Source: Climacium dendroides | Taxonomy: Eukaryota > Streptophyta > Bryopsida > Hypnales > Climaciaceae | Assembly: GCA_950106755.1 (NCBI GenBank) | Contig: OX467091.1 | Location: forward strand, 16,199,538-16,263,537 | DNA length: 64,000 nucleotides | Direction of reading: 5' to 3' | In this document: positions 1 through 64,000 of the stretch, piece by piece | How the letters are laid out: each line of letters opens with the position of its first letter | Position numbering within the stretch: the stretch's first letter is position 1 | Program-made: the position numbers and the translations under genes | The notes under the pieces: generated by a model | What the model was told of the DNA's origin: nothing | Database searches by the model: none | The model's input: the letters and a program-made list of their open reading frames with translations, nothing else

Positions 1-1118
1 TTTTCGTGCTCTCATTTGTTTTCTTCGTGCTCTTGTTTGTTTTCAATGTGCCCAGCTTAGACCTACTAATTCTTCCGAAGGGATCTCTAGAATTCCTATA
101 GAATTCCTATAGAGGCTCTGTCCGATGGCTTTGACGTACTCTAGGAGAAGCTGCTAGGAGAAGGTGCAGGGTAGTGCTGATTTGGCAGCATGGGGGAGGG
201 TGCTGGCAAGCCATAGCACCCAATCGACACTACTTTGCAGCTTCTTTGGTGTTAAAGTATTGTATGTCACTAAACTTGCAGGCCCAGTAGGCAATTATGG
301 CCAGCCAAATTAGCAGTTTACTTCAGGTGTTGATTCCACCCAAAACATGGCTCAGAAATGAGCAGAATCAAATATGTAGTATGTTTTGCTTGTTTGTGGT
401 TCTTTGTTGTTTAATACAACAAATTTTTTTGAAGCAATTTGGTGGCCATTTGTATCAAAGCAACAAGCAATACTTCAAGCCCTTGGAAGACAAACAAATG
501 TGAAAGGGTGGCAAATTGCCCATTATGCTTGGCAATTAAGGGGCCTAAATGTTTTAGTTTTTTTTGTTTAGGGTTCATCTTGAGGTCACCAACCATTTTT
601 GTCGAAGCTTCTTCTCTTCCATTAGTGCTTCTGTAGTGTCACTATCATGCTTGCATTCGTTGCACTGTCGCCTACTCTGCTTTGCTATAGACATGTCTAT
701 AATCACTTTTGCATTGCCTCACTAGCATTCACAACCACTTAGGCAATTTTATTCTACAATTATGTCCATTTTGTCCCCTTAATATTGATTTTGCATCATT
801 GAATAATGAATAGGAGAAAAGATGAGTTGCAATGCATTTCATACTTGTCATTATATTGCTAGCGGTTCACCTTGATGTGAAAGATTGTAGAAGAGGGTTT
901 TATGTTCTAAATCTTTTAATTTGGTATTGCTACAAATTTTGAAAGGGTGGGTGAAGTTCAAATTCAAATTAGTGCCAAGTTGCCAACACAAGCCTCAATG
1001 ACTCATGTCTTGGGTTTCATTATTTTGAAGCTTTGATGGTAGTCTATTTGGTGGTGATTGGTGAATAATTGTTCTGCCCATCATTGATCATTGAATCCAC
1101 GTTTCTATGAGCTTTTAG
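1..1118. other. No gene seen; AT-rich sequence
   Basis: Short overlapping open frames on both strands show no domain, codon bias or splice-site support. I see no recognisable gene, RNA or element end here. Confidence 0.5.
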
Positions 1119-1223
1119 GCAATTTGTGATTAGGAATTTGCAATTTGTGATTTAGTATTTGCAATTTGTGATTTAGTATTTGCAATTTGTGATTTAGTAT
1201 TTGCAATTTGTGATTTAGTATTT
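1119..1223. repeat. Tandem repeat, 21-bp unit, five copies
   Basis: Five adjacent copies of a 21-base unit beginning GCAATTTGTGATT. The last four copies are identical and the first differs at a few bases, so the array expanded recently. It lies in AT-rich non-coding sequence. Confidence 0.9.
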
Positions 1224-3699
1224 GCAATCTATAAGTTCCTAATTGTGATTTGTAAGTTGGTATTTGGAACAAGTGATTTCGGATTCTAAATTGAAGATTT
1301 GGATCAGGGATTTTGCAATCTAAAAGTTGCTATTTCCAAAAACGTTTTCGGACTTCATTTAGATAATTGGGGTGGGAGATTGAACAGGGCTCATGAGATA
1401 GGGCAAGGACTAGAACAAATTATAGAATGTTTGATTTTGTTTTGCAAAGTGGATAAGGCTTTCTTAAAATTTCTAGGTTTGATTATGTGGTGCATTAAAT
1501 TTCCCATTTTGAGTTGATATTAGAGATGGTGTTTTAGTAATTTGAGTTGAAGAGGATGATCTAAGTTGAAAAGAAGTTTAGGATTTTTCTATAATTAACA
1601 AACTTACAAAAATATTTAGCCATAAGTATAGAGTCCTAAAGGAAGTGGACCAATGAATTGATGTCAATTTTTTAGAAGCATCAAAGGATATGATTGTTAA
1701 TTGAAAGATAACTCAGCTTGGGAACATTAGTGCAATTTTCAAATTCTAGAGTTTTTTATATGATCATTATTATCATCTAATAAAGGTTGAAAAGCATGTT
1801 AATAATCAATAGATCCTAGCAAATACTTGCTTTCTAGCTAAGCAAAGCCCATTTTTGTGTAGATTGAATAGTGTGAATGGTGTGAATCTTCTTACATTGT
1901 ATTATTAATTGCAAAGATTGATTTGGTAATTCAATTCTTATTTCTTCAAGTGTCAATTTTGTAATGCCCATACTTGTAAGAAAAATTTGAAGATTTTTCC
2001 AAGGGGAAGTGGATATTTTCTCTTAACATTCTTGAACTACTTAGTGTTAGAGGTGATTGCATCACAATATTTTCTTGTTGCTTAGAACCTCAACATTTGT
2101 GTGTGTGAGTCACGTATAGATGGTTATTGTTTGGTCTATATCAAATTTAAATTTGTTTGTAATTATGACATTGTGACCAAATTTAATAGAAATACCATCG
2201 TAATAAATTATTTGAATCCGTTTTTGCAAAGTATAATTTTCCCTTACAAGAAAACTTTGCTGATTTGGTCCATATAGTTCATTTAGTTCTCCAAGTTTTT
2301 TAACAGCAATGTATAAAAAAAAAGTCACATAGCTTTAGATACTATGCCAATTTGGTTTGTATGTTTAGATTTGTAAAATATTTTTGTATCAGTTAAAAGC
2401 AATATTGTCTAGGAATTGGACTATAGAGAAAAGATGAACTCTAATGATTTAAAGCCAAATGACTATCAAAGTTATTTCTAATGCCACTTGTTGTAGGTGC
2501 TAAAGAAAGTGATTCATTCCATGGATTTTTCAAGGAATCGAGGCAATAGTTGAACACCTTTGGATCAGAACACAAGGACTAGCATAGGGACTTTAAATTT
2601 CCAATGCCTAAGCCCTTGTGAATTGACCTTATTTTAAACTGCATTTAATTCTAAAATGAAGTTGTCAAACGTCTATTAGTAAGGCTCAAAAACTATAGGC
2701 CTTAGGTTCAACTCAAAGTTGCACTAGTAGAATCAAATCCTTAAATGGGAAGTTCTTTGAATATTAACTTTAATCTATATTGCTCCAAGTTTTAGATCTT
2801 GTTAGAGGCATGAATAGACATTCATAGAGGTCAATTAATAGCATGATGAAAATTATTTAGAATTTTTTTGGTTTTCTTAAACAATGACAATTTTTTGTAA
2901 TATAAAAAATCTTCATTGATGATTTTGAGGATCATTTATTTGAGGTTTTTGAATTGGGATTTGGGATTTCAAATACCCAATTTTCATGCTACAACATTTG
3001 TGCTTGTTTATGTTGGCTCTACAAGTGGCAAAAGCCAACCATAAGATATTGCGGTGAAAGAGGCAGAAAAAGAAATTGGAACAATTGAGAAGAAAGGCAA
3101 AGGCAACTAATTGAAAAGCATTGGCCAAAAAAAGGGAGTTTAAGGCAAGGAACTCAAAGAAAGCTCAAAATGTGAGGACAATGCAATCTTACTTCACTTC
3201 TAGTTGCAACTCCATGAATTGTGGTCCATTGCAATGCATTGCAAGAAGGGCAAACAACTTTGGTGAAGTTTGAGGCATCAACATTGAATCTTCAAGTGCT
3301 CCATTTTACAAACATAAAGTTGAGGGGATCACAATCCATTGACATTGAAATCTTTCTCCTCTTGCCTTGACATTGTTTATATTTCAGAAGATAAAGAAGT
3401 ATCTCTGTATTTTGAGGATGATTGCCAACTTTGACCTTTGAAGGATGCCAGTTGCCAAAGTAAGCCAAACATTAACAGAGACAAGGTGGTGGGTTCTAAT
3501 GATGACGTCTTCAAAGATCCACCTTGCTATGGTGGAAAGAAGCACAAAGGTGGACATTTATAGCTTAAAGGCATGAAGGCTAGAGGAGCATCTACTTCGA
3601 CAAAGTTGGAAAAAAATTGCAATCTCTAGGCCAAGTTTCAAAACGAGTGGGCAATGAAGGAGTCGTGGAGTAAGGTCGTTCTTGCAGAGGACAATATCA
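1224..3699. other. No gene seen; AT-rich sequence
   Basis: Low-complexity AT-rich sequence with stops in every frame. The last few hundred bases may belong to the upstream part of the hAT remnant that follows, but I cannot align them to a domain. Confidence 0.45.
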
Positions 3700-4720
3700 A
3701 GTACATTGTGTAGTGCAAGCCATACAAAATTGTATAGGAAAAACCAATCTAAATGTCTCTAAACACTATTTTCAAACATGGCATTTGTGAAATTCATAAG
3801 AAATGCATAGTTCTAAATCCAAGGTTGCACCACAATTGAATTTTGCAAGAAACATGTCTAGTTTGTTACATTGCTCCAACTACTTTCAAGTAGAAGGCCA
3901 ATGGCCAAATAACCAAATAACCAAATTCAAGGCTAGGTTTGAATTGTGTCAATTCATACATATGTGTGGATGGCAATCTAGCTTGTATTGTCACAAACAC
4001 TCGTCTCATCTATTGTCACATCAAGTATGTGGCATTGGAAACTAATCTTTGGATCCTTTGCTTTACAAAATCATACATGCGTTTAGCCATGACTCAATCA
4101 CAACCATCATACCAATGCTTAAAAGGCATGTTAGGCACATGTCATGGTCAATTGGTACACTGTGCCTTTGTTGCTCACCAACCAAAAGATGGACGTTGGT
4201 GATATAAATGTTGATAAATTCATTATGGTGATTATGGGTGTTTTGAGCATTGGAGGAAGTGTGATAGATTTGGAGATCTCTCAAAGATTGTTTTCTCTTG
4301 GACACATACCAATGCGGTTAGTACACTCCAAGGAATGAAGAATGGAGTGATGACATGAATCAAGGACCAATGCGTTCCTTTTTATAATAGTGTTCACTAT
4401 TGTGCCTATTGTTTTAACCTTGCAACTCAGTCCTTACCTTCTTTGCCAATGATGCATGCAATTGATGAAATGTTGAGGATGACATATAGCCAAGTACATA
4501 GCTACTTCGCGCATATCCTAGAAAATGCAACAAAATTCAAGGCACTATTATAGCAACTGTCTACCAAAGGGCTAAAGTTGCTAGAGAATGTTAAGACTTG
4601 TTGGATGCATGAGCTACCTTGGTTTGATTCAAAGGTTGCTAATTGAATACAAGGGTGTCATGGCAATGATGCACACAAATGAAACCAATAAGAAGTGGGG
4701 ACAAAAAGCTCAGATGACTT
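3700..4720 (+). pseudogene. Decayed hAT-type transposase (DUF4371-like)
   Basis: Reading the plus strand through several frameshifts and stops gives fragments in the order expected of plant hAT transposases with a DUF4371-like core. They include a KHGICEIHKKC-like segment near 3780, a 'gknGVmt-ik' segment and a following C-x-N-LA segment near 4330-4430, and a TKGLKLLENVKTCW segment near 4565-4605 that resembles the hAT 'tKG..iL.nVkTRW' motif. No single frame is longer than about 85 codons, so the copy is dead. No terminal inverted repeats or 8-bp duplication were identified. The family call rests on remembered motifs. Confidence 0.5.
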
Positions 4721-7700
4721 GAACTACCTTTCTTTTTTAATTGCTTTAATATGTTTTTGTAGTCATGACTTTTGACTTGATGAGCATGTTCTATTCATTG
4801 AATCAATTCTAAAATTCATTGACATGTTTGATGATTGCAATAGAATGCGAGTTCATGGCTAGTTTAAGTTCTATTTAATTTTAGTCACATTTTTGGCCAT
4901 AAGAGGGCTCTAATTTGTGAATAGTTGTCTACTCTCTTGTGAGTAATTTCTTCCTATGGACTGTCTCAAATTAAAAGTGTGCTAAATTTAATGTAGATTG
5001 CTTTGTAGTTGTGCAACTAATTGATATAAGAATTGTATTTAAAGAATGATTGATATGTTTGAAAGCTAAAATTGAAGCGATGCTACCATTTGCCTAGTTG
5101 GGTCTGCACAATCTTTCCACTTCTAACATTGATTGTTCTTATAGAGATGAAGAACATCTCATATTCATTTGTATTGGCATTGTATTGTTGTTGTGTAGGT
5201 AAATCTGGCCTTTTTATTGGATTTGTATATGCTAGCCTTGCTACCAATACTAGAGGCAATGGACATATTAATCTAATGGGCTTAGAAGAAAAATGCATTC
5301 ATTTGCAATTTTGTAGGAGTGTTGGTCACCTGCCAAAGTAGTCTCTTGACATTCTACTTGAATGCAAACACTCCATTTTAAAAAAACAAGTTCCATATAT
5401 ACAACTAGGTTCTTTAGTGCTTGTATAAGCAAATTCTAATGTAGCAGGATGCAAATCTTAATTTGTCATGTGATACCCTAGCATTTGTAGTAGGTGGTGA
5501 GACCTTGTATGCAATGCGTGATGGTGCCATGGTGCAACAAGAGAGGTAAGCTTCTATTATATCATTTATACAAAATGATTGCAAAAGTTAGTCGGACTAT
5601 ATCCTTTTTGAATTGTGCTCTTGCTAATAGGAACTTTTGTAGCTAATTAGATTTGTAACTTCCTAATTGTTACTTGCTAATGGGTTGTTGCAAAAAACAC
5701 TTGCCAATTTTGTCTCAAAACAATATTAAGGTGAGTATTGTAACTGTTAGATTAATTTCTTTTTAAATGTAATCCAATTTGGATAATTTGTAAAGCATTC
5801 AAAATAGTATGTGTGTGAAAATTGAGATCTAAAAAGTTTTATCTCTAAAAGTTATGCCCCCCAAAAAGAACGAAGGAAAATGCCAAGAAAAGAGATATTT
5901 TGGAATTTGATTTTCAAAAATTAAACTAAAATAATAGATTTTTCTAATTTGAAGATGCTTCTTGTCATCCATTTTTAGCTTGGAGAAAAAAGTTGTGTTA
6001 TGTACACTTCTATAAAGGTAGTGCGCTTTGAGCACATGTGGAAGGTGGATAATTTATTATTTTTAGAAAATCTCTTCATAGGCTTGTATCATTTGTGTAG
6101 AGGTTACAATTTTGACCTTCAAATTTGAAATTTTGGATCAAAAATAGTACTAACCCTCTCCCTCAAATGACTAGATAGACATTCTATTAAGGGTGATTTA
6201 AAAATTGGAAAATAAATGAAAAAAATTAGAAAATATTATTCAATGTCTACAACTACTATATGTACCTTCATTTCAAAGTTCATAGAAAATGGACATATAA
6301 CACAAAAGTTATGAACAAAAAACTACTATCCAAGGCCAAGGGGATAAGAAAAAGGACAAAAGTTTCTTGCAAAGACCCTAATGAGAAACTCAAAAACTAC
6401 CAAAGCTATCAATCAATAACTTATGCTAATTGTAACTTGTTAATCAATAACTTGCTAAATAGAGACTTTTAAATTATAATATGCTAATCAAAAATTAATG
6501 TAGCTATCACCTACTACAGTTGTCAATGTTTGTCGATGTAACTAACAATGATGTAAGTCTCATTGTGGGGTGTTCTTTGTATAAATGTTGTGCAAAAACT
6601 TATAGACAAGATGAAGTCTATGTTTCCCAATCAAGGTTTCATGGATGTGTTGGTTGTCGTCTACCTCCAATACTAGCTACAATGTGATTGTGCTCCAAAT
6701 CTCTTCAAGCACCTAGACATCATCAAGAACTTTTCTAGGGAATTGAAGTGGATTGGCAAAGACGAAAAAAATAGGCTTGTTTTTGCCATATTGGACAAGT
6801 TATTTTTGAGTCCAAGCAACCCTTGTTCAAGATAGCCATAATGGCCAATGCTCATGTTGCCATGGAGCTACTCCCATTGAATGCCCCTACACAATTGTTG
6901 GTGAATCTATTGACAAAGCTTTGGAGGATCTTGAACGCCAACACTTCATTTGGAAAGAACTTCGGAGAGTTTGTACATTAAGCTTGCTTGAATTGCATGT
7001 CTTGGTCAATGTAGAAGATGAAAATACCTTCTCTACTTTGTTTTTTTTAAAAGATAGATTGAGTAAAAAGGCTTGATCACCACCTAGGCTTGGTTTTGGC
7101 ACGCACACTTAGATTGTTTACAACCTACAAAATTTTCCACATGACATTTGTTTCATATAGTGAATACTTTCTTCTTAGCGACAACGTTATACATTGATGG
7201 AATGAAACTTGTTGGTAGAGCAAGGAAGTAGTATAATTGACCAGCATGAGCAGAGAGGTGGCAAAATCCATATTTTAATTCAACTGCAAGTTTGAAAACA
7301 TGTTCAAACTACACTCTTGCTTTTCAGTGCAATTTTCTTTTCTATGATCTTTTGTGGTAGAGCTTGGGCTAACGGGGATCGCAAGTATTTGAAGTCTTTA
7401 CACTTGCTCTTCTCTTGTGGGTGTTGTCCAACTTTCAATTTGTTGTGAACACTTTTATTTCTTCAATACATTCCTTATACTAATTTGGACATTGGAGAGA
7501 AGAAGTTTGTTGCTTGTAGGTTCATGGTGATGGTGATGATGAAGCTCAAGGGAAATGGTTGGTCAATGAACTTTGTTAATGCAGTTTCTGCATCTTTTGA
7601 GCTCATTGTGATAGACTGTCAGAGTGAGCTCTGAAAAAATCAAATTGATCTCATTACAACCCTCCACTAAGTTCAAAAAAATAATTTTAATTAAATTTTT

Positions 7701-7854
7701 ATATTCCCTATTAGCTCAAAAAAATAATTTAAATGTATTTTTTTAAACATCCTCCGGTAAGCTCAAAAAAAAACAATTTAAAATAAAAAATTCCATTACC
7801 TTCCTCCATCCCACCCCTTTGTAGTTTCCAAGTGGGGGTGGGGGTGCCAATTAA
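4721..7854. other. No gene seen; AT-rich sequence with possible old transposon debris
   Basis: Open frames are short and scattered. The stretch 6670-7030 has a slightly more protein-like character on the plus strand, with interrupted frames, but I do not recognise a family. Nothing else is supported. Confidence 0.4.
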
Positions 7855-8030
7855 TATGGAAAATATTCCATATTTGTATTCATATCTCATACCCGTATTG
7901 TATCCATATCTAACCTATATCTATATCTCATACTCATATTATATTCATATTTATCCTGTATTTGTATCGTATCCATATTGTATCCATATCAAATCGTACT
8001 ATATTTGTACTATACCGTATCCATATGAAG
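7855..8030. repeat. Degenerate CATATC/CCATAT low-complexity tract
   Basis: About 175 bases made of imperfect repeats around CATATC, CCATAT and TATCCATAT. It produces a spurious Tyr/Ile/Ser-rich open frame on the plus strand. Confidence 0.75.
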
Positions 8031-10133
8031 ATCCTAAGGTTCTTGTTTTTTCTCAACGGAATACTCCATCAATGGTTGGGAGAAGGGTTATATTATTTTT
8101 TGAATCCAATCAACAGCTTAGGTTTTTCGGAGGAGGGGGGGCACAGCTAATACAATAGAACACATCTTTTTGGTACATTGTATCTAATGTGCTACAAAAC
8201 TTTACTAGAGCTTTATTGAAACTTTGTGCTAATATGAAAGAATTTAGTAGGGACACTTGTGCTAATGTGAAGGAACTCTACTAATATGAATGCATTGGGC
8301 AAATGTTGTCATCCATCAAATGCTATAATATTGTTGTACTAAATTAGATATTGGAGTACTTGTATTTGTTCTCTAGGTCTATTGTGTTAATCCCATGTGG
8401 CGCGCACTAGGAGGCATAGGAGTACATTACAATGCAAGTTTTGTTTGTGACTCTAAATTTCCTTTTGTTGCCCATTTGTTTCATTATCCCATTGAATAAA
8501 ATCATCATTGTTGTCATGGATGCTTGAATTGTATCAACTTAAATCCCTCCAAATATGTAGGAATATAAATAGCAAAGCCTAAAAGAATTCCAAGGTGCAA
8601 CATAAAAAGCCTAATTTTGAACATGCTTTAATCCTAGGTCACTTATATGTTTGATACCCCAAATCCAGAAGTTATCAATGTCATCATATTCAATGAAAAA
8701 ATCATATTGTGATGCGAATGATGGCATGATTTAAACAACAAACTTTATAAATGAAAAGTGACATGACCTAGACATATTAAGTCCCTAGCAAAAAAGGAGC
8801 ACCACGTGCTACACCTAAAAATCCACTTGTCTATTCCTTCAACTTCTGTTTTCCAAAAGGCAAAGCCTATAACTATGTATATAAATTTAAAAGTCCTTCA
8901 CCATGTATCCTCCATTTCTTCTTTAGTTTTGAGTGAAATTTGTTGGTTTAATATTGAAGACATGAAATTACCAAATCTTCATAATGTTTTGTTAAAAGGT
9001 CAAATTTCCATGAATTTTCCATAAAAAAATGCAAAAAATTCATATCGAATACAAATCATGCTAAAAATATTTGAATTTTTTAGAATACAAGAACATCATA
9101 GTGCAAAACATTGTGGTATAAGAACATCTTCAAATTTGCACTAGTACATGCTGTATATGGTTATGTCCCCATTTTGTACTATAGGTAGAACCTTTCTTTC
9201 ACTACATATTCTTGTGCAATTATAATGGAGTTCGTAGGTGGGGCCAAATTCAAGGACTTCTTTTAAATAGTAGTCTTGGAAGTAGATATCTATTAGGTGA
9301 CCATTCATTACACTTCTATAAATGTATAATCTTCTCTTAGTGCATGGTGCTGATAAGAGAGGTTTTACTTGAACTTCACTCACTAACCCATATGCCTCGA
9401 CTCAACATTTTTGAAACCATAAAACATTCCACAAAAGTTGATGACTACCTAAGGGGTGAAACACAATACAACAAGATTTTAAAATGGTTAATTGAACTTA
9501 ATTTCAAAACGCCTCTCGGAGCTTCTTGGACCTTCCTCTGAATTGAACTAAAAGCCAAGATCCTATAAGTCTTATTAATTGTTTCTAAGCTATAAACATT
9601 TAGAATCAATCTAGACTTGTCAAAGATTACATAGAAAAAGAAAACACAACAATATAACTTATGGTTTGTAAGTCATTGTAATTGGTTATGCAAATATGAA
9701 GTCTAAAAAATTCATCACCAAAAAGATGTTAGATTAAACAGCATAATGTACATAAACCCAATCAATTTTCCACTTTCCAATATCTACCAATCCAATTTTC
9801 AAAAATAAACTTTTAATGTGATTTTTTCTTGCAAATCTATAATGTACTTGAGGCTCATTTCCTTGAGACCTAAACACAAAAAAATCAAAATTTGCATTGG
9901 AAACTCTTGCACTATATCTTCAATAGGAAAATTGTAATCATCCATTTTCAAAATCGAATTTTTGATGCTGAAACTACACTTGAAATGGAAGTTTTCAAAA
10001 ATACTAGTGTACCTTGTGCCATTGCCATAGTCAAAACAAAAGTAAAAATAATTGTTTAATTTTTGAGTTTATAAAAATACTTCAAAATTCACCCTAAGTC
10101 GGAACGCCAAGAAACTAAGCCAGTGCACCCCTC
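8031..10133. other. No gene seen; AT-rich sequence
   Basis: No open frame with a recognisable motif and no element ends found. Base composition becomes GC-richer from about 10090, at the edge of the RPL23 island. Confidence 0.45.
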
Positions 10134-10235
10134 CTCGCCAAGGGCTTCCCAACAGTACCAAGCACGCAACCGGGGGAAGCGTCCCTCGCCAAGGGCTTTC
10201 CAACGGTACCAAGCACGCAACCAGGGGACGCACTG
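10134..10235. repeat. Tandem duplication, 51-bp unit, two copies
   Basis: Two copies of a 51-base unit starting CTCGCCAAGGGCTT, differing at only a few positions. The sequence is GC-rich compared with the flanking DNA. Confidence 0.85.
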
Positions 10236-11604
10236 TCCAGGAGATCTCCACGTGACAAACAAACAAACAAACACCTAATAGAAGAGATAAACACGTAAGA
10301 ATAATAACTTGCTTACGATTTATTTAACTTCAAGTATTACTGACACTGAAATTTAGGACGACAGGTAGTTCAGGGTTAACACACATCGAGAATGCAAGCA
10401 GGTGCATATGCCACGGGTGAAGTGCAATACAATTCCCCTGTTTGACTAGTTCGCAACCGACCTACTCCATGTTATTCCAGGCAAGAAACAGCTTGCCAAG
10501 CGGAACAGTACTCGTGCCAATCAGTTTCTTCCAGAGAATTTTGTATCATGAAGAAAAGTTTTGATGATTAATTTTGAAACCCACTTGGCCCGCCTTTTAG
10601 ACATCACATAAAAATTGCATTCGAGAATGGGGTATTTGTACATAAAACAAAAGGTTTGGTTCAAATAGAAATCCTAGTTTGGAACATTGAGAAAAAAAAT
10701 TATGACTGCTTTAAAGAGTCTATGTAATCTCCCAATATGTAACCTAATACGCTTTGACTTGGACAAATCAACTCCAAAACCCCTGACGCCTTCAACATCC
10801 GACATGATTTTCCACATAAAAAAGCTTGGTCCAAATCCAAGTTCAGAGCAACTAGCCCTTCTAAGTAAATACAGCACCAGACAACATAATCTCTCAAGGC
10901 TCGACGACAAATGTGGGGAGGACATACAGTAGTCTCTGTCAAACGCGTATCAAGTGAGCCAATAAGTTCTATGTGCACACAGGTTCTGCGCGCTTCACCC
11001 TCACAACAGCACGGAGAGAAACGCTACACTATGAATAAAGATATACAGTCATCAGGGTGCATCAGATGCGAAAACTTGCAGTACGACCCGAGTTCTCCAG
11101 AGTTTTGCACTTACGAAATGCAAAGACACGGTACTGCAGAAAACAATTGTGCAATTCCAGTACTAACACTCTCAAAAACTGCAGTGCAAGTGCAATCGCC
11201 CACGAACACTGGAATTCAAGCAAGAAGAGCGACAAATCCTGTTGGTGTTCCCCGAGCTAGCTATACCTTCCAGTGAAGCGTCACGAAAGCACATCTCATA
11301 TTAATGTTCGTATTCACGAAAATAACTGCCTCCAGGATATCTTCACAAAAAATGCCACAACCAAATGAACTAAAGTAGGAAGTCAAGAATTCGACAAACA
11401 AATCCCAACAGAGCAAGAACCCGAGAGTGTCATCGAATTGCAGTGAAGAAACGGAAGTTTGAAACCCTCACAAAAATGATGAACCCCCGGACAGAATAGA
11501 CATGAAATGAACAACCAGAGCAAGTTCGAACGACAAGACTGTCTGAAACAAAAGGATAATTCATCATCTTTACTGAGATATAGGAGGGCGCACAGCTATT
11601 GCGC
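10236..11604. other. 3' flank of RPL23; no second gene supported
   Basis: Moderate-GC sequence downstream of the RPL23 stop codon. It probably includes that gene's 3' UTR close to 11604. Open frames exist on both strands over the same bases (about 10670-11280), but they show no domain, and the plus and minus frames overlap fully, so none is called. Confidence 0.45.
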
Positions 11605-12772
<1,168 letters not shown>

Positions 12773-12860
12773 GGCGACCGCTCGTGCTCGCGACCACCTT
12801 CCGACCTCCGAAAGAATTCTCCAAATCACAGCGCAGCGGCTATATGCCGGTTAACCCTAA
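12773..12860 (-). promoter_or_regulatory. RPL23 promoter with telo-box
   Basis: Immediately upstream of the RPL23 start on the minus strand. An AACCCTAA telo-box (12853-12860, plus-strand reading) and a CATATA-type TATA-like site (about 12840-12846) lie 70-90 bases before the ATG. Telo-boxes are typical of plant ribosomal-protein gene promoters. A second AAACCCTAA sits in intron 1 near 12478-12486. Confidence 0.6.
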
Positions 12861-15800
12861 TTTTCGGTTTGGACCGGAGCTGATGCTCGGCATCCAGGTT
12901 CGGATGAAGGACTGGACAACGGTTTGCACTCCCGGGGCACACGGTCAGACTTACCCTTGGTATGGGTTGGTTTCGTAAATAATTAAAAATTCGAGCATGC
13001 CCAAAGATCGCTAATTTTGTAGACTGACATCCGAAAAGCAAAGAATTTTTAATTAAAACTCTTTTTAATTTAAGGTTTCTAGTTCTTTTTAAAATTTGAA
13101 AGTGCCATTATTAGAAACTTCTTAATAATTAGAAAATTTTTAAATTGACATTTTGTGCAATCTAAATTCCAAAATTATACCCTTTTAGATACACAAGTGT
13201 TGAAGTTGACGTAGGGATATAGTACTCAATATTTCTATGCAATATATATCCTAGATGCGTGAGAACAAGAAGCAAGTGTAAAGACAAATTTATATTTTAT
13301 TCTTAATGGATTTATTAAATAGAAATTTATGTAGACCAACATCTTTATCTTAAGATTTGACTATGAAAAAAATAGAATTGCAAAATCAAAATCAAATTCT
13401 TTTTTGAATTTGAAACAATATGAATCTCAAAAACCATACAAATGAATTTTAGCCTTGACTCAAATGGCAACCTATAGATTTTTTACTATAGTAGATTAAG
13501 ACTTCTTATCATTGAATCCATCAAAATCCTCCATATGCTTTTCAAATCAATCTATTTTAAGTTGAAGTTTAGTGTAATTGAAGTTTACATATCTATCATT
13601 CATGAGCTTGTCAATTTATTATACTTTTTTTATTTCCTCATGATTTATTGTCTTCTCTTTGTCTCATCTATTGATGGGATCTTCCACCAAGATCTATTGT
13701 TCAAGAGTTGCTACATTCCAAATTTCACAACAAAGCCAATCAAACTAATATAACATTTTCTCTCACTATTTCAAAACTCTACATCCTCCCATTTTGACCC
13801 TACTTCAAGCAAATGAATATGTGGTTTTTGTCCATATTCTTGCTAGTACCATTGGTTTCTATATTTGTCTAACTATTGCAAAGTAGCTAATACAATTTAG
13901 TTGATTAAAGGAAACATCTTCCCCCTCCTCTTCTTTCATCTAGTTGTTGTCTTCTTATAAACAAATTGGTCCATGTTTGGACAATTTGTGTTTTTTAGCT
14001 CAAATTGCTAGTTTGTTGGAGTGCAAATTTGTTGAAACTAAAGTCCTCCCAAAAATTTCATTCCATTTCCAACCAACATTGCAACTTCTACAAGGTAAAA
14101 TGTTTTGAGTGTATTCACCACACCACTCACCTTTGCTTATGAATCTTCCAACATTCTGCATGAATACTAATACTATTGCTAGTGTAGGGTTATTGAATCA
14201 ATCCAATAGACTTAAAAGGACAATATTAAAATTGGAAAAACTCAAAGGGAAGAAGGGCAAGTGGATTAGAAACTTTCAAGAAACTAAGGAGCTTCTAGCA
14301 TGTGTCTTTAAAGCAAATACACAAAAAGACTTTTGATTTTCCAAAAATTAGCTACTTTTGTATTAACAAGGAAAATTGAGGGATTTAGAGTTGGTCAAGG
14401 AGTTTATTTCCAATCAACTTTCTACACCACGGGGGCCTTGTGTAATTCATAAGAAACTTGAAAAGAGTGCAAATCATTGTAGTGTGCTAGGGCAAAACAT
14501 GGGCAATAAAATAAACATATATAAGGAGAATAGACCTCTTTGAAATCACCATGAGTAGGTGGAAATAGAATGAGGCTACAACCTTCCATGATTACACATC
14601 AAAGTTGAGGAGGAAATTGTTGAACACTCAAATCACTATTAACATCTCTATTTCAAAAAAATAGAAAAGATTAGTGTGGCAAGAATTTACACCAAATTGA
14701 ATCGATAGAAGATCATCCAATGGACTTAAAAAGGGAGACATATTTTGTGTAGAGTATTTGATAGAAGGTCATCACAATTAATTCCCAAAGAGCCTAAGCT
14801 AATAGGCGTGTTAATAGGATTATCTCCATTATTTATTAGGAGGGCATGGAATTGCACCTTGTGTATATTGCATATTGCATCAACTACAAAAAAAAGTAGC
14901 TAGTATTTGAATCCTATTTCAAGTCATGTTGGTAACAATGCATCTTTGAAAAGAGACTACCTTAAAAAATCAAACAAATGGACTACACTTGGTGCACTAA
15001 TCTTATGTAGAGTACCACTTTGTATATCACTTGGTTAGCTTGCAAAGACCTCACATCCAATGCAGTGTCCTAGAATGTGCAGAAGATTTACAAAAAAATT
15101 TGAACAATTTACTAGATAGTATTAGAATTACTTATCACAATGCCCATTTGAGAATTATACAAATGCTAAGAGAGATGATTGATCATCTTTTAGAATTTAA
15201 TAGTAATTCATGGGGTAGTCTTGACATGAAAGTCATGAATGATAGATATGTAAACTTCAATTACACTAAACTTCAATTTAAAATAGATATGGAGGATTTT
15301 GATGGATTCAATGATAAGAAGTTTATATATATATAAGTTTTTTTGAATTTTAATTTTAGCATCAAAAATTCAATTTTGAAAATGATTGATTATGATTCTT
15401 TTATTCAAGATTTTGTATAAGGGTGTCCATTGCAATCTTGACTTTCATAATGTTGAGGGATTTTGGAAATGAGCCTCAAATACACTAGATTTTGGAAAAA
15501 AAATTACATTAAAGATTTATTTAAAAAAATTGTAGAGTAGATTTTGAGAAGCCATAAATTGATTGGGGTTATGCATGTGAAGCCCTTTATACTCATAGTT
15601 TTTTGGTGACCCGATTTGTTTCATATTTTTTAGATTTTTGTGTAATTAGTTATGAATTTTTTTAAGTTGAAAGGCAATGGTTACTAAAAGTGACCACGTT
15701 CTAAGATGTGCTAGTACATTCAATAAAGCAAAATGTATCTATTTGTCATAATCGCTCTTAGAGCATGGGTGTTTTTAGAGCAAACTACCTTATGCAATTA

Positions 15801-17970
15801 CTTTTTTATATTTTAAGGAAAACTATAATCTAAGTGATTACAATGAAGTACCTATGTTTTAGCATTAAACATGTTGATTACAAATGTATATTCTATATAA
15901 AGGTGTGAGTGCTTATTTACCCACCCTTGGTAAATAACCATAGACAACCAGGTTCTTGTTCAATTTTAGTTTTATTCTAATTAGGTGTCTATGCATTGGT
16001 CCATTGTGCCTTCCAAACAATGGATCTTTTTAAGTGTCCTAAATGTCCTACACTTGTAAAACAATTCTTGTTCAATTTCAAACTTTAGTTCCTAAAAAAT
16101 TAATAAAAATAGAGACACCTGAGATTAGTAATAAGGTGAAAGCTTTGTCTTTTAGAAAAACATCAAATTTTTACAACAATCCTAAGACTTTGAAGTCAAA
16201 GCTTCACTGTCTTTTAAAAAATCATTAAATTTCTATAACAATCTTAGGACTTGAAGTCAAAACTTCGCCATATTGAAGGATTAACCTTAAATTTTAAGAC
16301 ACGATCAACAAATTGGTACACAACTAGACTTTGAGAATTTTGTTCCAACCAAAACTTCTCCAAATGATACAAAGAAGAAACACAAACTATGGCCCGAAGG
16401 ACCAGAACTTATAAGACCATGAGACTATTAGAGAGAGAGTGAGTGAGTGTGGAGGGAAGGCTTTATATACTTTTCCCTGGTCCTCCAAAGTCAAAGTCAA
16501 AAAAGACTTGGAGTGCACTCCAAGCAACCAAGAAACTCTATCTCTTTAGATTTTCATCCTTATCTTTTAGGATTTTACCTCTTTAGGATTTTACGCTGGT
16601 CGTAATTTCTAACTTTTGGAGAAAGATTCCAAATCACAAATGGATTTCGCCAATGGCTTTAGAAGCCCATTTGTAGTCTACCGAAATTCCCTTCTCCTTT
16701 TTCATCCGCTAAAAAACCACTAAAAGCTAATACCAACTAAAATAAAAGAGGGGTAAAAATTCAACTTTGGGAGTTTGACTTTTTTAAAGAAAATAGCTAA
16801 CCTAGGCTCTTTAGTAGGTGTAAGGGAGTAAGAAAAGACCCCACTTTGACCTCAATCCAATTCTGTATGCTCCCAATACACCGGTCAACTCTACGTTTAA
16901 TCTTCAATTTTGCCAATTTTCAATTTTGCCAATCTTGGAGGATCTTGTCAGTTTTGAGTCTTTTGACTATTGGAATGCTACAAAACTTGTTGGAGCTTTT
17001 TAATAACAATAAAGAATCTATACTAATTTTTAATGAGAGTATTGTAGGTTAAAATACTTGTATTAGAAAGTGCATCTTAAGTGAAAAACTATTGACACAC
17101 CCAAACTATTATAAGTGAGATTTTACTACGGCTTGGGTAATTTTTAGGAATTTTTCATTATGACTTTTAGTGGTTGACCACTCGAAAAAAGATCTTTTGG
17201 AGATTAAAAAAAACCTATAATTCTCATAGAACCTCTCATGGAATTCTACAAGAAATGTGCACGCTTATATTTTTACTTTACACATTTGAAGAAGGAGCAT
17301 CAAATCCCGCTATCTCCTTTAACTTTCGGTAACCAAGGAATCTTTCAAATTGAAGAGAATCTTGGCAAAACCAATTGCGCCGTTGAACTTCTGGCTTGAT
17401 TCCCATCTCAAGTCATTGAACTTAGGTTATAGATGTCCTTCTTTGGTTCGTCTTCAGTTTTCTTTACCTATAAGCTAACAATTAGGATTTCTACTATTTC
17501 ACTGATGGAATGGGGATACTGAAACCTCTCTTTCGAAATCTAAATTAGGATTCTCATATATTTTCCTCAAACCAATTTAACTGGGATTTGTCAAGTTTAG
17601 ACAAGTTGGGCAATTTCTACTAAACACGCTTACTTTATACAATTTTTGGATTTCTATCCTATCTACATGCGAAATTTGGTTATAATTATAATTAAAGAAA
17701 ATAGCTCTATTTAGGACCAAATGTTATGTTGCTATGTGACATTTCTATTTTGATTATTCACTCTTTTGGAGGATTTTTGTATATAAAATTATACTTAAAA
17801 CTAATAAAATCCCAAAAAAACAATTTACGCGCGTAGTACACCTTCTCTTTTCAATTGTAGTAGGACAGGAAGCACCCTCCTTGATCTTTCTCTCTCTCAC
17901 TCTTCTCTCTACCATTGATATCTTTCTTTGTCCATAATTCTACACGATACTTGCAACGCTTGTCTCTGAA
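12861..17970. other. No gene seen; AT-rich sequence
   Basis: About 5 kb of AT-rich DNA. Small open frames (for example 14109-14336 and 15031-15336, plus strand) carry no motif I recognise. I found no tandem arrays, element ends or RNA genes. Confidence 0.4.
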
Positions 17971-18255
17971 CTAAAGCCAATCGACTTTATCTCCCATGGA
18001 CATGTACACAAGCCTACAAGCAAATTGAAAGGTTAGTTTCTTGTTGGACATTTCATCTATCTCGTATACCCTTCTAAACAAGCTGTAGATGGCCTCTTGC
18101 TCCTCCACAGTAGTCCGCGCATTATATTTCCATCCACTTTTGTTAGATTTGAGTCCAAAATATTGATAAATCAAGCTCTCGGGAACTTCATCTTTAATAT
18201 CACCAACCCAAATTCCTTCGTCAGGAACATCCTCCACCTTAAAGTGGTCACCCAT
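17971..18255 (-). CDS. Unrecognised protein fragment, 94 codons
   Basis: A minus-strand frame with a balanced, acidic, protein-like composition (MGDHFKVEDVPDEGIWVGD at the start, then GLKSNKSGWKYN and EAIYSLFRRVYEIDEM). The start codon directly follows a CATGTGTAG that could be a splice acceptor, so this may be an internal exon. The frame ends at TAG after DKVDWL and remains open beyond it (FRDKRCKYRVELW), suggesting either a genuine C-terminus or a nonsense change. I do not recognise the family. It lies about 630 bases outside the left end of element 1, so it could be host sequence. Confidence 0.4.
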   Translation of the reverse strand: MGDHFKVEDVPDEGIWVGDIKDEVPESLIYQYFGLKSNKSGWKYNARTTVEEQEAIYSLFRRVYEIDEMSNKKLTFQFACRLVYMSMGDKVDWL

Positions 18256-18886
18256 CTACACATGATCACAGTCGATTTTGCCAGTTAACATGCAATATGC
18301 TGTTGTAAGAACCTAAGTTTCTCTACGACTATGAAAAACGAAACCCTTGGTCATTCTCAAAGAGAAGATCGTCTTGGTGCAAGAACATAAAAACGAGTTA
18401 ATAAAAAAGGAGCTAGATTATCAATACTCTCACTGTTAGCTCTAGTTCACAAAGTTCACTGCAAAGCATGTGTGAGAGTATTGTTAGTTCTAGTTCTAAT
18501 TGGACATAAGCTTACAAAAGCACATTCAAGTACATCCAATATCAATTATCCCAAACTCTAAACTAACAAACACAAAACGTTACCACTATTCATAAACTAA
18601 CAAAAATAAGTTAGAACCTTCACCTTTACAAAGTATCCACATGACTCCGAATTGAAGCATGTAAACTGCTGACACACTCAGTCTTACATCAAATTCAATA
18701 AAGGACAAAATCAATACAATAACACGACAAAGTGCAAGGAGGATAGGAAAGAAGGAGCTTAAACAAGAAGTAAAGATACAACGTTCTTCTACGGAAAATA
18801 TGGCGGGAGGATGGTGCATTAGGTGCCAATAAAAGAAAAAAGACAAGTTGTGCCATCTTAAAGATTCGTACAAAATCCTAACATCT
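18256..18886. other. No gene seen; flank of element 1
   Basis: Sequence between the unrecognised ORF and the CACTA end at 18887. Open frames on the minus strand here lack motifs. Confidence 0.4.
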
Positions 18887-19828
18887 CACTATAAGAAAAC
18901 TGCGTCTGCCTAGACATCCAGCCAAAAACGACGTATGTCCGTGAAAACACGATACATCGTAAAAGACGTTGGGGTGTCAAGCCAAAAAAGTGAAGATTTT
19001 GCTCTGATGTCTTCGATAGCATTGCTAGATTTTAGTCACAACATACTGATGCTACGAAAAACAATGATGCAATGTAAGACATCCAAGTGGACACTAGATG
19101 TTTCCAAGGATGTCCACAATAATATGTTCAGCCTCGTCACCATCTTTGGTCAAACTTAGCTCAAACTTAGCTCACAAGTTGATTTAGAATTTTGTTGTGG
19201 TAAGAGGTAAAGTGACTGCCCAAGGTTAAAAAGAATACAATGGGTAGGTGGTGACTCCTAAAAGCTGATGTGGCATCTGACGTGGCGTGATGAGGTGGAA
19301 ATTGTGTGACGTGGCATGATGACGTAGAAATTGTGTGATGTGAACATGGGTGATGACGTGACATGCCATGTTAGCATACTTGGCCTATCCATGTTCCGAT
19401 CTTAGATGTCTCTGTGGACGTCACAAGTAACGTACTGATGTCCACATTGACGTCACTTCTGACATCAACATTTTGTACTTACTGCAAATATAACTTCAAA
19501 CCACATGCTATCCACTGTGCGTTTCATTACGTTTGATTGGACGTGTGGGTGTTGTGGAAGCAATTGTAGGCATCTTTTTTGATGTTAAAATGACTATAGA
19601 TGCATGACATGACTTTATGCTCAAGGTTGAATTTGCACATGATGCACGTCCTTCCTATGTAGTACAAAATGACTTATGTATTTACTTGGTTTAGGTTCAT
19701 TTTTGGGCATGTTCAACAAACTTCATTATAATAAAATTCCACCCTATTCATATGATGTCACTTGCAACACCAAGCAAGACAGACTTTGCCACAAAATGCA
19801 TGTTCAAGATGCAACGGGTCTACTTGAA

Positions 19829-21746
19829 CACTACAACAATGGCAATGTTTTATGACTGCAAAATTATAACTGAGGATGACTGGCGACTGCTTATAGTCAT
19901 ATTCTTGAAGGCCAACACTTTGGGGAGAAATATGACTGCAAAATATGACTGCCAGTTATTTTTACGCATTGTACTTCACAGACGTATACTATATGGCCAT
20001 TAGGAATACCAAAGTACTTCATAGGGAACATGTTTGGGAACATTGAGTCATATTATCACTAATATTTTCATATAATAGTGATTTTGTTTTGTTTTGGGCA
20101 ATTCAAGAAAAATTTGGGCAATTCCAAAAAAATATAGAGAAATCATTGTTTAAAATTTTGAAATCCTAGTCACCTACTTTTTTGGATTTTGAATCCTAGT
20201 CACTATTTTTTTAGGATTTTGATACCCTAGCCGTCATTTTTTTAGGGTTTTGAAACCCTAGCCGCCACTTTTTAGGATTTTGAAACCCTAGCCGTCACTT
20301 CTTATGGCTCTTCTTCCTTACTTTTTATTGTCTCTTAACTCTCACTTGTTGTTGCTTTTTGTTGCATCTTAACTCTTGTTTCTTGTTGCTCTCTAGTTTA
20401 TACTTCTTGTTTCTTATTGTTGCATCTAAATTCTTTCTTTCTCTTGCATTTGAACTCTTTCTTCTTCCTAGTTCTTGTTTTTTGTTTCCTCTTGTTTTGT
20501 AGTTCTTGCTTCTTATTTCTTCTTATTGCATCTATACTCTCATTTCTTGTTGTTTCTTGTCATGTCTTAGTTGGTGCTTCTTGTTTCTTCTTCTATCTTA
20601 GTTGTTGCTTTTTATTTGTTCTTATGTCTTAATTGTTGCCTCATATTGTGTTTTAGTTGTTGTTTCTTGTTTTGTATTGCTTCTTGTTTCTTATTGTGTC
20701 TTAGTTGTTGCTTAGTTGTTGCTTCTTATTCCTTATTGCATTTTAACTTTTGATTCTTGTTATCTCTTAGTACTTATATTTTTTTTCTTGTTACCTCCAT
20801 CATCAATCTTATTCTTCCTATCCTAAACTTGAGCTACATATTTTGTATTGATTGTAAATCTTTGAAGGTTAGGCTTTGTTGTTCAATCACTAAAAAGTAA
20901 CCTCTCATTTCTTTGATTGTATATGCAGGCATCAAAAGTTGAAACAAAGACATTGGAAGCTACTTACAACTTCATGAAGCCAAAAATATGACTTACAAAA
21001 GTTATATTCCATAAAATATGACTGACGAGAGTCGTATTCTACATTACTGCAAAATATGACTCACTGCAGTCATATTCCACGTCATCCAAAAATATGACTG
21101 ACCGCAATCATATTCCATGTCATCAAAAAATATGACTAACTGTAGTCATATTCCATGTCATTCAAAAATATGATTCACTGCAGTCATATTCCATATCATC
21201 AAAAAATATGACTCACTGCAGTCATATTCCATGTTATCAAAAAATATGACTCACTACAGTTATATTTCATGTTATCAAAAAATATGACTAACCGCAGTCA
21301 TATTCCACGTCATCCAAAAATATGACTAACCGCAATCATATTCCACGTCATCCAAAAATATGACTGACCGTAATCATATTCCACGTCATCCAAAAATATG
21401 ACTGACTACAGTCATATTCCACGTCATCCAAAAATATGATTGACCATAGTCATATTCTACGTAGAATTTTTTTGTTTGCCCGAGCAACTCAAGAAAAAGT
21501 CAAGACTCCCCTAGGAAAGTCAAAGTATACGCCATGTTGGTATACTATGGCTAAAAATGGATATTTATACCCCTCAGAAAATATGACTGCCAATATGACT
21601 GATGTCTGAAGCGACTGCTTCTAAACGACTGGAGTCAGTCATATTCCGAGTCATCTACAGTGATTTTTGCGTGAGTCGTATTTTTTGATTTTACGACTCA
21701 CTGCAGTCATATTTTGCAATCATAAAACACTGCTTTTGTTGTAGTG
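19829..21746. mobile_element. Element C: non-autonomous CACTA element, 1.9 kb, target duplication GAA
   Basis: Begins CACTACAACAA and ends TTGTTGTAGTG, perfect 11-base terminal inverted repeats that extend imperfectly further inward (both ends continue into a tttatgactgcaaaa-like sequence). It is flanked by GAA at 19826-19828 and 21747-21749, the 3-bp duplication typical of CACTA elements. It encodes nothing. The interior holds a 37-bp type repeat around GAAACCCTAGCCGTCA (about 20155-20300), a pyrimidine-rich TTGTTGCTTCTTG tract (about 20320-20790) and an array of short palindromes. Confidence 0.88.
20981..21462. repeat. Tandem array of about a dozen palindromic units in element C
   Basis: Units of about 38-40 bases, each containing AATATGACT, a short centre and AGTCATATT, so every unit can fold on itself. 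Spacers are of the form CCACGTCATCCAAA. Units differ mainly in the centre (CACTGC, GACCGC, GACTAC). The same AATATGACTgca motif recurs near both element ends, which suggests a binding site for the element's transposition protein. Confidence 0.85.
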
Positions 21747-21843
21747 GAAAGACATGAACATGTTGATGGTTTTATATTTCTCAGACGTCCTACGTGACAT
21801 CAAAATGCTGGCACAGCAAACACATGTCAGTGATGTGAACACC

Positions 21844-22503
21844 CTATGTTTCCTCCTCAGATGCAATGTCATCGCTAACTACGGCAACATACTTTCCACC
21901 ATTGTCTGCTGGTTGGTGCACTAGGTCCACAACTTGTTGTAGTGGTTGTAGGCCATTGAAGTCCCTATCATTCACCAACTGCACCATATTTGGGGTTGTC
22001 GTAAGAGGGTGCAATGACCCACGTCTATCCCTCACCTCTGTTCGGCAAACTACTTTCCAACCAGGCCAATGTGGATCGTCGGAGAAGAACAACTGTTGGC
22101 AATGCAATGGAAAGGCAAATGAATCAGCGTGGACCATTCCATCCAAATGGTTGAAGTTTGCCAACGTGAAGTCGTACTTATTCTGTTGCACGTTGGAAGC
22201 TCGACTACCTTGCGTGCCCCTCACCCAATCAAAAAACAACACTGTGACATAGTGATTTCGATAATCCAATACCAAAATCTCTTCGATGTACCCCACATAC
22301 TCTTGTGTGGTTTCCATTGGCCTCCCATTCTGCATACACCAACGAAGTTGGCGTGTGAAACTCGCTACCATTCCAGAGTCACGGGTAACAAGTCCACGTT
22401 CACAGCTTCGGATACGGAGGTGCATCAACGACGCTAGCGTGCGAGCTTGGAGCGGGGAGTAGGGAGCCTGTGAGCGGAGAACATGGAGCCAAAAATTTCC
22501 CAT
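21844..22503 (-). CDS. DUF4216-like protein (CACTA transposase-associated domain), 219 codons
   Basis: The middle of the protein (about residues 65-160) fits the DUF4216 domain found at the C-terminus of plant CACTA TNP2-type proteins: a YVGYIEEILVLDYR start, a VTVLFFDWVRG core, a YDFTLANFNHLDG segment and a QQLFFSDDPHWPGWKVV segment. The tail is acidic (SDDIASEEET). It lies downstream of, and on the same strand as, the DDE/SWIM pseudogene of element 1, separated from it by the nested element B. Sequence just upstream (AGCGG/GAGC-rich) matches the equivalent spot in element 2 near 41060-41110, where the domain itself is gone. The frame is open throughout. The start codon is uncertain, and the piece may be an exon of a longer gene. 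Confidence 0.65.
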   Translation of the reverse strand: MGNFWLHVLRSQAPYSPLQARTLASLMHLRIRSCERGLVTRDSGMVASFTRQLRWCMQNGRPMETTQEYVGYIEEILVLDYRNHYVTVLFFDWVRGTQGSRASNVQQNKYDFTLANFNHLDGMVHADSFAFPLHCQQLFFSDDPHWPGWKVVCRTEVRDRRGSLHPLTTTPNMVQLVNDRDFNGLQPLQQVVDLVHQPADNGGKYVAVVSDDIASEEET

Positions 22504-22723
22504 TTTTTTTCCATTTTTTTTTTTTTTGGCAAAAAAAATTCAAAAAATTGATTTATTTTGGCTGTTTACGGTGAATTTGGGACCTATGTCCGTGTATCCC
22601 ATGACCGTGGATGTATAGATGTTTATGCAAATTTTTAATCTGTTTTTGTAGAAAATTGGGCAATATTGTCTTGTGAACATTGCTGTGAGAACTCTTTACC
22701 GTTTTCAGCACTCATGATACTCA

Positions 22724-24550
22724 CACTATAAGAAAACTGTCTCCGCCGAGACATCGCAATTTTGACATCCGGACATTGCGCTTGACGTGTCTACGTCAGG
22801 GTGGACATCCAATTAGACCACGCTGCCGTGGACATGCATTTTGCATGCTACGTCCACGCAGATTTTTAGGCTGGACATCGTGATGTCCAAAAAAACTTCG
22901 GTCAACGGGGGCTTAGGAAGTTGACATGTGGCTGCCATATAGGCGTAGGAAAGCCAGAGTGTCATTTTTTTCATCCATTGTCCATCTTTGACGTGGCAGT
23001 GACATGGCAGTGACGTGGCAGTGACGTAACGTGGTATGTCACGTCAGTGATGACAAAATTGGCTGACGTGGCATCCGTGGATGTTGACGTGGCATTTCTC
23101 AGAGATTCCTAAACTGTCTTTTTAAAATTTAATGATGTTATTTGAGACATCAATGTGGACATCTGAGTATCTTGAATAACATCAGGTGAAACAACTGTAT
23201 GCTTCTCATGATGTCTCGTCTGACATCAACAATGACATGAGGTATATTTTATTATATCATGTGATATGTTATAAAAGACTATTGCAATATGTTGTACACA
23301 ATATAAAATATGCAATATATGGTATATTATATGCAATATAACAACACAGCATACAAAATATGTCATTTAAAATATAATATATACAATATGCTATATAAAA
23401 TACAATATGCCATACAAAATACAATATGCCATACAAATTACAATATATACAATATATCATACAAAATATAGTATATACAATATGCCATACACATGTACAC
23501 AATACATTATATTTATTAAGTATATTACATGGCTTAAAAATCCACTTGTTAATCGATGAGAAGACAAGCCTTTTATACTAGTGGGGTGTAGACAGCATGA
23601 CAAATCATATGGGATATACAGAACTAGAATATGAGTATGAATATGAATACAATAATGTTTGAAATGATGTTTTAAAAAACATCTGCATGTCTTAATTATG
23701 TTTTTTTGGACGTCATTGTAAACATTCAAAAGAACATCTATATGTCTTAGTTATATTTTCTTTGACATCATTGTAAACATTCAAATGAACATTTGGAGTC
23801 ATTTTTGACATCAAAGTGGACGCCTACAGTTGCTTTCACAACGCCCACACGTCCAGTCAGACGTAATGAAACGCACCATGGATAGCATGTGGTTTGAAGT
23901 TATAGTCGCAGGAAGTACAAAATGTTAACGCTAGAAGTGATGTCAATGTGGACGTCAGCACGTTAGGTGTGATGTCCATGGAGACATCCCAGGTCGGAAC
24001 ATGGACTAGTCGCGGCTGCTGACGTGGCATGCCACGTCATCACCCCTATCCACGTTACACAATAGCCACGTCATCATGCCACATCATCATGCCATGTTTC
24101 ACAATAGCCACGTCATCTCGCCACCTCATCGGTCCACGTCACACAATAACCACCTCATCTCGCCACATCAAATGCCACATAAGCTTTTAGGAGTCACCAC
24201 CTGCCCGTTGTCCTCTTTTTAGCCTTGGACAGTCACTTTACCTCTGACCGCACCAAAATTCTATCTAAACTTGTGAAGTATGTTTGACCAAAGATGATGA
24301 CATGGCTAAACATGTTATTGTGGACATCTTGGGAAACATCTGATGTCCACCTGGATGCCTTACATTGCATGCACGTTTTTTGTAGCATCAGTATGCTGTG
24401 ACTGCAATCTAGCAATGCTAACACAGACATCATCGCAAAATCTCCACTTTCTCAACCTGACACCCTGACGTCTCGTGCAACGTATCGTGTCTATGCGGAT
24501 ATACGTCGTTTTTGGCTGGATGTCCAGGCGGACACCGTTTTCTTATAGTG
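22724..24550. mobile_element. Element B: non-autonomous CACTA element, 1.8 kb, target duplication TCA
   Basis: Starts CACTATAAGAAAAC and ends with the exact inverse GTTTTCTTATAGTG. TCA flanks it on both sides (22721-22723 and 24551-24553). Its right 800 bases, read in reverse, are homologous to the left end of element 1 (18887 onward), so B is an internally deleted relative of element 1 inserted within it. Both subterminal regions are crowded with GACGTGGCA and GACATC/GATGTC motifs. It has no coding capacity. Confidence 0.9.
23230..23520. repeat. AT-rich low-complexity tract inside element B
   Basis: Imperfect repeats around ACAATATGCCATACAAAAT and ATACAATATAT. Reverse-strand Tyr/Cys-rich open frames here are artefacts of the repeat. 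Confidence 0.8.
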
Positions 24551-24784
24551 TCAGCGTTGTCGTACGAGCAGGAATTTAAAACATTTTGTATTGCAAAGTT
24601 TAGGGCAATTCAAAATAACGGCAAAAACTTTAGAGGGTTTAGGGAAGGCATTGGCCAAAATTGATACGTCAGTGGAAATATAGATGGAACTTTTGATGGG
24701 AAAATTTGGCATGAGAATTTTGCAACTGTAATATATAAAGAAGAGTTCATTACAACTGAAGTGCATACAGAAACGTGTCTATGC

Positions 24785-27700
24785 CTATTCTGGAAGTGTG
24801 ATTATGGCAGCCTGAAGTAGCAACAACTTCAATTCATTGAAGCTACAACTTGGTGCATGAATAAATTTGTCTTCATTGACATCCATCTTGCAAAAGTACC
24901 TGTACAAATAGTACAAGTGTTTGCAGTTCACGTACTACTGCCGACCTCCAATTGCAGAAACTGCCATATTCACAAAGTCTGGGCATGTGCATGTGGGAAA
25001 TTGGCCCATCGTAACTCTGTATGTATTTCTGTTAGAGTCTGACCCTGTCTCTAACTCCACAATTGCACCAAGGCCTGGAAAAGGGAGCAGTGTTACTCCC
25101 AAAATTTGTCCTTTAACATTGCCTGCGCTTTCCCACTTGTTCCGTTGCTCGGGAGTAAGCGCATTTGCAATCCTTCGAATTGCTCTGTTGTTCCTCACTG
25201 TTGGATACACATCTGAGTTTAGTGGCGGAGGGTTGTCATACAAAACCGGTTTGAATAGCTTAGACATGTAGAATAGCCGACGTGGTGATAGAATTGGTTG
25301 TTCTTGGAGGTGAAATCCGGCATGTTGCAGCAACAAGGTCTCTTCGCGGGTTAAGTTTGTTCTAGAGAGAACAGGCCAAACCTCTGGCACCTCTGGCCAA
25401 TCCAAAACCCATTTGCGCTTTGTTCCCTTCACGCATCGCTCAATATCATCCCAACAGAACTAGAAATCAGCCACCACCTCTCGCTTACTACCATATTCTT
25501 CTTTCCTGCCGCGGTAAGTAGGAGCTGGAGTTCCCTTCTCTCCTTTTGCAATCTTGCTAATGTACTTGATGTTAGACTTGGACTGCTGAGCTTGACATCT
25601 TGCGTTGGATTTGTGGCTGATTCTAGCAATGTACCAGTTGGATGCATCGTAGTCGCTTTCAAATGCTACATTCACATGCCCAGAAGTCTTTGCTTGAATT
25701 TGTTTACCTTTGTCTGGAGAAGATTGAGAAGCATTCGTGGTGGATCATGTTTTGACACGGGGTTGGGAAAAATTGATCTTGTCTGGTCTGTGTGAGTCTC
25801 CTTCATCACCGATGGGCACATCCAACTTTCTCTTAGTGCTCCCAAAGATTTCTTCTCCTTCCAAGTGTGGCACTCTAGTTCCCATGTCCTCTGCCCTAGG
25901 CAATGTGTTCAGTGCCTCTGCAATTTTTTGGGGGTCTCCGCTTCTTCTTGCAGCTCTCAACCTCAACTCCCCTTTTGATGGTCCTGATCCCGTTGCAGAA
26001 CCTTTCAAGTATGCACGGTAGTTTGTCATTTGCATCCAAGCACGGATATTGTCGTCACATGTGGCATCGAACAAGCTGTTGCCTTGCTTCCCGGACATTT
26101 GTAGCCACTTGTTATGCACCATTTCGGATAGATTGCATGATGGCAAATCCAACATCTCCTCCAAATTCAATTTCTGAATTTTGTAATCAAAGGGATAACA
26201 GAGTTAATAACAAATATTCACCACCATTGTAACTTGTAGCATCTTCATAAATAATTTTCATTACTTTTATAGTTCTATACGACGAAAGACAAGTATTGAC
26301 TTCTGATAGTAGAAATCTACTGCTACCGCCGAACACCACACATCTAGCCTACTTAAAAATCCAAACCTAAAATAACTTAAAACAATTATGAAATGCAACT
26401 ATCAAATCAGATTTAGGGACACAAGTTACAAGAATCAAGGGGGTCCCCTCCCCACCTCCGACACATGCCTCGGATCCGAGGCACGTACTGGAGGTGGGGA
26501 GGGGACCCCTAAGTTTTGTTTCCTAAGAGAGAAAATTTCTCATATTTTATCATAAAAATTTGAGAGAACTATAACTGTTGCCCCTATTAAAATTTAATTC
26601 AGACTCTTCTATTTAGAAAACAGGTAAGGCCTCATCCAATGGACTATTCATGTCTCAAATCGAAGGCATGTTTTCCTACTGTGTGAAGCGTCCCAACTTC
26701 TTGATAAATAGAAATAAAATGTTCAACTTAATTAACAAAAAGAAGTTAAGAAAAAATTCTTTATGAAGTACAAAGAACATCATCATGCAAAGTGAGTAAG
26801 AGATTCCTAAGCACCTAAACACATTTGCGGACAAAATTGACTCACCAAGTCCATGAAGCCTCCCCATTGACGGTATCTGAAATGCCAGAAAGCAAGCCAA
26901 TGGTCCAGGTGATGTAAGCCTTCTTCGTTGGCCGCACCAGATGACAACCACCAAGACCGTATTGCAAGATAACGGACCTCTGCTTGATCCATATTCTTTG
27001 AATCTTTGTATTACTTGCACAAAGTTAAATGTTGTTGTTGAAATACTTCCTTGATGTACTTTTGTGTGTGCTTGTGAAGAGAGGTACTCCAATGCAATAA
27101 GCATGTCCGCTCACGATTCTCCATTTCAATATTGGCAAAACCAGTGCCATACACTATTCGCACTGCATTCCAATTGGCCATGGCATTATCTGCCATGAAT
27201 CCCTTGAAGTTGGGGTTTGGTACTTCGTGGCGTTGCATAACCGCGTTTAAGCTCCGCCAAAACTGTACCTGCACTTTGGTATCTTCGGATTGCATATCGC
27301 ATAGTGCAATCGTCATCACCTTTTTGTAGTTGGTATTATACACGTGGCAAGCCATTGTGGTCCACTCCTTTACTCGCTTCACGTGGTCAAACATTAACCA
27401 CGCATTCTGCAGATCCCCATCCGGTTGCATTCGCTTCACAAGGTCGACTCCACTTCCTAGTCCCTCGGTGAGCATCTTGAAAATGTAAACCTTCTCTTTG
27501 CCTTGACCTAGGAAGACGCTGTCATGTATGAACTCAAACTTGGACTCCTTCTTCATGGTCATGATGTTGTCAATTATCCCTCCTCGGTTGTTTGAGCGGA
27601 AAGAAGAGATGACATTTCGAATACTTGGACTACTCAAGTATTGGAAGCAGTCCATGACCTCTTCCATTTCGTCAGCTTTTAGCATCTGCTTCTCTCCATC

Positions 27701-29004
27701 TCCATTGTGGAATAGATAACTTCCGAGGAAGTCCTTACTAGTTGAGAGAGTGATTGCAGAGTTTGTGGCCGTGGGTGTTTTTGCCACTTGTTCTGCAATG
27801 AGTCCGTGTATTAGGGTGGTAGAGTTCCTGTACATGCCTGTAGCAATCGGGTGGCCATGCTCTCCGAAGTGAATAGCCGCCCTCGTCATTTCAGAGTTTT
27901 TAGAATATACAAAATATATCCTAGCCTTGCATGCGCCTAGACACTAGGGAGCCAACTTGCAAACCTTGCACACTAGAGTGGAGTCCTTTGGGGGGGCTTC
28001 ACCGGGGGCGAAAGGGAACACAGTGTAGCCACTCCACTTAGTTTCGTTTTTCTTCGAAGCTCTCTTCATGTACTCACAATTGGCATTCTCACAAGCAAGA
28101 TGGCCAACACAGTAGGGCTTACAAAATGTTAGGTTGTCGGAGTTCTGGATATTGGTAGTCACAAGTTTGCACCATGGATGTCCATCGTAGCGCTTGTCCA
28201 TTCCCTCCAAGTTCTTGGCTCCCGACGAAGATGAAGATGCCCCACAAGGAGGCAATTTGAAGATGACATCTCCGTTGTAAACTGTTGGAAGGAATGGAAC
28301 TCTTTGGTGCTTCACTGTGCTCAAATCCATAGCGGACAACTCGTTCCAAGAGCGCTGCATACTACCAAGTCCCTTCAGACACTCCATAATGCTTTTCCTG
28401 GTTTCAATAGGATGGGGTGGTGGGGGGAGTGAGAATGAGGAATTGGAGAGACTTCTTGACAAGATTCTACATGAGGATTTTAGCATAGTGGGCTGGACAG
28501 ATGCCATGCGGAATGAATCCTCCTCTCTTTGAGCACTAATATTGGGGGATTCACCTTCAGATTCACTTGACAACTCTATGATTGGATCTAACTTCTCCTC
28601 TTTCACAACAAGAAGCTTGGAAGGCATATGTAGCACACTTGGAACATCTGTCGACAGACTGGGTGACATAGTGTGAGCAGTGACTGGCATATTCACGTAG
28701 AATTATCTGACTGTCGACTTTGGATTTCTGTTGACGAACCTAGCATGGAGAGTGGAAGGCCGTATGCTCTGTAATTTCCTGGACCAAGATACCAACAATG
28801 CGTCCCATCATCGTCAGACCTCACAACCGGAACAGATTGAATCACTTCGCCAGTTTCGGACATTTTCTCCTCCTCAACGTAGATGGACGTTTCTACGAAC
28901 CTAAAACGGACGTGCAGAAGGTGACTAGGAACTCTAGCGTGACCACCATGAACAATTGGGAACACTACAAGTATATCATAACCGTCTACTCTAATGGAAG
29001 CCAT
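24785..29004 (-). pseudogene. Element 1 transposase: MULE-type DDE plus SWIM, broken copy
   Basis: Sister copy of the element 2 transposase (41466-45140). Exon 1 runs from ATG at 29004 to a GT donor after 26846; exon 2 runs from an AG acceptor before 26173 to TAG at 24785. It contains a Cys/His-rich region (CVGHLACENANCEYM, VCKVCK), a D at the MFDHVKRVKEW motif, a second D at GFMADNAMANWNAVR, a CLLHW motif and a C-terminal SWIM finger (CTCPDF ... NCKH). Damage relative to element 2: a +1 frameshift near 28694; TAG at 27944; TAA at 27011, where element 2 has CAA; TGA at 25745, where element 2 has CGA; TAG at 25460; and TAG at 24935, where element 2 has TGG. It is not functional as it stands. 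Confidence 0.72.
26439..26510. repeat. Near-perfect palindrome, copy 1 of a GGATCC-centred family
   Basis: A 72-base palindrome centred on GGATCC at 26474/26475, with the core TGCCTCGGATCCGAGGCA. Its arms are GC-rich (GGGTCCCCTCCCCACCTCC and its complement). It lies in the intron between exons 1 and 2 of the element 1 transposase. The same core occurs at 32175-32288 and 33704-33817 with different arms. Confidence 0.85.
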
Positions 29005-30501
29005 CTTTGCAGCAAAAGGAGAATGTCAAGGAACAAGGAGAAGCCCAAGCAACCAAGAAGATGAGCTCCACAGCAAAAATGTATGGGTTCTCAATGATAG
29101 TGGTGCATCTTTGGTTTGTCCTATAGCAATCATATGTTAAAACCGATTAGCAAAATCTTAACACCTATCTGCAACATCTTTGATTTAATTTGAAACGATA
29201 TGGCAGTTGAGATTGAAGAAAATTAATTAGTTCAAAGGTCATTTCAAATTCTTACGTGACTGCTAAGCATAAGGAACACTCTAACAACATAGTGATGCAG
29301 AGAAGTATGCCTCCCAAATAAATATTGGGAACAGTACATTTAGGAATCCAATCAAAATTAATTACTTTAATAATTGAAATGCTCCTTACAAAAGTACTAG
29401 CACATATAGCTTGATATGAAGAGGCAAAATTGAATCACAAAGAAATTTTGGTGACAATATATCCTAGAATCCACTCAATAGAAATTAGTTTTGTAATGAA
29501 AACCGCTCCTTAAAAAAGAACTTGCACAATGAGGATGACATGAACATGCATAATTACACCCATCAAATTCTATTCCTTAAATTAATGAATGGCATATGTT
29601 GAAATTAATAATTATGCTAGGATGCTATTAAATTTACTTTTGGGAAGATGTCATAAAGTAAGGCACAGCGAAATATTAGTGATGATGTGCAATACAGAAA
29701 ATTTAGTCTCTAATAACACGGGGTACTAACCTGCTAAACAAAAAACTTGGCCAATATAGAGAAATTTTTTATTACCATAATTTGATGACATAGCTAATTT
29801 ATAAACTACATTTTCACCTTGGACGCCTTCTTCATTTTAATGTTCTGATTTAGTCAATTAAAATACCCATACCATAATATTGATTATTGTCTATGCAACT
29901 AAATGCATACATGGTACACTAAGAAGTTTGTTTATATTCATCCAACAACATTGAAGGCACTTGGTACTTTATTTCATAGATTGTAGGGTAAATTGCATGA
30001 AATGAAATCCAAATTTAAAATTCATGGTTTAAGAGCCCTTCAAATTCTAAGCAACCATAATTGGTAGAGCTAATTAAATGGGGAGCAATTCATGAATAGA
30101 GCAACACTAATAAGGATTTTTGGCACACCATTAGAGGGAAGAACAAGTACTTTGTCAGAGTGAACGTTGTGCATTGAGAAAGTAGTTTCACCCTGTCAGG
30201 GTTTAATTTTAATGGAATCGACGGTGCCCTCATGTGTACTGACAGTCCTATTATGGTCAAGGCCAACCTATTAAAAAAGGATTTGACGGCCGACGTCCTT
30301 CACAGCCGAAGGCGCCCACAAACGAAGCAAATTCGCATGTGTGTTGTCATTGTAGATTCAAATTTAGCGGCTATTGATAGGAATGCCTGGCCAAACGTAT
30401 AAGGCTTCATATCCTTCCTTTAGTTTTCATTGTCTTCCGGTTGTTTTCAGTTCTATGGTATAGTTGAGAGCGACGATGGCGATGCCCTCTCTTTTCCCTT
30501 C
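29005..30501. promoter_or_regulatory. Intergenic region between divergent genes of element 1
   Basis: About 1.5 kb between the minus-strand transposase start and the plus-strand small gene. It is AT-rich with no open frame of note. By position it should contain the divergent promoters, as does 45141-46133 in element 2, but I see no clear TATA/initiator pair. Confidence 0.35.
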
Positions 30502-30807
30502 ATGCTTCTAGGGTGTGAGGTTAGTGAGGTTGTTTGTGTGAGGCCCACACAAAGAAGAAAGAGACGAGGGTCCTTTTATTTTTCTTCAACTAGAGAGCTA
30601 AAGCGGTCGAGGATGAAAAGAGGTATACGAGGAGCACCAAAGTCCGGGGAAACATCGTCTCCAGATCTTCGTAGAGTTCTGCAGTTCAAGAGCGGGAGTA
30701 TCGTCGGGCAAGAGGATGCCCCTGGTGAAAATGTCCAACTTGTTAGAGAGGCTTCAGCAGACAGTTTGACCTCTGGACGCGGGGAGAATACAGTCGACGT
30801 CTCAAAT
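30502..30807 (+). CDS. Element 1 small basic protein, first exon
   Basis: The frame from ATG at 30502 encodes a Lys/Arg-rich segment (RRKRRGSFYFSSTREL), then a Ser/acidic segment. It stops at a good donor (AAT followed by GTAAGC at 30808). The segment aligns with the start of the element 2 gene at 46134 (KKKRRSGFFYSSRKQL), and both lie divergently upstream of the transposase gene. This supports a conserved second gene of the element. No known domain is recognised; basic composition suggests nucleic-acid binding or nuclear entry. Later exons could not be traced. The true start could also be a downstream codon or an upstream exon. Confidence 0.5.
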
Positions 30808-31866
30808 GTAAGCACATCATCTTTGTGTTTTCTTTAAAAACTACTTAGCTCCCTTGGTTTCTTTCCAGTGAAAGAACTGTCTTCACTCTACTCCTCTAAG
30901 GAAAGCTTGTAGAGTCATGTGGCCTCCTTGTTTGTTCATGGAACAAAGTTACTTGGAAGGATTGCAATCACATGCAAGTATAATGAAATTCACAGTAATA
31001 GTTTAGAAGAGGTAACTACAGGGTTCATGGATGTGCTATAGAAGTTCAAGAATAGAGAGACTTCATTTGAAACAACTGTAACTCAAATATCTAGAACAAC
31101 GATCGTGAAGAAAAACACTGTCAGGTTTTTCTATAGTAGATTTTAAATGCTAAAATTAGGGACCTTGGATACATGCACATACACAGTACTGGGTTTCTAT
31201 GAGAGACCAAATGACAATTTCAAAATAGCCTTGTAAGTGCACCCTGTAGAATCCAAATAGAATCTGCAGCTTGTAAGTTCTAACGCACTTATAAATTTCA
31301 ACCACATTAGTATTGCACTCTTTCTATCAATACGAGAATGTTCATGTTGTTATTTCCTATATGGAAAAACTCCAAAGAATGAAACTTACTTTCGTACTAG
31401 AATTCAGAAGACCAAAGGTTAGGGTACTATGGCTTGTGAAATTCGAAAAAGCTTTGGCAACAGAGTCGTTTTGAATTTGAATGTCATTCTCCTTGTGCCC
31501 CTCTTTGTCCCTGTTTCTTATATCACATGGAAGGTGACTTGAATTTTGTATAGCATTCAAGGTAAGTGTTTGAACATGCAGAAATTCTCTTTTGGCAAGT
31601 GTCTTCACTAAAGCTCTATAGAGACTAATGAAAACAAAAAATTTGTAAATCTCTTACAGTATTCAGGGTGCTAATATGGGGATGACTTGAGAACTAGTCC
31701 CTACACTTTGAAGAGTTAATATACTTTCACAACCGTAAACTACAGAAAATAGGATTGTCGATGAGGAGCGGATTTGCACTAGTCGAAATAAAATTCAATA
31801 TGTAAAAGTTTTTGAACATATTCTCGTGAGCACAGTTTCTTGGGGCTCAGTTCAATCTTTTTTTGC
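30808..31866. other. No gene seen
   Basis: Probably the decayed right part of element 1. No open frame shows similarity to the ParB/methyltransferase gene of element 2, and no CACTA right end was found. Confidence 0.4.
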
Positions 31867-32053
31867 ACGATGGACGTAAGTGAGAATCTCCAGCTTGTAA
31901 CTGATCAGAGAACAAGGCCCATTACGATTTAACGCAAACTCTTGGTATTGATCGTGAATGCATACATTTGATCTCCTAGCTAGCTTATGTAAGTTTGGAA
32001 ACCACACATTTTGTTTCAAGCATTGCAAGGACCTGTGCATTCAATCGCGCTCG
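31867..32053 (+). repeat. Left arm of a 190-bp inverted repeat
   Basis: Runs from ACGATGGACGTAAGTGAG to CAATCGCGCTCGT. It is about 90 percent identical, in reverse orientation, to 33484-33672. The two arms are 1.4 kb apart. The repeat could be long terminal inverted repeats of a MULE-like or foldback element, but I could not find a matching target duplication. Confidence 0.8.
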
Positions 32054-32174
32054 TGCATGCGCAGATTCTCTCCCCCTGGAACGAACTACATTCCTCGCGA
32101 GAGTCACCTGGAATCCCCGCGAGAGCCCGCGCGAGTCAGTTGGCTGATGATCAAGCGCTTGCAGGACTATGTTT

Positions 32175-32288
32175 AACTTTTTTTTTGAAAATTTGGGGGG
32201 TCCAGGTTAGAGTGCCGGGTGGTGCCTCGGATCCGAGGCACCACCCGACACTTTGACCTGGACCCTCCAAATTTTCAAAAAAAAAAGT
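32175..32288. repeat. Near-perfect palindrome, copy 2 of the GGATCC-centred family
   Basis: A 114-base palindrome centred at 32231/32232 on TGCCTCGGATCCGAGGCA. Its arms end in a T-run on the left and an A-run on the right, and it has only a few arm mismatches (TTAGAGTGCC against GACACTTTGA). A single strand would form a long hairpin. Confidence 0.88.
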
Positions 32289-33483
32289 ACTTGTCCTAAA
32301 ACTCCCCGTTGTCGGCACTGTATCTGCACATCCACGCTTCACTGCGGGCGCGGACTCTCTTAACGAACTGGTACATGGAGATATAGGGAGGAGCTCAAGA
32401 TTCTAAATTTTCCCCTTTGCGCGCACAGATTCCCCGCTCGTACTGCACGATCCTATTCTCTCAACACTCAGGATGGAACGAAATTCTATCTTCCCGATAG
32501 TGTTCAACAGAAGGAAATCAAACTTCAATCTTTGCCGACTGCGTGAATCTGAAAGGCTGACCCCAACACTCTCAAGCTACAAAGATCAATGCGCAATTCG
32601 TGAACAACACATGCCATCTAAGCATTGACACACTCAAGCTCCGCATGCGAGCTTACGCGCCACACTCAAGCTCCACGTATCGTACTCACGCACCAGACTC
32701 ATGAATCTCATGAAGTAACAGATCTGGTGAAGGTTACCTTTGCTCAAGCCGGCGCAGCGGGTGGAGCGGGTTCTTGAATGCCTCCACGGCCACGGCTCCT
32801 GGTGCTCCTCATCGTCATACTCTGCAGATCACAGTCACGACAGTTTGCTCAGTTCCCACACCTGCTCTCGGACCGACTTCGGTAGAATGCGAGAATGTTT
32901 GCAAATGGACGTGCACACCCTCTCAATCATGGAGTCCAGCTACGATGTGCATGGAGGAGCGCGAAGGACCACGGAATTCCAAATAAGGCTTCAAGAACGT
33001 GAGGTCATCTCCGGAAATGCAGTGGTTTCTAATTTTGTCGCCCGCGTTGCTGGATCCTTGGTGTGCTTCCTCGGTGAAGTCGGCTAATTTCATGCACACT
33101 GGATTCCTGGATTGCCTCTACAGTGGACTGACGTGGATTCATGTAGCCCATGACATTCCAGGCTAGACTGAACGCCCAAACTTATTGATAAGTGAGTCCA
33201 AATTTGACTGCTGGTTACTTTTGCCGAACTTAAGAAATCGGGATCCTGGTTTCACCAAGGTGCAGGGAGATGGCGACCGACCCATAACACCATCTGCTTG
33301 TCCCGCCCCATGCATGAGCCAGTTCAATAAAAATCTCCAGATGAATGGGGTCAGTAAACAGAGATTTCTGCATGCGAGCTAGTACCTAATTGATCACATC
33401 TACACATTTCCAACAGAGCAACCAACAAGAAGATCGAATTTGTAGCGCTAGCTACCTCTGTTTCACACATGATAGTACCTCAA
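32289..33483. other. Spacer of the inverted repeat; no gene supported
   Basis: Moderate-GC sequence. A 115-codon plus-strand frame at 32740-33087 has no recognisable motif and is overlapped by other frames. It could be cargo between the repeat arms. Confidence 0.35.
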
Positions 33484-33672
33484 CGAGCGCGATTGAATGC
33501 ACATGTCCTTGCAGTGCTTGAAATAGAATGTGTGGTTTCCAAACTTACATAAGCTAGCTGGGCGATCAAATGTACGCATTCACGATCAATACCAAGAGTA
33601 CGCGTTAAATCGTAATGGGCCTTGTTCTCTGATCAGTTACAAGCAGGAGATTCTCACTTACGTCCATCGTAC
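33484..33672 (-). repeat. Right arm of the 190-bp inverted repeat
   Basis: Reverse complement of 31867-32053, with scattered substitutions and small indels. Identity starts at ACGAGCGCGATTG and ends at CGTCCATCGT. Confidence 0.8.
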
Positions 33673-33703
33673 ACTCCATTTTTTGAATGAAATCAGGACA
33701 AGT

Positions 33704-33817
33704 CATTTTTTTTTGGGAAATTTCTGGGGTCCTGGGCAGTTGGCTAAGTGGTGCCTCGGATCCGAGGCACCACTTGGCCGATTGCCCAGGACCCCAGAAA
33801 TTTCCCAAAAAAAAATG
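33704..33817. repeat. Near-perfect palindrome, copy 3 of the GGATCC-centred family
   Basis: A 114-base palindrome centred at 33760/33761. It has the same 18-base core as the other two copies and T-run/A-run ends, but largely different arm sequence. It is the same length as copy 2. Confidence 0.88.
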
Positions 33818-33861
33818 TGCAAGTTAATTTCATGCATGTGAGTATGTCACTGGTTTTTCTT

Positions 33862-33951
33862 GGCGCTTGTGACGGTCATGGCGCTCGTGACGCGAGTGGT
33901 GTTTGTGACGCCAGTAGCGCTCGTGACGCAAGTGGCGCTCACGATTGCAGT
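33862..33951. repeat. 18-bp tandem repeat, five copies
   Basis: Five units of the form GGCGCTCGTGACGCNAGT, moderately diverged. The GC-rich tract lies just downstream of the kinase pseudogene. Confidence 0.8.
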
Positions 33952-34022
33952 GTGGCGCGGGTTCTCAAAATAAGTGAAAAGGTCATTTTTTGTTGTTCTT
34001 TAGTAGACCCAGCGGGGGGGCA

Positions 34023-35485
34023 CTAGATGACCTCTGAAAATTTAGGGATCCAAGGCACCTCCCATGGTTTAGGATTTAGGGCCCTAGTACTGCCAAAAAG
34101 ATTAAGGCATCCTGAATGAAAGACAATATTATGGATGTACATGCGTAGTGCTGTATAGGCTTCCGCTTCCATTGTATACAAATGCTTCTTCTGCATGACT
34201 TGAAGTGAATTGATTGAATCCGGGGGGCCAAAGGTATAGAACAATTCCGGAGCAACAAAGCGTTTTACAGCTTTCACCTTCAAGAGTTCGTCCATTGTAG
34301 CATATCCATATTTGGATGGCTCTTTCTCCACCACCCTACCAGAAAGTCCCCAATCACAAACTCCTATGTATACCACATTCTGTTTCCAAGGGTCAAAATG
34401 GAGGAGAACGTTGGATGGAGATAAGTCATTATGGAGAAAATCCTCATCATGGCATTTTTCCACTATAACTAGCAATGATAATGCCAAATTTAGACGATTT
34501 CGTCGGTAGGTTGCAACCCACCCCAATTGTTCGGAATTCAATCCGCTGTTGGTTTCTTTCAAAATGTCATTATTATTCACTGTTTCAGAAACCTTTTTGT
34601 CAAGGTTCACTTGAAAGCACTGTAAAGATCCGCCATTCCACCAAAGGGTGTATCCTTCCATTGTCTTTGAATGCAAGTACAAAAGTCTAATGATGCTCGG
34701 GTGCTTCACAGGACATGCTTCCGCCTCAATCATGATCTCACGGCGCTTCTCCTTTTGATTCTCAGTTTTCAAGATCTTGCCAGTAAATTCCATCCATGTC
34801 AGGATGCTCCCAAGTTTAGTGAGACGCACTTTTCAAATGGTCCCATAGGCTCCTTCTGCTTTGAAGCCTGGCATCGGTACCACTTTCACTGAACTTTCCA
34901 ACCACTTGAATGACCCATTGGTGCTGTGGCTATAAATTGCATTCTCTGCTGTTTCTTTCCACGAAGGTTTCTTTCTATTACGTAAACTTGAGAAACTTTG
35001 GCACCAAGTCTGTACCATTGACAATTTTGAAGCAAATTCCTTGTCCTCATCGTCCCAGTCATTCGTATCTTTTTTTTTTTGGCTACATTTAACCACATCG
35101 CTACAATATTGGTGGTCAAGGACTTCACCATGCCATCGAGCTACTTTGAGGCTAACCAATACTCAACGAAATTGTTATATTTCTGCGATGCTTCCAACTT
35201 CACTTCAAGCTCGTACCGCATATCTTGAGTGAGTTGATGGTAACCATCTTCATTCTTGTTCACGTACATTCTTTAATTTTCAACATTGAAAGACTTCGTA
35301 CCCTATAGAAGTCAATGCCAAAGGACCTTGGACTTCTTGCTGGATGATGAAGGGTTCGAAGACGAAGGATTTGATGATGGGATTGTCCAAGACATGTCCC
35401 AAACCTAAGGCCCACCTTCCTCAGGTCTATCGAGATCAACATGTAGAGGACGCTTCCCAGATGAACCACTTCCCGATGAAGCCAT
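34023..35485 (-). pseudogene. Protein-kinase-like pseudogene
   Basis: On the minus strand, ATG at 35485 starts a Ser-rich N-terminus (MASSGSGSSGKRPLH). The frame then passes several stops and at least one 1-bp shift near 35155, and becomes a kinase-like fold. It shows a glycine-loop-like AEGAYGTI followed by TGA at 34833, then open frame from KVRLTKLG to TAG at 34023. The catalytic loop reads HNDLSPSNVLL (near 34430) with Asp and Asn kept; the DFG position is DWG; an APE-like APELF follows. Residue choices (HND, DWG) are unusual but keep the metal-binding Asp. The stops make it a pseudogene in this copy. It is divergent from the RING gene across a shared 370-bp region with a TATA box for each side. 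Confidence 0.65.
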
Positions 35486-35642
35486 GCTTTGGAGAGGTTC
35501 TGGATTTTTTTTAAATTAGTGAAAGCAGGTGCGTGCTGTGGGCCAAGTCTGCACACCCACCAACGCACTACATAGGCCACGGAGCGAGCTACAACATGGG
35601 GCAGTGGAGGAAGCTTGGCAAATGAGAGGTCGCCTAGGAGGG

Positions 35643-35650
35643 TTTTATAG
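35643..35650 (-). promoter_or_regulatory. TATA box for the kinase-like pseudogene
   Basis: Reads CTATAAAA on the minus strand, about 160 bases before the ATG at 35485. Confidence 0.6.
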
Positions 35651-35662
35651 CCGAAGGGGCGA

Positions 35663-35850
35663 GAACGTCCCTGCCCCCATTGAAAACGTCCCCGCTCCAT
35701 TGAGAACGTCCCCGCTCCATCGAGAACGTCCCCGCTTAGTCCGCACCAGCAACCTCGCCTTGGTCGAGAGTTGGAAACGATAGCTCTATGTCAGAAACGT
35801 TCCCGCCCCATCGATAACGTCTCCACTCCCTCCAAGAACGTCCCCGCCCC
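35663..35850. repeat. GAACGTCCCCGC repeats between two divergent promoters
   Basis: Four adjacent units of about 20 bases (GAACGTCCCCGCTCCATTGA type) from 35663, then at least three more spaced copies up to about 35850. They sit between the minus-strand TATA at 35643 and the plus-strand TATA at 35871, so they may be shared upstream elements. Related ACGTCCRCGCC motifs recur at 61610-62160. Confidence 0.75.
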
Positions 35851-35870
35851 ACCGCCTGCGCCCATGCCCC

Positions 35871-35878
35871 TATATAAG
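35871..35878 (+). promoter_or_regulatory. TATA box for the RING-H2 gene
   Basis: TATATAAG in a GC-rich setting (GCCCC before, GCGTCTC after), a classic plant TATA context. The leader downstream is interrupted by element F before the ATG at 37219. Confidence 0.7.
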
Positions 35879-35962
35879 GCGTCTCAGCCCCGTTCATTAT
35901 ACCTCACAGCTTCCCTCGTTCCTCCACTTTTGTTGAGCTGGTTGCCCGGGCGGTTGTGGGGC

Positions 35963-37167
35963 CACTAGTAGAAAAATACAATGACCAAATTAACAAAAAT
36001 CAACAGAAAAGTGTTGATTTTTTTTTGTTAATTTGGACGTATTGATTTGGGCACTTTTGAACAGAAAAGTGTTGATTTTTTAACAAAAATGTGTTGTTTA
36101 AGAACAAAAAAGTGTTGTTTAAGAACAAAAAAGTGTTGAATTTCTAACAAAAAAGTATTGTTTTAGAACAAAAAAGTGTTAATTTTTTTGTTAATTTGGT
36201 CACATTATTTTTTTAAATTATTTTTTTTCAAAAAAAATGAATAAAAGGTGACACGTGGCAATGCCACATAGGCACCCCAACTATCCACGTGGCATGCCAC
36301 ACAAGCTACTTGAATGCCACGTTGGCAATTCATGTGGCAAACATTGCCATCAAGGTTTGAACCTTGAACCTCATGGTTGAGGCCCAAGATTCAAACCAAT
36401 GCACCACTTATACATATACATGTCTAAAATGTATATAAAATCTTATTTGTTTAGTTTTTCATTTTTTTCCCATTGTTTTTTAAAGTCAGCGTACTTCAGG
36501 GCTGGTTTTGACGTAGTAAATGACCTTTTTTCAAGAAACTTTGAACTAATAAAAGTTGTAAAATCAATCCAAATTTCACCTCCAACAATCCGTTTGAGAT
36601 TTCGATCCTCCAATCAAAAGTTATGGACAAAAATCAGAGAGGGGTTTAAAAAATGTAAAAAAAATGATTCATTTTCACCCCTCTCTGATTTTTGTCCATA
36701 ACTTTTGATTGGAGGATCGAAATCTCAAACGGATTGTTAGAGGTGAAAGTTGGATTGATTTTACAACTTTTATTAGTTCAAAGTTTCTTGAAAAAAGGTC
36801 ATTTATTAAGTCAAAACCGGCCCTGAAGTATGCTGACTTTAAGAAATACCGAATTGTTAATGTTTAGTTTTTAAAAAAATCTACATTGTACAATTAAAGA
36901 TTCCAAGAGATTCCAAGAGATTCCAAAGATTCCAAGAGATTCTTAAAAGATTCTTAAACGATTCTTAAAAGATTCTTAAAAGATTCTAAAAGATTTAACA
37001 AAATTTTGTTGATTTTAGTTGCACTATCCAAATCAACAAAAATAATGTGACCATTTTGTTAATTTGGGCAAAATCAACAAAAATTTGTGAAAATGGAAAA
37101 TACAGTACCCAAGTTAACAAAAAATTGTTGACTATTTGTTGATTTGGTCACTGATTTTCTACTAGTG
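35963..37167. mobile_element. Element F: non-autonomous CACTA element, 1.2 kb, target duplication GGC
   Basis: Starts CACTAGTAGAAAA and ends TTTTCTACTAGTG, with GGC on both sides (35960-35962 and 37168-37170). The interior has repeats of AAGTGTTGATTTTTTAACAA type near each end, CCACGTGGCATGCCAC-type motifs (36250-36345), a 360-bp foldback in the middle and a GATTCCAAGA/GATTCTTAAAA repeat (36895-36995). It is non-coding. It split the 5' leader or a leader intron of the RING-H2 gene. Confidence 0.9.
36481..36841. repeat. Long foldback (two arms of about 165 bp) inside element F
   Basis: From TAAAGTCAGCGTACTTCAGG to its reverse complement ending CTGACTTTA, centred near 36661, with a loop of about 25-30 bases. 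The arms differ at only a handful of positions. A transcript would form a nearly perfect hairpin, a possible source of small RNAs. Confidence 0.88.
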
Positions 37168-37218
37168 GGCCTTCTACAGTACCAAATTCACTCAGTTTTT
37201 TTGCAGGCCATCATCACC

Positions 37219-37432
37219 ATGGACACGCCACCAAGGATGATGAAGATGGAACGAGACAGAACTCGCAAACGACAAGGCCAAAAACAACGCAAACGTATAA
37301 ATGTTTTACAAAATCCCACGAAACTTGCATTCAGAGGTTGGCAAGACATACCTGATCCATGGACCATGGAAACTTGCGCCTCCTACATCGAATGGTGCCA
37401 CATTGGCAAATCCTTCCCAGAAGATCGGCATA
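37219..37432 (+). pseudogene. RING-H2 gene, segment 1 (N-terminus), broken by element E
   Basis: ATG at 37219 follows a TTTTTTTGCAG that looks like a leader-intron acceptor. The 71 codons begin MDTPPRMMKMERDR and are rich in Lys/Arg, then continue as NPTKLAFRGWQDIPDPW. The frame ends at the CACTA insertion at 37433, one base into codon 72. It resumes in phase at 38530 once element E and one ATA copy are removed. The family of this N-terminal region is not recognised. Because element E interrupts the coding sequence, a full product requires excision of E and of element 2. Confidence 0.75.
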
Positions 37433-38526
37433 CACTAGAAGAAAAAGCAGGGTTTTGCGACTACGGTTTGCGACTAGTTTGTAGTCGTATCAGACGTTTG
37501 CGACTTGGTGATATTCTGGAGTCCGCAGTCGCAGTGGACAAGTCGTATGAGTTGCACTGCAGTCGCGAGGTTGTTTGTCATTCGATAGGCAATGGAGAAC
37601 TTCGTCGATGAACTGCTGTGATGTGGTTGCTAATGTAGAAGTTATTTCACTTATTTGTGTGCAACTGGTTTGCGATTGACATACAACTGGTGTGCAACTA
37701 GTTTGCGATTGATGTGCAACTGGTTTGCGACTAGAGTGCAACTGGTTTGCGATTGACATACAACTGGTTTGCAATTGGTGTGCAACTCGTTTGCGATTAG
37801 TATGCAACTCGTTTGCGATTAGTGTGCAACTGGTTTACGATTGACATACAACTGGTTTGCAATTTGGTTATAATTTATAGAGTTGTAGATTATAGAAATC
37901 TACAAATTGTAGAAATCTACAAAGTGTAAAAATCTACAAAGTGTAAAAATCTACAAAGTGTAAAAATCTACAAAATATATAAATATTAGAATTTCACTAT
38001 CAAAATTCATTACACAAGAATGCTATAACTTACCATTCTTATCTGTTCAAGCTAATGGTATTCTTGACAATCGATATGGGACAATTGAATCGATTTTCAG
38101 TCATGTTCTAGTTGCATTGCACTTGTTCTCTAGTTGCATTTGAATCGTTTTTTAGTTGCATTGTAGTCAGGCTCTAGTTGCATTATAGTTGATTCCTAGT
38201 TGCATTTGAGTCATTTCTAAGTTGCAATCTTCTAGTTTTTAGTTGCAGCCTGTAATTAGAGCGATTGCATTTTTTCACGGTGGACTCTACTTTACGGATA
38301 GCTGTCCACATGGACAACTGCAATGAATACTGGATGTAGAATACCTCATGTCAGTTCTTCTGTTACAATATCGTAACCCTATTCTTCATTTTCCGACTAC
38401 TTTGCGACTACAACTACATACACGTGAAATTTGGTGCAAATACAGAGGGCTACAGTCGCATCTCAGTTGTATAGGACACATAGTCGCATCTCAGTGGGTT
38501 GCAACGGACACGTTTTTCTTCTAGTG
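37433..38526. mobile_element. Element E: non-autonomous CACTA element, 1.1 kb, target duplication ATA
   Basis: Starts CACTAGAAGAAAAA and ends with TTTTTCTTCTAGTG; ATA flanks it at 37430-37432 and 38527-38529. Subterminal motifs include TTTGCGACTA near the left end and AGTCGCATCTCAGT near the right. It is inserted in codon 72 of the RING-H2 gene and has no coding capacity. Confidence 0.92.
37655..37865. repeat. GTGCAACTGGTTTGCGATT repeats in element E
   Basis: About ten units of 19-22 bases combining GCAACTGGTTTGCGATT with GTGT or ACATA linkers. A second tandem array (AAATCTACAAAGTGTAA, 18-bp units) follows at about 37893-37980, and spaced TCTAGTTGCATT motifs lie at 38100-38240. The tract creates a spurious long minus-strand open frame. 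Confidence 0.85.
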
Positions 38527-38529
38527 ATA

Positions 38530-39487
38530 ATCATCACCGCCGATTCAACAAAGCAAATTTGAGGTATTGCACAAATGATGCATTCAAGAACTGATGCATT
38601 GACGTGTACCAAGTATTGTATGACCAACCCACCGTGGAATGCAACGAGGTTCATCTTTTCATTGCGCGGGGTGTACATGCGGAAGTCAAACTTAGAAAGA
38701 AGGTGGATTGGTCTATTGTGGTGGAAAGAGGCAACAAAATTAAAGTGTCACATCCCACAAACGGATTAATCCCGATGAATGCGAGAAGGTATCTAGAGGG
38801 TGGATTGGGACATTTCAGAACAATAGTGGAAGTGCCTCACGACAATTATGTGACCGAAGATTCCTCTACAGATAATGATTCCGATGGCACACGTACGCCT
38901 CCACGACCACCAACTTTCCGGAGTCAGCAACGCATCAGAAGACGGAGGGCCATACGAATGGATGAGTATAAAGAAGGTGTTCCACCAGCAGTTCCTGATG
39001 AACTGGTCGTTGAAGCACCAAATGAACTAGTTCCTGAAGCAACTGAAGAAGAACCTCTTATGCCAATGCAAGAGGAAATAGATGTGCAGGTGGATACGGT
39101 TGAGAGTTTGAAGAAGGATTTGAATGACAAAATCAACGAACTTCAAGGACTACATGAAGATAGTTATAGATTGAGGGTGGAGTTGGAAGACAAGAACAAT
39201 ACCATCACCCGACGATCCCAAGAAATTGGTCGCTTGCAACGTGCTCTTGAAGCGACCATGATAACTAATGAGGTTCATTCCACAGTCGTACAACCTCAAG
39301 ATATTCCTGTAGCAGACGTCACAACAGAGGACGAAGACCTTCCATCCCTTCTTACACGGAATGTGGAGCTCCAAGAGCGTTTGGATGCATTAGTCTCGCA
39401 GTATTATCAATGGAAGTTGGCATGCGTGTTCACCGTGGATAGGAACTGGCAAATGGCTGCCAAGTTCACTAAAATTTTCAACACATA
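38530..39487 (+). pseudogene. RING-H2 gene, segment 2 (middle, coiled coil), between two CACTA insertions
   Basis: Continues the frame of segment 1 after removal of element E. One in-frame TGA lies at 38592-38594; otherwise it is open for 318 codons up to element 2. It includes a beta-rich stretch (EVHLFIARGVH, KVSHPTNGLIP), an acidic linker (TEDSSTDNDSDGT), a Pro/Glu-rich linker and a coiled coil of about 55 residues (around 39095-39265, DTVESLKKDLNDKINEL start). The last codon is split: TA before the insertion at 39488 and T at 59300. The frame across the junction is exact. The single TGA is likely a later nonsense change. Confidence 0.75.
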
Positions 39488-40694
39488 CACTAGAAGAATT
39501 CAGTGTTTTTTTTAACATCGGAAAAAACGTGCCGTGATGTTTTATTTAACAAGGACGGTGCCTGTAGTGACGTCTAAAAAAATCCATTTAAAAAAACGGG
39601 CCAAAAACGTGTCATGTTATGTGCTAAAACGTGCTTAAATTTTTTGTGACATCGAAAACAACAGGGTCACCCAAGAGTTTTTGAGAGTGCCATGTGGAGG
39701 GGTTTTGGCATCCACGTAGGATTTTTAACGATGGGCAGAGACACGTGGGACAACTTTTTCATCCAACGACGTTTTGACGTGTCCAATGATGTGGACCCCT
39801 AAAAATCCGACGTGGAAAATAATTTCCGGTGTACGCAGCCTATGTGGCAATTGACGTGGCACTCTTCTACGGTACATGCCGATGTTCTGTGTGATGTTCT
39901 CTAGGACGTCACATTTGACAAGAGGATGTTTTAAATGACATTAGAGTCAACGAGAATATGCTTTAGGAAACGAGCTGGGTGGACAATACTGTGGAATTTC
40001 TTCTTTGCTGAAATCGCAGACATTGTCCACATACACGTCTATTGTGACATTAAATAGAACAACCTGTGTACTTGGGTATGCATTGCTTTGCGCTTAGTGT
40101 TCCATTCGACACGCACAGTGACAACTGCAGTGTTTTCTTAAGCATTACAGAAGACATACAATGCGAGAGGAAGGATGTTTTCTCGAACAAAATGAACAAT
40201 GTGAATCATAAACCTCAACATTAAAGACGATGTACTCTACAGCCCATATACATGAGTGAATGGAAGATTGAGATATGCCATTAGAAGATGAATTATGTGT
40301 CTTTGTAAGAGATGTCCAAGTATAGAAACCTATGTTTTCAATGGCATTGGGATTATAAGGCCACTTGCCAACTTCTGCACAAAATAGCTATGCACATGCC
40401 CATAGTCTAGTACTACGAAGAAATCCACAACAACATTATCTACAGCACCTTCGGTGAAAACATGGTGCGTTCTACTCAATGTTCTGAATAACATGCTTGA
40501 CCATCATATGCGACGTTCAGTTGGACACGCTGTGGCAAACAAGGACTCACTTCGTTCGAGGTGCATCCGATTTCTTGACAACAGCATCCTGCATCGTACC
40601 ACACCAAGTCAAAACCAACAGTACCTACTCGTGCATGTTTATTTCTGGGACTCTTATATAGCCACAACAAATGTCAAGGAATGCTACACTTGCA

Positions 40695-40907
40695 TTACTC
40701 TTTTAAGTTGCATACAGAAACAAATGAATCTATGGGTGAATGGAATGCAGCCTTCCTAACCTTTTTAGTGGGTTGGGTAGGTTTAGGAAGACCCACCGCT
40801 TTGGGAATTGCTGCCTTCGGTGTAGCCTTCGTGCCCTTCGCAGCTTGCGTGGTCCTTACAGCACGCCGAGGCCGGCTTGAGGACTCACCAAGGACTTCAA
40901 TGTCTTC
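40695..40907 (-). CDS. Basic C-terminal exon in element 2
   Basis: After a GGTGTTGCAG acceptor, the minus strand encodes about 70 codons (EDIEVLGESSSRPRRAVRTT, then Lys/Pro/Ala repeats) ending in TAA. It resembles the basic tails of transposon proteins. It occupies the place where element 1 has its DUF4216-like ORF, and short exon-like pieces with GT/AG borders lie upstream near 40975-41070. It is probably the remnant of the element's third gene. Confidence 0.45.
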   Translation of the reverse strand, partial: EDIEVLGESSSRPRRAVRTTQAAKGTKATPKAAIPKAVGLPKPTQPTKKVRKAAFHSPIDSFVSVCNLKE

Positions 40908-41465
40908 CTGCAACACCATCACACAATTATTATTCACTTTTGACATCCTCTAATCACCTACACTTCCTAGCCTTACCTGAGCACCATTGAAACACTTGCT
41001 TTTCTGTAAGATGCACATAGTTATTGTAAAACATACCTGCACATTGGACGAAGCTAGTTTGCGTGCCTAGAGCGGTGAGCGGTGAGCCTAGAGCGGTGAA
41101 TGGAGAGCATAGAGCAGAAAAAAGAATAAAATAATGAACATTTAGTGGGAATTTACCAAAAATAGAAATAAAAAAGGTTTAGGTCCAAATTTAGTAATTA
41201 TTTGGACCTATTACCATTGAATAAGGGTGCTCCTATGACCGTGGGAATGAAATTATTCACGCACTTTTGACCACTATTACTGTAGGATGGCAGCAAAATG
41301 TGAACAAAAATGTACACACCTTTGAAATTTTCAATGTCAATGATGATTCAATGAGTAGTCAAAATGTACAACAACAACTTTGTGGTGGCCCTTTTAGTCT
41401 CACCACTGTTTCATTCAATCTAAAAAGAGAATTGTACAATGTAGCCCTCGGGCTCAATAGCATCT

Positions 41466-44400
41466 CTAAGTTGCTGGTTGCTTAAGTAGCACCATCTGAA
41501 TAACACGCTTAATTTCATTGAAGCTGAAACTAGGAGCGTGCGTAAAAACATCTATCTCACTATCCAATCCACAAACTACATGAAATATGTAGTACAGATG
41601 CTTACAATTTGTCCATTGTCCACGCTTTCCCAATGATTTGCCCGACATGTCTTTGAAGAAGGGGCATGAACAACTAGGAAATTGGCCAATCGTAATTAAA
41701 TATTGTGAAATTTTGAGACCATTTTGGGACTCAAAGGTGATGATGCAACCCAGGGCAGGAATTGGTACCATAGAAACCTTCAAAATCTGCCCAATGACAG
41801 TAAGAGCAGATGCACAGGAATTGGCGTGCTTCGTTGAAGGTGCCTTTGGATTCCGCCTGATGTTCTTCCCGAATCTGCGCTTTGGAAAGTCGTTAGAGAA
41901 CTCCGGGGTAGGATACTCTGACAGGTCCACCAATGACCCCTCTTCCCTGAATAGCTTCCTTGGAGAGAGCTCCAGACGTGGTGCCAATCAAAAACCAGCG
42001 TTCTCCAAGTCTAGGATCTTCTTCTGTGTGAGATTGGTGCCAATCTTGATAGGCCAAACTTCTGGAACTACAGGTTTGGAAACCACCCACTTACGACGAG
42101 TACCCTTCACGCACCTCTCAATGTCGTCGTTGCAGAAGAAGAACTACATGCGCTCTTGTTTATTCATCCTATTGTTGTGCATGATGCCGTTGTAAGTTGG
42201 TGCAGCCGTACTCTTTCCATCTTATACAATTCGTGCCACACATTTCTTCTTGGTGATGGCCTGTTGAGCGAAGCAAGCCTTCGCTGACATCTTTGGAAGT
42301 CGCGCAATGTGCCATTCATGCTCATTGCATACTGTTTCTTGTATAGCCTTCACATGCTCCATGGTTGGAACTGTAGTAGGTGTTTCTAGTTGAACTGGAT
42401 TATTATGCAGGTCTTCAGTTGCTTCTTGCTGTGCGTCACCTTCTGAAGTGAGATCATAAAATATTGCACCTCCTGCTCGTGTTTGTATTCGAGGGCGAGA
42501 GATGCTAATCTTGTCAGGTCTATGAGAGTCGAACTCCGACCCAGGAGGAAGATCTGCTTTGTGCTTGAGGGAGAGAAATACTTCCTCACCTTGAAGATGA
42601 GGCTCGTGAGTGCAGAAACCGGCAACTCCAGGCATGTTTCGAAGCGCTTGATGAAGCAATTTCAGGATGCCGGAACGTTGGGCGGTTCGTTGGGCGACTC
42701 GAAGCAACAATTCTTCTTTTCCAGGTCCAGTACCCGGTCTCTCACCATTCAAATACTGGTAGTAGGCAACCATTTGCATGAAAGCACGTACGTAATCATC
42801 GACAGTTGCCACATACAAGTCATTACCTCGTTTACCGCTCTGTTGAAGCCACTTGTTGTGTACAGTCTCCGCTAAATTGCACGAGGGCATTTCAGCAAGC
42901 TCATCCTCGGAAAGGGCCTGTGATGTCAAATGAATGGTAGTATAATTTAGAGTGAGGTTACAACTTTACAGAAAATTAAAAGCAAAAAGGCCCGGAGCAA
43001 AGTGTGAACTCACCAAATCCATGAAACCACCCCATTGGCGATAGCAGAAGTGCCAGAAAGCAAGCCATAGGTCAAGACGAACGACTCCTTCATCAGTCGT
43101 TGCCCCGGAGGAAAGCCACCATGATCTGATAGCAAGGTACCGCTCCTCAGCCTCTGCTAACGACTTGGCATTCTTGTATTGCATGCACAATTGACGATGT
43201 TGTCGTTGCAAGTCCGCCCGAATGTCAACCTTTGTATGTTTCACCGATGACTGGGTCCAATGGAACAAACAAGTATGTTCTTGATCCTCCATAGGAATTG
43301 AAGCATCACTGCTACCATATACAATACGAATTGCATTCCAGTTTGCTTGTGCACTGTCTGCTATGAAGCCCTTGAATTGTACGTTAGAAATATTGTGTCT
43401 GGCCACAACAGCATTCAAGTTCTTCCAGAAGATGATTTGAGCGGCAACATCTTTCGACTGCATATTACACACTGCAATGGTCATTACCCGACAATAGGTA
43501 GCATTATAAACATGGCAAGCCATGGAAGTCCAGCCCTTTACACGCTTGACATGGTCGAACATCATCCATGTATTCTGTAAATCTCCACCCGGCTGCATTC
43601 TTGTCACGAGATCAACTCCACTTCCTGGCCCGATCTCAAACATCTTGAAAACAAAGACCTTGTCGGACTCAGACCCTTGGCCAGGGAATTTGTTCTCCTG
43701 GACAAATGCCCAATAGCTAGACCCTCTAAGTTTGGTGATGCTGTCCATGACTCCAAAGCGTCTCAAGTACCGAAACGTCGTGACTTGATTCCGAATACTT
43801 GGGGAAGACATGTGTTTGAACTTATCAAACACCGGTATGAGCTCATCAAGAATAAGTTCCTTTTGCGTTGCTCCATCTGCAGAAAGAAGCAATTCACCAA
43901 GGAATTCCTTGCTGGCTTCAAGGACAATGGCAGAATTAGTTGCTGTTGGAGTCTTCTCTACTTGTTCACCAATGAGGCTCTTTATCTTCTCAGCGACATC
44001 TCTGTATTCGCCAATCTTTATAGGATGACAATGGGTTCCGAGGTGCATACATGCACGAGTCATGTTTCCATGACCAAGAACATAATAAATCTTAGCCAAG
44101 CACCCATCTAAGCATGACGGAGAAACCTTGCAGATTTTACACACGACAATTGAGCCTTTTGGAGGGTTAGATCCAACTTCAAAGGTGAATGAGGAGATTC
44201 CATCCCATTCGGTTTCGTTAGCTTGGGAGGACCGATGCACACGAGATAAATAATCGCAAGCTCTGTTGGTACATTGCAAATGACCTAAGCACGAAGACAT
44301 TCTAAATGTTAAACCCATGTCATTCTTGATATTGGAGGTGATGGTGCAAGTCCAAGCATGGCCATCGTGGCGTTTGTCCATGCCATGAAGGAGCTTTACT

Positions 44401-45140
44401 TGTGACTGTGATGCATATTTCCCCAGCGGGGGGAACTCAAACATCACGTTGCCATCAAATCTAGGGGGAAGGAATTCCACTCTCTCGGTTTTTATTTTAG
44501 TAAAGTCTACCTTAGACAAGATGGACTTTGACCCTTTCCTTGCAGCTAATTTTTTGAGACAATCAACAACGCTCACATAGTCATCAATCCGTGGCGGAAT
44601 CGGAGGCCTAGAAGTACTTGGATGACTGCCTTGCGATGAATTTGTATCATGCGAAGGGTGACATATTACAGTAGGATTGGGGATTGGAATAGTAGAAGAC
44701 GGCAATGTACTGGGGAGCGCATCTTCAGAATCATCACTCAAGAGATGGACGATACGTTCGCAAGGCTCAATCTTAACCTTTCGGAGCATAGGTATTTGCA
44801 GGGTGCATGTAGATGACACCCTAGGGGTGAGGATCTTAGTGCATGCACCTTGAAGAGGATCTTTCAATCCATATACTCGGTACGTCTCCGACTTCAGAAT
44901 CCAATACTGACCTTGATCATTCATAGAGGACTCATGACCTATAGTGTGAAGAAGTTCTCCGGAATCAACATCAAAGACCTCCTCATCAACATGCATAGAT
45001 CCTTCTAGAAATTGAAAACAAAGATGCAAACGAAGAGCACTAACTGTGCACTTTCCATCAGCTCCTACTTGAAAAAAAATAGGAACTCCTTGGCCATTAG
45101 CATGAATTAGCACCATAGGAGGATTTTGAGAATTAGCCAT
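41466..45140 (-). pseudogene. Element 2 transposase: MULE-type DDE plus SWIM zinc finger
   Basis: Exon 1 (45140-43014) is fully open for 709 codons from MANSQNPPM, with a GTGAGT donor. Exon 2 starts at 42917 after CACAG and runs to TAA at 41466. Domains: an N-terminal segment shared with element 1; a Cys/His cluster (CLGHLQC, VVCKICK; about residues 290-345); an RNase-H-like core with D near 529 (MFDHVKRVKGW), D near 595 (GFIADSAQANWNAIR) and CLFHW near 623, as in Mutator/FAR1 transposases; and in exon 2 a SWIM finger (CSCPFF ... NCKH, 41595-41675). In-frame stops in exon 2 are TAA at 42222, TAG at 42144 and TGA at 41988. The first two could be removed by an 84-base intron beginning GTATAAG. 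Exon 1 looks young; exon 2 is damaged or spliced further. Confidence 0.75.
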
Positions 45141-46133
45141 TGCAATGGAGAAAGGAAAGACACGGACAACATGGGAATTGTGAATAGAATTTAAATCTAA
45201 GAGTTCTGCAAGTATATTTTGATGTAAGAGGTTATACAAACATCACTGTATGAAGACATAGACAGATAGAATTAATAAAGAGGGTGATTAAGAGACGTTT
45301 TAATTAGAAAAAATGACGAGAGTCATGTATTGATGAAAAAGATATATTTTTGAAAAGTTGTCAGCGCGTGTCAGATAGGTGGGTTGCTTGTAATTCTGTA
45401 AGTATAATAATAAAGGGTGTTGGCGTTATAAAATAATTATACAATAGAATTGTGAATGAAGTCTAATCCATAGCATCAACAGATGCTGGTTCAATTATAT
45501 AGATTTGCCATTATTAGAGAATACATGTTTGAAAAAAGGCCTTTCATCGGGAAACTACAATGAACCATAATGTAGATGTTAGTTTGAATTACTTTTATTT
45601 ATGGTGGATTTCAAATTTACAAGGACAACGAACTGGCGGTGAGTGTAAGTGTAATAGGGACCTACTAGATTTTAGTGATGGTGACAGTTAGATTGCTAGG
45701 ATAGCCTTTCTATTTATAAAAGATATGACAATCTAAATAAAATAAACAATCTTGAAAAGTATAAACATCTAATTGGAATATTCAAGTAGTCATAATTTAC
45801 TTCATATTTGAAGTAGAGCGTTGAATGAGCGTATTTAGGGTTGTTGAAAATATTGAGGTGGCCGCTAGATCAAGCTTACAAGGTTGTACCCACCAGTTGG
45901 CCATCGAGAGCATAAAGATGTAGAAAATGTCACTTCAGTTACTATTGAGATTCGATGTGCATGATGATTAGTAGTATTAACAAAGATTGATATACGGAGA
46001 AAGAGTCTGTGATTGAGTATTTTAAATTCAATTGTTTGTTATTGAGAAACGTCTGTAGTAAGGGCATTGCCACATTCCCCAACTCAATAGAAGACAGTAT
46101 AGTGGAGAGCTTAATGATGTTCTATTGAGCCAA
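45141..46133. promoter_or_regulatory. Intergenic region between divergent genes of element 2
   Basis: About 1 kb of AT-rich sequence between the transposase start and the small plus-strand gene. It is equivalent to 29005-30501 in element 1. Promoters are expected here by position only. Confidence 0.35.
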
Positions 46134-46983
46134 ATGCAGGATAGAGATAGGAAGAAGAAGCGGAGAAGTGGGTTTTTTTATTCATCTAGAAAGCAACTAG
46201 CCTCATCTAGAAAGCAACTAGCCACATCTAGAAAGCAACTAGCCAAATCTAGAATGTTTAGGCAACAACTTCAACGTTTAGGCATAGACCTTACTAGTAC
46301 AACTAGAACACTTTCGTATCAAGGTGCTTTGTTGAAAGAAGTTGTTGAGACTCTTCCATTGGAAGGCGAGATATCAGGATTTGCGGGATCGCAAGACAAT
46401 CAACCATTCATGTCTGAATGCGAGACCGAAGAAGAGTTGTCAAGTGAAGAACAAAGCAAAGTAAGTATCCATTGGCTGAAGAATATCTTTGATGTCCTAC
46501 AAAATAATGTGGTCTGTTGCAAATCATTCTTTAGGTTTTGAGCATATTGATGTTGATTGTGGAATTAATAGTAACTAATTTTGGTCCAAGCGCTCATTTA
46601 CCTCCGCATGCACTAGAACGTTCAGACACTCTTTGCATCTTGCGGCCGTATCCTCTCCCTTGGACGTCAATTGCAATATGGTTTGCTCGAGTTCCTGTCG
46701 CAAGTATAATATAAGGGTGAATTAACATTGATATGTCTAATACCAAGTCATTGGGGTATAGGGTTTTGTTACTAGAAGCTCGAAAATGACGATACTTAGA
46801 TCAATGTTTCAGAAGGCGGCATTAGTGTCAGAGTATGCGCAAATAGAGGAGACAAGTGGAGAGCAGTTTCAAGAGACCGATCAAGACAGGAATAATCATG
46901 ACTACGAGCTACAACAGAACAACCAAGGCGATGAAGATCTAGACGATTGTGCACAAAGCACACCTTCAAAGGCTTCAGATGCA
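46134..46983 (+). CDS. Element 2 small basic/acidic protein, two exons
   Basis: Exon 1 (46134-46460) starts MQDRDRKKKRRSGFFY. It contains three 7-residue repeats SRKQLAX, a short helix-rich part (LQRLGIDLTSTTRTL) and an acidic end (SECETEEELSSEEQ), and ends at GTAAGT. Exon 2 (46813-46983), after TGTTTCAG, keeps the frame and encodes an acidic, Gln/Asn-rich stretch, ending at another GTAAGT. Later exons were not found. The N-terminus aligns with the element 1 gene at 30502, so this is a conserved accessory gene, divergent from the transposase. The charge pattern (basic head, acidic tail) would suit a DNA-binding accessory protein, but no named domain is visible. Confidence 0.5.
46185..46254 (+). 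repeat. In-frame 21-bp coding minisatellite
   Basis: Three and a third copies of TCTAGAAAGCAACTAGCC plus three variable bases, encoding SRKQLA followed by S, T or K. The repeat is a multiple of three and preserves the frame. Confidence 0.9.
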
Positions 46984-47213
46984 GTAAGTCACTCCATCAT
47001 TGCACTTTCATCTATTTTTTGATCTCTCTACAAACCTCAAAGGTCCTCTTCTAAATTGAATGAATCACGTAGTCGGAATAGGGCTTTACCTCCCCTCCGC
47101 AACATCAAAGAGCACCTACAAGCAGTGGAGGCCGGCTCACATGTGCCAAATGTCCACAATAAAACTAGAGTGTTTGGACCAAGGCTCACTATTTGATTTT
47201 TGAGCCCTCACAA
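46984..47213. other. No gene seen
   Basis: Follows the donor at 46984. A degenerate relative of the following 128-bp unit may begin here, but no feature can be supported. Confidence 0.35.
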
Positions 47214-48060
47214 TGAAGCTTCGGTGCCGAACCCTCTTTGGGGCGGGCCCGTTGCCATCTTGTTTCGAACTGTTGTCTCCCCCCTTGACGTTAGGTTGTA
47301 TCCACCAACTCTAGGAGAGGGCTCAACTAAGCCTCCAAAATGAGGCTTTGGTGCTGAACCCTCTTTGAGGCTGGCCCGTTGCCATCTTTTTTTGAATTCT
47401 TGTCTGCTCCCGTTGACGTAAGGTTGTACCCACCAGTTGCAAGAAAGGGCTCAAATGGGCCCCCAAAATGAGGATTCGGCACCGAACCCTCTTTGAAGCG
47501 TGCCCGATGCCATGTTGTTTTGAACTCTTGTCTGCCCCCGTTGACGTAAGGTTGTACCCACCAGTTGTAGGACAGGGTTCAAATGTGCCCCCTAGATGAG
47601 GCTTCGGCGTTGAACCCTCTTTGGAGCTAGCCTAGGATTGTCTAGCCGCTTGACAGGCTGCCCGTCCACCCACCCATCCATGCCCATCCGATTAGCCTCT
47701 CGCCTGCTTGAAATCCGCCTAACGTCAATCAACGACATGTTGACCTTCTTTTTTCTCAAAATAAGAGGCTTAAGCACAAATTTAGGGGTATCAAGTATGA
47801 AATTAAGAAAACTACCTCATTTGGCATGTCCTAAGTATGAATTTGAAGGCCCGTCTCCTACCTTTGACGTCAAATTATACCCACCAGCTATAGGAGAAGG
47901 CTCAAATGAGCCCCTAAAATGAGGCTTTGGCGCCGAACCTTCTTTAGGGCAAGCCGTTGCCATCTTGTTTTTTAAACTCTTGTCCACCCAGTGACCTATG
48001 GATGCACCCACTAGTTTGAGAAGGGGTTCACAAAAGCCTTGCAATGAGTCTTTGGTGCCG
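47214..48060. repeat. 128-bp minisatellite, diverged units
   Basis: Units start TGAGGCTTYGGYGCYGAACC at 47214, 47341, 47469 and 47597, a period of 127-128. After an insertion-like break with unrelated sequence, two diverged units begin near 47920 and 48045. Each unit contains GACGTAAGGTTGTACCCACC. It lies between the small gene and the ParB gene. Confidence 0.85.
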
Positions 48061-48599
48061 AACTCCCTAGATAACTTGGTGGAATTTTATTTCGATTTTT
48101 TTTTATAATGTAAAAATTACAATAAGAAATGGCCTTTGCTAAGAATTCCATGGGAAAGAAGTCTCAAAAATACAATTTTTTTCTATGAGATAATAGTCTA
48201 GTTTGATTCCATACTTTGTAGATGCCTACAACAAGGAGTTTTTATCGTTTTTAGAAATCCTTAGGTCAAGTGGTGTAGCATCCTCCCAAAATTTTAGCTC
48301 CAAATTCATAGTACTTCCAACTCCAAAAATTAAAAGTGTAACATATGACCGAGGGTTCTTTTTAATTTATATATGTCACACTTGTCATTTTTATTTTATT
48401 TCATAAGAAAAATATGAATTATGTTTGGAGTAGTAATATGCACCTTCATTTCAAATTTCAACTTGTTTGCATTAATACTCTAAAAGTAGTGATTGAATGA
48501 AGATTGAGCAAATAAGTTGTGACACCAAGTAGTACAAGTCATTCTTGCATTCATCTTACAAAGTCCTAAATTTTCAAGTCTTCAACATCTCCAAGGTTT
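48061..48599. other. No gene seen; AT-rich sequence
   Basis: Spacer between the minisatellite and the 5S-like segment, with only short frames. Confidence 0.4.
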
Positions 48600-48690
48600 A
48601 GAAGCCGTGGTAGGAGGGTGCTAAGTACATTGGAGTTAAGCAAAGGTAGAGAGGAATAGCTCAAGGATGGGTGACCAAGGGAACTAGGTT
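48600..48690 (+). ncRNA. 5S rRNA-derived segment (pseudogene or SINE3-like head)
   Basis: Contains GGAGTTAAGC and AGGATGGGTGACC separated by exactly the 22 bases found between the same two blocks in plant 5S rRNA (internal promoter A box and C box). A trailing GGGAA also matches. The 5' half is poorly conserved and shortened. It is not a functional 5S gene. It could be a 5S-derived retroposon head or a decayed 5S copy carried by element 2. Confidence 0.55.
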
Positions 48691-49063
48691 GAAAAAACCT
48701 CCTTCTCATGGCTTCGCCCGCGGAGCTCAGGGAGTTGGGGGAATTGGGGGACTTGGGGGACTTGGGGGAAAACCGAACTTTCTTTTAGGTAAATCCTAAA
48801 TCGCCATCTTCACCTTCTCTACGGTTTTGTCCTTGACCTGTCCCGGCGGTGACTTGCGACTTGTCCCTTGTCCCGGCAAACTTCGGCGACTTGTCCCTGT
48901 CCTGGCAAACTTTGGCCCCTGCTTGCCCTCGACCGCTCGACCTGTCTATTCGGCACCGAATGCTCCTAGCGCCCGCCTGCTGTCCAGCAAGCATTCGGCG
49001 CCGAATGCTCCCAACCCTGATTCCACGCACCCTCGGCCTGTCCACCTTTGGTTTGCACGTAGA

Positions 49064-52000
49064 ATGGCTAGCTCCTCTACAGTAAGACTAAGATCCCAAA
49101 TCCCTACACTCTTCAATTTGTATTTTTCAAAACCTAAACCACATGTTGCTTCTTGTTTCTCAAATTTCAAATGTTTTCTAATTTTGTGTAGGTTGTCGCG
49201 CATTCGCAACTTGAGCATGAAGGTCTTCAATCTGAAGAGCAACTCAGAGTTCTTGATGTCATTCAGGTAATTCTCTTCATTCTTAACTCTTGGGAATGTG
49301 GCATAATCTTTGGGCATACATTTTTTTTGGGTATTAAATCTTTATTGTAAATAGATTTTAATGAAGTATGTGCCTTGTCCAAGTTTTTTATTTCTCATAA
49401 TTTGCATTGCCATTAATTGCATGCCAGGATTTGTCACTTTCTGATTCTGAGGATTCTACTATTCCGAAATGTCCAATCGAGCTGCAAGACTCAAAGGCAG
49501 GAAAGCAAGCAAGGAGGCTTCACCAAAAGTCTGATTTTGTGAAGGTTCTCGATAGTATGCGCATCCCATTAGGTCGATTCTATGTCCCCCTCTATAGGAT
49601 GAGTCCTCTTCCAAGAGTCTGACCAATTCAAGAGGTTGATGTCGCTACCTTGGAAAAACGATTTGAGGGGGGCTACATCGACGGTGACCGTGCCACGTAC
49701 ATATCCATTTTTGATGACCATATGTCATCTACGGATGTCACTGAGGAGCGCATAGCTTCTTGGGATCCTCATTGGCGTGATGTCAATGAGCGCTTTGAAA
49801 ATCAACTTCAGTCTAATCCCAACTATGCTGCATTCCGAGGGAAGATGTTTTTTGTGTGGGATGGCAATCACAGGTTCACAGCTTGGTGGCGCCACATCAA
49901 TGCTCAACATGTCGATGATCTTCAATGGCATTATTCCGTGTTTTGCATTGTTCTCAACCCCAAAGGACGTATAACATCGTTGTTCAATTGCATGCACGAT
50001 GTCAATTGGTGAGTACATTTCTTTCATTTAGACTTTATTTCACTTATACTCTATTTCATATGTTATTTAGTTCACTCTAACAACTCTATTTTTCAGGTCT
50101 ACTCAACACGATCATGTCAAGACTAGCTTAACTGCTAAGTTGCAACGAATTCGGTACTATGGTGGACTTAACCTTGACGATTTTAAGGACTTGCTTACCG
50201 AGGAGGAGTTCAATACATGTCTCAAAGTGAAGAAGTCGCGTCCCACTTGGTTTCTTGTTACAATTGACGTGTTCATCTCTTTTCTTTACCAAGTAAGTGA
50301 TTCTATTAATTCATTATTCTTACTATATCGTCTTAAAATACATTTCTTATCTCTTGCTATTGTCATTGTGTTCTAAATTTTATTTTATTTTCATTTTTTC
50401 AGCAAGATATATCTCGTGCTGCCGGTGATGCGGCCACTGAGTATCACAGAACGACACCAGTTGAGAAGATATCAGCCAAGGGAGTTTGGGATGCTATGGC
50501 ATTGGCTATAGATACTATGGTGAAAGCCATAAAAGCTAAGGACTTTGTAAAGTATCTCGCCGTTGCAAACCCCAAGAATGGCGAGGCTTTCTTTGATGAG
50601 GTAAATTCATTATTATCTCATATCTTTCTTTTCTTCAATTTCATCGCATTCATGGTTTTCTTTATCCAGGTTTTATTAACTCTAGTTTTCTTTCATAAAC
50701 AAATCAATTCTCATTTCAGCCTCTTCAAGAAGACTGAAATGACAATTGAGAAGTTGCAAAAGGTAGCAACTGCAGCAGTTGAACCACGCTTCAAGGCGCA
50801 CTGGCTCCACTGGTGGAACTCCGGCTCCATTCTTCGAGCCTCTTTTCGCTTCCCAGTTGGTGATGTCAAGGAGAGCATCTTGGATACTTGGCTCAACCGA
50901 GCTACATTCTGGGCTCAGGTATTTCCTCCACTTTTCATTTAAATACATAGTTGTCATTCTATTTGGCTCTTTACTTTTATCGATGCCACTCTATATCTAA
51001 TTTTCTCTTTCTTTGTCACTATGTAGCTCGAGGAAATGTTTATTGTGCATTTCGAAGAACTTTGTGGGAGGGGCGAGCTTTTGGTGAATTGGGAGGCCTC
51101 TCCTAGATTATTGAAGCCCTCAGATTATGTTGAGAGGTGGCGTATCATGTTGTGGGAGAAAGCATTCTTACCATTCCTTCATCCAAACATCAAGCCTCCT
51201 TTTTTAAAGAGTACCAGGCTTGACAATGTCCCATCAGCAGACCTTGCTATAAAACGGCTACTTTACAGGTTTGTGTTTTGTTTCATCATTTGTTGGGAAT
51301 TTTACTCATTCTCAATACACTACACACTTCTTATGTTTTGTATCACATTTGCAATTGCTTCACTTTCTTCTTTGATTATTTACTTCTATTCTCATTTTCT
51401 TCTATTTTTCTGTTGTAGGTATGTAATGAGAGAGCTCATGCCTAAGAATGCACTTGGAGATAACAATTGCCCTCCATTCTTTGGAGCATGGATTCAGCCA
51501 TCTTCAGATCTTTGCATCTTCACGCCCATGCAGTTGAAGAAGTTTTCTACTGCTCATCTCCATGGTGGTGGTTGGTATTTGGAGTGCCCTGTGAACTTCA
51601 CTCCGGATGAAGAGGTGGAGCTCCGCAATAGCATTGTTTGCACTATATCTCCACCTCCAGTTCCAGATACCGAGGATGAGGTTGTATTCTTGGACCTCTC
51701 ACAGTCACCTCATGCTGCAACAGAAGATGGCACCTCCTCAAAGAGGAAGCGCTTAAGGAAGGCTGACAAAGAGAAGGCGAAAAAGGAGAAGTTAGTTAGA
51801 GATGCAGAGGAGCAAGCTGCAACTGTCGAGAGGGTTGTGGCAAAGGCACTTGCAAAAGTGGCTGCTACCAACGGTGTTCCTTTGCCTTCTTCTTCAGATA
51901 TCTCTGTACCTGTTGATGTTTCTGGTTACTCTTCCCCTATTATGGACTCACATGCAGGAGGATCGAGTTACATAGAGACCAGTCGAAACATAGTGCACAA

Positions 52001-53605
52001 TCGCATGCAGCGCGTGCCTACTGTGTCTAGGTCTTCTGCACCACTTCTTGCTACCTCTTCTGAGTCATTCATTCAAAATGCCTCGGTGCATTCCATCATG
52101 GATTCTTTAGGAGATCCAAATGGTCCTCCTCCGCTTTGGACCCAGCTGCATGACTTCATCTCCCGGGTACTTTTATTAAACATTGATCTACAATTTTTTC
52201 TTTCTTCTATTTTGCTAGTTCATTGATATTACAATTTTTTTTACTTCTTATTCCTAATTGTGTCATTGATGTTCCGATTTATTTTCTAATTCAAATTTCT
52301 TTTCCAGGTTGGAACAGGGAGGTCCCGTCGTGTGTCTAATGACAAATGCAAGCACACTGGGATTGATTTGCTCATTGCAGACATCCTAGAGAACTTGTCA
52401 GTGCTTGGGATTTCTGTACCTAGTACGGTCATTCCACCTTGGAATGTTTGACCGGAGAAGTATGTTGATACCATCTTTGAATTTGCAGAGATTTACCTGC
52501 ATGACGATGCAGCACTTCTCCTTTTCCATCCAAATGACCGCGATGTTCTTATCGACATGGAGGAGTGTGCGGAGACTTACAACTTCCGCTTGGAGTGTGA
52601 TTGGTGGGGCATGAATGATCTTCCATTGGCTTCTCCACGGAATCCATCTACTACGGTAATTGTCATCTTTATCTCTTCTTTTAGTTATCATCCATTCAAT
52701 TTTTTTCTTTAATTCTTTTTTCATTTTCTTATTTTATATTTTATATTTTATATTTATATTTTCTTATATATATTAGTGAACATTTTGTTTTGGCAGTGCA
52801 CCCGTTTTTGAGTTCAATTATTCGTATGGAGTAGCAATGTCCAATCCAAATTCTCCATTGGCGAGAATTTTGAACACCATGACTACTTCTACAACTTTGT
52901 GAGTTCTGACTCACAACTCATGCACGGGAGTGTTCCATGGCGAGGGCCTCGGGAAAAAAATCCGGAATTTGTGAAGTCCTATATTGAGGCTTTCTCCAAA
53001 GTTGGAGATATTATATTGGATTGGAATGCCTCTACAGGTTACTTCTTACTTTCATTCTTTTTTTGCTACAATTTTTTCAGTATCTAATCTTGCATTTTAG
53101 AATCATATCATATTTGTTTTAACAGTCAATTTCTACGGCAGGTGCTTCCATTCGTGCTTGCCAATCTCTTGGCAGGCACATTTTGGCCTTTGAGGAAGAC
53201 CCGGAGATCTTCAAGGCTCTTTTGGAACCCCTCATTTCCACCTCGATTCCTGCTTCTATAGTTCAGAAGAGGAAAGTTGTGCGGCGAGGCATGGGAGATC
53301 GTGCAGAGAAGAAGCTAAAACTCAACCGCGTTCCTTCTTGTGAGTAAGTTCTTCCCTTACTTACAAATTTGTTATATTTCTTACATTTTATGGTCTCAAC
53401 TTTGTTTCTTATTCTTTAGTTACTTTGCAGAGCTCCAACATTACCCTCATCTCCTGCTGCATCGATGCTTATGGTGTTTACACCATCAGCCAGCCTATTT
53501 CTTCCTTGCTATGCAGCAGACGCGACGATGGTGATGGCAGCTTCGACATCTCTACCTAAACAACGATCCAAGCACTTATATGATAGGCGTGTTTGCAATA
53601 TGTAG
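49064..53605 (+). pseudogene. ParB-like domain / beta-class DNA methyltransferase-like protein, 12 exons, in element 2
   Basis: Proposed exons: 49064-49081 (MASSST), 49192-49266, 49428-50008, 50097-50292, 50403-50600, 50720-50918, 51027-51268, 51419-52166, 52308-52655, 52797-53037, 53142-53343 and 53431-53605 (TAG). All introns are GT-AG, mostly 80-160 bases, and phases agree. Exon 3 holds a ParB/Srx-like region, with VWDGNHRFTAWW matching the ParB GxHR..A signature. Exons 10-12 resemble a beta-class amino-methyltransferase in circular order: an IPPWN motif where the family has D/N/S-PP-Y/F/W, a LLLFHP strand, then the SAM-site segment DIILDWNASTGASIRACQSLGRHI and EEDP. The middle is Lys-rich linker. 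Damage: TGA at 49620, 52449 and 52809, and a 1-bp insertion near 50735. Target base unknown; this copy is probably inactive. Confidence 0.65.
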
Positions 53606-53985
53606 ATGTAGAGGCCAACAAAGGTAGTTCTGAAGACGAAGACATATTATTCTGATGTACTCGCTTTGAAAAGAACAGGCTGAGCCCTAGAGTGCATTAG
53701 CGTCTGCCACTAGTGACGTTCACTTCGATGTCCAATTTGACACGCACTTCTAAAAAAAATTGAAGCATTGCAAACAAACGCTACTACGCTACGACACCAT
53801 CCTCATACAAGGCAATTCATGGAAATAACGTCACTAGCCTAACAAAGGGAGTGCTTCACGTTGGTCACTTGGCACTTAAAATTTTTCGCCAAAAAAAGGT
53901 TCCTCCACCCACGAAGAGTCAAGTTACCCTGACATGCAACAACAGATTCAAGAGAAAGATTTCCAGAAGGGTCTTGGAGGCTTAC
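53606..53985. other. Spacer in element 2; no gene seen
   Basis: Contains a CACTAGTGACGTTCAC at 53708 that resembles a subterminal motif but has no partner end. No coding support. Confidence 0.4.
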
Positions 53986-55009
53986 CGTTCTGAGATGCAG
54001 ACTCGGAGCTAGTTTGATCTCGAGAAGCGGCAGTAAGACTGTCGTATACATATGGGGTCAAAAACGACAGGAACCTCCCTATGTAAGAGCCAGCAGGCGC
54101 GGTTGATTCACTTTGTGAACGACTGTCTGTAGCATTAGTTGCTGAAGCCCTAGAATGAGGTGGAGTATCCTTTAGATTACCACTGCCTATTAGTATCAAA
54201 GCTGAGCGTGGACTAATGTCCAACTTAGATAATGTCATATCCATATCTGCACAAAATATGGACACTTGAATTAGAGCAATAGCCTCACTGTTCCAAATCT
54301 CGGTGAAATGATTCCAAAGACAGTTACTGATCCAAAAGCAGAGCAAGTAACAAAACAAGGGACAGCAACTGATTGCAATAGAGAGGATACAAATAGTCAA
54401 GAAATAATTAGCATCCTTGCTTCCCTCCTGCAATCGTAGCATCAGGTTGTGCTTCTTCACTTCATCCAACACCTGTCAAAAGTCCATCTCAAATTAGGTC
54501 AATCTCGGGTTTCTGGATGAAAGGTTGTGAATTGAAATCCTAGATACTAAAGTTACTATTATTTGTTAATTTGGGTGTTACTCAAACATCCCCGGAGGAG
54601 GACTTGAAAGTACACCCTAATCAAATTTCATTCGGTTCTTTCAATTACTCTGACGTAAAAGCCTTTGATGAAATTCCAGCAGAATACGATTCCTCTACCC
54701 TAGAAACCTCAATTCAATTGCTTTTCCAGAAAGAACGTACCGCAGGATTCTGAAAAGTTGTCAACTCCTGCGATACCGACTCCCCATTCTCCCCTATGGA
54801 AACACCAAAACCTTGAAACATCAGTTTGTAACTCCATCATTCATTAATTCATCCACTTTGGCAACACACACGGAAACTCTACCTGCGACGAAGACGACGA
54901 GCACTAAATTGTAGGCCTGAGCGCACACGATGGCCTCGGATATGGAACCCTGGAAAAACAGAGTCCCCGGGGGATCCGAGAAATCCTGGAGCCCGGCGGT
55001 AGCCTCCAT
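53986..55009 (-). pseudogene. Captured fragment of a PUX11-like UBX-domain gene
   Basis: Minus-strand exon-like pieces in order: 55009-54883 (MEATAGLQDF ... FFQGSISEAIVCAQ ... VVFVAG, then GTAGAG donor), which matches the start of plant UBX proteins of the PUX11 type (a 'fkGSIpEAI' segment); a piece from 54472 after CACCTGTCAAA read in reverse (VLDEVKKHNLMLRLQEGSKDANYF), matching their thioredoxin-like second exon; and 54246-53986 after TGTGCAG (DMDMTLSKLDISPRSALILI, then a Ser-rich tail and SYIGRFLSFLTPYVYD), matching the end of the UBX domain and the C-terminus. The long middle of the host gene is missing, so this is a shortened copy. It is probably a host gene piece captured by element 2. 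Confidence 0.6.
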
Positions 55010-55099
55010 GCCGACGCAATGGGATGCAAGTGGAGCAGAGAACAGACGGCGGAGTGGAAGTGGGAAACGGGAGAAGTAAGATTTTGTACAGGAAAGATG

Positions 55100-55190
55100 A
55101 AGCATGGCGAGTATCTTGAGTATCTTGGGGAGCACAACGACGAAGATGAAGAAGACGAAGAAGACGAAGACGAAGAGTCGAAAGCTTTGG
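55100..55190. repeat. GAAGACGAA-type microsatellite
   Basis: Short run of GAAGACGAAGAAGACGAAGA-type repeats, giving a spurious Glu/Asp-rich frame on the plus strand. It lies upstream of the PUX11-like start. Confidence 0.7.
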
Positions 55191-57588
55191 GGGCAAGCGA
55201 GACCTCCTGCCCAGGCTGCTGCCCATTAAAAAAATTCCAAAGGAAAAATTTTTGTTCGCTCTACAAAATTTTGCTTCAGATTTATTTTTGCTACTCCGTA
55301 TTATTTTCCCAATCTTGTTCCGTGGTGTCAATTTTGCTCTCTAATACATTCTAGAACATAAAGGCGATCTATAAAGTCTTGGGATGTAACCCTAAGGAAC
55401 CCACATATATTGCACCAAAAATTGTCAAATTTTTTGCCACCAATTAGATCAAAAGTGCCGTAAAGCAAATAAATAAATAAAATAATGAAAAATAAAATCA
55501 ACCCCTCAAAATTGCACTAGTCTAATATGAAAATTTTTGAATTTTTTTTCACGAACATTGACCTTTTAGATTGCAAGATTATAGCATTTGAAGTGAGGAA
55601 GAAAAAGAATTGCAAACCCAATAAGTAGGCTCACCAAGACTTAGTTTGACTCTTCTTTGAATGAGAATTTTGTACGAAAACATACTTGGGGGGAAGAAAA
55701 GACCAATACATTTCATATCATGTCATTTAATTCAACTTGTCAAATTTTATCCTTCTATGAATTTCTTCCATTTTGCAATCCTCCTTTGTGCCATTTTCAC
55801 GGAATAATCGCCATTTTCTTGAAATTTTTCATATTGGTGAATATTTGAGTGCTAATAGATACAAGTTATGGATTGTTAAAATGACATTATGACTCCACTC
55901 TATGGATAATTTTGTAAGAACCAACTTACCAAGATTTTTAAAGTAGAAACCCTAAATCCTAAAACCCAAACTCTAAAATCTAAACCGTAAACTAATTTCT
56001 ACTTCAAAGAACCAACTTACCAAGATTTTTGAGATAAATTTCTACACAATAGCTAGCATGTAAAGTACTTCCTAATTTTTTCAAAATACTTTTATTTAGT
56101 AAATTAAATTCCCAAGCATAATGTTCTCACATATATTTTATTTTAAAAAAAATTCTTTTTAAGAAGTAGAAATGAAGAGGGTTTGGGTACTAGTGTTAGA
56201 AGTTGTTTAGTGGCAAGGGGAACATAATGACCTTTGATCTAGGATTTCATGATTTAAAAAGATTATATTTCTACTAAAGAGGTATATTTTTGGCCCTTAT
56301 GTCAAAAAAATTTATGAAATGTACTCAAATTGAATTTATAAGCACAAATCCATTCCTCGCTCTATAGACATTTGCCCTTTGGGGCTTGAAGGAAAGGCAT
56401 CAATTCATCAATCATTCTAGTTATGGCTTCAATTTTAGTTAAAATATATTTTAATTGTTGCAATAGTAAAAAAAAACTACAAATAAGATGCAAACTCATT
56501 GCAAATGGACCTTTCAAGTTTAAGAATTTTGTATTGCATAACTATTCAATTTGAATTTTTTTTTGTCCTCTATTGTCGATCAATTAGTTTGAATTCATAC
56601 TAGACACCAATATGTAGTGTGTTTGGCAATGGGTATTTAAATGTAGTAACGTACATAGCAAAAAAAACAAGTTTATTTCTAATAACAACCTTTTGGTCAA
56701 ATTTGATTTAGCCAATTTTGAAGTGACCTTTGAGATTTATGTGTTGGCATATATAGGTCCACTTTGCAACTATAGGATACCTTCGTAGCACCTTCGTAGC
56801 TAAAATTGAAGCCATAACTAGAATGATTGATGGAATGAAGCTCATACAAAAATAAGGCCATATTCGTTAAAATGAGACAAAGTGTAGTCTCAATTTTATC
56901 TTGGACTTGAAGATAAATTGTTGTAACTATTCAATTTTGAGACTATTCGGTAATTTGAGACTTTCATATATTAATATGTACAAAAACCTTTGATTGCCCA
57001 AGGTTGCACTTTCATTTTATCTTTGACTCAAGGATTAAATCACTATAATTGTTTTAGGGTTGAAGTCTCAAAATGGTCATTTTAACGAATATGGCCATAA
57101 ATGATAAAATGAAGCAAGAACAAAAATAACCAAATTTCAAAGTCATACTACTAAAAAAATTCTATTTGTAAAATTTAAAATGTAAAAATTTATATCATAT
57201 TTGACATGTGTCAAATGTTGTCACAAATGTTTAAAGTAAAATCAAATGTTAAAAGCCTTGAAATGAAAATTTTAAAAAATAATGATAGAAAGGTGATTGA
57301 AATGGATGAATTGATAAAGCTTTTAATTTGCTTATATTGGCAAAATGGATTTGAAGTTATACAAAGACAATATTTTGGAATTTTTGTGAATAGTAAATAA
57401 TTAGAATTAGGGAGAATTTTTCCTTCCTTCATTAAATTAAATGAGTTTATGGCGTTAGCTACAACGTCGTGAACGACATCGTCTTCAACAGCCCGCTTGT
57501 CGGAGTTAACGTCAACAAGAACATTGTCTTTGACATCGCTTTGGCTAGCTATGGGGACTGGCTCAACGACATCTACATGAGCTGTGGG
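55191..57588. other. No gene seen; AT-rich interior of element 2
   Basis: AT-rich sequence with a few CCCTAAA-like tracts (about 55950-55990). Two similar segments (around 56770-56900 and 56950-57110) mention the same phrases, so a small internal duplication is possible. No gene. Confidence 0.4.
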
Positions 57589-57915
57589 CTACAACACGGG
57601 CACAAGACAGTCCTTCTGTGCCATTTTCGACGCCTCTGCCCTAGGTGACGTGAGAAGTGGTGGATTCCCTGCCCCGATAGGCGAGGATGGCTCCGTGACA
57701 TCCAGGGTTCCCCCAGCACTTGCTTTACACTGACTTGCGAGGATCTTCCGTAGCATTTCTTCCATGCTTTTGTGGAACGTGCTCACGGTCTCACTAAGGC
57801 GACTTACACTGCTCTCAAGCTCATCCATCCGACTGCGCATCTCTTGCAACTCTTTGCCATGGGGACTTCGACCTCTGCGCTTCTCTTCTTCTAGACGTTG
57901 CAACTCCTTTGCCAC
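57589..57915 (-). CDS. Coiled-coil protein fragment near right end of element 2
   Basis: A 108-codon minus-strand frame begins with a charged coiled coil (MAKELQRLEEEKRRGRSPHG, then ELQEMRSRMDELESSVSRLSET heptads to about residue 65) and ends in a Ser/Pro-rich tail. Coiled coils of this kind are common in the second proteins of CACTA elements (TNP1/TNPA type), and its place beside the right end fits. But the sequence is short and the match is compositional only. It may be a single exon; the CDS start is uncertain. Confidence 0.4.
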   Translation of the reverse strand: MAKELQRLEEEKRRGRSPHGKELQEMRSRMDELESSVSRLSETVSTFHKSMEEMLRKILASQCKASAGGTLDVTEPSSPIGAGNPPLLTSPRAEASKMAQKDCLVPVL

Positions 57916-58133
57916 TTCTGCTATTGGTAAAGTACTTTGTAGAGGATGGATGAAACACTAAATTGGATTAGAATGTGGTAGAATACCTTCTCTACATAAG
58001 TACCTACCAATTGGATCAAGTGAAAAGTGAAAATAATGTTTATTTTATCTAAAAAAAAGTACGTTATATAAATACATCTTCAAAAAGTACTTTTCTGACG
58101 TACTTTGTAGGGGGGCGTAATATGCTTTCACCC
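57916..58133. other. No gene seen
   Basis: Short spacer upstream of the coiled-coil frame. Confidence 0.35.
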
Positions 58134-58615
58134 TATGGAGACTGCAAGTCATTCCCAAATTGTTTGAGCCATCTCTAAACCCAGGTGGGAAAGCACTTCC
58201 TGGCACTCTCCACACGACCATTCACCCCAATTTTTTTGGGGGAACCCCCGAGCCCCAACTCAATGGAATGAACTTGGCCATAACCCCCCCATGTTCTCCC
58301 CATTTAAATTTTTTCCCAACTCCCTAAATCCAAAAAGCACTGGGAAGAATTCACTGTGGGGACTTCAAATTACTCCCAAATTATTTGGGCCATCCACGAA
58401 CCCCCAATGGAAAGCACTTCTTCGCACTCCCCGTACTACCATTCACCCCCATATTGGGGTGGGACCCCCAAGCCCCAACCCAATGGAATGAATTTGAACT
58501 GGACACCCCTATATTCTCCCCATTTAATTTTTTCCCAACTCCGTAAATCCAAAAAACATTGGAAGGAATTCACTATGGGGACTGCAAGTCACTCTCCATT
58601 TTATGGAGCCTAATT
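58134..58615. repeat. 220-bp tandem repeat, 2.2 copies, in the right subterminal region of element 2
   Basis: Units start TATGGAGACTGCAAGTCA at 58134, the related TGTGGGGACTTCAAAT at 58356 and TATGGGGACTGCAAGTCA at 58574. They contain C-rich runs (CCCCCAAGCCCCAACC) and GGAATGAA motifs. Confidence 0.88.
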
Positions 58616-59296
58616 TGCAATCCCAAAGCCAATGGAATAATGTCACATTGATCCCGACACTCCTAAGTAATCCCCATTTTCTGTTCTCAAAACCCGTCTC
58701 CAAATAATATTGCGTAACTTCACCTCTGTGATAAGGTTATCCCAATGAGTCTCCATTTTTTATTTCCCATCTTTCATGTTTTAGGACCTAAAATATTTAA
58801 TTCTGTACATCCTTTTTATTTTGGCATACCCTAGACTTGTAACACCAAAACACATTTAGGATGTCATTACATGTATCTATGTCACTTTAATCCTACCTTG
58901 TACCCATGACTTCACATCCTCCCAGAAAGCCTGAATTTTACACCCTCAAGCTCTTTCCTATATTGATCAGGTGTTTTCCCTATAGGGCAGCAACCCCCCT
59001 GCCTTCTCAGTGACAACAGTGCACTTGCCCGCAGTGAAAGACGCACCAGTGGCTGACGTGGCCGATTCGCGTTTTTTTTGACGTCATCTGAAACATCCTT
59101 TGTTTTTTTTGACATAGTGAAAAACACGTCCGTTCAAAGTGACATCCCTATATTTCCTGACGTCTATTATGACGTTTCAGATGACATCACAAAAAATTGT
59201 CCCTGATCTACGCGTTTGTCCAAAAACGTAGTGACGTCAAAAATAACGGGTGATGTCACAGCGTAACGCAGTCAAAAACATGGTTTTCTTATAGTG
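58616..59296. promoter_or_regulatory. Right subterminal region of element 2
   Basis: The last 250-300 bases are rich in TGACGTC, GACATC/GATGTC and ACGTGGC-type motifs in both orientations and end in the CACTA terminal repeat. In CACTA elements such motif clusters bind the element's own protein. Confidence 0.55.
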
Positions 59297-59299
59297 ATA

Positions 59300-60380
59300 T
59301 CTTGAACACAATCAAGAACGTGTCTTCGGCTTAACTTCTTGGGCCCTTGTGGACGACCTCTTCCAACTCGAGAAAATGGCAACAAAAGTCATCTCCGGAA
59401 ATCAGATTGTCATTGATTGGGCTCAAAGTGGTTGGGATTTTCAGAATGCCATATCTACCCATGTGACCACCCCCAGTAAACTATTATGGCCAAAACCATT
59501 TGCCTTTGTTGAAGATGGAACTCAGTGTATAATTTGTTTAAATAACTTTGGCTCGGAAGGTGGAATGCATTTGGGCACGTGTGGGCACTTGTATCACCCA
59601 ATTTGCTTGATCAGCTTAATGGTCAACCGTAGACGCTGTGTAGTGTGCAAAGCTCCTTTCCACAAACATTTATATGAGTTGTTTGGCTTGGTCAAATTCA
59701 TGCCACCAGGTTGGGAATTTGATGCCAACAATGCACCTAACCATCCCAGCAAATGGGGAGAAGACCTTGTCTGGAATTGGCGGTACAAGTACCACTCGTT
59801 GGAGAAGTCTTGACTCTGTAATCAATGGGGTTGGGAAAATGATCCAGATGCAGTTGTCAAAGTGTGCCACAACTTAATTAAAGGCACATCGGAAGCAAGC
59901 CAAGGAAAGAGGAATTTCTTCTTCCAATGCTTCAACGGGCATTGGGATGAAAATGAGAAGAAATTTCGATTTGGGCCCCACCCCCAGAACTGGCTTTGGA
60001 ATAAAGATGGAGTGCGTATTAACGAGCATGAGGTGGTGGACATTGAGAGCAACAACGACGATGGATATGATATGCCTGGTCCACGGGAAAGAGTCATGAT
60101 GTCGGAATCCGAGTGGCGAAACCAATTCAAACTTGATGCAGTAGATTTTCTGTTGGACCAACATAGTCCGCAAACGCGTCAAGCGCTTGAAGAGCTCCAA
60201 CAATCCCAAGTTTTAAGGGCCATATTAGAGGAGGATGGGCCAGCTAGGCAAATTTGGTTTGCAGTTCGGAGGCTTCGCTTGGGCTCTGATGAAGACCACA
60301 TTCTCGAATGCGGCACACATGACGATGAAGCAGGTCCAAGTGGCATTGCTAGTAGTCCTATGGATGTGAACGAAGCCTAA
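59300..60380 (+). pseudogene. RING-H2 gene, segment 3 (RING finger and C-terminus)
   Basis: Continues the frame of segment 2 across element 2 without loss of phase (LEHNQERVFGLTSWALVDDL). It carries a C3H2C3 RING-H2 finger: CIIC at about 59526, then C-G-H, H-P-I-C and CVVC near 59640-59650, which would bind two zinc ions and marks a likely E3 ubiquitin ligase. A Trp-rich region follows (WGEDLVWNWRYKYHS). TGA at 59811-59813 interrupts the frame, which is otherwise open to TAA at 60380. The C-terminus is acidic (THDDEAGPSG). Together the three segments make 751 codons with stops at 38592 and 59811. A shorter transcript starting inside segment 3 could still make a RING protein. Confidence 0.75.
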
Positions 60381-61609
60381 TTTTGAACAGTTGAGGCATA
60401 ATAGAAAATAATAGATAAAACTACTTACAAGTGTAGAGGCTTATAGCTTTTTAAATATTTATCATGTACGCCCATGTGTACAACACAGCACATTGAGACT
60501 ATTATAAAAATGGTATGTTGTGCAATTTTTCAATTTTGTTTTTTATGACATACATGAAATACATACAACTATTATCAAATATTGTACTGTTGTACTACTT
60601 CCATTTTGTATAAGTTCTACTTGTCAATTTCATATTTGCTTACATATTTCAATATTTGTCACTTCCTCAAAGCACAATTTCCCTTCACCCTAGCATCCCT
60701 AGCTCCATGTTCATTTGAACCCTTAAAGGACTTGATCCATTCTAAAATAGTCAAACTTATAGTCTAAGCTAAATCCATCTTTTTAAATTGAACCGTAGAA
60801 AAAAAATTATATTTCAAATAGTTCAACCTATGAATTCTATATCATTGTAAGAAATTCCAATTTGTTTCATGAAAAATTGAAATTGTTATAATGTTTTATG
60901 TAAAAAATTAACATAAATAAATAAAAATAGAAAAAACAATCTAAATATCTTAAAAAAATTTCAAGAGCTACAAGGAGAAAGAGAGATTAGTATGAAAAAA
61001 TTTCAATTGAATGTCTTGTTTTTTATATCCAAAACAATAACAACAAAGATCTTGAAGTCAAATTCAATTGTTAAAGCAAATCTATCCTTTTATTGAATAA
61101 GTAGAAAGAATTTTGATATTTTTTGCTAGTAGATGAATGCATTTTCTATTTTTCTGTTTTTTTTCAATATTTTTGGTGGAAAAATCAAATTATAGTGAAT
61201 TTTTAAAGCTAAAATTAGTAAAAAGTTTATATCAATTAAAATGTATATTAAAATAACCTATAATTTTTTACCATAAATAAAAACAAGGATGAGAAACACA
61301 AACATGTAAATTATTTATAAATTAAATTAAAATTAAAATCAAATATGAATAGAAAACACTTTACATGGTGTTATTTGGATTTTAACACATGGAGCCTCTA
61401 CTTCAAATAATTCTCTCAATTTCTGACATATTTCAAAATTTCAAATTAGAGTACAAGTAGAACTTATGAAGCTTTATTTCCTTAGTTTAAAATAAATTGG
61501 AAAAATGGATATTCCAGAAGTTGCAATGAAGGTTGCATCCACTTTTTAGATGCGCGGGCATGTAAGGATTAACTTGCACTTAGTTTTTAGTGTCTTCAAC
61601 AAAATACAA
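60381..61609. other. No gene seen; AT-rich 3' flank of the RING-H2 gene
   Basis: Includes the probable 3' UTR of the RING gene near 60381-60500. Beyond that it is AT-rich with no supported feature. Confidence 0.45.
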
Positions 61610-62160
61610 GCAGTGGGCGTTCCGCGCCTGAACCCCAACGTCCGCGCCCTACACTCTCGAAAACAAAATCAATCTTTTCAACTCCACCGTCCGCGCCCAG
61701 TGTCCACGCCCGAGTGTCCCGAAAAGCAAAGCAGTGGCTTCTCACTCCCAACGTCCACGCCCCAACGTGCGCGTCCTACAGTACACGCCTCAACGTCCAC
61801 GCCCTGCACTCTTGAACAACAAAGCAATGGGAGTCCTCCACTCCCCCATAGTACTGTGTTCTGAAGTGTGCTCCGCGTCGTGATTCCCAAAATCCATTTG
61901 ACTTTAGCAATAAATTCTATGTTCGTGCTCCTATTGTTCAATGTCTTGACACCGTAAATGCATGTGATTCTAGAATTAATTTCGTCACAGGTATGCAGGA
62001 TTCAAAGCAATTGCTACTTGCACCACTTTTCTAATTCTGAAGGCTTGGAAGAAGCTACAAACTTCTCCCTTTCCTCCCTTCAGTACTGTCTTTGCCCAGA
62101 CGTCCTTGCCTCGTGAATGATGTTCCCGCCCTTCCCTTAACGTCCCTGCCCCAGCATCAA
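61610..62160. repeat. Cluster of ACGTCCRCGCCC-like repeats
   Basis: At least ten spaced copies of AACGTCCRCGCCC or close variants (GTCCGCGCCC, GTCCACGCCC, GTCCCTGCCCC), separated by unrelated 20-40 base stretches and CACTCTCGAA-like spacers. Similar motifs lie between the divergent promoters at 35663-35850. No gene is seen beside this cluster in the window. Confidence 0.6.
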
Positions 62161-62255
62161 TTTTTGAACATGTGCTCCAAGACTGCATAAGAGAGGGAGG
62201 CAAGTCTTGAACGGCACAACCCATTAAAATAGAAACCTTCATTCTTGAACCGTAA

Positions 62256-62292
62256 AAACCCTAAACCCTATACCCTAAACCCTAAACTCCAA
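62256..62292. repeat. Interstitial telomere-like CCCTAAA tract
   Basis: Four CCCTAAA or CCCTATA units in a row (AAACCCTAAACCCTATACCC and onward). It could be a telo-box cluster of a promoter or a small interstitial telomeric repeat. Confidence 0.7.
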
Positions 62293-64000
62293 ACTTGAAA
62301 TTGTAGAACCTTGTAAAGTAAGAAGTATACTTAGGAACATTGCTTTTTCGGAGGTACTTAAATCAGAAATCAAGTGCCTCACATAGTTATTTTTTTCCTC
62401 ATTCCATTTTCAAAAATGGAAAGTTTTGAAGAGAAATTTTAATTACCTATAACACTTGGAATGAAGGTAGTGTAATGTGTATAATGTAGTTAATATTAGT
62501 TTACATGGTAACTATGTTGTATTTTTTAAAAGAAAATGGACAAAGCATTATGGAGTAACAAATCTTCAACTGAAGGTACTTTCACAAAGAAGGATTTTTC
62601 GAAGTAAGTTGCAAAACATCTCCTCAATAATGCTTTATTTTCCAGTTGAACAATTATGCATATCAATTACTATGAAGAAGTTATCATGTTGTTTGTACCG
62701 ATATTTGTAAATTGTAAGAATCAATTTTCCATACTAGTATACTATAAGCATTGTTTTATTTTTTGATCCTAGAGTGTAAACCATTGCCAATACATACACG
62801 ATCACATATAGATATAATGTATGCTCTCTGTGACTCCATGCTATACTAAAGGTCATATTCTCATGTGGATTTGTAGCGTTTTTTGAATGTCATTTTTTAT
62901 TTTGTTCATTTCATATTACTAGTGTTTTGTTTTGTTTTTTCAAATTTCAACATGATGACCGTGTTTTGTGCTTCTATGGTGTTGTTTTTTCCTTTCTTGG
63001 TTGAGTAGAATACTTGGCTTAGAATTTATAAGATGCCAAGATTGCACATCTTTATTTATTATCAGCTGGAATTGTAACATGGTACTACTAGCATATATAT
63101 CAAAAAAATTAGTTTCCATATAGGCCATTGATTTCATGGTTTAGGATGTATAGGTGCATGGCAAAATCAAAGACATAAGTTTTATATCCAAGATGGCCCA
63201 ACTATGAAGATTGCTTGATCGACTTTATGGAAAATCATAGGGTATGAAAAATATGCCTCCAATACTTTTTCATGTAAAAATACAGGTTCTCCAAAATACA
63301 ATAACGAAAAGAAATAGTCCCACATGAAATGTGGGACTTAACTTAGGTGTATAGTTGTATACCTTAAATTAAAAGGAGTGATCTCTACAAGCACGATTTT
63401 TTGTTGAACCATAGAATGACCTCGAGATTTCTTTAGCTTCAAGAAGTTTACTCTACATTGAATAAAATGCCAACATTTTGATAAGATGTACCGTTCTTAA
63501 TAAAATTATAATTGTACAAATTAAAACTAGACATATTAGGGAGTACATAGGAAAAGAAAATACAAAAATATCAATTGCAGATTGGAAAATCATAATGTTG
63601 GATCATGGGGATGTTAAAACTATACAAATGATTTGGGTAGGTTTTATTTGTCTTCTTAAAATGTTTGAGGACAAATTTTGTCCCCAAGGTCATTTTCAAG
63701 TTAACTCCATGAGTATTGAAGCAAGTGAATGAATTAAAGAATAAATGGTTTCAATTGTGCCTTTAGGCTTCGACATTGTCTATTCATTCAAAACAATTTT
63801 TTCTCCATGTGTTTGAACAACATCGTTGGAAAAAAGGGTGATAGTCATTATTTTCCCTTCTTACCTTTCGGCAAGTAGACGGAAAATGACAATTTCCATG
63901 GAAAATGTGGGAACTTAAATTGCAACTTAGGCTTTGAACGCAGCATAATTTTGAATTTTCCTTACAATGCACCAAAACATCAAAGGAGATGAAGTGCTTT
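62293..64000. other. No gene seen; AT-rich sequence
   Basis: Short frames on both strands without motifs. No repeats or element ends recognised. Confidence 0.4.

Follow-up and report, generated by a model that had tools for sequence, protein, structure and literature searches.

Results

A twelve-exon gene resides in a MULE-like transposon

The window, the whole 64,000-nucleotide stretch of Climacium dendroides DNA analyzed here, contains a twelve-exon gene (hereafter the accessory gene) that was examined by coding-frame and splice-site analysis (Table 1). The gene is real, and the twelve exons with consistent phases proposed in the first-pass annotation were confirmed: all 11 introns are GT-AG, the GC content is 0.46 in exons versus 0.26 in introns, and the coding frame of 1,050 codons has 3 internal stops, compared with about 55 expected (200 mono-nucleotide shuffles; mean 55, lowest 37). 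At exon 6, the reading frame continues only if splicing uses the AAG acceptor at 50729; a frameshift would result from use of the CAG at 50719, which lies nearer. In-frame TGA codons of the window copy are located at 49620, 52449, and 52809; relatives with open frames exist for exon 3 and for exons 9 and 10. None of the three TGA codons had been recorded in the first-pass annotation.

Table 1. Features of the locus, in window coordinates
Feature	Position	Strand	Details
ORF split by the CACTA element (coiled coil and RING finger)	38595-59813	+	pieces 38595-39487, 59300-59813
Outer CACTA-type element	39488-59296	.	TSD ATA 39485-39487 / 59297-59299
MULE-like transposon copy with both genes	41046-53645	+	left end 41046/41047 (GGACGAAGCTAG); right end missing
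Transposase-like gene, open frames	41466-45242	-	42966-45242 (758 aa), 42222-42965, 41466-42143
Tandem repeats (128 bp) and 7 TTCGGCGCCGAA-like palindromes	47201-49005	+	≤2 mismatches; 0/100 shuffles reach 7
Twelve-exon accessory gene	49064-53534	+	coding-frame and splice-site analysis
Exons 1-6		+	49064-49081, 49192-49266, 49428-50008, 50097-50292, 50403-50600, 50730-50918
Exons 7-12		+	51027-51268, 51419-52166, 52308-52655, 52797-53037, 53142-53343, 53420-53534
Exon 3, region first annotated as ParB, with conserved WDGNHR and GGYIDGDR	49428-50008	+	7 protein relatives
Diverged beta-class amino-methyltransferase domain, exons 9-11	52308-53343	+	Pfam, PHROG, phage, plasmid matches
Catalytic motif IV position (DPPY in bacteria)	52380-52391	+	DILE in the window copy; relatives mostly DIPE or DMPE
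IPPW	52431-52442	+	[IV]PxW motif, conserved; distinct from motif IV
Motif I (SAM-site position), DWNASTG	53019-53037	+	final codon split by intron 10

The accessory gene resides, as the second gene, in a MULE-like DNA transposon of about 13 kb that is present in many copies. Element ends and target duplications were read in four other copies only; all four share the left limit at window position 41046, carry a transposase part adjoining the methyltransferase-like gene (97-98% identity over 1.1-3.3 kb), and are flanked by 10-bp target duplications. MULE (Mutator-like) target duplications measure 8-11 bp. Because the shared unit starting at 41046 has a transposase part and 10-bp target duplications, the gene's vehicle is a MULE-like transposon, located here inside the CACTA element. 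The window copy is a broken one, with no right end. Its homology to other copies ends about 483 bases short of their right end, 28 of 29 other loci stop matching the window at the same position, 53645, and the window yielded no match to the initial 300 bases of the missing right tail. Terminal inverted repeats are absent in some MULEs. Across 17 loci, no near copy of the left end's initial 11 bases was detected at the right end, and the window contains no exact inverted match 8 bases long or longer; by eye, a 22-nt motif is inverted near both element ends.

The transposase-like gene is transcribed opposite to the accessory gene and has one in-frame stop near 41988; a second copy, about 53% identical, lies in the window at 24788-29019. 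Pfam returned no match to the transposase-like gene. By eye, it contains a C(2)H motif (CLFH) after an Asp and a SWIM-like CSC...CKH, the C(2)H and CxC...CxH patterns being ones that we take to be linked to MULEs.

The first-pass annotation had assigned the gene to a CACTA-ended element. The CACTA ends and the 3-bp TSD are real, with the TGACRT motif dense at both ends, and leaving out the element together with one TSD restores a 468-amino acid ORF (the empty site) whose RING finger matches zf-RING_2 (1.8e-7). The gene, however, belongs to the MULE-like element within: the four other copies read share the MULE-like unit, and CACTA ends were not found in the stretches read around four other copies, so that the CACTA element was rejected as the vehicle. 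With stops read through, Pfam found no CACTA transposase (39488-49389 in six frames; 49388-59289 on the minus strand; plus strand from 53600), and the outer element is thus non-autonomous or decayed.

Copies of the gene are numerous and conserved over diverged subfamilies

One exon of the accessory gene has 836 candidate places in the genome; 150 were scored and 150/150 matched, mostly with open frames. The genome measures 413 Mb and holds many open copies. Among 20 diverged loci fetched, all match the three methyltransferase exons and 18 have no stop in exon 9 (stops in 2/20, and in 8 of the other 30 loci, window locus included). In subfamily B (8 loci), dN/dS was 0.23, 0.29, and 0.44 for exons 9, 10, and 11. 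In the young subfamily A, exon 8 gave 0.62, exon 9 gave 0.69, and exon 10 gave 0.39, values partly near decay, and one group of three gave 1.27 for exon 11. The accessory gene is conserved over diverged subfamilies.

The C terminus is a diverged amino-methyltransferase domain with altered motifs

By homology, the C-terminal domain of the predicted accessory protein is a diverged beta-class N6/N4 amino-methyltransferase. The N6_N4_Mtase family (PF01555) matched the window gene with an E-value of 1.8e-5 and 25.3 bits, just below the 26.7 cut-off, and matched 7/7 other copies sent (E 5e-8 to 0.0025), three of which passed the cut-off (28.0, 33.5, and 27.8 bits). Both GDIILDWNASTG and LGRHILAFEEDP are parts of this domain match, in agreement with the SAM-site region in methyltransferase layout described in the first-pass annotation. 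The domain is also matched by PHROG (1.3e-5), phage (3e-6), and plasmid (2e-6) methyltransferases, and PADLOC gave weak type II methyltransferase matches only (best 1.2e-4). A model from the phage set scored 53.6 bits, whereas 2000 shuffles reached 6.0 at most; the model score is not independent because the model members were picked for matching the query, unlike the Pfam and PHROG values, which constitute the independent evidence. Consistent with beta-class membership, the homology spans the domain and motif IV precedes motif I. No match to PF01555 was obtained in a direct search of the moss genome, the splitting of the domain by introns being the probable reason. Full-length protein searches, viral contig scans, and a genome contig scan detected no relative. 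Together, the intron and domain evidence supports the original description of the gene as spliced, carried by a transposon, and ending in a part that resembles beta-class amino-methyltransferases.

The motif D-[IML]-P-E of genomic relatives aligns with bacterial DPPY. Across 50 loci (window locus included), the motif IV Asp is kept in 45 (26/30 and 19/20) and the second Pro in 41, and the fourth position is Glu, Lys, or Asp in 50/50 and aromatic in none, so that the motif reads mostly D-x-P-E and not [DNS]PP[YFW]. The SAM motif of beta-class amino-methyltransferases is FxGxG. Motif I here is mostly D..A.TG (DWNASTG, DCKAATG, DCTAATG, and similar), and the first FxGxG glycine is replaced in nearly every locus in which it can be read; GxG is present in the phage methyltransferase set. 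Because motifs IV and I read in this way, catalysis by the accessory protein is doubtful, although the Asp is mostly kept. The altered motifs across the loci read favor binding or regulation over methylation. The xPPW motif had originally been taken as catalytic; relatives showed that an alignment of IPPW with motif IV, in which the catalytic residue becomes Ile, is misaligned, and IPPW is instead a conserved motif downstream of the DPPY position.

Exon 3 has no detectable relationship to ParB

Exon 3 is 91 to 63% identical to its seven protein relatives, six of which keep WDGNHR; in six, similarity stops at the exon 3 donor. It was at WDGNHR(F) that the first-pass annotation saw a ParB-like region, and hence a ParB-methyltransferase fusion. 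WDGNHR is similar to the GxxR box found in ParB-like proteins, and the strand order can be matched by eye to the ParB fold, yet every ParB test run gave no support. Pfam, PHROGs, PDB (sequence and profile), and tblastn to phages and plasmids returned no significant ParB match in the accessory protein; our own ParB models scored below the best shuffles; a profile comparison gave a probability of 0.1; and all these searches, a version with the insertion cut out included, yielded nothing beyond a ten-residue look-alike. A prokaryote genome scan contained no exon 3 relative, and Pfam detected no ParB domain in any of the three plasmid sequences examined that match the methyltransferase domain. We therefore regard a ParB-methyltransferase fusion gained from phage or bacteria as highly improbable. 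A LAGLIDADG assignment for GGYIDGDR was dropped as a look-alike (E 0.95).

A palindrome array lies upstream of the gene

All seven palindromes of the window copy lie upstream of the accessory gene, 70 bp separating the last from the ATG, and none was found elsewhere in this copy of the element. Four other copies have 9, 11, 9, and 15 such palindromes upstream of the gene, compared with a mean of 0.07 and a maximum of 2 in 400 mono-nucleotide shuffles, so that 7-15 are present in 5/5 copies examined; the palindromes partly ride on the tandem repeats and are thus not independent of one another.

Discussion

The domain matches place the origin of the protein's C terminus in a beta-class N6/N4 amino-methyltransferase, and in the loci read both the catalytic motif and the SAM motif are altered. 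Taken as a whole, the locus is best explained by a methyltransferase-derived resident gene that acts as a VANC-like accessory self-regulator or anti-silencing factor, a reading to which we give an even chance. The protein would bind the upstream palindrome array and, once bound, would control its own element there. Such control would most likely be a sequence-specific opposition to host silencing, as VANC provides for VANDAL elements, and methylation by the protein is probably weak, altered, or lost. The gene may in this way help a jumping gene to escape or rewrite host silencing.

The retained motif IV Asp and second Pro and the conserved layout of the SAM region are also what an active DNA amino-methyltransferase would display, the element writing 4mC or 6mA on its own palindromes as a self-mark or silencing block; bacterial-type 4mC enzymes are indeed used by a liverwort and by bdelloid rotifers (PMC8885841, PMC12344493). 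This is unlikely given the loss of the DPPY aromatic in every locus and of the first FxGxG glycine in nearly all readable ones, and an SPPY to APPA change abolished the activity of the rotifer enzyme (PMC8885841). We consider it quite unlikely that D-x-P-E is a new catalytic motif with which a self-marking transposon writes 4mC or 6mA at the array; if so, the mark would be a chemical passport of the element against RNA-directed DNA methylation.

In the four copies read, the gene adjoins the transposase part, and it is conserved over diverged subfamilies; both features could befit a second transposition protein without an epigenetic role, such as an end-binding or target-choice factor. The restriction of the palindromes in the window copy to the region upstream of the gene argues against this, and we rate it as fairly unlikely. 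A functionless captured gene or passenger fragment is a very unlikely explanation: the broken window copy, the exon 9 stops, and the dN/dS of 0.62-0.69 for exons 8 and 9 of subfamily A fit it, but the matches to all three methyltransferase exons in all 20 diverged loci, the scarcity of exon 9 stops among them, and the lower dN/dS of subfamily B do not. For the preferred regulatory reading and for self-marking alike, the open copies, the change in the catalytic motif that diverged copies have in common, and the upstream palindromes make the prediction directly testable.

Transposons with epigenetic accessory genes are already known; among the matches listed by full-text searches of open-licence papers, however, none described a family of plant DNA transposons centered on a gene derived from an amino-methyltransferase. 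DNA transposons carry TET/JBP dioxygenases in fungi, Vandal regulators, and SET genes in oomycetes (PMC12730594). They share with the present element a gene acting on epigenetic marks, a role that is predicted here, but they involve other enzyme families and, Vandal excepted, other hosts. DNMT3 genes are housed in Copia and DIRS retrotransposons of streptophytes and dinoflagellates (PMC12344493); these are likewise methyltransferase genes within mobile elements, but cytosine-C5 methyltransferases in retrotransposons. Bdelloid N4CMT and the Marchantia 4mC methyltransferases, described as acquired from bacteria (PMC8885841, PMC12344493), are bacterial-type amino-methyltransferases in eukaryotes, as the accessory protein would be; the cited passages do not describe them as element-borne, and the N4CMT motif is SPPY versus DIPE here. 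The closest parallel in our preferred reading is with the VANDAL elements of Arabidopsis, which belong to MuDR (PMC12730594): they too have a gene beyond the transposase, and the target regions of VANC are non-coding tandem repeats (PMC10398659). The passages cited mention no methyltransferase-derived domain for VANC, and the comparison made here is of anatomy, an array upstream of a gene.

A spliced accessory gene with a methyltransferase-like C terminus

Twelve spliced exons with consistent phases had been proposed for the accessory gene, and this structure held. The joined frame of 1,050 codons contains three internal TGA codons, compared with a mean of 55 stops and a minimum of 37 in 200 exon shuffles. 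GC content is 46% in exons versus 26% in introns, and the acceptor at 50729 is the only one that keeps exon 6 in phase. Searching a large protein collection with exon 3 returned seven relatives at 91 to 63% identity; their frame is open at the position of the stop in the window's exon 3, and for six of them the predicted exon 3 donor is where the similarity stops. The type of introns, the partial uL14 copy and the CACTA ends were taken as signs of a land-plant source.

Features of the window
Feature	Position	Strand	Remarks
Outer CACTA-type element	39488-59296		ends CACTAGAAGAA at 39488 and TTCTTATAGTG at 59296; ATA flanking both sides
Interrupted ORF	38595-39487 and 59300-60380		coiled coil and RING finger; includes following second frame of 188 aa
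Four shorter CACTA-ended stretches	22724-24550, 35963-37167, 37433-38526, 19829-21746		3-bp TSDs
Transposase-like gene	41466-45242	-	
Palindrome array	47220-49005		
Accessory gene	49064-53534	+	twelve exons, eleven GT-AG introns
GGYIDGDR stretch	49668-49691		exon 3
Second SWIM-type transposase copy	24788-29019		with stops
Partial ribosomal protein uL14 (RPL23) copy	12085-12483	-	best PDB match presumably wheat

The C-terminal domain matched PF01555 (N6_N4_Mtase) at E 1.8e-5, 1.4 bits short of the cut-off, and its best E values were 1.3e-5 against PHROG methyltransferases, 3e-6 against phage methyltransferases and 2e-6 against plasmid methyltransferases. Seven joined copies, selected by hand among the loci read in this genome, all matched PF01555, three of them above the cut-off, and one covered profile positions 28-212 of 221. 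Motif IV precedes motif I, the order of the beta class. The beta-class amino-methyltransferase-like C terminus of the first-pass annotation is therefore upheld, by a below-cut-off score in the window and by above-cut-off scores in three of seven other copies.

Its catalytic motif had been misplaced. The xPPW element (IPPW) proposed for that role gives way to a better alignment from genomic relatives, in which [VIL]DL[ILV].. D[IML]PE aligns with bacterial VDLV.TDPPY and D[IML]PE holds the DPPY position; IPPW belongs to a conserved [IV]PxW motif of its own. In the 50 loci examined, which include that of the window, motif IV is mostly DIPE, DILE or DMPE. Its Asp is retained at 26 of 30 loci of subfamily A (the young group close to the window copy) and at 19 of 20 others, and an aromatic residue occupies the fourth position at none of the 50. 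At motif I, DWNASTG or DC[KTS]AATG usually stands in place of D..xGxG.

The N-terminal part had been read as ParB-like. Its WDGNHR stretch is retained in six of the seven exon 3 relatives. We found no ParB match in Pfam, PHROGs or PDB; ParB-model scores were lower than those of the best shuffles, profile-profile comparison with ParB gave a probability of 0.1, and a phage search returned chance matches only (10 records, E 8), with none from plasmids. At the level of sequence comparison, there is no measurable ParB relationship. The middle part of the protein had no phage match. GGYIDGDR, conserved in the family, resembles LAGLIDADG; because a PDB profile search gave E 0.95, this likeness is probably chance.

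A MULE-like element within a CACTA-type element

The first-pass annotation had assigned the gene to a CACTA-ended vehicle. CACTA ends do surround it, but the gene's own element is MULE-like, with 10-bp repeats. Good support for an outer CACTA-type insertion, 19,809 bp long, comes from its ends, the flanking ATA, a restored frame and the TGACRT distribution: removing the element and one ATA leaves a single 468-aa frame with a RING finger spanning the junction, and TGACRT occurs 6 times within the first 500 bases and 11 times within the final 309, with 0 to 4 per 500-base bin between the ends (38 bins). The interrupted RING-finger ORF is possibly the gene of another mobile element, and the four shorter CACTA-ended stretches are likely non-autonomous elements. 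The scanned frames of the outer element yielded no CACTA transposase.

An exon 9 search of the moss's own genome, which comprises 123 contigs and 412.6 Mb, yielded 836 candidates. Of these, 150 were scored and every one was a match: 30 were full-length with 87-100% identity, a group of about 17 had 51-59% and about 100 had 35-47%. By hand count, about four-fifths of the listed matches lack an internal stop; exon 9 is free of stops in 22 of 30 close loci and in 18 of 20 distant loci picked by hand from the match list. Many of the roughly 100 matches at 35-47%, a dozen of which were read for motifs, have a common open-frame length of 137 aa, and this set suggests a much larger related family.

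Four close copies, whose surroundings were read in part, all share a left limit at window position 41046/41047, a transposase part at 97-98% identity over the stretch read (1.1-3.3 kb) and 10-bp direct repeats at the limits or at most 2 bases away; no CACTA ends were found in the stretches read. Rightward, the match to the window ends at 53645 in 28 of 29 other loci and at 53435 in one. The tail beyond 53645 was readable via an anchor in 18 of the 29, and the shared tail ends 482-483 bases past the window match in 16; of the other two, one reaches the edge of its locus after 361 bases and the second diverges after 272. The copy at locus L023, one exon 9 match, spans about 13.2 kb (hand calculation from coordinates).

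The transposase-like gene, matched by no Pfam model, shows by eye C(2)H and a SWIM-like finger, which we take to be MULE traits; CMC transposases have C(2)C in its place (PMC12730594). Because of this gene and the ten-base target duplications, the accessory gene's own vehicle is a MULE-like element. The shared limits and 10-bp repeats of the four copies therefore make the window copy a MULE-like element within the CACTA element; which moved into the other we infer from position. The window copy lacks its right end and carries one stop in the transposase gene besides the three in the accessory gene. The second SWIM-type transposase copy is about 53% identical to the first, and a tblastn search of the window with the methyltransferase-like protein revealed no further gene of that kind.

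Selection and the palindrome array

Within subfamily A, dN/dS was 0.62 for exon 8 (22 loci), 0.69 for exon 9 (30 loci) and 0.39 for exon 10 (29 loci); within subfamily B (8 loci), exon 9 gave 0.23, exon 10 0.29 and exon 11 0.44. In one A-B pair, exon 9 gave 0.15 at dS 2.3 and exons 10 and 11 were saturated; groups of three ranged from 0.12 to 1.27. This pattern fits constraint in the lineages and decay after insertion.

All seven occurrences of the palindrome TTCGGCGCCGAA in the window (at most 2 mismatches) lie in the array, the last 70 bp upstream of the accessory gene ATG. Seven was reached in none of 100 shuffles. Four other copies carry 9, 11, 9 and 15 palindromes (5, 5, 2 and 7 perfect), with one at -70 and one at -115 in all four, and one at each of -169 and -236 in three; for these copies, mono-nucleotide shuffles gave 0.07 per stretch, with a maximum of 2. 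Since part of the array sits in 128-bp tandem repeats, these counts are not independent.

Possible role and relation to known systems

One mobile unit holds two divergently transcribed genes; the accessory gene encodes the methyltransferase-derived domain, whose motifs are altered, and has the palindrome array upstream of it. We propose that the accessory protein recognises this array and, from there, would control its own element. Alternatively, the protein may be an active methyltransferase that marks its own element, which is possible but less likely because of the altered motifs. According to a passage of PMC8885841, replacing SPPY with APPA abolished the activity of rotifer N4CMT.

Mobile elements with TET/JBP, SET and Vandal regulators are described in PMC12730594, and ones with DNMT3 in PMC12344493. 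Among the matches listed in open-licence full-text literature, none was a plant transposon with an amino-methyltransferase-derived gene. For the proposed action at the array, the nearest working model, by anatomy, is VANC, the anti-silencing protein of VANDAL elements in Arabidopsis. According to the abstract of PMC10398659, the sites that VANC binds are non-coding tandem repeats within the VANDAL element itself, and VANC triggers the loss of silent marks.
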